Positions 1-64,000 of a stretch of 64,000 bases of DNA are shown in pieces. The stretch spans positions 186,001 to 250,000 of the forward strand of contig NZ_SNUJ01000001.1 in the NCBI RefSeq assembly GCF_012027395.1, in the 5' to 3' direction. Made by a program: the position numbers and the translations under genes. The stretch is from Thermococcus sp. LS1 (lineage in GTDB: Archaea > Methanobacteriota_B > Thermococci > Thermococcales > Thermococcaceae). The first letter of the stretch is position 1. Every line of letters begins with the position of its first letter. A model generated the notes under the pieces. The model saw nothing but the letters and a program-made list of their open reading frames with translations, ran no database searches and was not told the origin of the DNA.

Positions 1-27
1 AAGCTCTACGAGGAGCTCTCGCTCTAG
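1..27 (+). CDS. 3' end of an upstream gene (partial)
   Basis: The first eight codons read K-L-Y-E-E-L-S-L and end with TAG at 25-27. They are in an open frame from the window edge and lie 11 bases before the radB start, so they are probably the C-terminus of a gene co-transcribed with radB. Too little is present to name the product. Confidence 0.5.
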   Translation, partial: KLYEELSL

Positions 28-38
28 CGGTGGCGGTA

Positions 39-713
39 ATGCTGAGCACGGGAGTCAAATCACTAGACGAACTTCTTGGAGGGGGCATAGCCCCCGAGGT
101 TCTGACCCAGGTTTATGGAAGCTTCGCCACCGGAAAGACCACCCTTGCCGTTCAGATTGGCCTCCTGAGCGACGGGAAGGTTGCATACGTCGATACAGAG
201 GGTGGCTTTTCTCCCGAGAGGCTCGCCCAGATGGCTGAATCTAGGGGCCTCGACCCTGAGGAAGCCCTCCAGAGGTTCATCCTCTTCACCCCAGCCGATT
301 TCAAGGAGCAGAGAAGGACGATAGGAAGCCTGAAGAAGATCGTCGATAAGAGTTTCTCCCTCATCGTCGTGGATTCCATAACGGCCCACTACAGGGTTGA
401 AGAGCAGAGAAAGAACCTCACCGCTGAACTCGGGAAGCAGTTGCAGGTTCTCCTGTGGCTCGCGAGGAAGCACGGTATCCCAGTAATCGTGATAAATCAG
501 GTGCACTTCGACAGCCGCGCCGAGAGGATGAAGCCAGTTGCCGAGCACACCCTCGGATACCGCTGCAAGGACATTCTGAGGCTCGACAAGCTGAACACTC
601 CCGGATTGCGCGTGGCCCTTCTGGAGAGGCACAGGTTCAGGCCAGAGGGCGGCATGGTGTACTTCAGGATAACCGAGAAGGGCATAGAGGACGCGCTCGG
701 AGGGGCGGACTAG
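39..713 (+). CDS. radB: DNA repair and recombination protein RadB
   Basis: RadB is the short euryarchaeal RecA/RadA paralog that modulates homologous recombination; in the family it binds DNA and ATP but hydrolyses ATP poorly and does not form the long N-terminal domain of RadA. The 224-residue protein has only the ATPase core. The Walker A motif is GSFATGKTT near residue 27-35, and Walker B is LIVVDS before a conserved SITAHYR stretch. I chose ATG 39 rather than GTG 30 because a GGTGG ribosome site lies at 29-33 with normal spacing, and the family usually begins M-L-S-T-G. The upstream gene ends 11 bases before, suggesting an operon. Confidence 0.93.
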   Translation: MLSTGVKSLDELLGGGIAPEVLTQVYGSFATGKTTLAVQIGLLSDGKVAYVDTEGGFSPERLAQMAESRGLDPEEALQRFILFTPADFKEQRRTIGSLKKIVDKSFSLIVVDSITAHYRVEEQRKNLTAELGKQLQVLLWLARKHGIPVIVINQVHFDSRAERMKPVAEHTLGYRCKDILRLDKLNTPGLRVALLERHRFRPEGGMVYFRITEKGIEDALGGAD

Positions 714-780
714 TCGAGTTTTGCGAGTATTGCCTGCTGAGTACAATCATTCTGAACGAGCAAATGAAAAAGAAAAGGGT

Positions 781-2196
781 TCAAACTCTCTCAAACACTT
801 CCTGAGTTATCCTGAGCACGGCTTTGTAGAGCTTCTCCGTGATGATGCCCTCTTCGTAGTGCTCGGTGAGCTTGTCCTTGTCGATTATCTCCTTCTTGCC
901 GTCCGGCCACTTGACGATGTCGACCTCAAGGTCAACGTAGCGCGCCCTGTCAGGGTAAATCTCGACGGGGGTGTTGATGTTGTAGTACTCGCCCTTCAGG
1001 TTGCCGTCTCTGTCGTAATACCTGTGGACGAACCACCACTTACCTGCCTCTATCTCAGTAATCACGTAGTCGCCAAACTCTATCGGAATGTCAAGGCCGT
1101 CGTAGAACTTGCCGGGCTTGAGGTGGCGCTTTATGGTAACCTTGAGCGGGTTCATGGAGACCTCGACTATCTCGCCCGGCCCTATCTTTATCCTCTGGCC
1201 GTCGGGCTTGTAGTGCTCCAGGCTGAAGAGCCAGCCCTTCTTCGGCCCCTTGTTGGTAATCAAAGCCTCCCAGAAGCCCTGCCTCACCCTCTCCCTCTGG
1301 CCAGGAACCTTGGCGAGGATTCCCTCGGCTATTTCAACCGCAAAACTGAACTCCGGGTCGTAGGCTTTCAGCTGGTGGTGACCCTCAACGGTGGGAACAA
1401 CCTTGTTTCTTACCTCGTCGAGCTTCTTCTTCGCCCCTCCACCAAACTCGACCTCGTAGATGTCCCTGCCCTCGATTATGACCGATGGAGCCGTGTAGGA
1501 GTCCGCCTTCTTGAGCCTGTCGGCAAGCTTGGAAAGCTTTATTATTTCATCCCTGAGAGTGTTCCAGTCCTTGTATGCTGCGGCAGTCCTCCAGAGTATT
1601 CCCCACTCCCCGAGGTCTATGCTGAGTCCGAGGATCCTAAGCCTCTCCCTCTCGCTCTGGTCGCGTATCTTTCTGGATATCTTCACGTGCCTCTGCGCCC
1701 CTATCGGTTTTGGAATGAGCACCGCGTAGTCACCGGGAATAGTCAAAGTAACGCTCAGGTGCGGCAGGAGGTTGTGCTTCTTGACCTGGACAAGGACTTC
1801 GTCGCCTTCCATAGCGTTCGGAAGCTCGTCGGCAACGACGGTGCCTATGGCACTGCCTATGTCGATGTAAACGTAGCGCTCGTCTCTCTTGACGATCATT
1901 CCCTTGTATATCCCGTAGAGCTGATAGGGAAGCTTTCTAAAGAAAACATCTATCAGCTCGTCCTCAAGGACCTTCCTAACTTCCTCAACCTTCGTCCCAA
2001 CGAGAACGACACCGTGATGGTCCTTCTTGTCATAAACATCAACGTCAAACTCGTCGTAGGTCTTTTCGAGGCTGAAGCGCTCGACGATCTTCTGGCTCGG
2101 CTGGGAGATGCCAAAGCCCCTGTCGAGGAAGAGCTTCGTGAGGGCCGTGCTGTAGATGCCCCTAACCCGAACTGAAACTCCTGTGTTTGTAGACAC
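781..2196 (-). CDS. Probable ribonuclease FAU-1 (archaeal RNase E/G-like, AU-rich RNA binding)
   Basis: The protein of about 471 residues matches the FAU-1 family: an N-terminal S1-like/RNase E-G-like part ([12 protein letters not shown], then a stretch around [18 protein letters not shown]) and a C-terminal DUF402-type domain ([12 protein letters not shown], then [16 protein letters not shown]). FAU-1 binds AU-rich RNA and has been linked to 5S rRNA maturation in Thermococcales. GTG 2196 is preferred because GGGGTGGTG lies just upstream; GTG 2205 is an alternative that adds three residues. The start overlaps the end of the upstream coiled-coil gene by 35 bases, so the two are co-transcribed. 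The gene is convergent with radB. Confidence 0.88.
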
Positions 2197-2908
2197 TTTC
2201 ACCACCCCTCATTTTCTTTTCCACCACTCCTATGAGCGTCAGACCTTCGAGTATCTCGCCGGCTCTCCCAACGCCGCTGAGCTTCTCCACGTTCCTCGCC
2301 TCGACCCACAGCAGGCCCCTTGAATGCCAGTCCTTTAGGGCCTCCTCAACCTTGTGAACGTCGCCGGGGTGAGAGTAAAGCCTGAGCATGAAGGTTTTCA
2401 TAACCTCGAGCTCGGCCTCAAGCTCTTCAATCTTCCGGAGCTTGTCCATTATACTCACGGGTACCTTTTTCTCCTTTTCGCCCTCGGCCAGAAGGGTGAG
2501 TCCCTCAACCTCAGTGGCAAGTTCCTGAATTGCCTTGCTCACAGCGTAATCGTAAACCCTGTGGAAGTGAACAAGTCTGTCAAGGGCAGTGTTCAGCCTC
2601 AGTCGGGCGTCATAGTCGGTTGCTTTCGCCAGTAGAGACAGAATCTCCTCAAGGCGGAACTTCATCTGGTGCTCGTTCCTGTGGAGCTCCTTGGCAAGTT
2701 CCTCAGCTCTTCCACCGATCTGGGCCATCTCCCGGTAGAGAACAGAGGCTATCTCAAGCTTCTCTCTGGAGAGCGTGTAAAGTCCCTTGATCCTTGCAAG
2801 AAGAGCTTCATAGTCCTTCTCCTCGTAGATGCCAGGAAACTGATGCTCAAATTGAGCGTGGAGCTCCTCGAGACGGGACAGCCTGGCCCTCAGTTCGTCA
2901 ACGTTCAT
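2162..2908 (-). CDS. Coiled-coil protein with C-terminal winged-helix-like segment, unknown function
   Basis: The 248-residue protein is almost wholly helical and charged. Residues about 1-170 carry long coiled-coil heptads, and the last about 60 residues ([22 protein letters not shown], then [16 protein letters not shown]) look like a small winged-helix domain. No catalytic motif is visible. It is the first gene of a two-gene transcript with FAU-1, overlapping it by 35 bases, so a role in RNA metabolism is a reasonable guess, but only from context. ATG 2908 follows a G-rich ribosome site. It is divergent from moaA. Confidence 0.7.
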
Positions 2909-2966
2909 GCGAAAACCCCCTGAGGGTTATCTAGATTCTCCCCCTACTTGTAGTTTTCGATGATCG

Positions 2967-2992
2967 TTGGGTAAACAGAATCACTTACCCAA
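2967..2992. promoter_or_regulatory. Operator-like inverted repeat upstream of moaA
   Basis: TTGGGTAA at 2967-2974 and TTACCCAA at 2985-2992 are perfect 8-base arms separated by 10 bases. They lie immediately upstream of the T-rich TATA-like box (about 2996-3005) that should drive moaA on the plus strand, and between the divergent moaA and coiled-coil genes. The position fits a regulator site; no known regulator was matched. Confidence 0.45.
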
Positions 2993-3034
2993 ACCTTTTT
3001 TTAAGCCCAAATGTTAATCATCTTGGTGCTTGAA

Positions 3035-3961
3035 ATGGTGCTCTACGACCGCTTTGGCAGGCCGGTGACGAACCTCAGGATTTCAATCACACGGGACTGC
3101 AACTACCGATGCTTCTTCTGCCATCGAGAGGGCCAGCACTTTAACGCAAGGTTAGAACTCACTCCAGCTGAAATCGAAAGGCTCGTTAGAGTAGCCTCGA
3201 ACCTAGGGATAAAGAAAGTCAAGCTAACCGGCGGCGAGCCGACTGTGAGGAGCGATATTATCGAGATAGTGAGAAGGATAAAACCCTACCTAAGAGACCT
3301 CTCGATGACGACCAACGGGAGCAGGCTGAAGGAGCTAGCGAAGCCTTTGGCAAAAGCAGGCCTTGACAGGGTGAACGTTTCGCTCCACAGCCTTAAGCCA
3401 GATGTTTACAAGAAGATAACCGGCGTTGACATGCTTGATGTCGTTCTTGAGGGCATTGAGGAAGCCGTCAGATACCTCAGCCCGGTCAAGCTCAACATGA
3501 CCGTAATGAAGGGCCTCAACGACGGCGAGATATGGGATATGATAGACTTTGCGGCCAAGACCGGCACGATACTCCAGCTGATAGAGCTCGAGGCGCCGAG
3601 AGAGATGACACAAACGAGCTTCTTCAGGAAGTATTTCTACCCGCTCAAGCCCGTTGAGCAGAAGCTCGAGGAGATGGCCGTGAAAACCCGGGAAAGGAGG
3701 ATGCACAGAAGGAAGAAGTATTTCATTCCGACGGACTACGGAATAGCCGAGGTTGAGGTTGTCAGGGCTATGCACAACACGATTTTCTGCGCCAACTGCA
3801 CCCGCCTTAGGGTTACTTCAGACGGCAAGTTCAAAACCTGCCTTCTAAGAAAGAATGATCTCATAGACTTCTCCACGGCGCTTAGGAACAGCGTCAGCGA
3901 TGCAGAACTTGTTGAGCTCTTCCAGAAGGCAGTTCTGATGAGAGAGCCCTACTGGAAATAG
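3035..3961 (+). CDS. moaA: GTP 3',8-cyclase MoaA (radical SAM, molybdo/tungsto-pterin biosynthesis)
   Basis: MoaA catalyses the first step of molybdopterin (here mostly tungstopterin) cofactor synthesis, rearranging GTP with a radical SAM cluster. In the 308-residue protein C22, C26 and C29 form the CxxxCxxC SAM-cluster motif (DCNYRCFFC), followed by the GGEPTVR motif. The C-terminal [21 protein letters not shown] supplies the second cluster cysteines. The GTG/ATG at 3011 is in frame, but ATG 3035 is preceded by GGTG and gives the family-like N-terminus [11 protein letters not shown] single gene with its own promoter region carrying an inverted repeat; it matters here because Thermococcales rely on tungsten oxidoreductases. 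Confidence 0.92.
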
Positions 3962-3999
3962 TTTAATACTACTTTGCCCTAAATTACAAGGGTGACTGG

Positions 4000-5899
<1,900 letters not shown>

Positions 5900-5903
5900 A
5901 GCC

Positions 5904-7409
5904 TCACTTCTTCAGGAAGTCAAAGAGCGTAGCCTGCTTGCCCTTCTTCTTGGGCTTGTCGATCTTCTCGGACTTCTTCTCCTTCTCGACGGCTTCCATC
6001 TCTTCCTCGGCCTTCTCGAGCTCCTCCTCGCTTATCTCCTCTTCTTCGAGCTCTTCTGCTTCATCGACTTTTTCTTCCGGTTCTTTCACCTCGGCCGCCT
6101 CAACCGCTACCTTAACGTGCTCCTTGAGCTCGTTCCGCTCCTCCTTGAGGCGCTTGTGAATGTTGAGGCTCTTGCCCCATATCGTCTTCGCTTTCTCCTT
6201 GTCGCCAACTATGAACTCGACCTCCTTCTCACTCAGGTCGAGGAAGACGACGAAGTGCGCCGCCATGTCGGGGTTGTGCTCGAATATCGCCTTAAGGATG
6301 TTGAGGGTTTCAAGAGCCTCGAGCTTCGCCATGTGCATCTCGCTCATTATCTTCTTGACCACTGAATCCCTGAGCGAGCGCTCCTCCTTGCTCTCGGTGA
6401 GGAGCTTTATCGTCTTCGGCGGGTAAATCCTCACGAAGCCCTTCTTCTTGACGCCAGCCACTGCAACGCCGGCGGTCATCATGTCCGTGGCGTACTTCCA
6501 GAGTCCGTAGTTACCCGTCCTCTGGGCCCTGCCGAGGTATATATCAGCTCTGCTAAGCGCTTCGTAGGCCCTCGCTATGTCCTCCGGCTTGTAATAGACG
6601 TAAGGCAGGTTCTCGTCTATCCACTGGAGGAGCTCGTGGGGAAACATGTCAACGCCGAGAACGGCCAGCTTTGCGCGTTTGGCGTTGTCGGTTGCGAACA
6701 GCTGAGCCAATGCCTGGAAGACGCTCTTCTCCACGTCACGGAATGCGAGAACCTCTCTGGCGTCCTCGATTCCACCCGAGACAACAGTCTGAAGGTCGTT
6801 TATTGCTGCCCTTAAGTCGCCGTTGGCGCGCTTGGCTATCTCCTGGAGGATTTCCTTCGGAACGGTTACACCCTCTGCCTTTAGGATCCTTATGAGGGCC
6901 TTCATTATGTCCCTCTGGCTCAGGCGCTTGTATTCAACTATCTGGGCCTTGTTCCTTATCTCCCTCGGAACCTCCCAGTAGTGGTTGGCTGACATGATTA
7001 TCGGGTTCCTGGCTTTGTCGATGAGCTTCGCTATCTCTCTCGCTCCGCTTGGTTCTATGTTGTCTGACTCGTCGAGGAATATCAGCTTTCTCCTCTTTCC
7101 AAGGATGTCCATCGTGTAGGCTGCCTGGACATAGCGCTCTATCTTCTCGTAGGTCCTCTCGTCGCTCGCGTTGAGCTCGATGACCTCGAAGCCGTACTCC
7201 CTGGCCAGGGCGTAGATGGTGGTGGTCTTGCCCGTCCCCGGAGGTCCAGCGAGGAGGAGAGCCTTCTTCTTCGGCGGATTACCGTGCAGCCATGCCTCTA
7301 TCCATGCCCTTACCTGCTCCAAAGCCTTGTCCTGATTCACTATCTCGCTCAGCCTTCTCGGGCGGTACTTCTCAACCCAGGGAACATCGAAGGAGGGCAT
7401 GGCCATCAC
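5904..7409 (-). CDS. rfcL: Replication factor C large subunit
   Basis: RFC loads the PCNA sliding clamp at primer-template junctions; the archaeal complex has one large and four small subunits. The 501-residue protein has an AAA+ module with Walker [10 protein letters not shown] near residue 55 and Walker B IFLDESDN, followed by the collar region. An acidic, Glu/Lys-rich tail covers about 415-490, and the C-terminal [11 protein letters not shown] is a PCNA-interacting (PIP) box. The start ATG overlaps the rfcS stop by 4 bases (7406-7409), so both subunits are coupled in translation. The gene is convergent with trm5, with a gap of only four bases. No intein is present. Confidence 0.96.
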
Positions 7410-8386
7410 TTACCCATCAGGGTGAACTGAGCGAGCAGAGCCTCGAGCTGAATCATCTCGTTCGCTCCCTCAACGAGCCTGAAGTTGTACTCGCCTATCT
7501 TGTCCGCCAAAGCGACCTTTCTGTCCTCTGGAATTGTGAGGTTGAACACTTCCTTGTGCATCTGGATGAGAACGTCCTCGCCGCTGAGCCCCTGCTTGAG
7601 GAGAATCTCCCTCAGCTTCTCTCTGGCCTTGAGGAAGTTGCCCTCGAGGGCAAGGTTCATCATCTCACGTACGTCTTCTGGACGAGCCCTGCTCGCAACG
7701 AGGAAGACGTTCTCATCGGTTATCTTTCTGTCGAGCGCAGCAGCTGCCTGAAGGACATTTATTGCCCTCCTGAGGTCGCCTTCAGCGACATAAAGGAGCG
7801 CCTGAAGGCCGTCCTCAGTGAGCTCAAGCCCCTCGTTCTCGGCTATGTACTTGATGCGCTTTGCTATGTCATTATCGTTGAGCGGTCTGAAGCGGAAGAT
7901 GGCACACCTCGACTGTATTGGCTCGATTATCTTGCTGCTGTAATTACAGCTGAGTATGAACCTCACGTTGGTCGAGAACATCTCCATTGTTCTCCTAAGC
8001 GCCTGCTGGGCGTCCTGGGTTAAAGCGTCCGCCTCGTCGAGGAAGATTATCTTAAAGCTTGCACCACCTATCGGCTTAGTTCTCGCGAACTCCTTCACCT
8101 TCTCGCGGATGACGTTTATACCGCGCTCATCGCTCGCGTTGAGCTCGAGGAAGTTGTGCCTCCAGTGCTCGCCGAAGAGCTCCCTCGCCAGGGCTAAAGC
8201 GGCCGTGGTCTTTCCGACACCAGGCGGCCCTGCGAAGAGGAGGTGGGGCATCGAACCGGTTTTAACGTAGTGTTTGAGGCGCTTGACTATATGCTCCTGA
8301 CCGACTATATCTTCCAGCCTCTGCGGCCTGTACTTCTCAACCCACGGCTTTTCAAGGATTTTAACCTCCTGGACTTCCTCTGGCAT
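7406..8386 (-). CDS. rfcS: Replication factor C small subunit
   Basis: The 326-residue AAA+ clamp-loader subunit shows Walker [11 protein letters not shown], Walker [10 protein letters not shown], and the SRC arginine-finger motif in [12 protein letters not shown]. Unlike several Thermococcales orthologs, it carries no intein. ATG 8386 is chosen because GGTGAT lies 5 bases upstream and MPEEVQEV fits the family; an open frame continues 35 codons further upstream without support. It is the first gene of the rfcS-rfcL operon. A TATA-like TTAATA about 45 bases upstream (near 8430) is a plausible promoter. Confidence 0.96.
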
Positions 8387-8493
8387 AGCTATCACCTTTC
8401 CTAAAAGGCTTATGCGCCTCCGGGGTATTAAGCCTTTTGCCCTCCCGAACCCCCACTTCCAAGCCCTGATGAACCCAAAGGAGAAGTGCAAAA

Positions 8494-8502
8494 CTTTTAT
8501 AC
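8494..8502 (+). promoter_or_regulatory. TATA box of kbl
   Basis: CTTTTATAC at 8494-8502 lies about 30 bases before the GGTGG ribosome site and 31 bases before ATG 8533, the usual archaeal spacing for a short leader. Confidence 0.5.
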
Positions 8503-8532
8503 CTCAGTGTCCAAAAACTTTCGGTGGTTCTC

Positions 8533-9720
8533 ATGGCGAAGCTCGACTGGATTAGGGAAGAGCTCCAGGAGCTTAAGGAAAAGGGCCTCTACGTAACTAT
8601 TAGAAAGCTCGAGAGCGCCCAGGGGCCCTGGGTTGTGGTTGACGGAAAGCGCGTTCTCAACATGTGTTCGAACAACTATCTCGGCCTCGCCGCACATCCC
8701 AAGATTAAGGAAGCGGCCATCAGGGCTATTCTCGACTACGGTGTCGGTGCCGGTGCCGTCAGAACCATAGCCGGTACCATGGAGCTCCACGTTGAACTGG
8801 AGGAGAAGCTGGCTAAGTTCAAGAAGAGAGAGGCTGCCATACTCTTCCAGAGCGGCTACAACGCCAACCTGGGAGCTATAAGTGCACTCCTCAAGAAGGG
8901 TGAGGATGGAGTATTCATCAGCGAGGAGCTCAACCACGCAAGCATAATCGACGGAATGCGCCTCAGCGGCGCTCCAAAAGTCATTTACAAGCACCTCGAT
9001 ATGGAGGACCTCAAGAAGAGGCTGGAGGAGAACAAGGACAAGAAGAAGAAAATCATCGTCAGCGACGGTGTCTTCTCGATGGACGGTGACCTCGCCCCGC
9101 TCCCTGAGATGGCCGAGCTGGCTGAGCAGTACGATGCTATACTCTACATCGACGACGCCCATGGTGAGGGTGTCCTCGGAGACAGCGGAAGAGGTATAGT
9201 GGACCACTTCAAGCTCCACGACAGGGTCGACTTCGAGATGGGTACGCTGAGCAAGGCCTTCGGTGTCATAGGTGGCTACGTTGCCGGTCCGGAGGAGGCC
9301 ATCGAGTACCTCCGCCAGAGGGCCAGACCGTTCCTCTTCTCGAGCGCTCCGAACCCCCCTGACGTTGCCGCCGCAATAGCGGCCGTTGAGATACTCCAGA
9401 AGAGCGACGAGCTGGTTAGGAAGCTCTGGGACAACACCCACTTCCTCCAGAATGGATTGAGAGACCTCGGCTACGACCTCGGCAACACCAAGCACCCAAT
9501 TACCCCGGTCATGCTCTATGACGAGAAGCTCGCCCAGGAGTTCTCAAGGAGGCTCTACGAGGAGTACAACATCTTCGCGCAGGCAATCGTCTATCCGACA
9601 GTTCCGCTCGGAACTGCCAGAATAAGGCTCGAGCCCTCAGCGGCCCACAGCAAGGAGGACCTCCAGTATGTCATCGACGCCTTCGAGGATCTCGGAAAGA
9701 AGACCGGGTTCCTGAAGTGA
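8533..9720 (+). CDS. kbl: 2-amino-3-ketobutyrate CoA ligase (glycine C-acetyltransferase)
   Basis: This PLP enzyme of the alpha-oxoamine synthase family splits 2-amino-3-ketobutyrate with CoA into glycine and acetyl-CoA, completing threonine degradation after threonine dehydrogenase. The 395-residue length matches the family. The PLP lysine is K241 in GTLSKAFG; the DDAHGEG motif (the PLP-contacting Asp and His) and the substrate-site ASHN-like segment LNHASIIDG are also visible. ATG 8533 is chosen over GTG 8524 because GGTGG precedes it and MAKLDWI fits the Pyrococcus proteins. Family members can act with other amino acids, so the precise substrate is inferred. Confidence 0.9.
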
Positions 9721-9846
9721 GCTCTTCTGTTCTTTTCCTTTTAAGTCGTCATTGAGAGCAGGATTAAATATCCATCTCAACATAATACGATTGCTAATTG
9801 AATTTTAGATTGGACTTAATAATAGACTTAGCTAACGAGAGTAAAT

Positions 9847-9854
9847 TTTATATA
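9847..9854 (+). promoter_or_regulatory. TATA box of the frameshifted exported-protein gene
   Basis: TTTATATA at 9847-9854 sits in an A+T-rich stretch 15-30 bases before the cluster of GTG codons (9869, 9875, 9884) that could start the following gene. Confidence 0.45.
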
Positions 9855-9868
9855 TTAAAAACTAAGTA

Positions 9869-11304
9869 GTGATTGTGAGCTACGTGGTAAAGAAAAAGCT
9901 CGCCGCGGCGCTAATACTTCTCATACTGTTGGGAAGCACGACGGTGGGAGCACTGAACTACCTAGCCAACAATGAAAACTCGATAACCCAAATCCTCGGC
10001 TACGATGTCTACAAAATCGAAGGCTCAGGCAACTACATCATCTACTACCCCCTGCCCAACGGAAGTGTTAAAGTACTGAAAACCGGAAAAGCAGAAGGGT
10101 TCTTTCCGACCTTCGTCAAAGTACCCAGACACAAGTGGATCAAAGAACTCTCAACGGGTGAAAAAGCCTTCTACGCCCCACCAACTCCCCTAATACTCTA
10201 CATTACAGAGGACGGAAAGCTGGGAGTGAAAAGCATAACCTCAAGCAGGATCAAGCTCGAAAGCGAAAAGACCGTGGATTTAAAGGGAACCCATCAGGTT
10301 CAGGCGAAAGGCTCATGTCCAAGGGGCTGGATAGACTTTGGAGGAAGGTACTGCCTCAACCCCCAATGGGACCTGTACTTTGAAAGCAGGGCAAAATCAA
10401 AAACCTTCAACGAATGGGTCTCAGTGATGGGACTAAAAATAGAAAACAAAGTCGCAGAAGAGATAGATTTCGACTGGGATCTCGTGCTCAGCAGGAGTAC
10501 CTACAGCTACTGGACGATTGGAATTGACGTTGGGCCCTTAACGGTGCTTAGCGTATCCAAGGGACACCGCTTCGAAGGCTGGGCACTGGATATAAGCTAT
10601 CAATCATTAGGGCCCTTAACAGTTAATTCAAACACTTGGAGAGGTATCTTAACATCAAGGTGGAGTACATTGTGGCCCACGCTAAGGTTCCCGCGTACGA
10701 CAAGCTCACGAGGAGGTATGTGGACATAGAGATAGCACAAACATACCCAATCAAAATCCACAGCACCGGAAAGTACACGATATGGGAGTCTCCTACAAGG
10801 GGCATCTACTTCACAGAGTCGCAAGGGAACAACCCTCCAAGGATCACCACAACCCCCAACATCTGGAGCATCTCAAAAGAAGCGGAGTGGAGAAGGAAGT
10901 GGATAAGTGCTGGGAGTTGGAAAAGTGCCGTCTATGTTAGACAATCTCAAAGTGAGGTCTTCTCATCGAGCTCCAGCCTGAGCATCCCAATAGGCTATGC
11001 CGCCGGAAAGTACCTTGCGGGCATAAATCCCACCCTTGGAAGACTGGCCAGCGCGCTCAGCCTGACGTTTGGGTTCCACAAGTACATGAACGCAGCTTCA
11101 ATGGCAGAATACAGCGTCGACGTCAAGCCCAAAAAGAGATGCTACGCAATGTACAGCGTTCTGGGGGTGAAGGTGAGGACTAGTGGGCCGAAGATCAGCG
11201 TGCCGCTGGTGTTTGGCGTTATAACCGACGGCAGGTCCCCGTCCCCACCCTGCGATCCAAGAACAGGCATGTGCGTGAACTCTGACAACGATATCATAGG
11301 CTAA
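9869..11304 (+). pseudogene. Exported protein, frameshifted; paralog of the 12433-13947 gene
   Basis: Two abutting open frames together encode about 478 residues. The first (9869-10729) has a signal peptide (KKKLAAALILLILLGS) and stays sensible to about residue 250. The second (frame -1, sensible from about 10630 to 11304) continues with LNIKVEYIVAHAKVPAYDK. Near the junction the sequence GGGCCCTTAAC occurs twice, 80 bases apart. The combined product resembles the gene at 12433-13947: both have a signal peptide, a Cys-Pro/Cys-Gly pair in mid-protein, a YIV/YVV strand, a GIYF/AMYYI segment and a Ser-rich region before KYMN/KYRS. So one base was lost around 10624-10660, unless it is a sequencing error or programmed shift. 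All candidate starts are GTG. Function unknown. Confidence 0.65.
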
Positions 11305-11308
11305 AGAT

Positions 11309-11322
11309 CTCTTTCCTTTTTT
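11309..11322 (+). terminator. T-rich terminator after the frameshifted gene
   Basis: A pyrimidine tract with CTTTCC followed by six T residues at about 11311-11322 lies just after the stop at 11304. Runs of T in the coding strand end transcription in Thermococcales. It abuts the end of endA, which is convergent. Confidence 0.4.
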
Positions 11323-11852
11323 CAGAACTTCACCCACTCAATCTTATAGTACACGACGTCATTGTCCTCATCAACGACCGCCATCACCATATTCTTCCTG
11401 ACGCCGTGGGCAACTCTCACGCGAGCCGTTATATCGTTAGGGCTGAAGCGGAGGTTCTCCGGAACGACCCATATCAGCCACTGGGAGTGCTCGTCCATTC
11501 CGCGCCTGTAAACCCTGAAGTGGGAGCCGAACTTAAGGGCCGACTTGACGATATAGCCCCTGTCGCGCAGGTCTTTGTAAACGAGGTATTTGATGTCGAA
11601 CTGGCCGTCCTTTTTCCGGCCGAGTTCAAAGAGCTCCTCGAAGGAGAGCTCCTTACCACCGTCAAGAACCTTTATCTTGCCCCTCTCCATCAGGTATGCC
11701 GCCTCGATGAGCGAAAGAAAGAGCTTTCCGTTGACGACCTCGCCGAAATAGCGCTTGTTGTAGAGCTGATTTATTGCCTTCTCCCTCTCGCTGAAGGCCC
11801 TGTCACCGCTGAGCTTGAACTCTATCGGCTCCTTCAATTCCTCCCACCCCAC
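11322..11852 (-). CDS. endA: tRNA-splicing endonuclease EndA
   Basis: EndA cuts introns out of precursor tRNAs at bulge-helix-bulge structures. The 176-residue size is that of the single-subunit archaeal type. The catalytic triad regions are visible: the Tyr-containing segment GSHFRVYRRG, the His in the DEHSQWLIWVVP segment, and the Lys in GVRKNMVMAVVD. The start is GTG 11852, inside the 3' end of the acetyltransferase gene (19-base overlap), so the two are an operon. The N-terminal extension MGWEELKEP is short and could begin a few codons later. Confidence 0.93.
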   Translation of the reverse strand: MGWEELKEPIEFKLSGDRAFSEREKAINQLYNKRYFGEVVNGKLFLSLIEAAYLMERGKIKVLDGGKELSFEELFELGRKKDGQFDIKYLVYKDLRDRGYIVKSALKFGSHFRVYRRGMDEHSQWLIWVVPENLRFSPNDITARVRVAHGVRKNMVMAVVDEDNDVVYYKIEWVKF

Positions 11853-12337
11853 TCGTCGGCCGGCATAAGCATGTAGTAGGCATCCTCGCCGTCGGCGTAG
11901 TAGCCTATTATCCTTTTAATCTTTCTAAAGCCGAAGCGCTCGTAGAGCTTTATGGCATTTTCGTTGCTGACACGAACCTCAAGCCCTATGTAGCGCGCGC
12001 CCTTCTTTATCAGTCTTTCTATAGCCTCACTCAATAAAGCAGAGCCTATGCCGTTGCCCCTGTAAGCCGGATCGACGGCGATGCTCATTATGTGGCCTTC
12101 CAAGTCGGGCCTCAGGTAGGCCATGACGTAGCCGACAACCCTGCCGTTGTACTCCGCGACAAGAAACGTATCCGGATTGTTCTCGAGAAAAACGAGAAAG
12201 ACGCCCCGGGGGTACTGCTCACGGAACGAGGCACGCTCTATCCTAACTATATCTGGAATGTCAAAGAGCTTAGCAGGCCTTATAACCACCATCGAGAGGG
12301 GAATCCTTCCCCCCAGATCCCGGACGGAGACACTCAT
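11834..12337 (-). CDS. rimI: RimI-type protein N-terminal acetyltransferase
   Basis: A GNAT-fold acetyltransferase of 167 residues. The acetyl-CoA pyrophosphate loop is RGNGIGSALL, preceded by GHIMSIAVDPAYRG, and the NENAIKLYERFGFRK motif is typical of RimI/Ard1. Archaeal members acetylate protein N-termini. The first 15 residues (MSVSVRDLGGRIPLS) are an extension; ATG 12292 (MVVIRPA) is an alternative start but lacks a good ribosome site. A TATA-like ATTAAAAG lies about 25 bases before ATG 12337, which suggests a leaderless or short-leader start. It is followed by endA in the same transcript. Confidence 0.88.
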   Translation of the reverse strand: MSVSVRDLGGRIPLSMVVIRPAKLFDIPDIVRIERASFREQYPRGVFLVFLENNPDTFLVAEYNGRVVGYVMAYLRPDLEGHIMSIAVDPAYRGNGIGSALLSEAIERLIKKGARYIGLEVRVSNENAIKLYERFGFRKIKRIIGYYADGEDAYYMLMPADEWGGRN

Positions 12338-12432
12338 GTTATAACCTACGCGCCAAGGCTTTTAATGTTTAGCCTCCCCGAAAAAAGGTAAAGATATGGC
12401 AGGAACATTAGCTTTCTGGGTTTTCTTCATTT

Positions 12433-13947
12433 TCAGGGCAAATTCCAGTACGTGGGTCGCACCTTGGATTGAATGGGGGGGAGCACCGTAATGTCCGCGT
12501 ACATCGAGCTGAGCCAGTACTCGTTTCCACTATACCCAAAGCGAACCGGGCTCTTGTAAAAGGTGCCAGAGACTTCTCTGTATCTGTGTTCGAGCCCTAC
12601 CGTAATTCCAACGAGGGCATACTCTGAGCGGTATTTGGTCACTCCAACACCTGCTGACAGCAGTATCGGATAAACATCGGTTCCCAACGGGCCGTTGAGC
12701 TTTGGAAGCACAGGCGCGGCAATGCTGAAGAGCGGTAGCGTGGAGACACTCTGTGAAACGTCAAAGTTGTTAACATCAAAGAAATCCCTTGACTTGACAG
12801 TAAAGCTCGGCTTCCAGTAGCGTTCTATGTAGTACATGGCTCTTCTGAACGTCCCACCGTATCTGGACGGTGCCCCTTCCTCCTTGCCCCACGCGGGAAC
12901 CAGCTTCCCATTCCTTATCTCCGGTTGAGCCATTACGACGTACATCGTGGCCTTTAATGGTCCATAAGGCCCATACAAGCGATATTTGGCAAGGGCTATG
13001 TCTCCCTTTATCCCGATTCCAACCACAGTCGGCCTCCTTATGTCTTCTCCTCTAAATCTAACACTTTTCTTAAGCCACAGACGTGTTCCTTTGAGTGTGT
13101 ACACCATCCCGGCTATCTGGGCCTCGTAGTTTGCCCCCGAACCGCTCCTGTCAACCGCTGCGACCGCCGAAAATCCTATCTCAACCCCCAGGGTTCTTGA
13201 AGACATGAACTGCTCCCTTAAATATACATCATCAATTTCATTCACATCACCGTTCAGGTAAGCTGCGGCGAGGGGTATTACGGTGTTGTCCTTTGTATCG
13301 TAGACCTCTTCGAGTACCCAGTCAAAGCAGACCGACGTGCCGTAGGGACCGGGATAGCACTCCTCCGGGAAGGAGCCGGGCGGGAAGGAATCAACGCCAG
13401 AGGTCTTTCCAGTGGCTGCACTCGCCTCAAGGGGCTTTAGCTGCTCAAGCTCTTTGGAGGAGAACAGGGGGCGAAAGTCATTGGCAACTGAAACCTTGAA
13501 GCTCCTCCCCTTTAGAACCTCTTTGAGGTTCAAGGGCACGCCCTTCACAAAATATTTGAGCCCGTCTTTTTTGTGGCTCGTGCCGAGAAGAACTATTCCC
13601 GGATTCACGAGGGACGGGTCGGTCCCGGTTTTTCTGAGGTGTTCCTCCCAGGTTTGAAGATATTTCTCAATCCGCCTATAGTCCAGCTTGATTGAATCCT
13701 TGCCGGTGTAAGTGCCGAGATCAACCGGCGTGCCGTTGGGGAGCATTCCAAGGACGGTAACGGTGTTCACGCCTTTGCTCGGAATGAGGATCCTGGCTTC
13801 CGGCTCCTTGAACGGCAGAGTTCGATAGTAGGCAATCTTAACCTCCGTGTAGTCGCTCGCCTCAACCGGCGTGCTGAAAATCGCCCAAAGAATAGGCAAT
13901 ATTACCAGTAAGCTAAGAGCTAACGCAACAATTTTTCTACGTCTCAT
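12433..13947 (-). CDS. Exported protein of unknown function, intact paralog of the 9869-11304 gene
   Basis: The 504-residue protein begins with a signal peptide (RRRKIVALALSLLVILPILWAIFS) and has no other membrane segment, so it is probably secreted or held in the envelope. Features are two Cys residues (ECYPGPYGTSVCFDW) near residue 200 that could form a disulfide, a YGPYGPLKATMYVVM strand near 320, and many aromatic beta-strand-like segments. It aligns in layout with the frameshifted gene nearby, so the pair arose by duplication or is a small exported family. The promoter is at 13980-13987 and GGTGGTGTGA precedes ATG 13947. I recognise no family. Confidence 0.72.
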   Translation of the reverse strand: MRRRKIVALALSLLVILPILWAIFSTPVEASDYTEVKIAYYRTLPFKEPEARILIPSKGVNTVTVLGMLPNGTPVDLGTYTGKDSIKLDYRRIEKYLQTWEEHLRKTGTDPSLVNPGIVLLGTSHKKDGLKYFVKGVPLNLKEVLKGRSFKVSVANDFRPLFSSKELEQLKPLEASAATGKTSGVDSFPPGSFPEECYPGPYGTSVCFDWVLEEVYDTKDNTVIPLAAAYLNGDVNEIDDVYLREQFMSSRTLGVEIGFSAVAAVDRSGSGANYEAQIAGMVYTLKGTRLWLKKSVRFRGEDIRRPTVVGIGIKGDIALAKYRLYGPYGPLKATMYVVMAQPEIRNGKLVPAWGKEEGAPSRYGGTFRRAMYYIERYWKPSFTVKSRDFFDVNNFDVSQSVSTLPLFSIAAPVLPKLNGPLGTDVYPILLSAGVGVTKYRSEYALVGITVGLEHRYREVSGTFYKSPVRFGYSGNEYWLSSMYADITVLPPIQSKVRPTYWNLP

Positions 13948-13979
13948 TCACACCACCGCCGACAGTAAACTATTTGAAG

Positions 13980-13987
13980 TATAAAAG
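13980..13987 (-). promoter_or_regulatory. TATA box of the 12433-13947 gene
   Basis: Read on the minus strand, CTTTTATA at 13987-13980 is 33 bases before ATG 13947 and upstream of its GGTGGTGTGA ribosome site. Confidence 0.5.
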
Positions 13988-14064
13988 ATTTTCGATTACT
14001 AAGTTATAAACCACGCGTCAAAGCTTTTAAGGCTTGAGGGAACTCTAAGCGGGGTGGCCACCCC

Positions 14065-14125
14065 GGCGTGATGAGCACTCTCGAACCTGACCCAGGGATG
14101 ATGACCGGATTCCTGGCTGATTGCC
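14065..14125 (+). ncRNA. C/D box sRNA (2'-O-methylation guide)
   Basis: All four boxes are perfect: C box GTGATGA at 14068-14074, D' box CTGA at 14087-14090, C' box ATGATGA at 14098-14104 and D box CTGA at 14117-14120. Each guide between boxes is exactly 12 bases (14075-14086 and 14105-14116), and GGC/GCC outside the C and D boxes can pair as a terminal stem. By the N+5 rule both guides would methylate a G, in targets complementary to GCACTCTCGAAC and CCGGATTCCTGG. I did not identify the target RNAs. A TATA-like CTTTTAAG about 25-40 bases upstream (near 14024-14031) is the likely promoter. Confidence 0.9.
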
Positions 14126-14158
14126 GCCATTCTCCCCACTTCCACTATCCCGTTGAGT

Positions 14159-14168
14159 AAAACTTATA
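14159..14168 (+). promoter_or_regulatory. TATA box of the herA operon
   Basis: AACTTATAGC at about 14159-14168 lies 36-45 bases before ATG 14204, with GGTGGTG as ribosome site between them. This makes it the likely promoter of herA-mre11-rad50-nurA and argues against the in-frame TTG at 14153 as a start. Confidence 0.5.
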
Positions 14169-14203
14169 GCCCGGAAAAACCAACCTACTCGACAGGTGGT
14201 GTT

Positions 14204-15964
14204 ATGCGAATTAAAGAGGAAGCCGTTGGAATAGTAACAGGTGAAGCCACTGTCAGCTCATTCCAGTTCTACGCTCAGCCAGATGTAGATCTGAAGTTCG
14301 GCGACTTCGTCGTCGCCAAGCTCTGCAAGGAGGCGAAAGAGAGAGACTGCCGCTGGAGTGACGACGTCGAGTGGGTAATAGGTACGATTAGAGGCCTCAA
14401 AAACATAAACTGGCTCCTTAGCGAGGGGAAGAGCACTTTCCACTCCCTCCAGCTCGACATAAAGGAGTACGGCGAGAGCATAGGCGAGAACGAGGCTTTG
14501 ATAGTGAACGTCCGCGTGCTCGGTAAGGTCCTCCTTAACGGCGAGAAGGCTGAGATAGTACCCAACCGCGTGCCGGTTCCAAACGGCAACACCGTCTATA
14601 AGGCCAGCTCGGAGCTGCTCAAGGCGATTTATTACGGTGGAGAGGGATTCATTGAGGTGGGAACACTCCTACTGAGAGAGGACGTGCCGATTTACCTCGA
14701 CGCCGACGAGCTGGTTTCAAGGCACTTTGCGGTTCTGGCCGTTACGGGAGCGGGCAAGTCCAACACGGTTGCTGTTCTGATAGGAGGCATAGTCAACGAT
14801 CTGAGGGGAACGGTGATAGTCCTCGACCCTCACGGCGACTACGTCAAGCTGAAGCTCCCGGGGACCGGGAAGGACTACGTCAAGCTCATCGAGGCAAAGA
14901 TAATGCCGGAAGAAATGGACAGCGAAGAGTTGGCCGACCTCATAGAGGTTGCCAGCAACGCTACGATACAGAGGGAGTTTCTGGCCAAGGCATGGGAGAC
15001 GGTTAAGTACGAAAACCCCGATTTAGGTGGAAGGGAGCTCATGGAAGTCCTGATGAATACGCTCAACGACTGGATAGCCAACAGAACTGCCTACTTCTGG
15101 GATGAGGGCAAAGGGGCCTATATCACGGAGGAGCTGAAGAGCGAGAGGATCGAAACGCTTCGCGGAGTGGTCTACAGGATTAGGCGTTTCCTGAGGAACT
15201 ACGGCTCTCTCCTCACAAGCGAAGATTTAATAGCCCAGATAGAGCCCGGCAAGGCCAACGTGATCGACCTCGGCCCTCTTGACGAGGGTCAGATGAAGGT
15301 CGTTGTGGGCAAGCTTCTTGGGAAGGTCTTCGAGGCTCGCGTTGACTACGAACAGGCGAGAAAGAACCTCTTCAGGCTGAGGGAGGAGCTAAAAGAGAGA
15401 CCGAACTCGAAGACAGCCGAAGAGATAGAGAAGTTCGAGAAGGTCATGCGCGAAATCGAGAGGAGGAGCCCAGCTTTAGCGGAGCCCGTGCTGATAATAG
15501 TCGAGGAGGCCCATATCTTTGCACCTCAGGGGGAGCACAACGACGCCGTCAGGATTCTAAGCAGGATAGCACGTGAGGGAAGGAAGTTCGGCGTTGGTCT
15601 TGGCATAGTCTCCCAGAGACCCAACAAGCTCAACGAAGACGTATTGAGCCAGACCAACACAAAGATCATCCTCAGGATAGTTAATCCCAAGGATCAGGAC
15701 TACGTTCTCAAGGCGAGCGAACAGCTGAGCTCCGATCTGCTCGGAGATATCGCAGCACTCGGCAAGGGTGAGGCCGTCATAGTCGGCCAGGCTATAAGCC
15801 TGCCTGCACTCGTCAAGATACACAACTTCAAGGCATTGGGAGGAGACTACGGCGGCGAGGACATAGGTGTAGTCGCTCGCTGGCACGAAAGGGCGCTTCG
15901 GGAGAAGGAGGAAAGGGAGAAACAGGCCTTCTATGAGGAGGAGGGCATAGAGATAGACCTCTGA
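14204..15964 (+). CDS. herA: DNA double-strand break repair helicase HerA
   Basis: HerA is a hexameric FtsK/VirB4-like ATPase that moves along DNA and works with the NurA nuclease in DNA-end resection. The 586-residue protein has the N-terminal HAS beta-barrel (residues about 1-130), Walker [10 protein letters not shown] near 180-187, the LDPHGDY motif, Walker [13 protein letters not shown] near 430-440, and the [20 protein letters not shown] motif with the sensor and arginine-finger residues. ATG 14204 follows GGTGGTG. It is the first of four genes in the conserved resection operon, nine bases before mre11. Confidence 0.96.
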
Positions 15965-15973
15965 GGTGTTAGA

Positions 15974-17344
15974 ATGAGGTTCGCGCACCTGGCAGACCTC
16001 CACTTGGGCTTTGAACAGTACAGGTTGCCGTACAGGGCTGAAGAGTTCGCTCAGGCCTTCAGAGAGACAATAGAGAAAGTCGTCGAGGAAAAAGTCGATT
16101 TCATACTCATCGCCGGCGACCTCTTCCACCAGAGCAGGCCAAGCCCCGAGACCATAAAGGAAGCCATTGAAATCTTAAGCATTCCAAAAGAGAAGGGAAT
16201 TCCTGTCTTCGCCATAGAGGGCAACCACGACAGAACTCAGAGGAGGATTTCAGCCTATCACCTCCTCGAAAGCCTCGACCTCCTTTACCTCGTCGGCCTG
16301 AGGGAGGAGAAGGTCGAGAACGAGTACCTGACGAGCGAGAAGATAGGCGGGAAGTACCTCGTCAAGGGTGTCTTTGAGAGAGGAGGAAAAAGCGTCGAGA
16401 TTCACGGACTCAAATACATGAGCGCCGCCTGGTTAGAGCGCAATAAGCTGAGTGATATCTTCAAGCCAGAGAGCGATGCAATCCTCATGCTCCATCAGGG
16501 CATCAAGGAGCTCATAGAGAGAATGATGGGTGTCATTCCCGAGAGCCAGCGCGACTACTTCGAGCTGAAGATGGAGGACTTACCGAAGGGCTACGTCTAC
16601 TATGCCCTCGGCCACATCCACAGGAGGTTCGAGACCAACTACGACATCGGGAAGGTCGTCTATCCCGGCTCCCTCCAGCGCTGGGACTTTGGCGACTACG
16701 AGCTCAGATACCGCTGGGACGGTAGAGCCTTCAAGCCAAAGGCTGGAATCGAGAAGGGCTTTTACATCGTGGAGGACTTCGAACCGCGCTTCGTTGAGCT
16801 TAAAGTTCGGCCATTCGTGGACATCAGAATAGAGGCAGATGAAGAAACCGCCAAGAGAGAGATTAAACGCTTGAGCACAAAAATCCCGAGCGAGGCCTTT
16901 GTGAGGCTCGACCTCAAGTGGGAGAGGCCCTTCGATGTCTCGACATTTCGTGATCTCCTGGACGTTAAGTATCTCTACATCAGGACGCGCTTCGAGAGGA
17001 AGCTGAAGACGGTTAAAGGTGGAGAACTGCCCAAGCCAAGCGAGTACTTCCTCCCGGTCGAGCTGAAAGCTATAGAGCTGACGGGCGAGAAAAAGTTTGA
17101 GGCTGTTGAGGCTGTCGTTGAGCTCTTCCTCGGCGAGGGATGGGACGAGAAACTCAAGAACACACCGAAAGAAAAGCCCGAAGAGAAGCTGAAAGACGAA
17201 GAAAAATCGACAGAGAAAGATGAAATTTCAGAGAAAAGAGAAGCCAAAAAGCTCGAAAAAGTGGAGAAGAAAGAGGAGACCAAAGCAAAAGTCAAGCCTA
17301 AGAAGGGTTCTGACCTCTTAGCCTGGCTCGGTGGTGGGAGATGA
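15974..17344 (+). CDS. mre11: DNA double-strand break repair protein Mre11
   Basis: Mre11 is the manganese-dependent nuclease that binds Rad50 at DNA ends. The phosphoesterase motifs are in order: DLHLG (motif I), IAGDLFH (II), EGNHDR (III), LHQG (IV) and GHIHRR (V). The 456-residue protein carries a highly charged Lys/Glu tail from about residue 390 to 440, ending with [11 protein letters not shown], a stretch that may dock a partner. It starts nine bases after herA and its stop overlaps the rad50 start by 4 bases. Confidence 0.96.
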
Positions 17345-19995
17345 AGATAGAGAAGCTCATAATCAAGGACTTCCGCTCCCACAAGCTCACGAAGGTAACC
17401 TTCACGAGTGGGATAAACCTCATAATTGGCCAGAACGGGAGCGGAAAGAGCTCCCTGTTGGACGCACTCCTGATAGGCCTCTACTGGCCGAGCAAGCCGA
17501 GGGACTTGAAGAAGGATGACTTCCTGAGGATAGGCGGCACCGCGACTGAAATCACAGTCTTCTTCGAGAAGGACGGCGTCAAGTACCAGATACACCGCAA
17601 CATAACGCGCGGACTTTCTTTCGTCAAGTACCACGACGGAAGCAGCTGGAGGGGATTGGAGAGCGGCCAGAAGCAGGTAAGGGACTGGATGGAGAAGCTC
17701 GTCCCCTACGACGTCTTCCTCAACGCGATTTACATAAGACAGGGTGAGATAGACGCCATCCTCGAGAGCGACGAGAGCAGGGAGAAAGTTGTCAGGCAGG
17801 TTCTCGGCCTCGACAGGTACGAGAACGCCTACAAGAACCTGCTCGAGGTAAGGAAGGAGATAGACGCAAGGATAAGGGCGATAGAGGACTACCTCAAGAG
17901 CACGGAGAACATAGACGAACTGATTGGAGACATGGAGAAGGAGCTGGCCGAGACCCTCAAGGTCATAAATGAGCTCTCGCCCGAGATTCCAAAGCTGAGA
18001 AAGGAGCTGGAAGGCGTTGAAAAGAGGCTCAGGGATCTCGACGCCCTCGCCGAAGAAATCAACGCTCTCCAACTCGAGACCAGGAAGAAGGAAGGGAACG
18101 TAAAGGCCCTCGAAGCAAAGCTCCAGGAGCTGGAGAAGAGAATCGAAGAGAGCCGGAGCCGCCTCAGGGAGCTGGAAGAGAAGGTTAGGGAGTCCAACAA
18201 GCTTAAGGGAAGCGCCGAGCTCTATCTCAAGCTGGTGGAGTTCAGGAAGCAGTATGTTGATGAAAAGGCGAATGGAGAGAAGCTCGCCGAGAACTACAGG
18301 GCGCAGATTTCAGGCATAGAGGAGCGCCTGGCCGAGCTTAGTGAGATGAAGAATCGCCTCGGAGAGCTGGAGAAGAAGAGGGAAGAGCTCAAGAAAAAGC
18401 TCGCTGAACTCGAGGAGAGCGTTAAGGCCTACGAAGAGGCCAAAACCCTGAAGACCAACCTAGATCGGCTGAGAATGAGGCTCAAGCTCGAGCCAGAAGA
18501 GATTGAGAGGCTAGCCGCAGAGATTGAGACCGCCAAAAAGAGGAAGGAAGAAATCCAAAGGGAGCTCGAGGAGATAAACGAGAAGAGGGGAGAGCTGAAG
18601 AACAGGGTCAGCGAGAGGAACAAGGCCATCATGGAGCTCAAAAAGGCCAAAGGCAAGTGCCCGGTCTGCAACAGGGAGCTGACAGAGGAGCACAGGAAGG
18701 AGCTGATGGAGAAGTACTTAGCCGAAGTTAAGGATGTCTCCAAGGAGATTAAGGAGCTCGACTCGCAAGAGAGAAAGCTCAGACGGGAGCTCGTGAAAGT
18801 CGAGGGGGTTCTCAAGAGGGAGCGCGAGCTGATAACCCAGAGGGAGCTCCTCGAGCAAATAAAGGAGCTCGAGGAGAAGCTCAAGTCCTACGACCTCAAG
18901 AAGCTCGAGAAAAAGGCAGAAGACTACGAGAACCTGAAGGGGGAGCTTGGAAAGATCGAAGGTGAGCTCAAAAGCCTGAAGGACGAGCTTGAAAAGGCCA
19001 AAGCCCTCGAGAAAAAGAAGGCAGTTCTCGAGAAGAAGCTGAAGAGCATCGAGGAAAAGCTCGCCGAACTCGAGAAGAAACTCGGAGAACTCGGCTTCTC
19101 TGACATTAAGGAACTCGACGAGAAGCTCTCGGAGCTTGAGCCGACATACAGGAGGTATCTGGAGCTTAAAGGGGCGGAAAGTGAGCTTGAGAGAGAAAAG
19201 AAGCGCCTCAAACGGACGGAGGAAGAGCTGGAAGATGCAAGAGAGAAGCTCCAGGGAGAGTTCTCTTCCCTCGAGGAGCTGAGGAAGAGGCTTAAGGAGA
19301 AGGAGAAGCTCTACAGCCCGGAGGAGCACGCCGGGATCAGAGAGAGGTTCACCTCATTGAGAGAGGAGCTTGCAGGGAAGAGGGCTCAGCTCGAAGCCCT
19401 GGAGAAGAAGCGGGAGGAAACCATGGAGAACCTCAAGAAGCTCAAGGAGGAAAAAGAGGGGAGGAAAGAAAAAATCAAAGAGCTCGAGAACCTGAAGAAG
19501 GCCCGGGAGAGAGTGCAGAACCTCAGGGAGAAAGTGAGACGCTACAAAGCCATGCTGAAGGAGGGGGCCTTGGCCAAGGTCGGTGAGCTGGCAAGTGAGA
19601 TATTCGAAGAACTGACGGAGGAGAAGTACTCCGGAGTTACCGTCAAGGCTGAGGAGAACAAGGTGAAACTGGGCGTCATCTACAATGGAAAGGAATACGG
19701 CCTCGGCTTCCTCAGCGGTGGCGAGAGGATTGCCCTCGGTCTGGCGTTCAGGCTTGCCCTCTCACTCTACCTGGCTGGAGAAATAAGCCTGCTTATACTC
19801 GACGAGCCAACTCCCTACCTCGACGACGAGAGAAGGAGAAGGCTTGTTGACATAATGCAGCGCTACCTCAGAAAGATTCCGCAGGTCATCGTGGTTTCCC
19901 ATGACGAAGAGCTGAAGGACGCGGCCGACAGGGTGATACGGGTAAGCCTCGAGAACGGCGTTTCGAGCGTGAGGGAGGTGGAGCTGAGTGTATAG
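17341..19995 (+). CDS. rad50: DNA double-strand break repair ATPase Rad50
   Basis: Rad50 is an SMC-like ATPase that tethers DNA ends through a zinc hook. The 884-residue protein has Walker [11 protein letters not shown] near residue 29-38, a long two-stranded coiled coil (about 180-750), and the hook C440-P-V-C443 in its middle. The ABC signature [11 protein letters not shown] and Walker [15 protein letters not shown] are near 790-830. The coiled coil explains the very high Glu/Lys/Leu content and the many spurious open frames opposite it. The start overlaps the mre11 stop (ATGA), and the stop overlaps nurA by 8 bases. Confidence 0.97.
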
Positions 19996-21322
19996 GCTCA
20001 TAGACAGAGCGAGCGTCGACAGGATAAAGGCGATGCTCCAGAGGGGCTACGCGGAGGCACAGAGCAAGCTGAAGGATATAGAGTGGCGTGAGCTTCCCGA
20101 GGAGCGGGTCAAGAGCAGGGTTTATGCCGTCGACGGAAGCCAGGGCAAGCAAAGGCTCAGCGGGACGATATTCTACGCCGTTTCTTCTTATGCATTCGGA
20201 AACGGTCCGGCATACAGACTCGTCTATACCAACGCGATGCTATACAACCAGGGCATATCGGACCAGATTATCCGCCTCCAGATGGAAACCCTTGAGAACA
20301 AGCTCGGCTACCTCGCGGCAAAGATTGGAAACGTTGACTACGTCATGATGGACGGTACGCTTACCGGCTCGCTCACGAGGCCTCCGGTTTATCCGGAGAG
20401 TGTGAAGGGGATAACTACGATAAGGGGCGCTCTCGAGGAGAAAGGCCTCGAAGACCTCGTGAAGAAGTTCATAGGGATGCTCGACGAGCACTATTCGGAG
20501 CTCAAAGAGGGGCTGGAGGAACACGGGAAAATCAACGGGAGAGTGATTCTCGCCGATGAGAAGCTTGATGACTTTGAGGAGTTCTACAAGGCGATGGAGG
20601 GATTTCCGGTTAGAGACCTAGCGGCAACCCTGCCTAACAGAGGGGTCAGGATATCCGGAAAGACCCTCGATGCATACCTCAAGGGCGAGAAGAGCGCTGA
20701 AGAAATATTCCAGGAGATTCTGAATGAGTACGGAGAGGAGAAAAAGCTGTCCCTTGACGACGCCAGAAATGCCGTCCATGTCGTCCTTGGATACCTTGAG
20801 TACCTCTACTCCCTCGAGAAGCTGCTCAAGAAGAATCTCGTCTACATCGCCAAGAGCTTCTACAACAGGAAGATAACTCAAAAGCTCGGCATAGACATCG
20901 TGGACGTCCCCTATCTCGACGCCTACCTCAGGAGCCGCTTTGGAGAGGAGCGGGCAGGATACTACGTCATAACGCAGGGAGGAAAGGCGATAAGCCACAG
21001 GATGCCAAAGGTTCTGAGGAAGCACTTCCCCACCGTCGAGCACTACATCGAGAACGGTGTGGCAATGGCCTACATCAGAACCATGAAGGGCGGCGTTATA
21101 TACCTGCTCCAGAGCAACAGGGAAATTAACGATGAGCTTTTGAGCGAAATCCTCTGGCACGAGAGCAACGGCTACTTCAGACCCCTTCAGAGGGCGCATG
21201 AGGGAGTAAAGATAGAGAAGAAGGCCTTCGAGGCCGAGCTCGCGGCCCTGCTCAACATAATAAAGAGGGAATCGCCGGAGCTGAGGGTCTTCCTGAAGTA
21301 CGGAAGGAGCCCGCTGGAGTGA
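19988..21322 (+). CDS. nurA: DNA double-strand break repair nuclease NurA
   Basis: NurA is a 5'-3' exonuclease/endonuclease with a Piwi/RNase H-like core that acts with HerA to make 3' single-stranded DNA for RadA. In the 444-residue protein the first catalytic Asp is in [10 protein letters not shown] and the second in [11 protein letters not shown]; the C-terminal [15 protein letters not shown] is a conserved core strand. The start is GTG 19988, overlapping the rad50 stop. It is the last gene of the four-gene operon. A membrane-protein gene follows seven bases later. Confidence 0.94.
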
Positions 21323-21328
21323 TTGATT

Positions 21329-22103
21329 ATGAAAAACGTGAAGATAGTGGCCGCTATTTCAGCCATTATAATAATCCTCGTTTCAATGGCGACATGGATA
21401 ACTGTGAAAGACCTAAACGCCACTAGCCTTGTCCTAACAGCGATAACTACCATAGCCACGGTTATAATGGCGGTGACGATATACCAGCTTGACCTGACCC
21501 TCCGGCAACTTCGCTTTGAGGCCCTCAACAAGGCTTACGACTTCCTGAGCAATGACATCAAGGCTGATCTGAATGTAATCTCAGAATGGGCAAAAAATGG
21601 GAAAAGACCTGAGGAAGTTTTCAGCGGAGAAGAGAGAGATGAAAACTGGAGAAAGGTGCGCTTCGTTAGTATTGCCTTCAACAAGGTTGGCTACTATGTC
21701 TACAAGGGATTCCTCGACGAGGAGTTCATACAGGAGGAGTTCGGAGGACTAGTCGTCCGCTCCTTCATAGCTATTAGACCCTATCTGAAGTATATGCGGG
21801 AGAGCAGCGAGCCCAAGGACAAGCCCTGGTTCATGAGGCGCTTCTACTTAATGATAGTCGTCGTCTGTGAACAGTATCTGCGTGAACGGAAAGAGTTTGG
21901 AGAGTACCTGAGAAAGCTCGTGGAAGAATACGGGAACGATGACGTTGAGAGACTACGAAGAAGGCTCACTTGTGCCCATCGAGTGGCTGGCAGACGACGT
22001 AAAGGGATGGTTGAAAAAGAAAGGCTATCTAAAGAAAATCAAAAAGAAAAATCAAACACCTCAGGAAACCGCCGCGCTGAACTCCGCAAGCAGCTCGGCG
22101 TAA
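21329..22103 (+). pseudogene. Membrane protein (DUF4760-like), apparent frameshift near 21935
   Basis: ATG 21329 begins two membrane segments (about residues 3-22 and 29-50), then a soluble helical domain with the pattern NKAYDFLSND and IAFNKVGYYVYKGFLDEEFI. The frame is convincing to about 21930 (LRKLVEEYGND), after which it reads an Arg-rich sequence and runs 200 bases into the convergent gene. The +1 frame from 21939 instead reads MTLRDYEEGSLVPIEWLADD, then KGWLKKKGYLKK, and stops at 22103. I think this is the true C-terminus and that one extra base is present near 21930-21941. If there is no frameshift, the product is the 311-residue frame ending at 22264. Function unknown; it may ride on the nurA transcript. 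Confidence 0.6.
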
Positions 22104-24004
22104 GCCAGATCCAGACCCTCCAGGTAGGCCTTTATTTTTCTACTCGTTCCCCATCTGTCCTGTCCGGCCAAGACGATGACGACCTGTCCCTCGGCCCAGA
22201 CGTCGGTCTTGATGAACATCCCGGCCTCGCCGTTTATTATCGCGTTCTGCTCCTCCAAGCTTAGAGCCTGCTGTACGTAAGAGCCAACGCCGTCGTAGGC
22301 CTCCGGACCGCCAAGGATGACTATTATTCTGCCCCGCTTGTAGGTCTCAAATTCGTCGGCAGTGACGCGCCTAACGGAGAAGCCAAGAGCCTCTAGCTGA
22401 GAGGCCAGCAGAGTGCCCCTTATGCCCCAGTCGATGTCGTTTGAGAGTATGACCACCTCAGGCATCTGGGGCGGTTCGTAGTCAAGCGTCCAGTCGATTA
22501 GATTCTTGAGGATAGCGAGTTCCTCCTCTCCGCCGGCTTCTAGTTCAAGGGAGATGTAAACTGCTCTGTAATCACCTTCCCTCGCGAGTATCCCGCCGCT
22601 GTAGTCCTCCGTGCGAGCGAGTAGCATGGGCACGTATTCCCTGATGCTATGGAGGAGTCTTATGCGCTCGAGAACCCTTCTGTCCGGGGTGAGCTCCGCT
22701 GAGGAGTTGCCAAATCTCAGTGAAACGCCATCGTCAGAGACCCTCATCTGGCCGATGGCTTCGGCGAGTGAGAGGGAAGCTGCCATAGAAAAGTTGAACT
22801 GAAGCCCCGTGAAGCTTTTAACGACGTCCCCCATCTCCCGCATCCTCAGACCGTTCTCGCTGGCAAAGCGTATAACGCTCCTCTTGGCTATCCCAAACTG
22901 AACGGATGGGAGGATGTACTGCCAGCCGGCCGTGGAATAGACGTTAGCATCAACCCTGCCTCCCGCGAAGGGCTCCTTCTCCGAAAGGATAAGGGAGTAG
23001 CCCGTGTTAATGTGGGAGATTATAACCGGGACACTGGTGAGATTGAGAGCACTTCTGGCACTTTCTGCCACGGGAAGAAGTTCCAGACCGACCATCCTGG
23101 CTATGCTCGGGCTACCATCAATGTCCCCAACGTGCTGGGGGTTGGTGGCATCAAAGAGCGTGCCCGCGGTGACTATCAATCCTGCATGATTGACCTCAAG
23201 GTAGTTCTCCAGCTCGGCCATCTGCTCCACTGAGAGACCCCATTCAGGAAGCCACAGGTTGGACAGGATCACAACTTCGGGCTTGAACTCATTGAGCGCC
23301 TCAGTTAGCTCATCGGGGGAAACTATCTTGATGTTGTACTCCCCCGCAAGGGCCTCCCAGCGATGCTCCGTGAACATCCACGCCTTCAGCTTGGTGAGTG
23401 GCTCAGCTATGGCCTCGAAGTCAGAGAGATTGTAGTAATAAAACTCCCTGGAGAGGTTGAACTGAAGCATCAGGGAATCCAGAGAGCGCTCAAAGGCCAT
23501 CGCCTCAACGGAGGGATCGACTATCAGAACCTTCGGCCCAGCGGGATTGGTGACGTAGTAGGTATACACAGGGCTCACCGAAGTGTGGCCCTCAACGTCG
23601 GTGGCCTCAATCTTGAAGTCTATCCTTGTCCCAGGAGCCGCACCGGGAATGTTGAACTTACGGTAGAAGACGTAGAAGTTCTGAGTCTCGCCGTAGAAAC
23701 GATTTATTATCGACTGGTAGATTGACCAGTTCTCGCCAGCCGCCGCTGTTTTGGCGTATGCCGGCCGCCATTCACCCCCATTTACCCGGTAGTAGGCCCT
23801 GACGTCTCCAAGTCCAAAGTCGTCCGCCACGTAGAAGTATACGGTGTACTCCTCATAAGGACCAACGACGAAGTTACTGGGGATATTGCCCACAATTATG
23901 AGGGGCGGACGCGGACCTGTAACTATGACCACAGAAGATGCGGACGGTAAAAGGGCACCGAGCAGCAGCAGTGCCGTAAAAACCGCAAGGAGCCTGTTTG
24001 TCAT
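22061..24004 (-). CDS. Large exported protein with membrane-proximal Ig-like domain, unknown function
   Basis: The product of about 647 residues starts with a signal peptide (TNRLLAVFTALLLLGALLPSAS). Residues about 25-155 look like an Ig/fibronectin-type domain (DDFGLGDVRAYYRVNGGEW). A DUF4350/glutamine-amidotransferase-like alpha-beta domain follows (PKVLIVDPSVEA, then PEVVILSNLWLPEWG and GLIVTAGTLFDA). The C-terminal part (RGRIIVILGGPEAYDG, then VIVLAGQDRWGT) resembles the S-layer-type cell-wall repeat. ATG 24004 has GGTGATC upstream; ATG 24007 and GTG 24013 are alternatives. It is divergent from the ABC importer and convergent with the gene before it, overlapping its proposed end by about 43 bases. 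Confidence 0.72.
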   Translation of the reverse strand: MTNRLLAVFTALLLLGALLPSASSVVIVTGPRPPLIIVGNIPSNFVVGPYEEYTVYFYVADDFGLGDVRAYYRVNGGEWRPAYAKTAAAGENWSIYQSIINRFYGETQNFYVFYRKFNIPGAAPGTRIDFKIEATDVEGHTSVSPVYTYYVTNPAGPKVLIVDPSVEAMAFERSLDSLMLQFNLSREFYYYNLSDFEAIAEPLTKLKAWMFTEHRWEALAGEYNIKIVSPDELTEALNEFKPEVVILSNLWLPEWGLSVEQMAELENYLEVNHAGLIVTAGTLFDATNPQHVGDIDGSPSIARMVGLELLPVAESARSALNLTSVPVIISHINTGYSLILSEKEPFAGGRVDANVYSTAGWQYILPSVQFGIAKRSVIRFASENGLRMREMGDVVKSFTGLQFNFSMAASLSLAEAIGQMRVSDDGVSLRFGNSSAELTPDRRVLERIRLLHSIREYVPMLLARTEDYSGGILAREGDYRAVYISLELEAGGEEELAILKNLIDWTLDYEPPQMPEVVILSNDIDWGIRGTLLASQLEALGFSVRRVTADEFETYKRGRIIVILGGPEAYDGVGSYVQQALSLEEQNAIINGEAGMFIKTDVWAEGQVVIVLAGQDRWGTSRKIKAYLEGLDLAYAELLAEFSAAVS

Positions 24005-24088
24005 CATGATCACCCTATAGAATATCGCGTCCGAACTATTTATACTTAGCCCGAAAGCTTTAAACGGGTGGACAAATAATCCACGGCC

Positions 24089-25105
24089 ATGAAGAAGTGG
24101 CTCCCCGCGCTGATAACCCTCTCCATTATCGCCTGCTTCCTGGGCGTTTACATCGGCTCGGTAAACGTGAGTCCTTCCGACGTCACTGGGAGCATATCTT
24201 ACGGGATAAAATCGGCCCTCGCACGATTATTCCCTTCGATTGAGACGGGGGAGGAGCCAAAGTACTTCATCATCATCTGGAAGCTCCGCCTGCCCAGAGT
24301 TCTGCTGGCTTACCTCGTCGGGATGAGTCTGGCCTCGGCTGGAGTCGCTTCCCAGGCACTTTTCAAGAACCCTCTAGCTGACCCGTACATAATAGGCGTA
24401 AGCGCTGGTGCCGGAATAGGAGCCGCACTTGCCGCTATATACGCGCCGGCGCATATGGGAGCTTTTGCACTGGTTTTTGCCATCATCTCTGTCTTCGTCG
24501 TTTACTCTGTTTCCAAAGTTGACGGTCACATCCCGGTCGATACGCTTCTCCTGGCTGGCATAGCCTACGGCTTCTTAGCGAGTGCGATAACATGGTACCT
24601 TGTCATAAGCCAGGGGGAAAAGGCCCACGTGACGTGGATGTGGCTCATGGGGACCTTCAACGGCTCTGACTGGGGCGACGTGGGAGAGATGTTCATCATC
24701 GCCCTGTTTGGGGTTGGATTCCTCCTCTCGAGGTGGCGCGAGCTGAATCTAATACTCTTCGGCGAGGAAAGCATAGCGCTCGGCCTGGACGTGCATCTTT
24801 ACAGAAAGCTGTTCATCGGAGTTATAGCTCTTCTAACTGCCTTTGCCGTCTCCACTGCCGGAATAATTGGCTTCGTCGGCCTCGTCAGCCCCCACGTAAT
24901 CCGCATCATTCTCGGCCCCAACCACAGGGAGCTCACTCCGGCGTCGGCACTCTTCGGCGGAGCCCTTCTGGTAATGGCTGACCTTCTCGCAAGAACCGTG
25001 GCGAAGCCAACCGAGCTTCCAGTGGGAATAATCACCGCCCTGATGGGGGCACCATTCTTCCTCTACCTCCTGATGAAGCACAAAAGGGGGGAGCTGTACT
25101 CATGA
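24089..25105 (+). CDS. FecCD/BtuC-type ABC transporter permease
   Basis: The 338-residue protein has about nine or ten hydrophobic segments and family signatures: RLPRVLLAYLVGMSLASAGVASQALFKNPLADPYIIGVSAGAG at about 72-114 and GFVGLVSPHVIRIILGPNHRELTP near 270-290. The family imports iron-siderophores, cobalamin, heme or molybdate/tungstate; the sequence alone does not fix the substrate. The ATPase gene follows with a 4-base overlap. No substrate-binding protein gene is adjacent, so it must be elsewhere or shared. A TATA-like CTTTAAAC lies near 24056-24063. Confidence 0.88.
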   Translation: MKKWLPALITLSIIACFLGVYIGSVNVSPSDVTGSISYGIKSALARLFPSIETGEEPKYFIIIWKLRLPRVLLAYLVGMSLASAGVASQALFKNPLADPYIIGVSAGAGIGAALAAIYAPAHMGAFALVFAIISVFVVYSVSKVDGHIPVDTLLLAGIAYGFLASAITWYLVISQGEKAHVTWMWLMGTFNGSDWGDVGEMFIIALFGVGFLLSRWRELNLILFGEESIALGLDVHLYRKLFIGVIALLTAFAVSTAGIIGFVGLVSPHVIRIILGPNHRELTPASALFGGALLVMADLLARTVAKPTELPVGIITALMGAPFFLYLLMKHKRGELYS

Positions 25106-25818
25106 TGGAGGTGAGCGTTTCCTTCTCTTACGGCGAGAGGGAGGTTCTGAAGAACGTCGAGTTTAAGGCGGATAAGGGTGAGCTGCTCGCGATAATCGGT
25201 CCCAACGGGGCGGGAAAATCAACACTCCTGAAGTCCCTGGTGGGAATACTCAAGCCCATCGGCCACGTAAAGCTCAACGGGATTGATGTCCTCTCCCTCA
25301 AGCCCAAGGAAAGAGCGAAGCTGATAACCTATGTGCCCCAGAGCTCCTATCCGGAGTTTGCCTTCACGATAGAGGAGTTCGTCGAGCTCGGAACCTACGC
25401 GACCAGGGGCGACGTCGAGGGAGCTTTGAAGAAGGTGGGCCTGTGGGAACGCAGAAAGGAGCAGATAACCAACTTGAGCGGTGGTGAGTACCAGCTCGCC
25501 TTGATAGCGAGGGCTCTGGCCCAAGGCAGCGACGTTATCCTCCTCGACGAACCGACTTCCCACCTCGATATCAACCATGCACTTCATGTAATGGAGCTCC
25601 TCCGCGAGCTGAGCAATGAGAAGATTGTAATAGCGGTTCTCCATGACCTGAATTTAGCGCTCCGCTACGCTGACAGACTGATTCTCCTCCACAGAGGAAA
25701 GAAGCGCTGGGAGGGAAAGCCCGAAGAGCTGAGCCCGAGAGTTGTGGAGGAAGTTTACGGAATAAGCGCCAGAATCGTCGAGGTTGATGGGCACAGAGTC
25801 CTTCTCGCAAGCATCTAG
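25102..25818 (+). CDS. ABC transporter ATP-binding protein (FecE/BtuD type)
   Basis: The 238-residue ATPase shows Walker [10 protein letters not shown], the Q-loop [10 protein letters not shown], the signature [17 protein letters not shown], Walker [13 protein letters not shown] and the switch His in VLHDLNLAL. It pairs with the preceding permease to form an importer of the iron/cobalamin class. The start ATG overlaps the permease stop (ATGA); ATG 25105 would remove one residue. The C-terminal [19 protein letters not shown] is typical of this subfamily. Confidence 0.9.
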
Positions 25819-25864
25819 CAAAGGTTTAAAACCTACCACGAGAAGAGACGTTAGGGGTGAGAGA

Positions 25865-26467
25865 ATGGAAACGAAGAAGACCGGCACCACCACCGTAGGA
25901 ATAAAGGCCAAGGACGGTGTCGTCCTCGCGGCCGATACTCAGGCCTCGCTCGACCACATGGTCGAAACGCTCAACATCAGGAAGATAATCCCGATCACCG
26001 ACAGGATAGCCATAACTACCGCCGGGAGCGTCGGCGACGTTCAGGCTTTGGCGAGAATGCTCGAGGCAGAGGCGCGCTATTACCAGTTCACGTGGGGCAG
26101 GCCAATGAGCACGAAGGCAATGGCCAACCTGCTGAGCAACATCCTCAACGAGAACAAGTGGTTCCCATACCTGGTTCAGATAATCCTCGGCGGCTACGTT
26201 GAGGAGCCGACTTTAGCCAACCTCGATCCGCTCGGCGGACTGATATTCGACGACTACACGGCGACGGGTTCAGGAAGCCCCTTCGCGATAGCCGTCCTCG
26301 AAGACAGCTACAAAAAGGACATGAGCATTGAAGAGGCCAAGGAGCTTGCCGTTAGAGCGGTAAGAACCGCTGGAAAGAGGGACGTTTACACGGGAAGCAG
26401 AAAAGTCCAGGTCGTCGTCATAACCAAGGACGGCATAACGGAGGAGTTCGTCGAGTTCAAGGATTGA
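25865..26467 (+). CDS. psmB: Proteasome beta subunit
   Basis: This is the catalytic subunit of the archaeal 20S proteasome. The 200-residue precursor has a very short propeptide, METKKTG, cleaved before Thr8, which becomes the N-terminal nucleophile ([11 protein letters not shown]). Asp17 (AADTQAS) and Lys33 (NIRKIIP) of the mature numbering are in place, as is the GSG motif ([10 protein letters not shown]). An open frame extends upstream, but ATG 25865 follows GGGGTGAG and gives the proper propeptide. A TATA-like GGTTTAAAACC is near 25823-25833. Thermococcales have two beta subunits; which of the two this is I cannot say. Confidence 0.94.
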
Positions 26468-26474
26468 ACCAAAG

Positions 26475-26494
26475 CTCTTTTTAATTCCCTTTTC
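26475..26494 (+). terminator. T-rich terminator after psmB
   Basis: CTCTTTTTAATTCCCTTTTC lies 8-27 bases after the psmB stop, two T-runs of the type that stop transcription in Thermococcales; part may also act as the promoter region of the next gene. Confidence 0.4.
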
Positions 26495-26505
26495 GAGCTG
26501 GTCAC

Positions 26506-27594
26506 ATGAACGATAGGACTCAACGACTCGTATCAATAACACTCATCCTACTCCTCATTCTTGCACTCTACGGGGCCGAAAGGGTCACTGTTACTCCCAA
26601 CATCGTTCTCGAGCAGGTAAACGAAATCCTCGACCAGGTTCAGGAGATAAGGAACCTCACCTTCAAGGAGATGCCCCAGATAATAGTGATCACCAAGAGC
26701 GAGGCCCTCGCTATGTGGAAACCCTCCAAGGCCGACGTGGAGAGGATGAAAATCGAGGAGCTCACTTACAAGATGACGCTGATGCTCCCTCCAGATTACC
26801 AGTACATCAAGGAAGAGACCGAAAGGAGCGCCAACTGGATAGCGGCAACAATGGGAGACAGGATATACATCATTCAGGAGAACTTCATGGCCAACCTCGA
26901 CGTCGCAAAGAGAACGATAGCCCACGAGTCGGTTCACGTCCTCCAGAAGCAGTGGTTCGACGCCAAATACAGTGCCGACACTTTCGATGCAACTCTGGCT
27001 GTACGGGCGCTCATTGAGGGCGACGCCGATCTCGTGGCGGATCTCTACTGCGAGAGGAACGGGATTCCAATCCACAAGATACGTTCCCTGAGCGGGAATC
27101 CCCTCACGGACATCAACATATTCTCCTACGTCTTTGGCGACAGGTTCGTGAGGTACCTCTACAAGAAAGGCGGCTGGGAGCTTGTGAATGAAGCCTACAG
27201 CCGCTATCCTATCTCAACCCAGCAGGTTATGCACCCGGAGCTCTACATCGAGAACGTCGCGCCGGTAAACGTCACGCTGAGCATCCCGGAGAACTCCCGG
27301 GTTCTGAGGAACGACAGGATGGGCGAGTTCTACGTTTACATCCTTCTGAGAAACCACGGCTATGACAATGAGACTGCGTGGAGTATTTCCTCGGCCTGGC
27401 GCGGCGACAGACTGCTTTTGACTCAAAACGCAAGCAGCTATCTTCTCCAGTGGAAGGTAGTCTTCTCCAACGAGGAGAGCGCGAAAGCCTTTGGAGAGGC
27501 CCTCGAGAAGCTGGCCAAAGGCAACACCTATGCGAACTACACGATAAGGGTTGAGGGAGATTCCGTTCTCTTCATCGCCGAGAGGAGGGAGTAG
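26506..27594 (+). CDS. Membrane-anchored zinc metalloprotease-like protein
   Basis: An N-terminal membrane segment (VSITLILLLILALYG, residues about 9-23) is followed by an extracellular domain. H140-E-S-V-H144 is an HExxH zinc motif, and E171 in ALIEGDADLVADLY is the likely third ligand, as in gluzincin metalloproteases. The rest (HPELYIENVAPVNVTL, then SSAWRGDRLLL and WKVVFSNEESAKAFGEAL) resembles archaeal proteins often annotated as hypothetical next to the proteasome. I infer an envelope protease of 362 residues; its substrates are unknown. The gene ends eight bases before thrC. Confidence 0.7.
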   Translation: MNDRTQRLVSITLILLLILALYGAERVTVTPNIVLEQVNEILDQVQEIRNLTFKEMPQIIVITKSEALAMWKPSKADVERMKIEELTYKMTLMLPPDYQYIKEETERSANWIAATMGDRIYIIQENFMANLDVAKRTIAHESVHVLQKQWFDAKYSADTFDATLAVRALIEGDADLVADLYCERNGIPIHKIRSLSGNPLTDINIFSYVFGDRFVRYLYKKGGWELVNEAYSRYPISTQQVMHPELYIENVAPVNVTLSIPENSRVLRNDRMGEFYVYILLRNHGYDNETAWSISSAWRGDRLLLTQNASSYLLQWKVVFSNEESAKAFGEALEKLAKGNTYANYTIRVEGDSVLFIAERRE

Positions 27595-27601
27595 TGTGAA
27601 G

Positions 27602-28747
27602 ATGAAGTGTCCAATGTGCGGGAAGGAATACACCGAACCGGTTCAGAGGTGTGAGTGCGGCGAGCCCGTTGAGTTCGAGCTCTTCCACGGCGAGCCGTAC
27701 ATAGCAAAGAGTGTCTGGGAGCGCTTTTACGACTTCTGGCCGGTCGAGCCAAACCTCGAACTGAGCCTCGGCGAGGGGGATACTCCGCTGATTAGGTCGA
27801 AGCTCGGCAAAGAGCTCGGCGTAAAGCTCTACCTCAAGAACGAGACAGCCAATCCAACGTGGAGCTTCAAGGATAGGGGGACGTTTTTGGCGATGAGCTA
27901 CGCGGTTAAGGTCGGCTACAAAGCCGTTGGGACTGTATCGACCGGCAACATGGCGGCGAGCGTTGCAGCCTACGCCGCAAGAGCGGGCCTGAAAGCCAAG
28001 ATACTCGTCTCAGGGAGCGCGAGCGATGAGAAGCTCAAGGCCGTATCCGTCTATGGAGCCGACGTGATAAGAGTAATGGGCGACTACGGAAGGCTCTACT
28101 TCGAGAGTCTGGAACTCGGAGAGAGGCTCGGCATCTATTTCATGAACTCGGACAACCCCTTCAGAGTGGAGGGGTATAAGAGCATCACCTTCGAAATCGC
28201 CGAGGAGCTAACGCCCGACTACGTTCTGATTCCGACCTCATCTGGCGGACTTTTCAGAGGAATAGCAAAGGGCTTCCTCGAGCTCTTCGCGAGCGGGCTG
28301 ATTGATAAGGTCCCAACGCTCGTAGCGGTTCAGGCAGAGGGCTGCTCGCCTATATGCAGGGCTTTCTCTGAAGGGAAAGAGAGGATAGAGCGCTTTGAGA
28401 CTCCACGGACGATAGCCCATGCCATAGAGAATCCTTATCCCCCAAGCGGGAACGTCGTCCTTAAGCTCCTCCGTGAGCTGGGCGGAAAGTGCGTGACTGT
28501 TAGCGACGAAGAGATTCTGGAGGCACAAAAGAAACTCGCTGGAGAAGGCTTCTTCGTCCAGCCGGCGAGTGCAACGGGAATAACCGCCCTCAAAAAGCTC
28601 CGGGAGAGTGGAAAAATACCGGAAGGCTCAAAGGTCGTCTCGGTACTAACCGGGGCAGGACTCAAAACGCTCAACCAAATCAGTGCGAGGGACATTAGAG
28701 AGTGCCCACTTGAAAAGCTCGAAACCTGCCTCAGAAGCGGTTCATGA
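27602..28747 (+). CDS. thrC: Threonine synthase
   Basis: Threonine synthase converts O-phosphohomoserine to threonine with PLP. The 381-residue protein begins with a zinc-ribbon-like CPMCGKEY, then CECGEP, found in archaeal ThrC. The PLP lysine is in NPTWSFKDRGTF, the phosphate-binding motif is VSTGNMAASVAAYAARAG, and GAGLKTL is near the end. ATG 27602 is preceded by GAGGAGGG; GTG 27596 is an alternative. It is the last gene of a possible unit with the metalloprotease, eight bases upstream, and overlaps the convergent small membrane gene by 17 bases. Confidence 0.92.
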   Translation: MKCPMCGKEYTEPVQRCECGEPVEFELFHGEPYIAKSVWERFYDFWPVEPNLELSLGEGDTPLIRSKLGKELGVKLYLKNETANPTWSFKDRGTFLAMSYAVKVGYKAVGTVSTGNMAASVAAYAARAGLKAKILVSGSASDEKLKAVSVYGADVIRVMGDYGRLYFESLELGERLGIYFMNSDNPFRVEGYKSITFEIAEELTPDYVLIPTSSGGLFRGIAKGFLELFASGLIDKVPTLVAVQAEGCSPICRAFSEGKERIERFETPRTIAHAIENPYPPSGNVVLKLLRELGGKCVTVSDEEILEAQKKLAGEGFFVQPASATGITALKKLRESGKIPEGSKVVSVLTGAGLKTLNQISARDIRECPLEKLETCLRSGS

Positions 28748-29012
28748 AGAACCTTCTCCCCATTCTTCTGTTGCTCTCCCCAGTGTCTTCGAGCTTTCTT
28801 GGATCCTCGCCAAACAGGATTGTATACATCTTTCTCAGAACCACAAGTATTCCACTGTAGACGCCAACAGCTATGGTTGCAATACCGTTCGTAAAGTAGC
28901 CCCAGAAGAAGAGTACTCCGGCTATTATGGAGAGACTTACCGTCATCATGAGCCAAAGCAGTAACTTGTAACCATAGCGTTCCATGAAGAGGTCGAAGTC
29001 CACACCGCCCAC
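28731..29012 (-). CDS. Small membrane protein, unknown function
   Basis: A 93-residue protein with two hydrophobic segments (KLLLWLMMTVSLSIIAGVLFFWGYF and GIATIAVGVYSGILVVLR) and a basic C-terminus. The start is unsure: GTG 29012, GTG 29003 or ATG 28985 are all possible. Its promoter is unusually clear (TTTATAAA at 29037-29044), with a perfect 9-base inverted repeat directly downstream, so it is likely a regulated gene. The 3' end overlaps thrC by 17 bases. I recognise no family. Confidence 0.6.
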   Translation of the reverse strand: MGGVDFDLFMERYGYKLLLWLMMTVSLSIIAGVLFFWGYFTNGIATIAVGVYSGILVVLRKMYTILFGEDPRKLEDTGESNRRMGRRFFMNRF

Positions 29013-29015
29013 CAG

Positions 29016-29044
29016 ACATTTACAACGATGTAAATGTTTATAAA
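29016..29044 (-). promoter_or_regulatory. TATA box and operator-like palindrome of the small membrane gene
   Basis: ACATTTACA at 29016-29024 and TGTAAATGT at 29029-29037 are perfect 9-base arms with a 4-base spacer. For the minus-strand gene starting at 29012 or below, the TATA box TTTATAAA is at 29037-29044, so the palindrome sits between TATA and start, where a bound protein would block transcription. Regulator not identified. Confidence 0.55.
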
Positions 29045-29129
29045 CTTTTGCTCAACTCTGGCCATTCCATGACTGGTGGAAGGGGTAAGACGTATAAGTT
29101 CGCGAAGCAGAATCTGAACGGGTGATAAC

Positions 29130-29918
29130 ATGCTCAGCGGAGTCGCCATGATGCCCCACGGCAACGACGTTCTTGACCCGAAGGATGAAAAGACGAAAAG
29201 GCTCACCGAGACGCTGAAGGAAATCGGGAGGACATTCTCTGGAGCGGAAGCTTACGTTCTGGTCAGTCCGCACAACGTCAGGATGAGCAGCCATCTCGGC
29301 GTCATAATGGCCGAACACCTCGTTTCGTGGCTCGGCTTTGCAGGCGTTGAGCTTCCAGGGGAATACGAGACCGACCGCGAGTTGGCGGGAAGGATTTACG
29401 AGAAGGCTAAAGCCGAGGGCATTCCGGTGGTTGACATCAACTTTGCTGCCCTGAGCGGCGAGTATTCCCGCTTCCCGCTTACGTGGGGAGAACTGATACC
29501 CCTCCACTTCCTCGAAAAGAGGCCGCTCGTCCTCGTAACGCCGGCGAGGAAAGTGCCGAGGGAGACCCTCGTCCGCTTTGGAGAGGTTCTTGCTGGGGTT
29601 CTCGAAGACTACGAGAGGAAGGTCGCCCTTATAATCAGCGCCGACCATGGCCACGCTCACGATCCAAACGGCCCCTACGGCTACGCCCCCGAATCGAAGG
29701 AGTACGACGAGCTCGTTATGGGGCTCATTCGCGAGGACAGACTGGAAGAGCTTCTGAACATCGATGAGGAGCTCATAAGAAAGGCCCTGCCCGACAGCTA
29801 CTGGCAGCTGTTGATAATGCTCGGCGCGCTGAGAAAGGTTCCAATGGAGCTCAAAGGCACCGCCTACGCCTGCCCGAGCTACTTCGGTATGGGAGCGGCG
29901 CTCTACGTGAGACCCTGA
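29130..29918 (+). CDS. LigB-like class III extradiol dioxygenase-fold protein (MEMO/LigB)
   Basis: The 262-residue protein begins SGVAMMPHGNDVLDP and has YVLVSPHNVRMSSH, then LIPLHFLEKRPLVLVTPAR and ALIISADHGHAHDPNGPYG. These are the His-rich segments that bind iron in the LigB subunit of protocatechuate dioxygenase-type enzymes. Archaeal members are annotated as extradiol dioxygenases, but their substrate is unknown, since the host has no aromatic-degradation pathway. GGGTGATAAC precedes ATG 29130, and GTATAAG near 29094 is a TATA candidate. Confidence 0.8.
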   Translation: MLSGVAMMPHGNDVLDPKDEKTKRLTETLKEIGRTFSGAEAYVLVSPHNVRMSSHLGVIMAEHLVSWLGFAGVELPGEYETDRELAGRIYEKAKAEGIPVVDINFAALSGEYSRFPLTWGELIPLHFLEKRPLVLVTPARKVPRETLVRFGEVLAGVLEDYERKVALIISADHGHAHDPNGPYGYAPESKEYDELVMGLIREDRLEELLNIDEELIRKALPDSYWQLLIMLGALRKVPMELKGTAYACPSYFGMGAALYVRP

Positions 29919-29977
29919 GTTTGTGCATTTCAAATACACAGCCCTTTATATACTCTGGGAAGTAGCAGTACACAGAC

Positions 29978-30433
29978 TCAGAGCACATCAAAGCTTATCT
30001 CCAAAAGCTCCTTGCTCTTCCTAAAGCGAACCTTCCTTATCTTTATCCTCCCTATTTCGCCAGTCGTTGCCGTGTGCCCCTCCTTGCACGCGTTGACATT
30101 CCAGTCCTCGATGACGACAACCTTCAGAGTCTTAACCTCCGGCGGAATCGGGAAGAGGTCGTACATGTCCTCGCCGAAGCGCTCCTCGGCCTCATCCCTG
30201 GGCAGCTCGTAAACCTGAACCGGGGCGTTCTCTTTTACCTTCTCGTTGGCGAGGCGCTCAATCTCTGCTACTTCCTCGGGAGTTGGTTTCTTGTCGAACT
30301 TGACGGTTAACCTTCCGCGGTTTCCACCGACATAAACGCTCGCCGTCCACTTAGCGCCCTCGCCGAGAACCTTAACAACCGCACCCTTGACCACGTGGAG
30401 GGCAGTGTGAGTTCTAACCTCAACTGGCTCCAT
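29978..30433 (-). CDS. alaX: Alanyl-tRNA editing protein AlaX (short form)
   Basis: AlaX proteins are free-standing editing domains that hydrolyse Ser-tRNA(Ala). The 151-residue length matches the AlaX-S type. The zinc ligands are in [13 protein letters not shown] (HxxxH) and [17 protein letters not shown] (CxxxH), the two motifs shared with the editing domain of alanyl-tRNA synthetase. ATG 30433 follows AAGGTGCC. A TATA-like box (TTTAATAAAC on the minus strand, about 30461-30470) lies 28 bases upstream. Confidence 0.9.
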
Positions 30434-30490
30434 AAGGCACCTTAATAGGTTGAAATGTATGTTTATTAAAGCTACGGGTAAACTGGAACA

Positions 30491-30551
30491 GGGATTATTC
30501 AGCCGAGCTTGAAGGTTCTTCAGCCCATTAATGCTTCCATCGAATAATCCC
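30491..30551 (+). repeat. 10-base inverted repeat enclosing 41 bases, possible structured RNA
   Basis: GGGATTATTC at 30491-30500 is the exact reverse complement of GAATAATCCC at 30542-30551. Inside, TGAAG-GTT-CTTCA can form a small hairpin. It lies in the 208-base gap between alaX and the cDPG synthetase gene, with a TATA-like TTTATTAA about 25 bases upstream, so it could be a short transcript. No C, D or ACA box is seen. The rest of the gap (30552-30641) carries the A+T-rich promoter of the next gene. Confidence 0.45.
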
Positions 30552-30641
30552 CGCTAAGGAGTTGCACCGTTAAACAAAAACCGTTATAAATGCCAAAAAC
30601 AAGACATTAGTGCCAAATTAAAAACTTTTGAGGTGGTCAAC

Positions 30642-31988
30642 ATGGCCGAAAAGAAGAGAAAGAGGGTGCTGATTCTCGGTGCCGCCGGAAGGGACTTCCA
30701 CAACTTCAACGTCTTCTTCAGGGACAACCCCGAGTACGAGGTCGTTGCATTCACCGCAACCCAGATTCCTGACATAGAGGGCAGACTCTACCCACCCGAG
30801 CTTGCCGGCGAGCTCTACCCGAACGGAATACCGATATGGAGCGAGGACGACCTTGAGAAGATAATCAAGGAGCACAACATTGATATCGTTGTCTTCGCCT
30901 ACTCAGACGTCTCCCACGAACACGTCATGCACCTCGCCTCTCGCGCTCACTCCGCTGGCGCTGACTTCTGGCTCCTCGGTCCAAAGAGCACCATGCTCAA
31001 GTCCAGCAAGCCGGTTATAGCGGTTACCGCCGTCAGAACTGGCTGTGGAAAGAGCCAGACCTCGAGAAAGGTCGCCCAGCTCCTCCAGGAGATGGGCTAC
31101 AAGGTCGTCGCCATAAGACACCCAATGCCCTACGGCGACCTCAGAAAGCAGATCGTCCAGCGCTTCGCCAGCTACGAGGACCTCGACAAGCACGAGTGCA
31201 CCATCGAGGAGAGGGAAGAGTACGAGCCCTACATCGACAGGGGCATGATCGTTTACGCTGGAGTTGACTACGAGAAGATCCTCCGTGAGGCCGAGAAGGA
31301 GGCTGACATAATCCTCTGGGACGGCGGAAACAACGACTTCCCGTTCTACGAGCCGGACCTCTGGATAGTCGTTACCGATCCGCACAGGCCCGGCCACGAG
31401 CTCAAGTATCACCCAGGTGAGACCAACTTCAGGGCTGCTGATGTCATAATCATCAACAAGATAGACACCGCCAACAGGGACGACATCCAGAAGGTCAGGG
31501 AGAGCATCGAGAAGGTTAACCCGAACGCCATCGTCATCGACGGCGCCTCACCGCTCTACGTCGACAAGCCCGAGCTCATTAAGGGCAAGCGCGTTCTCGT
31601 CGTCGAGGACGGTCCGACCCTCACCCACGGCGGCATGAAGTATGGTGCCGGCTACATCGCCGCCAAGAAGTACGGAGCTAAGGAAATAATCGACCCGAGG
31701 CCCTACGCCGTCGGCTCAATCATCGAGACCTACAAGAAGTACCCGCACCTCGACGTCATCCTCCCGGCCATGGGCTACGGCAAGAAGCAGATTAAGGAGC
31801 TCGAGGAAACCATCAACAGGGCAGACGCCGATGTGATCATCATAGGAACCCCGATCGACCTCAGGCGCGTCATGAAGCTCAACAAGCCGGCCGTCCGCGT
31901 CAGGTACGAGCTCGAGGAGATCGGCGAGCCGAAGCTCAAGGACATCCTCAAGGAGTTCGTCGAGAAGTGCGAGAAGCTCAAGAAGTGA
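30642..31988 (+). CDS. Cyclic 2,3-diphosphoglycerate synthetase-like protein
   Basis: The 448-residue protein matches the cDPG synthetase family, which in methanogens makes cyclic 2,3-diphosphoglycerate, a thermoprotectant and phosphate store, using ATP. It starts with a nucleotide-binding-like RVLILGAAGRDFHNFNVFF. The P-loop is AVRTGCGKSQTSRK near residue 130-143, and IIINKIDTANRDD resembles a GTPase NKxD element. GGTGG precedes ATG 30642; GTG 30633 is an alternative. Thermococcales are not known to accumulate the compound, so the reaction here may differ. It stands alone, with a T-rich tract after its stop. Confidence 0.85.
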   Translation: MAEKKRKRVLILGAAGRDFHNFNVFFRDNPEYEVVAFTATQIPDIEGRLYPPELAGELYPNGIPIWSEDDLEKIIKEHNIDIVVFAYSDVSHEHVMHLASRAHSAGADFWLLGPKSTMLKSSKPVIAVTAVRTGCGKSQTSRKVAQLLQEMGYKVVAIRHPMPYGDLRKQIVQRFASYEDLDKHECTIEEREEYEPYIDRGMIVYAGVDYEKILREAEKEADIILWDGGNNDFPFYEPDLWIVVTDPHRPGHELKYHPGETNFRAADVIIINKIDTANRDDIQKVRESIEKVNPNAIVIDGASPLYVDKPELIKGKRVLVVEDGPTLTHGGMKYGAGYIAAKKYGAKEIIDPRPYAVGSIIETYKKYPHLDVILPAMGYGKKQIKELEETINRADADVIIIGTPIDLRRVMKLNKPAVRVRYELEEIGEPKLKDILKEFVEKCEKLKK

Positions 31989-31990
31989 GC

Positions 31991-32016
31991 TTCTTAATCT
32001 CCCGTTTTCTTTTCCA
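31991..32016 (+). terminator. T-rich terminator after the cDPG synthetase-like gene
   Basis: Two T/C-rich runs within 28 bases of the stop at 31988, including TTTTCTTTTCC, fit an archaeal intrinsic terminator. Confidence 0.4.
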
Positions 32017-32077
32017 TACTATCAGCCAAAAGTAATCTTTTTATAAAAAGAGATCCACTCAATCTTTGGTGAATGCC

Positions 32078-32347
32078 ATGATAGGATCAGGAATATTTTT
32101 TGCCCTATGGGGATTTGGATGGATTTTGGGCATTTTAGGCCTTGTCGCGATTGTGTGGGTGATCTACGACGTGCTGGTTAACCAGAAACGCATGCCCGAC
32201 GTTGAGAAGGTGGTATGGATCATTGTAGCGCTCTTCCTCGGAATAATAGGCGCGATAATCTACTACGTTATCGTTAAGTCCAGCCACAAGTACGAGGAGC
32301 CGAGGAAGGAAAGCCCCAAATCCAACGATGACATCCCGGTTTACTGA
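32078..32347 (+). CDS. Small membrane protein with PLDc_N domain
   Basis: The 89-residue protein has two hydrophobic segments (FFALWGFGWILGILGLVAIVWVIYDVL and VVWIIVALFLGIIGAIIYYVI) and the DVEKVVWIIVAL-FLGIIGAIIYY signature of the phospholipase D N-terminal (PLDc_N) membrane domain. As a free-standing protein it is a small two-helix membrane protein of unknown role. ATG 32078 follows TTTGGTGA; ATG 32066 (MVNA) is less likely. The GCCT-TTT-AGGC hairpin at 32354-32364 follows the stop. Confidence 0.75.
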   Translation: MIGSGIFFALWGFGWILGILGLVAIVWVIYDVLVNQKRMPDVEKVVWIIVALFLGIIGAIIYYVIVKSSHKYEEPRKESPKSNDDIPVY

Positions 32348-32380
32348 CCGGAAGCCTTTTAGGCATGACACCCAACTATC

Positions 32381-32428
32381 CCTGCCCGGGGAGCACCGCC
32401 GAAGGCGGAGTCAATGAACTTGGGCGGG
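32381..32428. other. G+C-rich structured element, possible IS200/IS605-type end remnant or small RNA
   Basis: CCTGCCC at 32381-32387 pairs with GGGCGGG at 32422-32428 (one G-T pair), and CCGCC-GAA-GGCGG at 32396-32408 forms an inner hairpin, followed by AGTCAATGAAC. The element sits in a convergent gap whose other half is A+T-rich. The layout resembles the right-end hairpins of TnpB-type transposons as I remember them, but no tnpB is present. On the minus strand a TATA-like ATTTATAAAG (near 32441-32449) would start a transcript through it. Confidence 0.4.
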
Positions 32429-32440
32429 TTATTACCCCCT

Positions 32441-32514
32441 TTATAAATTGTGAAAACAGTTCTTCTCAAGGTTTATAAATGGTTGAAAAGCGGGAGTTCC
32501 CAGCAGTTATAAAT
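32441..32514 (+). repeat. Three imperfect tandem repeats of about 32 bases
   Basis: TATAAAT occurs at 32442-32448, 32474-32480 and 32508-32514, spaced 32 and 34 bases. The first two copies also share the following G-rich/T-rich text (TTGTGAAAAC and GGTTGAAAAG) and a later GTTC near the end of the unit. The repeats lie between the convergent PLDc_N and YjbQ genes, so they are not an obvious promoter of either. Confidence 0.5.
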
Positions 32515-32927
32515 CATTCACCCAAGACCTGAACTACCACCCTTCTCCTCCTTGGCCTCACATCGAGCTCAACGAAAAATATCTGCTGCCACGTCCCCCT
32601 GAGGAGCCTGCCGTCAACGACGGGGAAGCACTCGCTCGCGCCGAGCAGGGTTGCCCTCAGGTGGGAGTGGGCGTTGTCGTCGATTCTGTCATGGAGGTAG
32701 TCTTTACCTTTGGGTACCAGCTCCCTCAAAGCTCGCTTGAAGTCCTCCAAGAGACCCGACTCGTGCTCTATCGTCACTATTGCCCCAGTTGCACCCGGAA
32801 CAAAGACAAGAACCTGGCCGTTCTTTATTCCTGACTCCTCGACAATTCTCTCGACATCATGAGTTATGTCAATGAGATCAATCTCACCCTTCGTTGAGAA
32901 GTGGAGCTCCTTCGTAACGACCTTCAT
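32514..32927 (-). CDS. YjbQ/UPF0047 family protein
   Basis: The 137-residue protein has the family hallmarks: ELHFSTKGEIDLIDIT, GQVLVFVPGATGAIVTIE, then DDNAHSHLRATLLG and GTWQQIFFVELDVRPRRRRV. UPF0047 proteins are trimers with a conserved His-rich site (here NAHSHLR); some complement thiamine-phosphate synthase defects and are called secondary thiamine-phosphate synthases. ATG 32927 follows GGTGGTGGT. It is the last gene of a three-gene operon with VanZ-like and ThiR, which supports a thiamine link. The start overlaps the VanZ-like gene by 44 bases. Confidence 0.85.
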   Translation of the reverse strand: MKVVTKELHFSTKGEIDLIDITHDVERIVEESGIKNGQVLVFVPGATGAIVTIEHESGLLEDFKRALRELVPKGKDYLHDRIDDNAHSHLRATLLGASECFPVVDGRLLRGTWQQIFFVELDVRPRRRRVVVQVLGE

Positions 32928-33207
32928 ACCACCACCCAAAGAGAACTCCAAGGGCAAAGCCTATTAGGTTTGCGGCCATGTCGTAGGGCGAGAAAGTCCT
33001 GCCCGGGACGAATAGCTGGAGAAACTCAAGGAGAAAGGGCAGGGGAATGAGGTAGCACCAGAGGGGCCAGCCCAGAAAACCTAGAATTAGGAACTCAGCA
33101 AAGTGTGCGAGCTTGTCGCCGTTCTCAACCGGAGCGGAAGGAATCCTAGGGGTTAGATTGAGGAAGAGGAGCAGAAGTATGTAAAAAGCAAGGAGTTTCC
33201 GCCTCAA
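32884..33207 (-). CDS. VanZ-like membrane protein
   Basis: The 107-residue protein has about three membrane segments and the VanZ signature: LLLFLNLTPRIPSAP, DKLAHFAEFLILGFLG, and EFLQLFVPGRTFSPYDMAANLIGFALG. VanZ-family proteins are small membrane proteins of unclear general role. The start (ATG 33207) overlaps the thiR stop by four bases and the end overlaps yjbQ, so it is embedded in this operon. Confidence 0.82.
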   Translation of the reverse strand: MRRKLLAFYILLLLFLNLTPRIPSAPVENGDKLAHFAEFLILGFLGWPLWCYLIPLPFLLEFLQLFVPGRTFSPYDMAANLIGFALGVLFGWWYEGRYEGAPLLNEG

Positions 33208-34094
33208 AGGAGTTCCACCAGCCTTTTGAGCTTCTCTACGACCTCGACGGGGTCCTTCCCGAAGAAGTAAACGACGGGCTCGACGCCGAAGCCACCCTCG
33301 TCGATGACGGCCTCGTAGACTCCATCCTTGAAAACCGCCGCGATCCTCTTAACAGCCTCATCCTCACTCAGTCCACCGGTTTTAACCCTTGCGACCTTAA
33401 AGCCAGCCTTTTTGAGGGCATTCTCCACATCCTCACCGTACCTTATGTTCAGGACGCTCCTGATTTCAGGTCGTATTTTCCCAAGTTCAACGAGTATCCC
33501 GGCTGTAAAGCTGCTTGCACCGAACTCTGGGGGCAGTGCGAAGGCCTTCCCTTTGACGGAGGTTATCCTACCCGGGATAGCAGCAACGTCCTCTGAGCCT
33601 CTTGGGTTGGGAAGAGCATAGGCGAAGTTGCTCCTAACCTCAGGAATCAGCGAGGGGAACGTCTCATCTCTAAGCAATTCGTTGAGGGCCAGATTGAGCA
33701 TTTCAAGGATTTCTCCCCTAGAGGGCTGGGCCGAGAAGAGCGAGCGGCAGGATTCCTCACTTACTCCAGCATACTCAGCATAGAACCTGCACAGAAAGCC
33801 ATTCTGGAAGAGCTCGAAGAACCTGCGGGAAGTGAGAACTATGGCGTCTTCTCTGCTTCCCCCGAAGAGTATGAGCTTTGACACTTCTGAGGCCAGCTTT
33901 TCAAGCTCGTCCGCGACTTTCTTTGGCGGAACTTTGTACTTACCGGCAAGATACTTGCTCACCATTGCCTGGGTTATACCGAGGTACTCGGCAATCTGGA
34001 CCTGCTTCATGCCGCTTTTGTACAGGCTTTCAGCTATCTTGGCCCTGAGGAATGGCATGAGTTCCTCGGCAATATAGAGGCTTGGCGTCCTCAT
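33204..34094 (-). CDS. thiR: ThiR-type regulator: HTH plus ThiN domain
   Basis: The 296-residue protein has an N-terminal helix-turn-helix of the XRE type (KQVQIAEYLGITQAMVSKYLAGK, about residues 30-52) and a C-terminal ThiN-like domain (from about 180: VKGKAFALPPEFGASSFTAG, then IRYGEDVENALKKAGF). This architecture is that of ThiR, the archaeal regulator that senses thiamine phosphates and represses thiamine synthesis or uptake genes. In enzymes with an active ThiN domain the role is thiamine-phosphate synthesis; here regulation is the better guess because of the HTH. The operator-like repeat at its own promoter suggests autorepression. Operon: thiR-vanZ-yjbQ. Confidence 0.82.
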   Translation of the reverse strand: MRTPSLYIAEELMPFLRAKIAESLYKSGMKQVQIAEYLGITQAMVSKYLAGKYKVPPKKVADELEKLASEVSKLILFGGSREDAIVLTSRRFFELFQNGFLCRFYAEYAGVSEESCRSLFSAQPSRGEILEMLNLALNELLRDETFPSLIPEVRSNFAYALPNPRGSEDVAAIPGRITSVKGKAFALPPEFGASSFTAGILVELGKIRPEIRSVLNIRYGEDVENALKKAGFKVARVKTGGLSEDEAVKRIAAVFKDGVYEAVIDEGGFGVEPVVYFFGKDPVEVVEKLKRLVELL

Positions 34095-34106
34095 AACATC
34101 ACCCTA

Positions 34107-34142
34107 AAACCCGGTTATTGAAAATTCGAACCAGGGTTTAAA
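34107..34142 (-). promoter_or_regulatory. thiR promoter with operator-like imperfect inverted repeat
   Basis: Minus-strand TATA box TTTAAA at 34137-34142. Just downstream of it, AAACCCGGTT (34107-34116) and AACCAGGGTTT (34129-34139) form an inverted repeat with one extra A in the second arm and a 12-base spacer. The repeat covers the expected start of transcription, so ThiR itself is the natural candidate to bind it. The plus-strand side of the gap holds the pyrB promoter (TTTAAAAA near 34176-34183). Confidence 0.5.
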
Positions 34143-34180
34143 GCATTACTGTCAACAAATTTATGTCAAAAAATGTTTAA

Positions 34181-35146
<966 letters not shown>

Positions 35147-35148
35147 AG

Positions 35149-35604
35149 ATGGCCGAGCTCAAGGTCACCGCGATTAAGGAAGGAACTGTCATAGACCACA
35201 TTCCGGCCGGGAAGGGCCTCAAGGTCATCGAGATACTCAGCCTAAACAGGCCCAACGGGGGAGTTTTGCTCCTTGCCTCAAACGTCCACAGCAAGAAGCT
35301 CGGCAAGAAGGACATCGTCAAAATCGAGGGCAAGTTCCTGAGCGAGGAGGAAGTCAACAAGATATCGCTCATCGCGCCGACCGCCACGGTTAACATCGTA
35401 AGGGACTACAAGGTGGCGGAGAAGTTCAACGTGGAGATTCCGGACGAAATAGTGGGAATCCTCCGCTGTGCCAACCCCAACTGCGTGAGCAACCACGAGC
35501 ACGTCGTTTCGAGGTTCTATGTCGTCTCGAAGAGGCCGCTAAAGGTGCGCTGCCACTACTGCGAGAGGACGATGGAGGAGGACGAGATTCTGAGCAACCT
35601 CTGA
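35149..35604 (+). CDS. pyrI: Aspartate carbamoyltransferase regulatory subunit
   Basis: The 151-residue regulatory chain binds nucleotides (CTP/ATP) in its N-terminal domain (TVIDHIPAGKGLKVIEIL, then KKDIVKIEGKFLSEEE) and zinc in its C-terminal domain. The zinc ligands are C in RCANPNCVSNHEHV and the later RCHYCERTM. It directly follows pyrB and completes the ATCase holoenzyme. Confidence 0.96.
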   Translation: MAELKVTAIKEGTVIDHIPAGKGLKVIEILSLNRPNGGVLLLASNVHSKKLGKKDIVKIEGKFLSEEEVNKISLIAPTATVNIVRDYKVAEKFNVEIPDEIVGILRCANPNCVSNHEHVVSRFYVVSKRPLKVRCHYCERTMEEDEILSNL

Positions 35605-35648
35605 GAAAGGCTTATAATCCCCGCCCCTATTTTTTAATTGTGAGTGGT

Positions 35649-37211
35649 ATGAAAAGAAACGTTGCGGCGTTAGTAGTTGCGTTCATTCTCATCGTGAGCA
35701 TAGCCGGATTCGTTTACAGGGGGAGCCCAGCGGAGACGGACTCCACCGGAACCCAGAGCACAAAAAACGAGGGAGATATTAGGATATACGCAATGATCGA
35801 AAACGAAAACGCCGCCTTTGAGATGGCCCTTTTTAATATCGAGATCGGTGATGCAAAGATAAACGAGACCAACGTTCCAATGCTGGCATACACTGGAGCG
35901 CCCGGAAGGGTTGTGTTCAAGATTAAAGGATGGGCAATCAACTGGAACGGCGTCGAATTTGATGTCAGTGGAAAAGTAACCGTAAGCACAGAGGCCGGAA
36001 AGACCTACCTGATAACGCTGGAGCCCGTTCACGAGCCGGGCATCTTTGTTATGAGGCTCGACGAAAAGCTCAGCGGTGTCATCGGCCGGGACGTGCCGAC
36101 CACCATATTTCTCGAGGATTCCACAGCTGTAGGGGATACCCTCGCGCGGGCAGGCTTTCCCAGCGAGCTCACGGTCAACAAAGAGCTGAGGGAGAAGTAC
36201 CTTAACTTATGGAAGGAAACTGGGAACCTGAGCTACCTCCAGGCATACAGGGATTTAAGCTACCATATCAAAACACTTGGCCTGATGGCCAAGCTGGGCA
36301 ACGTCGATGGGCCCGCAGTCAGGACTCTAGTTCTGGGCCTCAGGGCCACTGATTATTACTACTCCCACTGGAGCGAGCCAGGAAGGAAAGACATGATCCT
36401 TGTTTTCTTCAATGACTCCCCGTATTACGGGGCACTCAAAGTCGCTGACGGCCCGATGTGTAGCAGGCTGCCGTTCATCTACTACACCGCGAGGGGCTTC
36501 AACCTATATCCGGTTTCGGCCCTCCATTGGGCGGAGATATACTACGAGAGAGGCGATTACGAGGCCATGCTCGAAATCCTGGACGAGCTTCTTCCGTTCG
36601 CCACCTACGGAAGGTACAGCGGCACCGAATACGCTGTCTTCCACATCTATTTCCACTTCCAGAACGCGAGCATTCCATGGGTTTCAGGCTACGCCCAGGG
36701 CATGGCAGCAGGGCTTTACGCACTGGCATACAACCTCACTGAAAACGAAACTTATCTCGAAACCGCAAAGCTCTTCCTGAACTCATTCGACCTCCCGCTC
36801 AGTCAGAACGGCTTCGTTGTCCAGACGAAATATGGCCCCTGGTACTTGGAGTACAACTACTACCCGGAACAACTCGTTCTGAACGGCCATATAATAGCTC
36901 TCCAGGGGCTGTACCACTACTGGAAAGTCACCGGCGACGAGAGGGCTTACAATCTCTTCTGGGAGGGTGCAATGAGCGTCAAAAAAGCCCTGCCTGATTT
37001 TGACACCGGGGACTGGAGCAGGTACGCGAGCATCTACGACTCCTCGAGCGAGTTCTACCACAGGCTGCACATAAAGCTCCTCGTCTGGCTCTACATGAAA
37101 ACAGGCGACGAGACCTTCCTGGAGTACGCGGAGAAGTGGGACGAATATCTAAAAGAAAGAGGACTAGAGCTAGAGAACATTCCCCGGCTACTCAAGGAGA
37201 TGGGGAAGTGA
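35649..37211 (+). CDS. Exported D-glucuronyl C5-epimerase-like protein
   Basis: The 520-residue protein has an N-terminal signal or anchor segment (VAALVVAFILIVSIAGFVY), a beta-rich region to about residue 130 and an (alpha/alpha)-barrel with the C5-epimerase C-terminal signature: DLPLSQNGFVVQTKYGPWYLEYNYY, then LVLNGHIIALQGLYHYW, FDTGDWSRY and FYHRLHIKLLVWL. In animals and bacteria this domain converts glucuronic to iduronic acid (or mannuronic to guluronic) in polysaccharides. Here it would act outside the cell on an unknown glycan. ATG 35649 follows GAGTGGT. The 3' end overlaps the convergent ECF gene by 24 bases. Confidence 0.78.
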   Translation: MKRNVAALVVAFILIVSIAGFVYRGSPAETDSTGTQSTKNEGDIRIYAMIENENAAFEMALFNIEIGDAKINETNVPMLAYTGAPGRVVFKIKGWAINWNGVEFDVSGKVTVSTEAGKTYLITLEPVHEPGIFVMRLDEKLSGVIGRDVPTTIFLEDSTAVGDTLARAGFPSELTVNKELREKYLNLWKETGNLSYLQAYRDLSYHIKTLGLMAKLGNVDGPAVRTLVLGLRATDYYYSHWSEPGRKDMILVFFNDSPYYGALKVADGPMCSRLPFIYYTARGFNLYPVSALHWAEIYYERGDYEAMLEILDELLPFATYGRYSGTEYAVFHIYFHFQNASIPWVSGYAQGMAAGLYALAYNLTENETYLETAKLFLNSFDLPLSQNGFVVQTKYGPWYLEYNYYPEQLVLNGHIIALQGLYHYWKVTGDERAYNLFWEGAMSVKKALPDFDTGDWSRYASIYDSSSEFYHRLHIKLLVWLYMKTGDETFLEYAEKWDEYLKERGLELENIPRLLKEMGK

Positions 37212-37778
37212 CCTCAACACGGGCAGCGTTGCCGCCAGACCAACGAAAACGTCAATGGCGCTCTGTACCGCGTTTGGAAGCCCTATCGCAATCCAGAAGG
37301 GAACACCCGTCCACTTCTCAACGGTGCTTATCACTGCCTCCCTCGGGACGCCGAGCCATATGGGGAGGGCGTAGTAGTAGTTGAGGGCCACCATGAGGGG
37401 TATTCTGATGGCTATTCCGGCGAGAAAGCCAACGATGGCGAAGAGGACAATTCTGTTCGTGGAAGCATTCTCGATGTCAAAGCGCGTTGTTCTCTTCGCT
37501 ATTTCAAGGCCGATTAGAACTGCCAGGGTCGCGGTGGCCTTCATGCTGGCTCCGAGCCAGCTTGACGGGGAAATTATGCTCAGCCCAACGAAGAGCAGGA
37601 AAAGCGCTATCAGCCCCCCGGTGAAACCCGTGAGGAGGTAGACCATAACTATCGGGACCGCAACGAGGTCTATCTTCATGCCCCATATGGTGGGCATCTC
37701 TATTGGCATGACCTCAAGCATCAGCGAAAGACCGAGCATCATTCCGATTACCGCTATTTCTCTCGCTCTCACCTTCAT
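37188..37778 (-). CDS. ECF transporter S component, substrate unassigned
   Basis: A hydrophobic 196-residue protein with about six membrane segments. The AVIGMMLGLSLMLEVM N-terminus, KIDLVAVPIVMVYLLTGFTGG and GASMKATATLAVLIGLE fit S components (RibU/ThiT-like) of energy-coupling-factor vitamin importers, which share a common A-A'-T module encoded elsewhere. I cannot tell riboflavin, thiamine or biotin apart from sequence. The start may be ATG 37778 or GTG 37772. The promoter carries repeats of TGTTCC that suggest vitamin- or metal-responsive control. Confidence 0.75.
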   Translation of the reverse strand: MKVRAREIAVIGMMLGLSLMLEVMPIEMPTIWGMKIDLVAVPIVMVYLLTGFTGGLIALFLLFVGLSIISPSSWLGASMKATATLAVLIGLEIAKRTTRFDIENASTNRIVLFAIVGFLAGIAIRIPLMVALNYYYALPIWLGVPREAVISTVEKWTGVPFWIAIGLPNAVQSAIDVFVGLAATLPVLRSLPHLLE

Positions 37779-37792
37779 CACCAGCCCGAAGT

Positions 37793-37833
37793 TTGTTCCA
37801 TAATTTATAAATTTTTGTTCCTAAAATGGAACA
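37793..37833 (-). promoter_or_regulatory. Promoter and TGTTCC/GGAACA operator-like repeats of the ECF gene
   Basis: The minus-strand TATA box (TTTATAAA) is at 37804-37811. It is flanked by TTGTTCC at 37793-37799 on the gene side and by the inverted repeat TGTTCC-N6-GGAACA at 37816-37833 upstream. The two direct TGTTCC half-sites start 22 bases apart, two helical turns. This fits a regulator that occupies the promoter from both sides. Confidence 0.5.
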
Positions 37834-37905
37834 TTCGTGAGGACAGCCTCTAAAAGAATCCTTAAAAACCGGCCGGCCAAAATAGGGACGCTAAAAGGTG
37901 GTTCG

Positions 37906-38706
37906 ATGATAGGCGTTGAAGAGATAACCAAGCTCGTGAGAGAAATCAGGTTAGAAAATGGATTTCCCGACAGCCCATTCAGGATAGATGAAGTTCGCTA
38001 CGACCCCGAAGGAGACAAGCTTTTCATTATAGCCCACGATAGAACCGACAAGAGCGTCGTCATAGGCAACAGCTTCGTCATCGGAAAGCTGAAGGAAAGG
38101 CTCGGCATCAGGCAGGTAACCGTTTACTCAAATCTTGACCTCGAGATAAAACGGAGGAAGCTGAGGAAAAACGCTGAGCTCGTCAAAGGGACTGTTCTCC
38201 AGTTTCTCCTGCCAATAATCGAGGCCGAGCTAAACTTCCCGCCGAGAAAGTGGCCCGAAGTTGAAGGAGATCTAAAAACGCTCGTTTTCCTCAGCTTCAA
38301 CGCAAAGGCTTTGCTCGGCTTCGCAGAGAGGCTCAACCCCCCATACGAGGCCGTCGGAATACGCTACGCGTTCCCGAAGATGAAATACGAGCCAATTGGG
38401 GGCGAACCGATGGAAGTTCTCTTCCCGGACGAGGAAAAGCTCCTGAACCTCGCGAAGGAGAGAAAAGCAAAGCTTGTTCTGGCCGATTTTCCCTTTGATC
38501 TGAAGTTTAAGGACGGAATAGCACTCCTTAATCCCTTCCGCTTCCTGCACATAGGCTTCTTCGAGCTGAAGTACCTGTTTGGCTTCGAGAAGCCCGTGGT
38601 GTACGATAAAAAGGCTCTCGTGGATTTTGTAATAGGCCTGACCTATGAGGGCCTGATGGAATCAACGGACGGTGCTAACTTAATCTGGAGGATGTGGCGG
38701 CGATGA
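37906..38706 (+). CDS. Conserved soluble protein of unknown function
   Basis: The 266-residue protein begins MIGVEEITKLVREIRLENGF and has the segment EVRYDPEGDKLFIIAHDRTDKS, then LVFLSFNAKALLGFAERL and VLADFPFDLKFKDGIALLNPFRF. No P-loop or membrane segment is seen. The start at ATG 37906 follows AGGTGG; an open frame reaches to 37837 without support. Its stop overlaps the UPF0200 kinase start (ATGA), which overlaps the TudS-like gene, so the three form one transcript and probably one pathway. I do not recognise the family. Confidence 0.68.
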   Translation: MIGVEEITKLVREIRLENGFPDSPFRIDEVRYDPEGDKLFIIAHDRTDKSVVIGNSFVIGKLKERLGIRQVTVYSNLDLEIKRRKLRKNAELVKGTVLQFLLPIIEAELNFPPRKWPEVEGDLKTLVFLSFNAKALLGFAERLNPPYEAVGIRYAFPKMKYEPIGGEPMEVLFPDEEKLLNLAKERKAKLVLADFPFDLKFKDGIALLNPFRFLHIGFFELKYLFGFEKPVVYDKKALVDFVIGLTYEGLMESTDGANLIWRMWRR

Positions 38707-39275
38707 TAGTCGGTGTGGTTGGCAAGATAGCGGCCGGGAAGACAACGGTGGCGAAGTTCTTTGAGGAGAGGGGTTTCTGTAGAGTCAGCTGCAGTGACCC
38801 GCTGATAGACCTGCTCACCCACAACGTCAAGGACTACTCGTGGATTCCGGAGCTGCCTGAGAAGGCCGAGCCCACAAGAGAGAAGCTGATAGAGTTCGGC
38901 AAGTATCTTAAAGACAAATACGGCGGCGATATACTCATCAGGCTCGCCATAGACAAGAAGAGGCACTGCAAGAATATAATCATAGATGGCGTCCGCTCCA
39001 GGGAAGAAATCGAGGCGATAAAGCGCTTTGGGGGAAAGGTCATCTACGTCGAGGCAAAGCCTGAGATAAGGTTCGAAAGACTGGTAAGGAGGAAGGCAGG
39101 AAAAGATAAGAGCATCAAAAGCTTCGAGGACTTTAAGAGGATGGACGACGCCGAAGAGGAGCTGTACCAGACTTCAAAGCTGAAGAACATGGCAGACTAT
39201 GTGGTAGTGAACGAGGGAACTCTGGAGGAGCTCCGTCGAAGGGTTGAGAAGATCATTAAAGAGGTGGTTGGATGA
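38703..39275 (+). CDS. UPF0200 family nucleotide kinase-like protein
   Basis: The 190-residue P-loop protein starts MIVGVVGKIAAGKTTVAKFFEERG, a Walker A of the dephospho-CoA kinase/adenylate-kinase type. The IIIDGVRSREEIEAIKRFGG segment, KVIYVEAKPEIRFERL and the LVRRKAGKDKSIKSFEDF lid identify the archaeal UPF0200 group. Its substrate is not known; archaeal dephospho-CoA kinase is a different family, so a nucleotide or nucleoside-like substrate is possible. It overlaps genes on both sides by four bases. Confidence 0.82.
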   Translation: MIVGVVGKIAAGKTTVAKFFEERGFCRVSCSDPLIDLLTHNVKDYSWIPELPEKAEPTREKLIEFGKYLKDKYGGDILIRLAIDKKRHCKNIIIDGVRSREEIEAIKRFGGKVIYVEAKPEIRFERLVRRKAGKDKSIKSFEDFKRMDDAEEELYQTSKLKNMADYVVVNEGTLEELRRRVEKIIKEVVG

Positions 39276-39850
39276 AGCTTCTCATCATTGCCCCCTGTTT
39301 GCTCAGCCCGTTTTACGTCTACAGGGGCCCGAGGGAGAAGGAGTACAAGACGGCGGAGGAGCTGAGAAAGCTTTTCGCTCAGCTTGGCGATGAGTGGCAG
39401 GTTCTGGCCTACCCATGCCCCGAATACGAGCTGATAGGCTGGCCAAGACCGCCCATGAGCAGGGAAGCTTACATGCATCTCGGGATGGTAGAGAAGGCAA
39501 AAACGATAGCCGACTTCGTAGGCCGGGTTCTGACTGAGGAGAGACCCGAGAAAGTGGTTTTTCTTGGGGTCAAGGGTTCTCCAACGTGCGGCGTCTTCCA
39601 CACGAGCTCGAGTAACCCGGAGAGCTATCCCTACAAGGCTGTCCAGGAGTTCTTCTACTTGAGCAAGGAGGAGAGGCTGAAGCGCTCGAAGGAGCTCGTT
39701 GAGGGGCAGAAATTTAAGCTCATCCCGAGGGAGGGGATACTCTTCGAGGTTCTGAAGGCGAGGTTCCCCGATGCGGTTTACGTTGAGTTCGATAAGGAGG
39801 ACATTGAAGGAAGCCTGAAAAGGCTTAAATCTCTCCTCGTCGAAACTTGA
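39272..39850 (+). CDS. DUF523/TudS-like protein (possible Fe-S desulfidase)
   Basis: In the 192-residue protein three cysteines fall in family positions: C9 in IAPCLLSP, one in YPCPEYELIGWPRPPMSREAY, and one in KGSPTCGVFHT. This pattern (Cys in the N-terminal CL, PxCPE, and SPTCG) recalls DUF523/TudS, where three cysteines hold a [4Fe-4S] cluster used in desulfuration of 2-thiouracil. The start overlaps the kinase gene (ATGA). The gene is the last of a tight trio, with a 208-base gap to the next gene that holds a hairpin (ATACGGC/GCCGTAT near 39860) and TATA-like boxes. Function inferred only from the Cys pattern. Confidence 0.62.
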   Translation: MKLLIIAPCLLSPFYVYRGPREKEYKTAEELRKLFAQLGDEWQVLAYPCPEYELIGWPRPPMSREAYMHLGMVEKAKTIADFVGRVLTEERPEKVVFLGVKGSPTCGVFHTSSSNPESYPYKAVQEFFYLSKEERLKRSKELVEGQKFKLIPREGILFEVLKARFPDAVYVEFDKEDIEGSLKRLKSLLVET

Positions 39851-40058
39851 GCACTTATGATACGGCACACCCACGCCGTATTCGATCTCCTTATACCCAT
39901 GATGATATTTCTCATCGGTTACGCTTCCCGATAGCTTTCCTGACGGCCTTCGCGAGGGTTGGGAAAAGCTTAAAAGACTAAAGTAGCCAGGCATTCATAA
40001 AACGTCAGCCTAAGATAACTAGACTTTTAACAAGTAAAATCGGGACAAACATAGGGAT

Positions 40059-41135
40059 GTGTGTGGCAAAGTGGTATCCAGTGCTGAGATGGCACTCTTT
40101 GGTGTGAGTGCCGCTGTCATACTGGGTGCGGCGGGGGCTTTCTTCCGTATTTACCGGAAAACCAATCGCCGCTCGGTGCTCTTCCTCTCCGTGAGCGCCA
40201 TCCTGGCTCTAGTGGAGACTTTTTATGACGTCCAGGGGAACTGGGTCGCCATGGTAATCTTTGAGGCAGCCTTCGCGTCCATCTTCACTTACGCAATCCT
40301 GAACCTGGTGGAGGAAGAAGGCCTGCTCCCAAGATACACAACGATATCTCTCCTCTCGTTCACCCCTCTCGTAATAGCCACATACTGGGCGATTCACGGC
40401 AGATGGGCCGGAATTGAGTTCGACTACACGTCCACGGTGATCCCCTACGCAGTCTCTGGCTTCTTTATCTTCATTTCCGGTCTCTTCATCTACGGGATAA
40501 GAACTATCTACGCCGAAAAGGCCAAGAGGCTCAGCATAGTGATAGTGCTGCTTGGAATCTACAAGCTCAGTTATCCATTTCACCGTGACGTGATGATGGC
40601 GAACGTAATAGGCCTCATTCTCATGCTGATCCTCGTGCTGTTCGGGATTTACTATATGAAGCGCCTTGGAGAGGAAGGAAGCTTCCGTAGAAGTCCCAGA
40701 AAGAAGGATAACGAATCCCCACACGGAGGTCTCATACCTGACGGCGAACAGTACAAGCAGCTAATGAGAACCCTAAAGCAGAAACAGCTACTGCTCTTCA
40801 CCAGGGACATAGAATGGATGAGCTCCTCCAAGTGGGAGGTCTACTTCATTACAACGCTAAAAGGAGAGAACACGATATCCCCAACGAACCTGCCCAAGAT
40901 GCTCGAGCTCTCCAAAAGGCACTTTCACGCTATGGGACAGTCCGGAGAAAGAGGGATAGTTGTTGTAGAGTGTGTGGAGTACCTGAAGGAGTACAGCGAC
41001 TTTCAGACCGTTGTAAAGTTCCTGAGCAGGCTGATTGACATCTCTAAGGTTTACGGAGGAACCGTACTAATCCCCATCACCCAGGAAGCATGGAGCGAGA
41101 GGGAGTTGAGGGTGATGAAAAGGGTAATTTACTGA
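40059..41135 (+). CDS. DUF835-family protein with seven membrane segments
   Basis: The 358-residue protein has about seven hydrophobic segments up to residue 205 (from MALFGVSAAVILGAAGAFF to NVIGLILMLILVLFGIYYM), then a cytoplasmic DUF835 domain (LLLFTRDIEWMSSSKWEVYFITTLKG, then GIVVVECVEYLKEYSDFQTVVKFLSRL and GGTVLIPITQEAW). Such seven-helix plus DUF835 proteins are common in Thermococcales and may be sensors. The domain ends earlier than in the protein at 4000-4950, directly before an IS605-like hairpin, so the C-terminus may be truncated. The start could be GTG 40059, GTG 40071 or ATG 40089. A TATA-like ACTTTTAAC is near 40023-40031. Confidence 0.75.
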   Translation: MCGKVVSSAEMALFGVSAAVILGAAGAFFRIYRKTNRRSVLFLSVSAILALVETFYDVQGNWVAMVIFEAAFASIFTYAILNLVEEEGLLPRYTTISLLSFTPLVIATYWAIHGRWAGIEFDYTSTVIPYAVSGFFIFISGLFIYGIRTIYAEKAKRLSIVIVLLGIYKLSYPFHRDVMMANVIGLILMLILVLFGIYYMKRLGEEGSFRRSPRKKDNESPHGGLIPDGEQYKQLMRTLKQKQLLLFTRDIEWMSSSKWEVYFITTLKGENTISPTNLPKMLELSKRHFHAMGQSGERGIVVVECVEYLKEYSDFQTVVKFLSRLIDISKVYGGTVLIPITQEAWSERELRVMKRVIY

Positions 41136-41138
41136 CCT

Positions 41139-41170
41139 CCTGCCCGCCCTGAAGGGACAGGGCTTGAGTT
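41139..41170 (+). mobile_element. Possible IS200/IS605-type right-end remnant
   Basis: The sequence just after the DUF835 stop reads CTCCTGCCCGCCCTGAAGGG then ACAGGGCTTGAGTTTA. It contains GCCCT (41146-41150) pairing with AGGGC (41159-41163). This looks like the hairpin after tnpB genes in Thermococcales IS605 elements as I remember it. No tnpA or tnpB is present, so if real it is a solo end. It fills most of the 40-base gap between the DUF835 and glmM genes, which are convergent. Confidence 0.4.
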
Positions 41171-41175
41171 TATAG

Positions 41176-42525
41176 TCAGGCCTTTTCTATGGCCTCCTTA
41201 ACCAACCGCTCCGCCTTCTCCATCAATGCCCTGGCCTTTTCTTCCGTATGCGCCTCGAGGGTTATCCTCATTATCGGCTCCGTTCCGCTCGGTCTAAAGA
41301 GAATCCACCAGTCACCGTTCTCAATCCTGACGCCGTCGATGTCTATGAGCCGCTCGTAGTCGAAGGACTTCAGAGCCTCGTGGGCAATTATCTCCATGGC
41401 CTTTGCCTTCTTTCCGTTGGGACACGGGATCTTGGCCCTGAGCGTCACGTAGCGCGGGACTTCCTTGGCGAGCTCGCTTATCGGGCCGAGCCTGTCGATC
41501 ATCTCCAGAACGAGTGCCCCCGCGAAGATTCCGTCCGGCGTCAGGTTCCACTGGGGAATGATCCAGGTTCCGCTCGGCTCGCCGCCGAAGATTCCGCCGT
41601 GTTTGGCAAGCTCATCGGCTACCGCAACGTCACCGACGCGCGTCCTCAGAACCTCACCACCAAGGGGCTTGATGTAGTCGTCCAGGGCAAAGCCGGCATC
41701 GACGGTTGTAACTACCTTACCCTTCCCGAATTTCCGGAGGGTGTATCCTGAAATGAGGCTCAGCATAACCTCATACTCCACGAAGTTGCCCTGGTCATCA
41801 ACAACGCCTATTCTATCCGCGTCACCGTCGTGGGCGATTCCAACGTCGGCTTTCATAGCCTTAACAGTTTTAGCGAGCATGGCTAAGCTCTTCGCGTTCG
41901 GTTCAAGCTCCCTCACGAAGAAGCCGCTCGGGTGGGAGTTAAGGCTGATAACTTTGTTCCCAAGCTCGCGCTGGAGGTAGGGGCTGAGGATTGAGCCGGC
42001 GCCGTTGCCAGAATCGAGGACGACAGTGTAGCTTCCCTCAAGCTCAACCATCTCAAGGGCCGCTTTGATGTATTCTCCTTTCGGGTCGGCCCTCCTCAAG
42101 GTTCCAATCTCGTTCCAGGAGACTTTCCTGAAACTCCCGGAATCAATTATCGCCTCAAGTTCCGCCTCCATCTCGGGTGTGTAGGCCATGCCGTTGGCCT
42201 GCCACACCTTTATGCCGTTGTACTCCGGCGGATTGTGTGATGCAGTGATTGTAACTCCAGCATCGGCACCGTAGAGCTTTATTGCGAAGCCCGTCAGCGG
42301 GGTGGGGGCAAGGCCTATATCGATAACATCAACACCCGCGCTCAGAAGACCGCTTATCACTGCCTTTTTGAGCATCTCGCCGCTCGTCCTCGTGTCCTTG
42401 CCCACTACAACTGTTCCACCGCCGAGATAAGTCCCTAGAGCCCTTCCGACATTCAGAGCAAGCTCCGGAGTGAGCCTCTCGTTGACGACCTCCCTGATAC
42501 CGCTGGTTCCAAAGTACTTCCCCAT
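41176..42525 (-). CDS. glmM: Phosphoglucosamine mutase / phosphohexomutase
   Basis: The 449-residue protein is an alpha-D-phosphohexomutase. Its motifs are the phosphoserine loop [11 protein letters not shown] (Ser near residue 95-100), the metal loop DGDADR, the sugar-binding GGEPSG and the phosphate-binding RPSGTEP. Family members interconvert hexosamine-, mannose- or glucose-1- and 6-phosphate, providing UDP-GlcNAc or GDP-mannose for glycans; the preferred sugar is not fixed by sequence. ATG 42525 follows GGTGGTG; GTG 42534 is upstream in frame. Confidence 0.86.
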
Positions 42526-42584
42526 GAGCACCACCCGTGAGAATTATGGGGGGTATAGGGACGCGAGGAATATAATTTTTCCGC

Positions 42585-43034
42585 TCAGATGCTGAAGAAG
42601 CCGACGCCCTTCACCTTGACGCCGGCCACTTTGAAGGCCTCCTTGATCTTCTTCATGTTCATCGACCCGGGGCCGGCCTTGAACTTGAGGCTCTTGCGCC
42701 CCTTTATCTCCAGCTCGTCCATCTTCCCACTGTCATAGTCCCCAGTTTTGAGCTTGACCTCCTTGATGTCGGCCATCAGGACGACGAAGTTCTCCCCGGA
42801 CTCTTCCAGTATCTCGCTCGGCTCCATCTCGTAGTACCTCCCGCTGTAGCCGGAGGTGACGCCGGCCAGGTAGCCGGGGATGCCGCTGGCCTTCTCCTTC
42901 CCCTTTGCGATTGTTTCCTTTGTGATGTGGGCCACTATGACCCTCTCGTTCGTTATCACGAGGTTGACCGCAGCCGAGCTCATGAATCCCTTCTTGTAGG
43001 AAACGTTGGGCACGACGTAAAGTACCTTCTCCAT
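42585..43034 (-). CDS. PH-like domain protein, unknown function
   Basis: The 149-residue protein is beta-rich, with VNLVITNERVIVAHI near residue 25, ILEESGENFVVLMADIKEVKLKTG in the middle and ELEIKGRKSLKFKAG plus a C-terminal helix (MKKIKEAFKVAGV). This is the layout of a pleckstrin-homology-like domain that would bind lipid or protein at the membrane. No membrane segment is present. The start is ATG 43034 with GGAGATGAT upstream. A TATA box (TATATAAG) at 43109-43102 lies about 67 bases upstream. It may be made in one transcript with glmM, which follows 59 bases later. Confidence 0.6.
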   Translation of the reverse strand: MEKVLYVVPNVSYKKGFMSSAAVNLVITNERVIVAHITKETIAKGKEKASGIPGYLAGVTSGYSGRYYEMEPSEILEESGENFVVLMADIKEVKLKTGDYDSGKMDELEIKGRKSLKFKAGPGSMNMKKIKEAFKVAGVKVKGVGFFSI

Positions 43035-43102
43035 ACAGATCATCTCCAGACTCAGAAAGGGCGAAAGAATCGTCCTCCTAAATGGCCTAAGGCGTCATCA
43101 CT

Positions 43103-43132
43103 TATATACCCACCGCCCAACAGGCGTATATA
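43103..43132. promoter_or_regulatory. Divergent TATA boxes in the 43035-43294 gap
   Basis: TATATAC at 43103-43109 and GTATATA at 43126-43132 are inverted 7-base arms 16 bases apart, giving one TATA box per strand. The minus one suits the PH-like gene. The plus one points into about 150 bases that contain no gene I can support before the end of the exported-protein operon at 43295; the stretch is A+T-rich with a CCGG/CCGG pair near 43170-43190. Confidence 0.4.
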
Positions 43133-43294
43133 CGATGAGGGCATGTTCTAGACTAGGGATTTCTGCAAAGTACCCCCGGATATGTCTTAAAGCCGGCCTT
43201 GTGAAACTTTTCAAAAATCAAACCCAAAAGTGAAAATCCAAAAGATTTCGAAATTCTTCGCACATCTGCCTTGGCCTTCGAAACCCAAAGGGGT

Positions 43295-44005
43295 TCAGCT
43301 GCTGAAGGCCGCTATCTCCTTCCCCTCAGGGTTCAGCACGTGGATAACCACGTTTCCACCGAGTTTCTGGGACAGGTCGGACGCCATCTGTCTGTAAGTG
43401 TTTTCGGCGTCGCCTATCTCCTCTCTGCTCTCGAAGGAGCTCACGGTCTTCACGTTGTAGGGGTTGCTCCCCTCGAGGATTATGTCCCACGGCCCCTCGC
43501 CGACGAGCGAGACGGCGTAGTCAAGGACGGCCTTCGCCTTATCCTCACCAATGCCGGCGTACCAGACGTATATGGTGCCGGAGTTCACGTAGGAGTACCT
43601 GCTCTCCGCGGAGAAGAGCTCGCTTCCCTCGTCCGTCACGAGCTTCAGGGTCGATTTAGCACCCCCGAATACGTCCTGCGACATCTTCGAGGCCATCATC
43701 TCCACGTAGAACCTCGTGGCATCGTCTATCTGGTCCGGGCTGGTGTAAGGAGTGGTCACCTCGACGGTGTAAGCGTCCCCGCTCTTGCTCAGGTAGACGT
43801 TCGTTTCCCCGGTTATCTGGAAGGTCTCTCCAACGAAGTCGATGAGCGCCTTGGCCTGCGAGAGCGAAACATCGCCGGAGTAGTGCACAGTTACCTCGTT
43901 TATCGTAAGGGTCTTCTCTGTTTTCACGTTCGTGTCCGGGTTTTCACAGCCAGCGGCGATGACCAGAAGGGCCACCGCGAGCAGGGCAAAGACAAACCTT
44001 CCCAT
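43295..44005 (-). CDS. Lipoprotein with two internal repeats, unknown function
   Basis: The 236-residue protein has a lipoprotein signal (GRFVFALLAVALLVIAAGC) with lipobox VIAAGC. Two halves of about 100 residues each repeat the same pattern: a short strand, AKALIDFV or AKAVLDYA, VYLSKSGDAYTVEVTT or IILEGSNPYNVKTV, DDATRFYVEMMASKMSQ or GDAENTYRQMASDLSQ, then a GG. This is a tandem domain duplication. ATG 44005 is preferred over 44011 because the GGAGGA ribosome site needs room. Last gene of the six-gene exported operon. Confidence 0.72.
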   Translation of the reverse strand: MGRFVFALLAVALLVIAAGCENPDTNVKTEKTLTINEVTVHYSGDVSLSQAKALIDFVGETFQITGETNVYLSKSGDAYTVEVTTPYTSPDQIDDATRFYVEMMASKMSQDVFGGAKSTLKLVTDEGSELFSAESRYSYVNSGTIYVWYAGIGEDKAKAVLDYAVSLVGEGPWDIILEGSNPYNVKTVSSFESREEIGDAENTYRQMASDLSQKLGGNVVIHVLNPEGKEIAAFSS

Positions 44006-44044
44006 TCCCATTCCTCCAGCTTTTGCGTGAAAAAAAGAAAGGGC

Positions 44045-44428
44045 TCACTTCTTTTCCAGCACGTAAATTCCAACGCTGACTTTATAGGAATCCACGTTCA
44101 GGGGGCTCTTGTAGTCCACCCTGACCTGGAAGGGCTTGTTCGAGCCGTAAATCATGCTGTTCGTTTCCGACTCGGTCAGGACGTTGCCGTCCTGGTCCAG
44201 GATGGTTATCTTCTCAACGGTTCCCTCGCTGCTCGCGTTGATGTAGTACTTCCCAGGATCGAGGACGTGCGAGAGGTAAAAGACATCGCCGCTCACAGTT
44301 TCCGTTTTGACCTCGACCGGAACCTTGTCGTAGGTGCTGAGGTAGTAGTACTGCATGCCGAAGACCGCGACTATGCCTATGACTATGAGCAGGAAGAAGC
44401 CAACGATCAGCTTTTTGATCAGTCCCAT
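44045..44428 (-). CDS. Membrane-anchored small extracellular protein, unknown function
   Basis: A 127-residue protein: one N-terminal membrane helix (KLIVGFFLLIVIGIVAVFG), then an outside domain of short beta strands (VPVEVKTETVSGDVFYLSHVL, DPGKYYINASSEGTVEKITILD). It is like a single Ig/cupredoxin-size unit. GGAGGTGATG precedes ATG 44428. It starts five bases after the CGP-CTERM gene ends, in the same operon. No family recognised. Confidence 0.68.
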   Translation of the reverse strand: MGLIKKLIVGFFLLIVIGIVAVFGMQYYYLSTYDKVPVEVKTETVSGDVFYLSHVLDPGKYYINASSEGTVEKITILDQDGNVLTESETNSMIYGSNKPFQVRVDYKSPLNVDSYKVSVGIYVLEKK

Positions 44429-44432
44429 TTCA

Positions 44433-46127
44433 TCACCTCCTCCGGGTTATTGCAACCAGCAGTGCGAGCAGGGCCATTATCCCGGGCCCGCAGGTCACGT
44501 CTACCGAAACTCCCCCGTCCGTGCCTGTTCCCTCGCTGCTGGAGTCGCTGGATGGGCTTGTGAAGCCTGAACCTTCGGATGTGGCCGTTGGCGAGTGGGA
44601 CGATGTAGCGGGGCTGGTCGAGGTCTCTATCCCTCCCTCAGATGAACCCGTCTGGTTGCAGGCTTCTTTAAGGTGGAAGTACTCGCTCGGGTGATCGTGA
44701 ACCCATACCTCCACCGGGGCAATCTTATACCACTCCCATGTCGGGAGGTCGTCGAACTCAAAGGCCCCCTCAAAGCTGGCCTCGGCATAGAGGGGCACCT
44801 TCACGAACTCCACGTCGCCCTTTCCCAGATCCACGAAGTTCGGAACCCACGCGGTCAGCTCCCCGCCCTTCTCGACGTGGTGGACGTCACAGCCCGCAAA
44901 GCCCATGTCGGAGTCCAGTTTCAGGAGCCGGTCAGGGGGGAGGAAGATAGTGAAGCCGTTTCCGGCGCGGGATATATACCAGCTGTGAGGCTGAACGTCG
45001 TAGTAAACCTCGAGAACGTCTCCGGAAGGCGACATCTTAACGAGCGGGTCGAAGAAAACGTAGTTCCCGTCATCGGCAAGAGCAAAGCCGGCGGGAGATT
45101 CTCCCTGGTAGAGGGTTGTGTTCCAGAAGCCGCTCCAAAGGATGTTGCCCTGCTTATCGAGCTTCACCCAGATCGAAGCACCGCCGTCGTATTTTCCCGG
45201 CAGGCCGTTGGTGTAGAGCCATCCGTCGGGAACGCTGTAAAGCATCGGCCTTCCTCCGGAGAGGCTGTTGAAACCGCCCATCTTCCAGAGCTCACCGCCG
45301 TCTATAGCCTGCCTGTACTCCCTGACCCATTCAAGTTCTCCAGTTTCAGGGTCTATGCCCAAGATGCCGAAGTCCGGACCGCCGAGGGAGGAAGAGAATG
45401 CTATGGCAACTTCACTCCCGTCGAAGCCCACTGCGTTCACGTACTCGTGGATGCTCTCCCTGCCGTAGATGTGGATCCACTCCAGGTTTCCGGAGGAGTC
45501 GAACTTTATCGCCCCTATGTCGAGGGCCGAGGCTATGCCTTCCCAATCATATGGATCGTCCGGGTTTTTATGATGCATGTGCGCGTAGATGGGAGCCACA
45601 ACAATGGCCCCATCGCCTGTAGGTTGAACCCTGATCCCCGCGTAGCCACCTGCGGAGTTCTTGAAGGCCCTCACCCAGACGGGATTTCCTGAGAAGTCGA
45701 ACTTGACCAGCGTGAAAAGCGGGTCTCCCTTAATCCAGTCATCCGGTGCTGAGACGTTGAGGACGCCGTTCGTCCTCAGGACAGCGTAGATACCGTCCTC
45801 CCCAACGGCGATGTCGGATACGATCTGATACTGACCATAGGGGAGGTTGAGGGGGAGTTTCGGGCTGAGGCTGAAGTTCTTAGCCCAGAGGACCTCTCCC
45901 ATCGGCGAGAGGTGTATCAGAACAGCCAGTCCAGCCCCGTGGCTTCCGAGGAGGTAGTAGTCCCCTGCGTTCCCCGGGACGAATGCCACGGGGTTGTAGG
46001 GACTATCGAACATCGTTTTATCCCGCTGGACGCCGTAGATGACCTCCCATGCGCTGGAGGGGCTTGCAAGGGGCAGGAAAAGTCCCAGAACAACGAAAAA
46101 TGCAATAAAGATGCCGGATTTTTTCAT
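44433..46127 (-). CDS. Exported beta-propeller-like protein with CGP-CTERM anchor signal
   Basis: The 564-residue protein has a signal peptide (KKSGIFIAFFVVLGLFLPLAS). Repeated strands of the form VKFDFSGNPVWVRAF, IKFDSSGNLEWIHIYG and GIDPETGELEWVREYR suggest a PQQ-like beta-propeller over about residues 40-430. Then come a Ser/Thr-rich spacer (about 500-545) and a C-terminal CGPGIMALLALLVAITRRR. The last is the CGP-CTERM sorting signal known in Thermococcales, where the Cys is probably processed and lipid-modified. ATG 46127 has GGGAGTGTGG upstream. Middle of the exported operon; substrate or partner unknown. Confidence 0.8.
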   Translation of the reverse strand: MKKSGIFIAFFVVLGLFLPLASPSSAWEVIYGVQRDKTMFDSPYNPVAFVPGNAGDYYLLGSHGAGLAVLIHLSPMGEVLWAKNFSLSPKLPLNLPYGQYQIVSDIAVGEDGIYAVLRTNGVLNVSAPDDWIKGDPLFTLVKFDFSGNPVWVRAFKNSAGGYAGIRVQPTGDGAIVVAPIYAHMHHKNPDDPYDWEGIASALDIGAIKFDSSGNLEWIHIYGRESIHEYVNAVGFDGSEVAIAFSSSLGGPDFGILGIDPETGELEWVREYRQAIDGGELWKMGGFNSLSGGRPMLYSVPDGWLYTNGLPGKYDGGASIWVKLDKQGNILWSGFWNTTLYQGESPAGFALADDGNYVFFDPLVKMSPSGDVLEVYYDVQPHSWYISRAGNGFTIFLPPDRLLKLDSDMGFAGCDVHHVEKGGELTAWVPNFVDLGKGDVEFVKVPLYAEASFEGAFEFDDLPTWEWYKIAPVEVWVHDHPSEYFHLKEACNQTGSSEGGIETSTSPATSSHSPTATSEGSGFTSPSSDSSSEGTGTDGGVSVDVTCGPGIMALLALLVAITRRR

Positions 46128-46140
46128 TTTCCACACTCCC

Positions 46141-46887
46141 TTATGGTTTTCCGATTTCAACAACGCTTATCGAGTTCGCGAACTCCTCGGGTGAGAGTTC
46201 CCCGGAGAGGGCCTTCAGCAGGTCATCGCTGGAAACAGAAACGCTGACGTTCCTTTCCCCGAAGTAGATTATCTCCACCCTACTTACCCAGGGGGCATCC
46301 TCCAGAATGGCGAGGCTCATCTTGGCGTAGTCCCTCCAGAAGGAGTCCCCGTCAGCCAGGTACTCAAGAGAGACGCTTGCAGTGTCGTTTGTGACTTTAA
46401 CGTCCTGAACAATCACGTCGAAGAGGCCCAGGTCGTTCTCAATCCTGAACTCCGGACGGCGAATGTCCTCAAAGAGGGGGTTATCAAAGTCCCCGTTTTT
46501 AACCGTTAGAGCCAACACAGGCTCATCCCCGAAGTAGGCCTCGACTCGAATATCTCCGGAGCCGTTGGCCTCGTAGGTCCTCTTCGCGAGGGCGTAGGCT
46601 GTATCCAGGAGGTTCCCGTCAATGGCGGGTGCCCTAAAGCGAACGACCGTCCCGTTGTCAGAGTTGAGTACGGTGACGTTCTCAATGGCCATCTCAGTGC
46701 TTGAAGTCCCGGTTCCACCGGAGGACGGGGTTTCTGTGGCGCTGGAGGCCTCTCCAAGGTTATTCGTCACGTTCTTGGCGGTGTCTATGACCTGTTCGGG
46801 GTTTAGATTGTCGGGAACCCGGAAGCTCCCGCTGAAGTAGATGTAGCCGCCTATAAGGAGGAGAAGGAGGAGCAGCTTCCCCTTCAT
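46141..46887 (-). CDS. Exported or membrane-anchored protein, unknown function
   Basis: The 248-residue protein begins with a short hydrophobic segment (GKLLLLLLLIGGYIYFSGSF), then a linker rich in Ser/Thr (about 45-65). An extracellular domain follows with ENVTVLNSDNGTVVRFRAPAI and FGDEPVLALTVKNGDF; the C-terminal part has YAKMSLAILEDAPWVSRVEI. The start overlaps the stop of the previous gene (ATGA) and follows GGAGGGG. No family recognised; the operon context implies a role at the cell surface. Confidence 0.68.
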   Translation of the reverse strand: MKGKLLLLLLLIGGYIYFSGSFRVPDNLNPEQVIDTAKNVTNNLGEASSATETPSSGGTGTSSTEMAIENVTVLNSDNGTVVRFRAPAIDGNLLDTAYALAKRTYEANGSGDIRVEAYFGDEPVLALTVKNGDFDNPLFEDIRRPEFRIENDLGLFDVIVQDVKVTNDTASVSLEYLADGDSFWRDYAKMSLAILEDAPWVSRVEIIYFGERNVSVSVSSDDLLKALSGELSPEEFANSISVVEIGKP

Positions 46888-48281
46888 ATTATCCCCTCCT
46901 CGTAGAGCTTGTTTATGTAGAAGCGTATCCTCGCCTCCTGGTCCTTGAAGTCGCCCTTGGAGTTCCTGTTCATCATGTTGACCCTGTGCATTCCCATCGT
47001 GGTGTCCCTCATTTCGTCAATCGTGTTCCTGATGATGTCGCTGTACTTCATACCGGCCTTCTTGTAGCGAATGGCAACCTTCGCCGTCGTTTCAAACTCC
47101 CACCTGTAGTCCTGGGCCAGGGTCTTCTTTATTGCCACGCCCATCGAGTTGAGAACCACCTCTATCGGCTTCGTCTCGATGCTCGAAGGTATGGCGTTTT
47201 TGTAGGGCGACATCGCCTTCTCGCGGTTCTCTATATCCGACATGTCGTTGTAGAGCGACGCGCTCCTGCCGTCTACGTGCAGGTCCGTGGCTGTCTTCTT
47301 CACGGCCTCGCTGTCGGAGAAGACGTTGATGTCCTTGTCGGCCTTGAAGTAGTCCTTGAAGAGGCCCAGCGGCTTGGGGAGGTAGTTGGCAACCTGGTCG
47401 ATGAAGGCATCGAGGGCTTTGTTGCCGTAGTACTTGGCCTTCCAGCCCAAGGCCGAGCTACCACCCGAGTAATCCGGGTTTGAATTGATTACCCTGACGA
47501 CCTCTCCCCTCGGCGTTTTGATGACGACGAAACCGCCCCATTTTTCACCGAGTCCCTTGAGTCCCTCGTTGGTCTCCCTCATCCTCTTAACCGCGTTCGG
47601 GCTCAAATCCGTTCCAGAGAAGCCTTCTGGGCCTCCGGAGACATCAACGGAGGTGTTCACCGGGACCCTCACCGTGCTGTTGGGTATCCTACTGAGATAT
47701 AGGTTCATGAGAACCGGAAGTGACCCCTCAAGGTCGCAGGCGGTCGTTCCCTTGATGTAGGATGCCTCCGCGGTTACCCAGTAATGGTCGCCAACGAGGG
47801 CCGCGTATCTGTCCCAAACCCATATTGTTTCCTGACCGTCGAAGTACCTCTTCGTCTGAACGAACTTGAGCTCGGCATAACCGGCCCCCTCACTGAACTC
47901 GTAGTGAGAGATTATTACACCCACCTTCTCATTGCTCCACTCATCTATGATGTCCTCCTCCCTGTCGGTGGAGTTCATGCCCTGCTTGATAAACCACCTG
48001 AACTGTTCAACAGCCTCGTTGTCGGTGTAGTAGGTTACCGCTATCCTAATGTAGTTGCCGTAGTCCGGGTTGTGATTGGGACAGAGGAAGTCCTGGTAAA
48101 AGATGGCATAGTTGGAACCCTCAGGGCCCCTTCCTCCGTTGCTGAAGGAGAGGATTAAACCGAGGGACTTCGCTTCTTCCTTCGTTATCGAGGGCAACCT
48201 GTCCGGGAACTGGGGCGCGGAAACCGGCAGGGCCAGTAGGAGCATAACGCCTATAAAAAGGACTAGTTTTTTGGACATCAT
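46884..48281 (-). CDS. Exported protein, unknown function
   Basis: The 465-residue protein has a signal peptide (KKLVLFIGVMLLLALPVSAP). The N-terminal about 190 residues contain a beta-rich domain with two candidate disulfide Cys (FYQDFLCPNHNPDYG and GTTACDLEGSLPV). The C-terminal half is helical and charged (NKALDAFIDQVANYLPKPLGLFKDYFKADKDIN, split here for length; then YKKAGMKYSDIIRNTIDEM). The last about 100 residues lack membrane segments. ATG 48281 follows GGAGG; its stop overlaps the next gene. Second gene of the operon. No family recognised. Confidence 0.68.
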   Translation of the reverse strand: MMSKKLVLFIGVMLLLALPVSAPQFPDRLPSITKEEAKSLGLILSFSNGGRGPEGSNYAIFYQDFLCPNHNPDYGNYIRIAVTYYTDNEAVEQFRWFIKQGMNSTDREEDIIDEWSNEKVGVIISHYEFSEGAGYAELKFVQTKRYFDGQETIWVWDRYAALVGDHYWVTAEASYIKGTTACDLEGSLPVLMNLYLSRIPNSTVRVPVNTSVDVSGGPEGFSGTDLSPNAVKRMRETNEGLKGLGEKWGGFVVIKTPRGEVVRVINSNPDYSGGSSALGWKAKYYGNKALDAFIDQVANYLPKPLGLFKDYFKADKDINVFSDSEAVKKTATDLHVDGRSASLYNDMSDIENREKAMSPYKNAIPSSIETKPIEVVLNSMGVAIKKTLAQDYRWEFETTAKVAIRYKKAGMKYSDIIRNTIDEMRDTTMGMHRVNMMNRNSKGDFKDQEARIRFYINKLYEEGII

Positions 48282-48433
48282 ACCAACCTCCGAAGGAGCC
48301 CCAGAAACCACCTCAGGAGCAGGATGAAAACTATAACTGCCCCAACAAGCAGGAGAAGCCCGAGTAGCGGGCCAAGAACGTTCAAGCCCGTGAGTGGTTC
48401 AGAGGGCATATACTCACTTCCAAGCAAACCCAT
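48278..48433 (-). CDS. Small membrane protein, first gene of the exported operon
   Basis: A product of about 51 residues with one long hydrophobic helix (LTGLNVLGPLLGLLLLVGAV, then IVFILLLRWFLG) and a basic end LLRRLV. Starts at ATG 48433 or, with the better ribosome site GGAAGTGAG, at ATG 48409. A TATA-like TTAAAAAG (near 48466-48474) upstream would be the promoter of the whole six-gene operon. Its stop overlaps the next gene by four bases. Confidence 0.55.
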   Translation of the reverse strand: MGLLGSEYMPSEPLTGLNVLGPLLGLLLLVGAVIVFILLLRWFLGLLRRLV

Positions 48434-48531
48434 CTCGCGGAAAAGAAAAGCGGGACAGGGTCTGCTTTTTAACGTATTACGCATTCTTGGGTAATAAGCC
48501 TTTCGGGAAAAAAGATTCGGAACTGTGGCGG

Positions 48532-49317
48532 TCAGACGCGCCGTTCCCGAAGTTCTTTCGCTAGCCTAACGAGTCTCTCGGCCCTTTCGGGATCTACCTC
48601 GTTCTTGACTTTTCCGCATCTCTTTATCCACGTGCCCACTATGAAGCCATCTGCATAGTTCCAAAGCATGGGCAGGTTGTCATAGCTCGTGCCCGAGCCG
48701 ACTATGACTGGAACTGGAGAGATTTTTTTCGCGAGCCTCAGCCGCTCCAGATCAACGGGACTTCCAGTTGTCCTTCCACTTATTACTACAGCATCGGCTA
48801 AGCCCCTCTCGACGGTGTCCCTTATGGAGTCCTCGAAGTCCCCGAAGTGGACGGCGTGCTTGACGTGAACATCCGCGAAGACCTTGATTTTGCTTGGAAG
48901 AAGTTTTCTCAGCCTTGCAAGCTCGTGGGCTATGCCCTCTATGATTCCCTGGTCTGTGTAGGCTACTCCGCTCAGGACGTTCACTCTGATGAAGTCTGCC
49001 TTTACGGCGTAGGCAATCGAATAGGCCGCAACTCCGTCGTTCCTGAGGACGTTTATCCCGAGGGGAATTGAAACCTCCTCGCGTATGGCCCTGGCAACGA
49101 CCGCCAGAGACGCGACTGTAGTTTTGTCAACGTACTTCGGGAAGGGGACGTCCCCGAAGTTTTCCACCATGATTGCGTCGAAGCCAGCTTTCTCAATCGT
49201 TCTCGCGTCCGCTATGGCTCGCTCAATGATGGAATCAAAGTCACCATCGTAGAGGTATGAACCCGGCAGAGGCTTGAGGTGCACCATCCCGATAAGGAGC
49301 TTTTTCTCAAAGTCCAT
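48532..49317 (-). CDS. BtpA/SgcQ family TIM-barrel protein
   Basis: The 261-residue protein has the BtpA signatures: GMVHLKPLPGSY at the start, GFDAIMVENFGDVPFPKYVDKTT, LGINVLRNDG, FIRVNVLSG, then KVFADVHVKHAVHFGDF, AVVISGRTTGSPVD and VPVIVGSGTSYDNLPMLWNYADGFIVGTWIK. The family is a (beta/alpha)8 barrel; in cyanobacteria BtpA affects photosystem I stability, but archaeal members have no assigned reaction. It is a single gene; the 150-base gap upstream to the transglutaminase operon contains the operon's TATA box. Confidence 0.86.
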   Translation of the reverse strand: MDFEKKLLIGMVHLKPLPGSYLYDGDFDSIIERAIADARTIEKAGFDAIMVENFGDVPFPKYVDKTTVASLAVVARAIREEVSIPLGINVLRNDGVAAYSIAYAVKADFIRVNVLSGVAYTDQGIIEGIAHELARLRKLLPSKIKVFADVHVKHAVHFGDFEDSIRDTVERGLADAVVISGRTTGSPVDLERLRLAKKISPVPVIVGSGTSYDNLPMLWNYADGFIVGTWIKRCGKVKNEVDPERAERLVRLAKELRERRV

Positions 49318-49435
49318 GGAATATCACCAGTTAAGGTTGGCAGGGGAGATATTAAACTTTGCCCGAGTGGAAATTGATGCCCACTACTCAGCTCAAAAAT
49401 CCATCAACGCTAAAACTTTTACACTATGGAAAAAC

Positions 49436-49445
49436 TTTATATAAA
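49436..49445 (+). promoter_or_regulatory. Strong TATA box of the transglutaminase-MoxR operon
   Basis: TTTATATAAA at 49436-49445 lies 22 bases before ATG 49468. At the archaeal TATA-to-start spacing, transcription would begin at or within a few bases of the ATG, so the message is probably leaderless. Confidence 0.55.
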
Positions 49446-49467
49446 CTAAAGAGGAAATAGGAATATC

Positions 49468-52400
49468 ATGGTGAGGCGAAAATACGTCGCATTTTTCACC
49501 CTCATCCTGCTCTCCACCCTGTTAGCCTCATCCGTACTGGGCCCAGCTCTGATAAGGGCCCCACCTCAGACGAAAAGCCTGGAACGGTTTCTTCTTCCCC
49601 GGGAGGAACCGGGAAACTACACCAACGAGACCGGTCCTCCGATAGAGGTTCCCGGGCCAACTCAGTTCATGCTACTCGTTACCGGCGCCGCCCACACTCA
49701 CTACCTCAGGCTCAACGTCTACACGGACTACGTGGACGGAAGGTGGGTTACGAGAAACGCCACGGCCGTTCCGGGCAATGTCATCGCACCACCAGAGATA
49801 AATGTCCCCCACCACGCAGAGAGGGACGAAATTACGGTCATTTCGTTCTTCCCGCTCCACGGCAACCTTTACACCTCACTCTACACCACGAGGGTGAACG
49901 CACCCGGTATCGAGGCCGTTCCGGAATACAACCTATTCAGAACGAACCTGAACATCAGCACGTACTCCTTCTCGGCCGTCTCCTATACATTCGACTGGCC
50001 ATATCTCCTAAACCTCACTGCTGAAAACCAGACTCTCTACCTAAGCGCACCCGAGGATGTTGAACTAAAGAACTTTGCGCTGAGTATAACCTCCGGAGAG
50101 AGCTTGGACTACTTGAAGGCACTGAAGATAGTGAGATACCTGGCGAACAACTACCGGTACTTTGAAAACCCCTCACCTCCGAATGATACGGACAGGCTGA
50201 AATGGTTCCTCTTCGAGTCAAAGGCAGGCAATTCCTACGACTTTGCATCAGCTTTAGTCATCCTCGCAAGGCTCAACGGCCTTCCAGCAAGACTCGTGGA
50301 GGGCGTTTACATCGACGCAGTTCCAGAGACGCAGGTAGTGACCGAAAAAAACCTGCACTTCTGGGCAGAGATTTACTTTGAAAAAGCTGGCTGGCTTATT
50401 TTTGATCCATTCCACCCAGATCCAAATCCCTTCATCCCCTTCGAGCTCGAGGTCTCGCCTACAAATATGACTCTCTCCCCAAGAGGATACGGCGAAATAA
50501 CGGCGAAGTTCATGCGCGTTGCCAGCGGAACGAACGCGACGGTAACCGTAATGAATCCCACGGGAAAAACGATAGCAACCTTCGAGAAGCCGGGGATATA
50601 CAACGTGAGAGTGGGGCCCTTTGAGGAGCCCGGATATTATCCAATCATGGTAAACGCCTCAACGAACGCCGGAGTTCCGCAGTCAATAGTGCACTTCATT
50701 CCAGTGATAGTCCCAGGGAACTTTACGGTAGTTCCCGAGGTGCCCGCTGCGTCTCTCGCCAAGGGAGATATTTGGTGGCTGGATCTCGACATAACCGGCG
50801 ATGCCGAGAACCCAAAGGTAATAACAAGCTCGGAGCTCGTTTACTCCTGGACTACGGTCTGGGGCAAAGCGGGAGTCTCCATAGGCCTGCAGGCTCCCCA
50901 CGATTCTCGATTGGGGTGGCACGTTGAGAAAATTGTCGTCGTAGACAAAGGGTACCGCTTCCCAGTTTACCTCCCCATCTTTGTGATAGAGAGAACTGAT
51001 ATACGCGTGATAGCTCCGAATACCGTTACGGCCGGCGATTCCTTCAAGATCGGAGGGGCTGTGAGCGGAACCATCACGGGAGAATTCCCAGAGTGGGGCA
51101 TCATATATGCGTTCCTAAGCGACGGTCAGAGGGAAATTTTAATCGGCTACACCAACATCTCCAGAGAAATCTTCACGCTTCGGGCCAAGATACCGGAGTA
51201 CATGTCCCCCGGAACAAAGGGTATATCAATCTACTACATCCCACCCATTGGACACCCCTATTTCCCCTCGAGGACTGAAACATTTGTGACGGTCAGGGGA
51301 CTCGCGAAGTTCTCGGTGCCCGAGCTGGTTCTGGCGAGGCCCGGAAATATCACCATTGCAGGAACCCTTATTGGAGGGGACAAAAGGCCAATAGCCAACG
51401 TAAGCATAGAGTACTATCTCGATGGGAATCTCATTGGAACCGTCAACTCCTCCGAGAGGGGCGAGTTCTCAATAATTCTTCCAGTTCCTTCGGTAGAGAG
51501 CCATACCCTCACCCTGAGATATCCTGGGAGCTCTGACTACTCCCCCGCCACCGCGGAGGTAGATGTAGCCGCCGTCGAGCTAAAAATTCCAGAAACCACA
51601 GAGGCAGAGCTGGGCAGGCCTGTCAAGATAAGCGGAAGGCTCGTGGGGGTTCAGAACGCCACGCTAGAGGCTTACATCTATCCAGGAAAGACCTACACCA
51701 TCCAGGTGGTCAATGGAAGCTTTACCTTAACCCTGGAGTCCTTCCCGACAGTGGGAGATAGATCGATAGAGTTCCGCCACGGAGCCTATACCCTGGGCAG
51801 AAGCACCGTGGTGGTGGTTTCTCCAGTCGAGATAAAGCTGCTGACGTCAAGGGCTGAAGGCAAGGAAGAGGCTCAGATACGGTTCCAAGTTGTGGACTCA
51901 ACGAACGAGCCAATTAAGGGTGTGTCTCTAGATGTCGTGATAGACGGCCTCGTGAAGCGCGTGATGACGAACTCGTCTGGAGTGGCAACGGTTGAGGTTC
52001 CCGTGCTTGAGGACGAGGTGAACGCAACCGTTAAGGTCCTCTTCGAGGGCTCGACATACTACCTTCCAACCCAAAAGACCTTCCACGTCGTTATAGCAAG
52101 GAAGAGGAAGATTCCCTGGCTCTACATCGGAATCGCGCTTCTCATAGGTGCAGTCATCATCAGGTACAGGCTTGTGAGAAAAAAGCCTCCAGAGGCCAAG
52201 CGTGAGAAAATCCTGAAGATAATCTTCAACAACGGAATACCCCTCTTTAGGGAGGGCGAGACTATGGAGATAAGCATTGAATGCGAGGACGAACCTGAGC
52301 TCTACGTTGACGGCGAGCTCGTTGGAAAGGGCAGGGAATTCAGACTCAAGCTCCCGCTCGGTAAGCACATCCTCGAGGTTCGCTGCGGTGAGCTCGTCGA

Positions 52401-52686
52401 AAAAGCAACTGCGAGGATAGTAAAAAGCTACAACGAAGCCGTGGTTGACTACTACGAAAAATGCTTCCTGCCCTGGGCCAAAGAGCTCGGGCTGGACGTC
52501 GACGAGATGACCCCGAGGGAGATATCCACAATGCTGACGGATATGATGTATCCCTGGGAGCCGCTCGACCTCCTTACGGAGATATTCGAGAGGGCCAAGT
52601 ACAGCCACCGTGAGGTGTCAAGGGAGGAGTTCATACGCTTCTACAGGGCCCTCCTCACCCTCGTTGGAGGTGGTTGCGTTGTTTAG
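49468..52686 (+). CDS. Membrane transglutaminase-like protein (TgpA-like) with Cys-to-Ser active site
   Basis: The 1072-residue protein has an N-terminal membrane segment (AFFTLILLSTLLASSVLGPALI), a transglutaminase-like domain at about 225-320 and several Ig-like repeats at about 350-870 (e.g. RPIANVSIEYYLDGNLIGTVNSS). A second membrane segment follows (WLYIGIALLIGAVIIRY), then a cytoplasmic C-terminus ending in a DUF4129-like segment. In the core, the position of the catalytic Cys (usual pattern G-x-C-x-x-F/Y-A) is S256 in GNSYDFASA; H297 (LHFWAE) and D313 (IFDP) are kept. So the Cys nucleophile is absent. First gene of an operon with MoxR and DUF58, as in TgpA loci of bacteria. Confidence 0.78.
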   Translation: MVRRKYVAFFTLILLSTLLASSVLGPALIRAPPQTKSLERFLLPREEPGNYTNETGPPIEVPGPTQFMLLVTGAAHTHYLRLNVYTDYVDGRWVTRNATAVPGNVIAPPEINVPHHAERDEITVISFFPLHGNLYTSLYTTRVNAPGIEAVPEYNLFRTNLNISTYSFSAVSYTFDWPYLLNLTAENQTLYLSAPEDVELKNFALSITSGESLDYLKALKIVRYLANNYRYFENPSPPNDTDRLKWFLFESKAGNSYDFASALVILARLNGLPARLVEGVYIDAVPETQVVTEKNLHFWAEIYFEKAGWLIFDPFHPDPNPFIPFELEVSPTNMTLSPRGYGEITAKFMRVASGTNATVTVMNPTGKTIATFEKPGIYNVRVGPFEEPGYYPIMVNASTNAGVPQSIVHFIPVIVPGNFTVVPEVPAASLAKGDIWWLDLDITGDAENPKVITSSELVYSWTTVWGKAGVSIGLQAPHDSRLGWHVEKIVVVDKGYRFPVYLPIFVIERTDIRVIAPNTVTAGDSFKIGGAVSGTITGEFPEWGIIYAFLSDGQREILIGYTNISREIFTLRAKIPEYMSPGTKGISIYYIPPIGHPYFPSRTETFVTVRGLAKFSVPELVLARPGNITIAGTLIGGDKRPIANVSIEYYLDGNLIGTVNSSERGEFSIILPVPSVESHTLTLRYPGSSDYSPATAEVDVAAVELKIPETTEAELGRPVKISGRLVGVQNATLEAYIYPGKTYTIQVVNGSFTLTLESFPTVGDRSIEFRHGAYTLGRSTVVVVSPVEIKLLTSRAEGKEEAQIRFQVVDSTNEPIKGVSLDVVIDGLVKRVMTNSSGVATVEVPVLEDEVNATVKVLFEGSTYYLPTQKTFHVVIARKRKIPWLYIGIALLIGAVIIRYRLVRKKPPEAKREKILKIIFNNGIPLFREGETMEISIECEDEPELYVDGELVGKGREFRLKLPLGKHILEVRCGELVEKATARIVKSYNEAVVDYYEKCFLPWAKELGLDVDEMTPREISTMLTDMMYPWEPLDLLTEIFERAKYSHREVSREEFIRFYRALLTLVGGGCVV

Positions 52687-53665
52687 GCCAAACTGGGGAA
52701 GGCTGACGCTGTACATTGGAGCCGTCGCGCTGATCTACGCCCTCTCCTCCCAGATCAAGTGGATGGGGGGGCTGGTTGTCCCTTCCATTGTCTTGGCGAT
52801 TTTCATGCTGGCCGCGGACATCCTGGAATCCTCGGGAAAGAAAGTCGAGTCACTCATGATCCGCGTTGCTGGAAGTGCGGCTACGCTGGCATTCCTTCCT
52901 CCCTTCGAATGGAGAACCCCCGCCGCACTGATAATCCTGGGAGTTGGGACAGTGCTACTGGCTCCTCACCTCGAGAAGAACCAGAGAGTAATCAGAGGGA
53001 CAGGACTTCTCCTCCTCTTCTACGGCCTGTCGCAGGTGAACGTCCTGCAGACAGTCGGCAACACCTTCCTCTACGCAGGAATGGCTCTGTTCATAGGCTA
53101 CACGATAGCAGAGCTGGGCCAGAGGGGACGTTCATGGGCAGATGTCATAGAGCGCAACCTCGTTGGAATCGGCATCCTCGGCGGAATTCTTGGTCTGTAC
53201 TCCAGCGTTAGAGGAGGGCTGAGTGAGAACTATCCCGGCCTGGTCTTCTACGGGGAGTGGCTCGTACTCGTCCTCGGCGTCATCGTCGCCGGCTCGATGG
53301 TCTACTCCTACGTGGGGGAGAGGGATCCGGAGAAGTACCTGCTCTCCCAATGGAGGCGTCATGAGTCGGAAACGATAGAGAAGCTCGGACCTGAGCTCGC
53401 TAAGGCCAGAGAGGCGGTGGAAGATTTTGTCGTCAGGGGAAAGAAGGGCCCGCTTATAACCTTCATTGCCTACTACGGAGCAAGACTCTTCGACGACAGA
53501 GCGCGTTTTGAGAGTCTCATCTCAAGGATAGCGGACTATGAGGGTAGAAAAACGTCGATTCTCACGCCAATCTGGATAAAGCACGCCTACGAAAGGAGTG
53601 AACTTGAGAGGAGGATGAAAATCGTCAAGGAGGTTTTTGACGAACTCAGGACGATGATGGGGTGA
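52679..53665 (+). CDS. Multi-pass membrane protein, unknown function
   Basis: The start is TTG 52679 with ribosome site GGAGGTGG; the open frame runs further upstream but overlaps the previous gene. The 328-residue protein has about eight hydrophobic segments in residues 10-210 and a C-terminal cytoplasmic helical part (AKAREAVEDFVVRGKKGPLITFIAYYGARLF, split here: the stretch contains many charged residues). It is the second gene of the transglutaminase-MoxR-DUF58 operon and overlaps the first by eight bases. No family recognised. Confidence 0.68.
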   Translation: MFRPNWGRLTLYIGAVALIYALSSQIKWMGGLVVPSIVLAIFMLAADILESSGKKVESLMIRVAGSAATLAFLPPFEWRTPAALIILGVGTVLLAPHLEKNQRVIRGTGLLLLFYGLSQVNVLQTVGNTFLYAGMALFIGYTIAELGQRGRSWADVIERNLVGIGILGGILGLYSSVRGGLSENYPGLVFYGEWLVLVLGVIVAGSMVYSYVGERDPEKYLLSQWRRHESETIEKLGPELAKAREAVEDFVVRGKKGPLITFIAYYGARLFDDRARFESLISRIADYEGRKTSILTPIWIKHAYERSELERRMKIVKEVFDELRTMMG

Positions 53666-53669
53666 TAGT

Positions 53670-54644
53670 ATGATGGATGTTAAAGAGGCCTTTGAAATCT
53701 CACAGGGGATAATCGATAGGATTGGACAGGTTTACCTCGGCAACGAGGTAGTCATCAGGAAGACTTTGGCAGCCGCCCTCGTGAACGGCAACATCCTCTT
53801 CGAGGATTATCCCGGGCTCGGAAAAACGCTTCTGGCAAAGGCATTCGGAAAAGTTCTCGGCCTGAAGTACACACGTGTCCAGTTCACACCGGACCTCCTT
53901 CCAGCAGACATCCTGGGAACGAAGGTGTGGCGTCAGAACAAGGGAACCTTCGAGCTGATAAAGGGTCCGATCTTCACGCACGTTCTTTTGGCGGACGAGA
54001 TAAACAGGGCGCCGCCAAAGACCCAGTCTGCTCTCCTCGAGGCTATGGAAGAGAAGCAGGTGACAATTGAAGGCGAAACCTTCCCACTGGAAAGGCCGTT
54101 CTTCGTGATTGCAACCCAGAACCCCATTGAGTTTGAGGGGACTTATCCGCTGCCGGAGGCTCAGCTCGACAGGTTTCTGCTGAGGCTCCGCGTTGGCTAT
54201 CCCAAGAGCCTCGAGGATGAGATAGCCATTCTAGAAGCGCGTCTAAGCTGGGGCAAAGACGACCCGACGGGAGACATGGAGCCTCTGGTAGACAGGGAGA
54301 CCTTTGTGAGGATGCAGGAAACCGTTGAGAGGGGGATTTTCATCAGCAGGGATTTGCTGAGGTACATAGCAGAGCTTGTGAGAAACGTCCGCTCCGACGA
54401 GAGGGTTGAAGCCGGGCCGAGCCCGAGGGGTGGAATAGCCCTCATGAAGGTGGCAAAAGCCAACGCACTCCTAAACAATAGGGACTACGTGCTTCCAGAT
54501 GACATCAAGGTCTTTGCGGTTGATGCCCTCGCCCACAGGATTATGATCAAGCCCGAGTACGCCTTTGAGGGAATCAGTGGAGAGGAGATAGTCAGAGAGG
54601 CTCTCGAAAAGACGCCCGTGCCCAAAGAGGGCAGGAGTGGCTGA
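53670..54644 (+). CDS. MoxR-family AAA ATPase
   Basis: The 324-residue AAA+ protein has Walker A EDYPGLGKTLLA near 45-56 (usually E-x-P-G-x-G-K-T; here Tyr precedes Pro), Walker B LLADEINRAPPKTQSALLEAMEE near 110, the sensor NPIEFEGTYPLPEAQLDRF and the GGIALMKVAKANALL lid. MoxR ATPases act as chaperone-like motors that mature or activate partner proteins, typically with DUF58/VWA proteins, which is the next gene. The start can be ATG 53670 or 53673. Confidence 0.9.
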   Translation: MMDVKEAFEISQGIIDRIGQVYLGNEVVIRKTLAAALVNGNILFEDYPGLGKTLLAKAFGKVLGLKYTRVQFTPDLLPADILGTKVWRQNKGTFELIKGPIFTHVLLADEINRAPPKTQSALLEAMEEKQVTIEGETFPLERPFFVIATQNPIEFEGTYPLPEAQLDRFLLRLRVGYPKSLEDEIAILEARLSWGKDDPTGDMEPLVDRETFVRMQETVERGIFISRDLLRYIAELVRNVRSDERVEAGPSPRGGIALMKVAKANALLNNRDYVLPDDIKVFAVDALAHRIMIKPEYAFEGISGEEIVREALEKTPVPKEGRSG

Positions 54645-54645
54645 T

Positions 54646-55899
54646 ATGCGGAGGAACCTCGTAGGTTACATCCTCTGGGCACTCCTCCTGGGAACGCTCT
54701 TCCTGGCTCCCGGGATGATAAGCTTAGCTGTTATTCCGTTGACTGTTCTCGCACTGGCGACCCTCATAGATCCGCCGAGCGGTGTTACCGTCAGGAGAAA
54801 AATTTCAAAGCGTGAGATAAGGCTCGGTGACGAAATCGAGGTGCGTGTTGAGATCCACGTCGAGCGTGGAATTGGAATCGTCGTGGTCAAGGATCCACTC
54901 CCGAAGAACGTCGCGCTAACGGAGGGAAGCAACACGGCGGTTTTCTTCAAAGGGCTTGGTCCGCTGAAGGCTAGCTACTCCTACAGGATACGGCCCATTA
55001 TGAGGGGCTTCTACACCCTGCCAAAGAGTGAAGTGACCACCAGAAACCCCCTCGGGACGCGCTACCTCTGGGGGGTTTACGGGGAGGAGCTCAAGCTTAG
55101 GGCGGTTCCAAGGGTTCTCCGGAGCGTGCCCATTGCCGAAACGAGGAGGAAGGCAAGGATAAGCGTTCCCGAGACCAGCTTCTCCATAAGGGGACCTATC
55201 TCAACGGACTTCAAGGAGATAAGGCGCTATCAGACCGGCGATCCAGTAAAGCTCATCAACTGGAAGGCAACTGCCAGAACGGGGCAGGTTCTCGTTAACG
55301 AGTTCGAGAGAGAGGGCAAGAAAACGGTGCTTTTCATCGTCGATGCCAGCGACTCAATGAAGGTCGGAACGGAAAGCGAGAGTCCCTACGAGCACGCCAT
55401 GAACCTCGTGGCTTCGATGGCGTACCGCTTCCTCAGAAAGGACTACCACGTCGGTCTCTACCTGACTGGGGCAAGGAAGTTCCTTCCACCGGCAACTGGG
55501 CCGAAACAGCTCCACAAAATAGTGAAAACCATGATGGACTTCGAGAGGGTTCACGTTGAGGAGGAGGGCTTCGGCGACGCCGTGGAGAGGCTCAAGAGGA
55601 TACTCCTTCAGTACACCCCCCTCGTCATCTACGTCTCCAACCTGCTGGAGGGCAACAAGAAGGAGGCCAAACGGGGAGCGCTCACAATCATGAACATCCA
55701 TAGGGGGAAGACAAAGCCGGTAATAGTCGACATCTCTGTTTATCCGGCGCTCGATCCTGAGACGGGAACGCTCATCGAGATGGAAAAGAGGGCAGTTGTA
55801 AGGGAGCTCGAGGGGGCCGGGGCCTACATCGTCAGGTGGCTGCCCGGAGAAGAGGACATTGGTGAGATACTGAGCAAACTCCTGGGTGAGATAGGATGA
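54646..55899 (+). CDS. DUF58-family protein (MoxR partner)
   Basis: The 417-residue protein has two N-terminal membrane segments (GYILWALLLGTLFLAPG and ISLAVIPLTVLALATL), an Ig-like part, then the DUF58 signature IRRYQTGDPVKLINWKATART and a VWA-like domain with MIDAS-type motif VDASDSMKVG. DUF58 proteins are encoded beside MoxR ATPases and thought to be their membrane-bound partners. ATG 54646 follows GGAGTGG and begins one base after the moxR stop; GTG 54637 is less likely. Its stop overlaps the next gene by four bases. Confidence 0.9.
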   Translation: MRRNLVGYILWALLLGTLFLAPGMISLAVIPLTVLALATLIDPPSGVTVRRKISKREIRLGDEIEVRVEIHVERGIGIVVVKDPLPKNVALTEGSNTAVFFKGLGPLKASYSYRIRPIMRGFYTLPKSEVTTRNPLGTRYLWGVYGEELKLRAVPRVLRSVPIAETRRKARISVPETSFSIRGPISTDFKEIRRYQTGDPVKLINWKATARTGQVLVNEFEREGKKTVLFIVDASDSMKVGTESESPYEHAMNLVASMAYRFLRKDYHVGLYLTGARKFLPPATGPKQLHKIVKTMMDFERVHVEEEGFGDAVERLKRILLQYTPLVIYVSNLLEGNKKEAKRGALTIMNIHRGKTKPVIVDISVYPALDPETGTLIEMEKRAVVRELEGAGAYIVRWLPGEEDIGEILSKLLGEIG

Positions 55900-56744
55900 G
55901 CTCAAAAACCCTCTTCATCCTCCTGAAGCTCGCGGTTGTGGGCCCTGCCATAGCCCTAACGGCACTCGCCTACTCGAGCCTATTCCCCGCGGAGAACAGG
56001 TGCCTCATAATGGCCTCGATAGCCGCCATACTTCTCGGCCTTTTCCTGTCGAGCAACTCCGCAGGTAGGGTGGTTTCTCTCTCGGCGATCCTCTACACCG
56101 TCCCCTACACCATCTGGGCTTCGCAGTTCCTCCCAATAGCGTTTCCAAAGGCATACAGAGAACTGAGCGAGACCATCTTTTCCAGCCCCTATCTCCCCAA
56201 TCTCCAAGCCATATTCCTCCTAATCGGCCTGAGTCTGCTGGCAGACTACATCAAGACTGCGGAGGAATGGGAGGAAGTGCTTGAAAAGCTCGGGAGGAGA
56301 GGAATGGGAGTTCAGACCATGACCTACAGTGTTCCAGTAGTCCTCGGCGCGTTGGCACTTTCGCTTGGCCTTCTGAATCTCGGGGAGGTTTCAAACATCA
56401 GGATGAGCGCAATCCTCCTGCCAGTTATCCTTCTTGCCATCGGGTTAGCTATAGCCTACGGTTCCGTAGAGGGCGGAAAATATAGGAAAGTTGTGCTCGC
56501 CGTAGAGATTAGTTCCTCCCACGGGGGTGGAGAGGTGATAGTCCAGACATCGGAGGGAGAAAAAAGCTTCCCGATACGACCATCCGCAACTTTCGAGTGG
56601 GATGTCATCAGGATAGAAGCAGAGCTGAAAGAGAGGCCTAAGGGGGTCTTTCTGAAGAGGGGAGAGAAGAGAAAGCCCCTCAAACCCCTCATAGAGAGTG
56701 TTGATAGGGAGACGCTCTTTCTCCTGTATCGCGAGGAAAGTTAA
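55896..56744 (+). CDS. Membrane protein of the MoxR/DUF58 operon, unknown function
   Basis: The 282-residue protein has about six hydrophobic segments (from LLKLAVVGPAIALTALAY to LLPVILLAIGLAIAYGS) and a C-terminal soluble domain of about 90 residues (KVVLAVEISSSHGGGEVIVQ, then GVFLKRGEKRKPLKPL). It overlaps the DUF58 gene (ATGA), so it belongs to the same machine. No family recognised. Confidence 0.7.
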   Translation: MSSKTLFILLKLAVVGPAIALTALAYSSLFPAENRCLIMASIAAILLGLFLSSNSAGRVVSLSAILYTVPYTIWASQFLPIAFPKAYRELSETIFSSPYLPNLQAIFLLIGLSLLADYIKTAEEWEEVLEKLGRRGMGVQTMTYSVPVVLGALALSLGLLNLGEVSNIRMSAILLPVILLAIGLAIAYGSVEGGKYRKVVLAVEISSSHGGGEVIVQTSEGEKSFPIRPSATFEWDVIRIEAELKERPKGVFLKRGEKRKPLKPLIESVDRETLFLLYREES

Positions 56745-56782
56745 TATAACACGAACACCACAAGAACTGACGGTGAGTTAAC

Positions 56783-57358
56783 GTGGAGAAGGAACTACCC
56801 AAGGCCGTACTCAGGCACCTTGAGCCCGGTGAGGAGGTGCTCTTTTCAATAAGGAAGAAGATCAGCCTGGAGAAGCCCAAGTGGCTTCTCGTGACTGACA
56901 GGAGGATAATATACCTCGACGAGAAGATCCTCGGAAGATACGAGATGAAAGCTATCCCTTACCAGAAGCTGGAGCAGATAACGGTGAAGCTTGGAGTAAT
57001 GTCCTCGGAGTTCATAATCCAGGGAGAGGAGAACATCACCCTCAGACTCGGCTGGATGAACAAGGAAGAGGCGAGAAAGGCCATAAACGCTATAAAGGAC
57101 GCCCTCAACGCTATAGCCGTCGAACCGGTTTCCATCGACGTGAAGAAGGGCCTGACTAGCGAGACGTGGACGTTAAAGAAGCCTAAGGAGTTCATAACGA
57201 GAACCGTGCCTGCGGGAGCCATCGTCCAGCATTCGCCTGCCAAAAAAGAAGAGGATCCGCTTGAAAAGCTCAAGAAGCTCAAGGAGCTCTACGATATGGG
57301 CGTTATTACTCAGGAGGAGTACGAGGAAAAGAGAAAGAAGCTGCTGGAGCAGATTTAG
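56783..57358 (+). CDS. PH-like protein with C-terminal SHOCT helix
   Basis: The 191-residue protein has a bacterial-PH-like domain (residues about 15-110: EEVLFSIRKKISLEKPKWLLVTDRRIIYLDEKILG, split here for length; EQITVKLGVMSSEFIIQG) and a C-terminal SHOCT motif LEKLKKLKELYDMGVITQEEYEEKRKKLL. SHOCT segments often occur as oligomerisation or targeting tails of membrane-associated proteins. The start is GTG 56783; the gap to the previous gene is 38 bases, so it is probably the last gene of the operon. Confidence 0.78.
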   Translation: MEKELPKAVLRHLEPGEEVLFSIRKKISLEKPKWLLVTDRRIIYLDEKILGRYEMKAIPYQKLEQITVKLGVMSSEFIIQGEENITLRLGWMNKEEARKAINAIKDALNAIAVEPVSIDVKKGLTSETWTLKKPKEFITRTVPAGAIVQHSPAKKEEDPLEKLKKLKELYDMGVITQEEYEEKRKKLLEQI

Positions 57359-57397
57359 TTTTTCCGCTCCTTAATCCTCTTCATAAAGGGAGAAAAA

Positions 57398-59554
57398 TCA
57401 AAGCCTGCCCTTTCTAAAGGCCAACAGGAGCAGGAGTGCTCCGAGTGTCACAAGGCCCGCATAGGAAATCCAGTCCGAGGATTCGCCCGGCATTTTTGGA
57501 GACGTTGTGGTCGGTCTTTCCGTCGGAATTTCTATGGGTTCTGTGCTAATGAGAACCGTTGAGTTTGCCCTCCCGTAGAGGGTGATGTTAAGCGGCTCAA
57601 GCTCACCCCATGGCAGACCCCTGTAGAGCTCGACCGAAAAGATCGTCCCGTTGGGAAGCGGCACGACTGTAAAGTAGTAGCCCGTGCTCGACTTTATAAG
57701 CGGCCTCGGTTCGGCCAGCTCCGGGAGGCTTCCTTTAATCCAAAGGGAGCCCGTCAGGTTGCTACCATTGACGACTATCAGTGAGGGAACATCTTCTCTG
57801 GAATAGTAGTGCAGCTTTACGGTGTTGCTCTTTCCGTAACTCGTCTCAACGTAGACGGAAATCCACGAGTCCTCAGTTTCCACCTCAGGGACCTCAACAA
57901 GTATCTGGTCGTCCTCCCACGAGAGCACCCTCGCCTTCTCGCCGCCGATGAAGACCTCTCCATCGTTTCCAAAGCCCGCTCCGGCTATGAGAACCCTCTG
58001 GCCCGGCTGAGCCGTGTAAGGCGTGAGCGAGCCTATGAGAGGTTCTTTCTGCTCGCCCTCCACGTGGAAGATGTAGATGGAATTGCGCGGGAGTGTCACG
58101 CTTGCTCTACCATTTTCAACCACCATTTCGGCTCCATGGAGGGTATCGACGTATCTCCCATCGCTCCAGTCGAGCGAAAGCGTGAGGTTTTTGTCCGGGC
58201 CCTTGTTCATGACCACAAGGAGTCTATGGGCCCCGAAGGCTCTCTCAAATGCCCAGACGTTGTAGTCAGCGTAGAGGTTTCTGAAGTCGCCGAAGGCTAA
58301 AGCGTCGTTGGTCTTCCTCAGCTCCGCAAGGGTTCTGATTATCCGCGCCGCCTCCGTTGTGTTGTTGAAGACCATCATGGGCCTGTTGTAGGGGTCGCCC
58401 TTTCCATCCTTGCTAACCAGATAGCTCTCGTCGCCGTAGTAGATGACCGGAATGCCCGGAAGGGTCATTGTCAGTGCCAGCGCCATGTGGTAACGGTCGA
58501 GACGATGGTTCTCGTTGAGGAAGCGAACGAGGTCGTGGCTGTCGAGGAAGTTGACCTGTTTGTTGGGATAAACAAAGAGCGAATAATAATCCTCAAGCTC
58601 CCTCGCGAGGTCCTTCATGCTCCCACCGTAGGCAAAGGTTCTCACGATGTCGTTCCTTATCGGTATACCTAGCAAGGGAGAGACGTTCGAGTAGCGATAG
58701 AAATGGTACATATCGTCGGTTTTTTGGGGGCTGAGGGAGTAGTACTCGCCGTAGATGAAGAGCGGCCTTTCAGAGCTCGAGTAGAGGTCCAGGTAGAAGC
58801 TCTCCAGCCAGCCCAGATCCATATGCTTTACCGCATCGATCCTGAAGCCGCAGGCGCCGGCCTCGACGAAGAGCCTCGCACCTTCCTTCAGGTATGAATC
58901 CACCCAGGGGTTGAGCTGATTGAAGTCGGCTAAGCCAAAGAGGTTAGCATATTTGAGCTGAAAGCCGAACCAGTCACCTATGTCCCCGTTGTGGTGATAT
59001 ATTAACTCCTTACTGCCGGTGTAAGGATTTATTGTCGCGTTTTTGACGTCGTAATAGTAGTTCGTCACGAGCGTTCCGTTGTCGTAGAGCGAGCCGAGTT
59101 CACCGTCCGTCGCAGGGTTCGAGTGATTGGGGACGTAGTCAACGATGATGCAGATTCCCCTCTTTTCCGCCTCTTCAACGAGCCTCTTGAAGGTTTCCCA
59201 GTCACCGAAGTGCTCCTCTATGCGCTTATAGTCGTGCGTCCAGTAGCCATGGTAGGGAGCGCTTCCACCGGCCATCCTGTTGATGTTGTCGTTCAGGGGC
59301 GAGAGCCAGATCATCGAGACACCGAGGCTCTGGATGTAGTCGAGCTTCTCTATAAGGCCCTCCAGATCGCCACCCCAGTAGAGGCGATAGTTGGTGTGCA
59401 TTGGATCGTAGAAGGGTTCGTTGTTGCTCTGGTTGCCGTCGTAGAACCTGTCTACCATGACCTGATAGATGACCCCGCGCTCGGGGACACTGTACGCTTC
59501 CACTGAGGGCAGGATGAGAAGGAGTATGAAAACCAGCACGAGTGCTCGCTTCAT
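57398..59554 (-). CDS. Secreted GH13 glucanotransferase/amylase with IPT domain and membrane anchor (CGTase-like)
   Basis: The 718-residue protein has a signal peptide (KRALVLVFILLLILPSVEA). GH13 conserved regions are DYVPNHSNP (I), GFRIDAVKHMD with nucleophile D240 (II), FIYGEY with acid/base E270 (III) and FLDSHD with D341 (IV). The VKHMD and NHSNPA text is most like cyclodextrin glucanotransferases. A C-domain and an IPT/TIG domain (about 520-600) follow, then about 85 residues and a terminal membrane helix (WISYAGLVTLGALLLLLAF). There is no starch-binding CBM20. It would act on starch or glycogen outside the cell. The Tgr motif at 59557-59573 sits over its start, so sugars should induce it. 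Confidence 0.82.
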   Translation of the reverse strand: MKRALVLVFILLLILPSVEAYSVPERGVIYQVMVDRFYDGNQSNNEPFYDPMHTNYRLYWGGDLEGLIEKLDYIQSLGVSMIWLSPLNDNINRMAGGSAPYHGYWTHDYKRIEEHFGDWETFKRLVEEAEKRGICIIVDYVPNHSNPATDGELGSLYDNGTLVTNYYYDVKNATINPYTGSKELIYHHNGDIGDWFGFQLKYANLFGLADFNQLNPWVDSYLKEGARLFVEAGACGFRIDAVKHMDLGWLESFYLDLYSSSERPLFIYGEYYSLSPQKTDDMYHFYRYSNVSPLLGIPIRNDIVRTFAYGGSMKDLARELEDYYSLFVYPNKQVNFLDSHDLVRFLNENHRLDRYHMALALTMTLPGIPVIYYGDESYLVSKDGKGDPYNRPMMVFNNTTEAARIIRTLAELRKTNDALAFGDFRNLYADYNVWAFERAFGAHRLLVVMNKGPDKNLTLSLDWSDGRYVDTLHGAEMVVENGRASVTLPRNSIYIFHVEGEQKEPLIGSLTPYTAQPGQRVLIAGAGFGNDGEVFIGGEKARVLSWEDDQILVEVPEVETEDSWISVYVETSYGKSNTVKLHYYSREDVPSLIVVNGSNLTGSLWIKGSLPELAEPRPLIKSSTGYYFTVVPLPNGTIFSVELYRGLPWGELEPLNITLYGRANSTVLISTEPIEIPTERPTTTSPKMPGESSDWISYAGLVTLGALLLLLAFRKGRL

Positions 59555-59556
59555 TA

Positions 59557-59573
59557 TATCACCAGAAGTGATA
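59557..59573 (-). promoter_or_regulatory. Thermococcales glycolytic motif (Tgr/TrmBL1 site) of the GH13 gene
   Basis: TATCAC-CAGAA-GTGATA is a perfect match to the TATCAC-N5-GTGATA motif bound by Tgr (TrmBL1), found upstream of sugar-metabolism genes. It lies two bases upstream of ATG 59554 and downstream of a TATA-like TTTTTAAG (near 59584-59592), the arrangement in which Tgr represses in the absence of maltodextrin. Confidence 0.8.
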
Positions 59574-59594
59574 AGGAAAAGAGCTTAAAAAAGT

Positions 59595-60257
59595 TCACAT
59601 TCCGGCTATGTCTCTGAAGCGCAGGGAGATGTTGGAACCCAGTATCCCATCGTTCGCCGCCTTGAGAACCCTGAGTCTGTACTTGCCCTTGTCGGCGTTC
59701 CATTGGAGCACAGTGCTGGCCGTCTCCTCGAGGAGGTCTAGGAGCTCCGGTACTTTCTTCTCCATAACATCCCTGTTCATGAAGTAGAGCGCGAAGCGGC
59801 TCTTCTTCCCAACGAACGTCGAGATATTACGGACGAGCCTTATAACCTCTTGCCTTTCAAGGGCCACGAAAAGCTTGTAAATGCCTAAGACGGGATTGCA
59901 AATGACCTCTTTTGGTATGACTTTCTCGTAAATTTTTCCATAATACTTGAAATCCAGGGAGTACTTATCAACCTCAACCCTTCCAATAACGTTTCCCACC
60001 CCGCGATTTCCGCCAATTTTTATTACGGGAACGCTCAAAAGATCGTCCGTGTTCAGACTCATGAGATCAAGCCTAGCAACGTATTCAGCGAAGGTGTCAG
60101 AGATGTCGTCGATTAAAATAGGAAGACCTTTTTCCATACACCTGCGACACATAAGATACAAGAGAAGCTCGGGTGAAGACACTGAACTGTATTCAACCAG
60201 CACGGTCTCTCCTGGCCTGAATTTAAAGAGTATTGAGTCAATTCCGTGGCCGACCAT
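59595..60257 (-). CDS. DUF257-family protein
   Basis: The 220-residue protein begins MVGHGIDSILFKFRPGETVLVEY and has VPVIKIGGNRGVGNVIGRVEVD and KYYGKIYEKVIPKEV. This matches DUF257, a Thermococcales family with a RecA-like fold guess and no known role. ATG 60257 is chosen because GGTGG lies just upstream; a TATA-like CTTTTATAC is near 60293-60301. The reading frame continues upstream into tldE without support. Confidence 0.78.
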   Translation of the reverse strand: MVGHGIDSILFKFRPGETVLVEYSSVSSPELLLYLMCRRCMEKGLPILIDDISDTFAEYVARLDLMSLNTDDLLSVPVIKIGGNRGVGNVIGRVEVDKYSLDFKYYGKIYEKVIPKEVICNPVLGIYKLFVALERQEVIRLVRNISTFVGKKSRFALYFMNRDVMEKKVPELLDLLEETASTVLQWNADKGKYRLRVLKAANDGILGSNISLRFRDIAGM

Positions 60258-60321
60258 GCTTGTACCACCCAGTATATTTTTGACTACTAAAGTATAAAAG
60301 CTTACCGAGGGGATAAAGATT

Positions 60322-61617
60322 TCATATGATTTTGCCAATTGCCAGAACCTTGGGCGAATAAAAGGAGTCCCTTCTGATGAGCTCTTTTCCAACGGCCCTT
60401 ATTGAGTTTAGAAGCTCAAAGACATTGCCGACGAGCATGTTATCCTTGAACGGCTCAACTTTACCATCTCTAACGACATATCCAAGCTCAACCGTCAGGG
60501 AAAAGTCGCCGCTTATCGGGTTTGCAGTGTGCTCGCCGAAGACCTTCTTGATTACAATTCCCTCAAAGTCCTCCAGACTCTCCTTTCCCGGCTCAACTAC
60601 CACGTTGCTCGTCCCTATGTGGGGAACGGTTCTAAAGTCCCTCACTGCATTACCTGTGCTTTCCATGCCCAAAAGCCTTCCATAAGTCTCGTCAAGGAGA
60701 AATCCCCTCAGGAGACCCTCCTCGACAAGTACCGTTTTCCTTCCAGGATTACCCTCTCCATCAAAGGGGTAGCTCCCGACCCCGTTATCAATTGTGGCAT
60801 CGTCAGTTATCGTCAGCTTCTCGCTGGCAACTCTCTTCCCAAGCTCGACAAAGCGCGAGCGGCCGTAGTGGACATTGTCTCCGAAGAGGTTCTCCAGAAA
60901 GATACCCACTATGGCCCTGAAAGCCGGGGGCTCGAGAAGAAGCTCGCCCTCGTACGGCCGAAACCTTTCCGCCCTCCAGCTCATATCCGCCTCCTCAATC
61001 GCCAGTTTTATTGCCCTTTCCAGCTCTTCAAACGGCTGGAGCGAGCGGTAGGACTGGTAGTATGAGCCGCTCCCGGTTCTTGTTCCCTTCTTAACCGCGT
61101 ATGTACTCACGCTCATTCCGGTGCTTTTATCCTCTAGAGAAATTCCATTGGAGTTCACTATGCCGTAGAAGTTCACTCCAAATGCCAAGGAGCCAGAAAG
61201 AGTGTACTCCTCCCTTCCCGCCTTCAGCTCGATCATCCTTTCGGCGAAGTTTTGCGCCATGGCATGGGCGTCCTCAAAAGGTATCTCGTCTATACGCTTA
61301 TCATATAGACCCCTAATCTTGGCAGGCTTTTTCTCAGACGGGAAGCCCCTGAAGGGAACCTCACTAACCTTGGCGAGCTTTATCGTTCTCTTCACAAAAT
61401 TCTCAAGGGTCTCCCTATCATGGCCGAGGCCGGTTATATAGGAAAAGCCAAGTCTGCCTTTATAACCGACCCTGAGACCTATTCCAGAGTGGAACTTCCT
61501 CTGGGAGCGCTCGAGCTTCTCGTTCTCTACCTTAAAGGAACCGCCACGACCTCTCTCCCAGTAAATCTCCCACTCAACGTTTTCCCGCTCCAGGATTCTG
61601 ATGAGTTCATCTATCAT
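60322..61617 (-). CDS. TldE/PmbA-type metalloprotease subunit
   Basis: TldD/TldE form a heterodimeric metalloprotease that degrades unfolded peptides or matures small peptides. The 431-residue TldE-type subunit has SGIGLRVGYKGRLGFSYITG, GILVNSNGISLEDKSTGMSVS-like text (here IVNSNGISLEDKSTG) and FGEHTANPISGDFSLTVELGY at the C-terminus. The metal-binding HExxxH of TldD is absent, as expected for TldE. ATG 61617 is close to its TATA-like box (AATTTAAAC near 61651). In many genomes tldD and tldE are adjacent; here a plus-strand gene lies between. Confidence 0.88.
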   Translation of the reverse strand: MIDELIRILERENVEWEIYWERGRGGSFKVENEKLERSQRKFHSGIGLRVGYKGRLGFSYITGLGHDRETLENFVKRTIKLAKVSEVPFRGFPSEKKPAKIRGLYDKRIDEIPFEDAHAMAQNFAERMIELKAGREEYTLSGSLAFGVNFYGIVNSNGISLEDKSTGMSVSTYAVKKGTRTGSGSYYQSYRSLQPFEELERAIKLAIEEADMSWRAERFRPYEGELLLEPPAFRAIVGIFLENLFGDNVHYGRSRFVELGKRVASEKLTITDDATIDNGVGSYPFDGEGNPGRKTVLVEEGLLRGFLLDETYGRLLGMESTGNAVRDFRTVPHIGTSNVVVEPGKESLEDFEGIVIKKVFGEHTANPISGDFSLTVELGYVVRDGKVEPFKDNMLVGNVFELLNSIRAVGKELIRRDSFYSPKVLAIGKII

Positions 61618-61759
61618 GCTCTCGACCTGTGAAGGTGTGGGTGCAGTAGTTTAAATTCTTTAGCTTACAGAATGTTACATGAAGCCAAGTATTTCAACAA
61701 GATTTGAAACTAACATAAAGGTTAAATAGTCCAAGTGTCAAAGTTATAGGGGAAACGCT

Positions 61760-62362
61760 ATGAATTGGAGAAACCCCACACGGGTTATCGCTCTCATTGG
61801 GCTCTTAGTCATAGCGGTGTTCGCGTTCTCGACGCATAGGAACGAGCCTCTCCAGAAAGAAGACAACCAGAATGAGCTTGTCTCAATTCCACCGGGTTAC
61901 GGTGAATTCAACGCTGGAAACGTCCGCATAGGAATCGATGGGCATTATGAATCCTATTATGCAATTGCAATCGGAGTGAATCAAAACGTAACCCTCCAAG
62001 GCGTGATTTTCTCTAGAGAGTACACAGTCGAAACTATGAGTGCTAGCGAGACCGAGAACTACTACGATGACAGGGCAGAAGTCAAGGCCTACCTCGGCGA
62101 GCCAAATCTTCCGAACGCCTGGAGCAGCGTGGAGCCGAAGCTCCAAGCAGTGTCAGGGATTGGGGTGAAGATAACCCCTAATGATATCGAGGTAGGTCCC
62201 GGAGAAAACGCGACCTTTGAGGTTAAAATAGACACCCATGGAGCCGTTCCAGGAAAAACCTACTACATCTACATAGTCGCCTTTGGGGAAAAGGGGTGGA
62301 AGGGCTGGGCTGTGCTGGAAGTGAAGATCTGGATGGTAACAACCTCAAATTACAACCCCTAA
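61760..62362 (+). CDS. Exported or membrane-anchored protein, unknown function
   Basis: The 200-residue protein has an N-terminal membrane segment (VIALIGLLVIAVFAFST) and a beta-rich outside domain (GEFNAGNVRIGIDGHYESYY, then VKITPNDIEVGPGENATFEVKID and KGWKGWAVLEVKIW). The pattern with GPGENATFEV is Ig/CARDB-like. It lies between tldE and tldD on the opposite strand and overlaps the tldD end by four bases. A TATA-like GTTAAATAG is near 61721-61729. No family recognised. Confidence 0.65.
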   Translation: MNWRNPTRVIALIGLLVIAVFAFSTHRNEPLQKEDNQNELVSIPPGYGEFNAGNVRIGIDGHYESYYAIAIGVNQNVTLQGVIFSREYTVETMSASETENYYDDRAEVKAYLGEPNLPNAWSSVEPKLQAVSGIGVKITPNDIEVGPGENATFEVKIDTHGAVPGKTYYIYIVAFGEKGWKGWAVLEVKIWMVTTSNYNP

Positions 62363-63720
62363 CGTAGCCCTCCTACAACGGCCCTCGTTAGAACGTGCGG
62401 CCCGCCGTCGTCGACCGGAACCCACTGGCCCTTGCCGCAGTAGCCGGGGAACTCAACGGTCAGGTCATTCCCGATGGCGCGTATATTCCTCAGGACGTCG
62501 AGTATCTTGCCGGATAGAGCGACATCACGAACCTGCTCCTTTATCTCGCCGTTCTCGATTATGTAGCCCTCTTTAGCTCCAAAGGTGAACGTCCCGTTGG
62601 CGGTATCAACCTCACCGCCCTTGTCGCCTATCATGTAGAGGCCACGCTTAACCTCGCTCAGCATCTCCTCAAAGCTCCAGTCTCGGGGTTCAACGTAGGT
62701 GTTGGACATCCTCACGAGGGGCTGGTAGCTGTAGCCCTGGGCCCTGCCGTGACCATTAGGCTCTAAACCCAAAACTGCCGCTGTCTCTCTGTCGTTGAGG
62801 TAGTTAAGGAGAACGCCGTTCTTGATTATCTCCACGCGCTTCGCCCTGATTCCCTCGTCGTCGTAGATGTAGGAGCCGAACTTGCCGGGCAGAGTTGGGT
62901 CGTCAACGACGGTGAGCTCCTCCACGGCTATTCTCTCACCGAGCCTCCCCGTCAGGATGCTCTCGCCTGTCTTTATAGCATCTGCCTCGGCCGCATGACC
63001 CAGGGCCTCGTGGATGAAGACACCTGTAAGCTCAGGATCCATTATCATGTCAAACTCCCCCGAGGGAGGGGACTTCGCGCTGAGCAGGGAGATGGCCTTC
63101 TCCCTCACAAAGGCCGTCCAGCGGGTCAGATCAACTCCTTCAACCAATTCCCAGCCGGCTGCTCCCCCGAAGCTCTTCCAGTACTGCTGCATCTCGCCGT
63201 TGCCTTTGGCCGTGACCGAAAAGCTCAGCCTTATCCTCGGAACCACCGTCTCTATCTCACTCCCGAGGGAGTTGAAGTACAGCTGCTCCTTTAGGCCGTC
63301 TCCATAGGAAACGCTCCTGTTTGAAATGGAATCTCCTTTAAGGAGTGAATCAACCTCCTTGACAAGAGAAAGCTTGTCCTCGATGTCAACGTCCAAAAAA
63401 GATTGCTTGACCTTTATCTCCGCCCTGTCTTTTACTGGATCGCCAAGGTATATCCTCGAGTCACCCTTCGAGAGCTTCGCTATTTTCATGGCAGTTTCTA
63501 TCGCCTTCTCCACCCTGCTCATGTCGTTGGCGCTCGAGAAGCCCCAGGCCCCATTGAAGGCCCTCACTCCGATGCCTATTTCGGTGTTGAGGGCAAGCTC
63601 CTCGAGCTGAGAGTTCTGCATGGTGAGGTGTGAGGCGGTGACCTTGGTTATCCGTATTTCATAATATAATATACCGTAACGTCTCGCCAGCTCCTCAGCT
63701 TTTCTCATCAATCTCTCCAT
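62359..63720 (-). CDS. tldD: TldD metalloprotease subunit
   Basis: The 453-residue protein is the catalytic subunit: HEALGHAAEAD (HExxxH) binds zinc, with conserved MIGDKGGEVDTANGTFTFGAKEGYIIENGEI and the C-terminal PGYCGKGQWVPVDDGGPH. Partner of TldE at 60322. The start ATG 63720 follows CCGGTGAGAGC; an open frame runs to 63783 but begins inside the divergent promoter region. Upstream is a divergent winged-helix regulator gene with a short shared promoter. Confidence 0.9.
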   Translation of the reverse strand: MERLMRKAEELARRYGILYYEIRITKVTASHLTMQNSQLEELALNTEIGIGVRAFNGAWGFSSANDMSRVEKAIETAMKIAKLSKGDSRIYLGDPVKDRAEIKVKQSFLDVDIEDKLSLVKEVDSLLKGDSISNRSVSYGDGLKEQLYFNSLGSEIETVVPRIRLSFSVTAKGNGEMQQYWKSFGGAAGWELVEGVDLTRWTAFVREKAISLLSAKSPPSGEFDMIMDPELTGVFIHEALGHAAEADAIKTGESILTGRLGERIAVEELTVVDDPTLPGKFGSYIYDDEGIRAKRVEIIKNGVLLNYLNDRETAAVLGLEPNGHGRAQGYSYQPLVRMSNTYVEPRDWSFEEMLSEVKRGLYMIGDKGGEVDTANGTFTFGAKEGYIIENGEIKEQVRDVALSGKILDVLRNIRAIGNDLTVEFPGYCGKGQWVPVDDGGPHVLTRAVVGGLR

Positions 63721-63802
63721 GCTCTCACCGGAGGACATAAAAGGGAGAGCATTTATATTCGTTCCTATAGAGGGATGAACCACAAGAGTTTAAGTGTTGG
63801 AC

Positions 63803-64000
63803 ATGGAGAGGCGTAATGAAATCCTCCACCACATCCAAAGCAAACCCGGAATAACCTTCAGAGAACTGGCAAGAGAGCTGGGAGTAGGAATAGGCGACCT
63901 GCAATACCACCTCCACAGACTGGAGAAGGAAGGCAGAATTTTTTCAAAAAAGCTCGGCAAGAGGCGCTACATCTTCCCCAGGGGCTTCGAGAAGGAGTAC
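63803..64000 (+). CDS. Winged-helix transcription regulator (partial, N-terminus)
   Basis: The 66 visible codons start MERRNEILHHIQSKPGITFR, with helix-turn-helix ELARELGVGIGDLQYHLHRLEKEGRI and a wing (KLGKRRYIF), running off the window. This is an ArsR/MarR-like winged helix found in many archaeal regulators. It is divergent from tldD; the promoter gap is 82 bases (TATA-like TTTAAG near 63789-63794 for this gene). Confidence 0.72.
   Translation, partial: MERRNEILHHIQSKPGITFRELARELGVGIGDLQYHLHRLEKEGRIFSKKLGKRRYIFPRGFEKEY

Follow-up and report, generated by a model that had tools for sequence, protein, structure and literature searches.

Six genes lie head to tail on the minus strand between positions 43295 and 48433 of the window, the 64,000-nucleotide stretch of the Thermococcus sp. 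LS1 genome analysed here. They are called G1, G2, G3, the propeller, G5 and G6 below, and are listed with a seventh gene, the two constant genes that border the site and a segment of DNA that bears the mark of recombination; genomes compared with the window carry three-digit handles.

48278–48433, minus strand: G1, 51 aa, a single hydrophobic helix (sequence, hydropathy and tblastn in other loci)
46884–48281, minus strand: G2, 465 aa, an exported two-part protein whose gene has ATGA overlaps with G1 and G3
About residues 34–197 of G2, minus strand: PsbP-like N-terminal domain, followed by a linker and then the type-B C-terminal helical domain (residues 226–465)
46884–47606, minus strand: exchangeable type-B C-terminal domain of G2 (residues 226–465), kept in 31 loci with differing N-terminal parts
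46141–46887, minus strand: G3, 248 aa, putative cognate partner with a membrane anchor and a type-B N-terminal part (type matching of the pair, alignment)
44433–46127, minus strand: beta-propeller-like protein, 564 aa, with signal peptide and CGP-CTERM anchor, an optional part (TIGR04288, blade motifs)
44045–44428, minus strand: G5, 127 aa, membrane helix at the N terminus and an exposed domain, the most widespread part
43295–44005, minus strand: G6, 236 aa, lipoprotein with a duplicated domain
42585–43034, minus strand: seventh member, 149 aa, non-exported, no signal peptide
48532–49317, minus strand: BtpA-family gene, constant left border of the site (gene-order comparison)
41176–42525, minus strand: PGM, constant right border, phosphoglucosamine-mutase-like, named from its sequence and not by a family scan
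44050–45450, no strand: recombined segment, about 99–100% DNA identity to genome G087, with both flanks at 73–83%

Much of what the initial annotation said of the single genes is upheld. The six lie where it placed them, with a spacing along the series from G1 to G6 of −4, −4, +13, +4 and +39 bases, and its description of every product as bearing a signal peptide or membrane segment agrees with hydropathy, which finds a hydrophobic N-terminal segment or signal peptide in six of six, including a lipobox ending at Cys20 in G6. The propeller has an additional hydrophobic segment at its C terminus, and the anchor signal proposed there is real by the CGP-CTERM model TIGR04288 (22.0 bits against a curated cut-off of 21), the CGP motif being followed by a hydrophobic helix and a basic end. 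Four or more blade motifs matching hxxD/SxxGxxxW accord with the proposed beta-propeller-like protein, a fold predicted here from sequence repeats. The halves of G6 align with 29% identity (E = 4e-8), so that the duplicated domain is an internal duplication. The annotation saw no enzyme motif, and no known family was found among the six, none of which reaches a family cut-off in Pfam; across Pfam, NCBIfam and PADLOC only the CGP-CTERM signal was matched.

The seventh gene was overlooked in that six-gene set. In the window it lies beyond a 260-base gap, with the TATA-like sequence 'tatataag' upstream near 43105 as its putative own TATA box; in other loci it is placed between G3 and G5, which makes it part of the same mobile set. 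Relatives of G1 likewise occur downstream of G3 in other loci (tblastn), and the G3 of the window is without the extra C-terminal domain present in longer G3s. The G+C content of the locus is barely raised (0.54–0.58 versus 0.50–0.56) and is uninformative on a recent-island origin. Scans for sigma-70-type promoters and terminators are uninformative for an archaeon.

We searched 94 genomes of the family, extracted the DNA around the relatives found, called its genes and compared their order. About one third of these genomes have relatives of G2, G3 and G6. Within the genus of the window, the loci lie between the BtpA-family gene and PGM, bar a few on short contigs, and in three other genera the G2–G3 pair has different neighbours (L130, L131, L132 and L134). 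The site may be empty, with PGM directly after BtpA (G001, G003, G019, G020, G045 and G069), or hold G5 as its sole occupant (G018, G024, G056, G059 and G082), G5 with G6 and the 149-aa gene (G074), one set, or two tandem G2–G3 sets that bring A and B cassettes together (G058 and G066; types below); decayed copies are found in G013, G015 and G060. Among the loci compared, G2 and G3 were never apart.

This distribution contradicts the idea in the initial annotation of a coherent six-gene dedicated complex, whose members were expected to co-occur across neighbourhoods. Fourteen genomes carry the propeller, 31 of 94 carry G6 and 55 of 115 carry G5, and all six are together in only about seven; G5 stands alone in several genomes, and genes are exchanged singly. 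The six genes are one version of a variable locus and not a fixed operon, the defining part of which is G2–G3, with the propeller optional. The broader proposal of an undescribed surface system stands in so far as the products are exported, the locus recurs in Thermococcus and no description of it was found in the literature searched, a mention in the 2019 survey of archaeal polymorphic toxins being possible; the six-gene unit on which it was built was wrong.

The C-terminal domain of G2 comes in two types, B (240 aa, as in the window) and A (about 430 aa), with no profile similarity between them. By sequence similarity, the N-terminal parts of both types belong to one network, in which full-length parts have been swapped across types, as between type A of G066 and type B of G021 (E = 6.5e-117) and between type A of G073 and type B of G080 (E = 1.3e-60). 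Among 115 genomes of the phylum, the type-B domain is present in 33 (decayed copies counted) and the type-A domain in 18; both G2 types and G5 are confined there to the family of the window, and a scan of a genome collection with G5 matched only Thermococcus or Thermococcaceae records. Viral contigs searched for either G2 type yielded no relatives.

G3 consists of a type-specific N-terminal part, rich in DxDGDG motifs in type A, and an optional C-terminal domain, and is translationally coupled to G2. Its N-terminal type equals the C-terminal type of G2 in all 41 intact pairs (29 B–B and 12 A–A), even though the remainder of both proteins has been swapped across types, and five further type-A loci are also matched. 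Because the two matching halves are adjacent and tightly linked, linkage alone accounts for part of this agreement. In G021, the G2 N terminus and the G3 C terminus (the latter 82% identical) are those of type-A loci and the middle is type B; since exchange borders thus flank the pair, the exchanged unit reaches from the last part of G2 into the first part of G3. No type specificity is seen in G5, and comparisons of G3 with G6 and of type-B with type-A G3 gave no convincing relation. These observations show a fixed site with modular content, a common but divergent N-terminal part of G2, two unrelated C-terminal domains and a type-matched G3.

Genome distances in the two flanking genes agree with one another, with a rank correlation of 0.76 between BtpA and PGM. 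Distances in G2, type-B G3 and the propeller show no such agreement with BtpA (−0.08 to 0.06), and the correlations with the flanks are −0.08 for the G2 C-terminal domain, −0.06 for G3 and 0.03 for the propeller. Agreement with BtpA is partial for G5, G6 and the G3 C-terminal domain (0.44–0.69), and the distances of the G2 C terminus and the G3 N terminus co-vary (0.60 for type B, 0.72 for type A). Compared with G087, dS is 1.62 for BtpA and 1.33 for PGM, against 0.12 for the propeller and 0.00 for G5; 1.4 kb inside the operon (about 45450–44050) is near-identical in DNA (about 99–100%), and G6 is not alignable. In G060, which is among the closest genomes by BtpA and PGM, the distal part of BtpA is 95–97% and that of PGM 90–94% identical to the window, and identity drops to 72–75% where the module begins and where it ends, which is what entry of alleles via homologous recombination in the flanking genes would produce. 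The nearest relatives of the window's genes differ from gene to gene, and the genes are traded singly between species. At the level of sequence comparison, inter-species recombination at the locus is demonstrably frequent and in part recent.

Such exchange might involve nothing more than an ordinary, non-essential surface complex, used for adhesion, for binding nutrients or for upkeep of the envelope, with parts that are traded at a permissive site without selection for variety. The absence of a catalytic or toxin signature would fit such a complex, as would the patchy gene content and the decayed copies. We nevertheless consider it unlikely, since neutral exchange leaves unexplained the strict type matching, the borders that domain swaps share in independent lineages and the near-identical stretch of DNA in a locus that elsewhere diverges more than the flanks do.

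AlphaFold2 models were built on 31 sequences and compared by Foldseek. The N-terminal domain of G2 is well modelled (pLDDT mostly 80–93), and its best matches are PsbP, MTC28, LpqN and DcrB (E between 1e-3 and 1e-1, probability up to 0.99), whose fold is common among secreted and envelope proteins. The predicted antiparallel sheet with flanking helices is alike in order in these proteins, but they have no significant sequence similarity to G2, and the likeness is one of fold and not a family assignment. The type-B C-terminal domain is predicted as mainly helical with mixed confidence, and gave no structural match among the best Foldseek hits to a model that is poor in part; viral fold matches were dismissed as noise. 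The type-A half begins with an Ig-like domain, the matches of which include the CARDB domain of P. furiosus PF1109, and continues through a helical region to a poorly modelled end (the last 170 residues). Among sequence matches, that of type A to teneurins is confined to the Ca-binding-like motif DNDGDGLVDCDDPD and was set aside, as was a G2-B profile match to MJ0577 that is limited to about 50 residues, beginning in the linker and ending early in the C-terminal domain; PDB matches to profiles of both types of G2 and G3, the propeller and G6 are short or weak and were taken as chance.

Among close alleles, the most divergent parts are the N-terminal half of G2 and G6, at 66% and 62% mean identity, against 83% for the G2 C-terminal domain. 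This pattern would fit a complex that is open at the surface to viruses or to the uptake of vesicles or plasmids, in which shuffled N-terminal domains escape binding, the conserved C-terminal domain is a putative docking part and G3 is a docking-matched structural subunit instead of an immunity protein. That the N-terminal domain is closest in fold to PsbP and to secreted or envelope proteins points the same way. Simple antigen variation, however, needs neither two unrelated C-terminal domains with partners of their own nor tandem A and B cassettes, and the search of viral contigs with both G2 types revealed no link to viruses; we place diversification of an antigen or receptor among the possibilities, on the unlikely side.

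The nearest description in the literature is that of VARTIG, which is confined to Thermococcales and combines membrane or secreted products, inter-species recombination and a PTS-like layout (Makarova et al. 2021, PMC8416519). Its function is unknown, its partner genes tend to go with particular subtypes, its islands adjoin an RNase III homologue and its variable part is a C-terminal Ig domain (PMC8416519). The present locus is likewise Thermococcales-specific, hypervariable and PTS-like in layout, with exported products that recombine between species, and the Ig-like domain that opens the type-A half, with its resemblance to the PF1109 CARDB domain, could even suggest that it is a member of the VARTIG module. 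As marks of membership we took the C-terminal motif D[ND]NxxxG[GD] of the Ig proteins, a large protein with several Ig-like domains, and arCOG07710 or arCOG14200. The motif (DNNxxxGG) is absent from the last 40 residues of every called gene in 50 loci, and the models contain no Ig-like domain in the window's G2 and one in the type-A half examined. The locus also has other proteins, a site between BtpA and PGM and not beside an RNase III homologue, a variable end that is N-terminal, and two defined C-terminal types with an obligatory matched partner, the exchange of which is mapped here as a DNA mosaic. Membership in VARTIG is accordingly very improbable.

In layout and evolution, the locus appears to work like a polymorphic toxin system, of the kind reportedly described by Zhang and colleagues in 2012 and said to have been surveyed in archaea by Makarova and colleagues in 2019. 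It resembles one in the exported multi-domain G2, whose N-terminal part is common and whose C-terminal domains are unrelated and exchangeable, in the adjacent type-specific partner G3, in the tandem cassettes and in the patchy distribution. It differs in that neither Pfam, NCBIfam and PADLOC nor the best structural hits of type B revealed a toxin or immunity fold, no processing-protease domain is recognisable and no delivery machinery was found at the locus. Classical polymorphic toxins have their most variable part at the C terminus, whereas here the C-terminal domains are conserved, come in two types only and do not vary fastest (the 83% against 66% given above). With CGP-CTERM proteins (TIGR04288) the propeller has the sorting signal in common, as an anchor alone, and the remainder of it is without family. 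Because the locus lacks tested features of VARTIG and of polymorphic toxins alike, we assign it to neither.

We regard these genes as a single allele of a hypervariable locus for envelope proteins, polymorphic-toxin-like in design. The best reading, plausible though tentative, is that it encodes a surface effector and a cognate immunity or partner protein, for conflict or kin recognition. G2 would be exported and then either shown on the cell surface or released there; its PsbP-like N-terminal domain may bind a variable target or carrier, and its C-terminal domain may be the effector, acting on the envelopes of nearby cells. G3, anchored in the membrane with its N-terminal part facing outward, would bind the effector of its own type and neutralise (or escort) it in producer cells and their kin. 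Accessory roles at the surface, changing display or specificity, would fall to G1, the propeller, G5 and G6. Strains with unlike alleles would therefore recognise or harm each other, which would favour rare alleles and hence shuffling.

The 41 of 41 matching pairs, the N-terminal swaps, the tandem A and B cassettes, the decoupled distances and the DNA mosaics all argue for an effector and its partner, and the empty, G5-only and decayed sites and the exported or anchored products are consistent with them. We keep the reading tentative because no toxin fold was recognised, the C-terminal types are only two and conservation is higher in the C-terminal domain, all three of which speak against a classical toxin; the linkage of G3 to G2, the lack of type specificity in G5 and the absence of encoded delivery machinery also weigh against it. 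With slightly less assurance still, the locus may be a novel archaeal system for conflict or kin recognition, with effector and partner folds that are likewise new, in which the swapped cassette runs from the last part of G2 into the first part of G3 and species acquire one another's alleles through homologous recombination in BtpA and PGM.

The shuffled locus looks like a weapon-and-protection or kin-recognition system without a description in the literature searched, and few systems of conflict or recognition between archaea have been tested so far. Were this reading true, it would be a second hypervariable surface module in Thermococcus besides VARTIG, with a one-to-one matched pair, and, the site being a known one in a genus with genetic tools, allele recognition between archaea would become directly testable. 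Whatever its function, the locus provides a clean natural example of domain swapping among archaeal species.

Two genes lie near the six-gene surface module in the window:

42585-43034, minus strand: non-exported 149-aa protein of no recognised family, mobile together with the surface module
49468-52686, plus strand: exported 1072-aa transglutaminase-core protein with Ig-like domains

The 149-aa gene appears to have a separate promoter of its own. The transglutaminase-core gene, a divergently oriented neighbour of the module, looks like the first gene of a MoxR-like operon, and adjoins the BtpA-family border gene in many, not all, of the compared loci. At the other border, the phosphoglucosamine-mutase-like gene beside the tandem A+B locus L103 (G058) is split in the gene calls (179 + 291 aa), perhaps through a frameshift or sequencing error.

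Type-A G2, the exported two-part protein, carries PGDxIDNDGDGLVDCDDPDIATCDxC (L157:4851-6152), to which a Cys/Asp-rich stretch of teneurins is similar. In L199 (G107), a match to the C-terminal domain of the partner protein G3 lies at ~6321, with the membrane-helix gene G5 present and no G2 whatsoever.

Distant propeller-like proteins are encoded at three loci:

L116 (G071), 2836-5851
L198 (G106), 6357-10200
L204 (G016)

Because these proteins (one example, 876 aa) adjoin divergent G5-like genes or the BtpA-family gene, our comparison suggests that the propeller and G5 form a mobile pair in their own right, and an older one.
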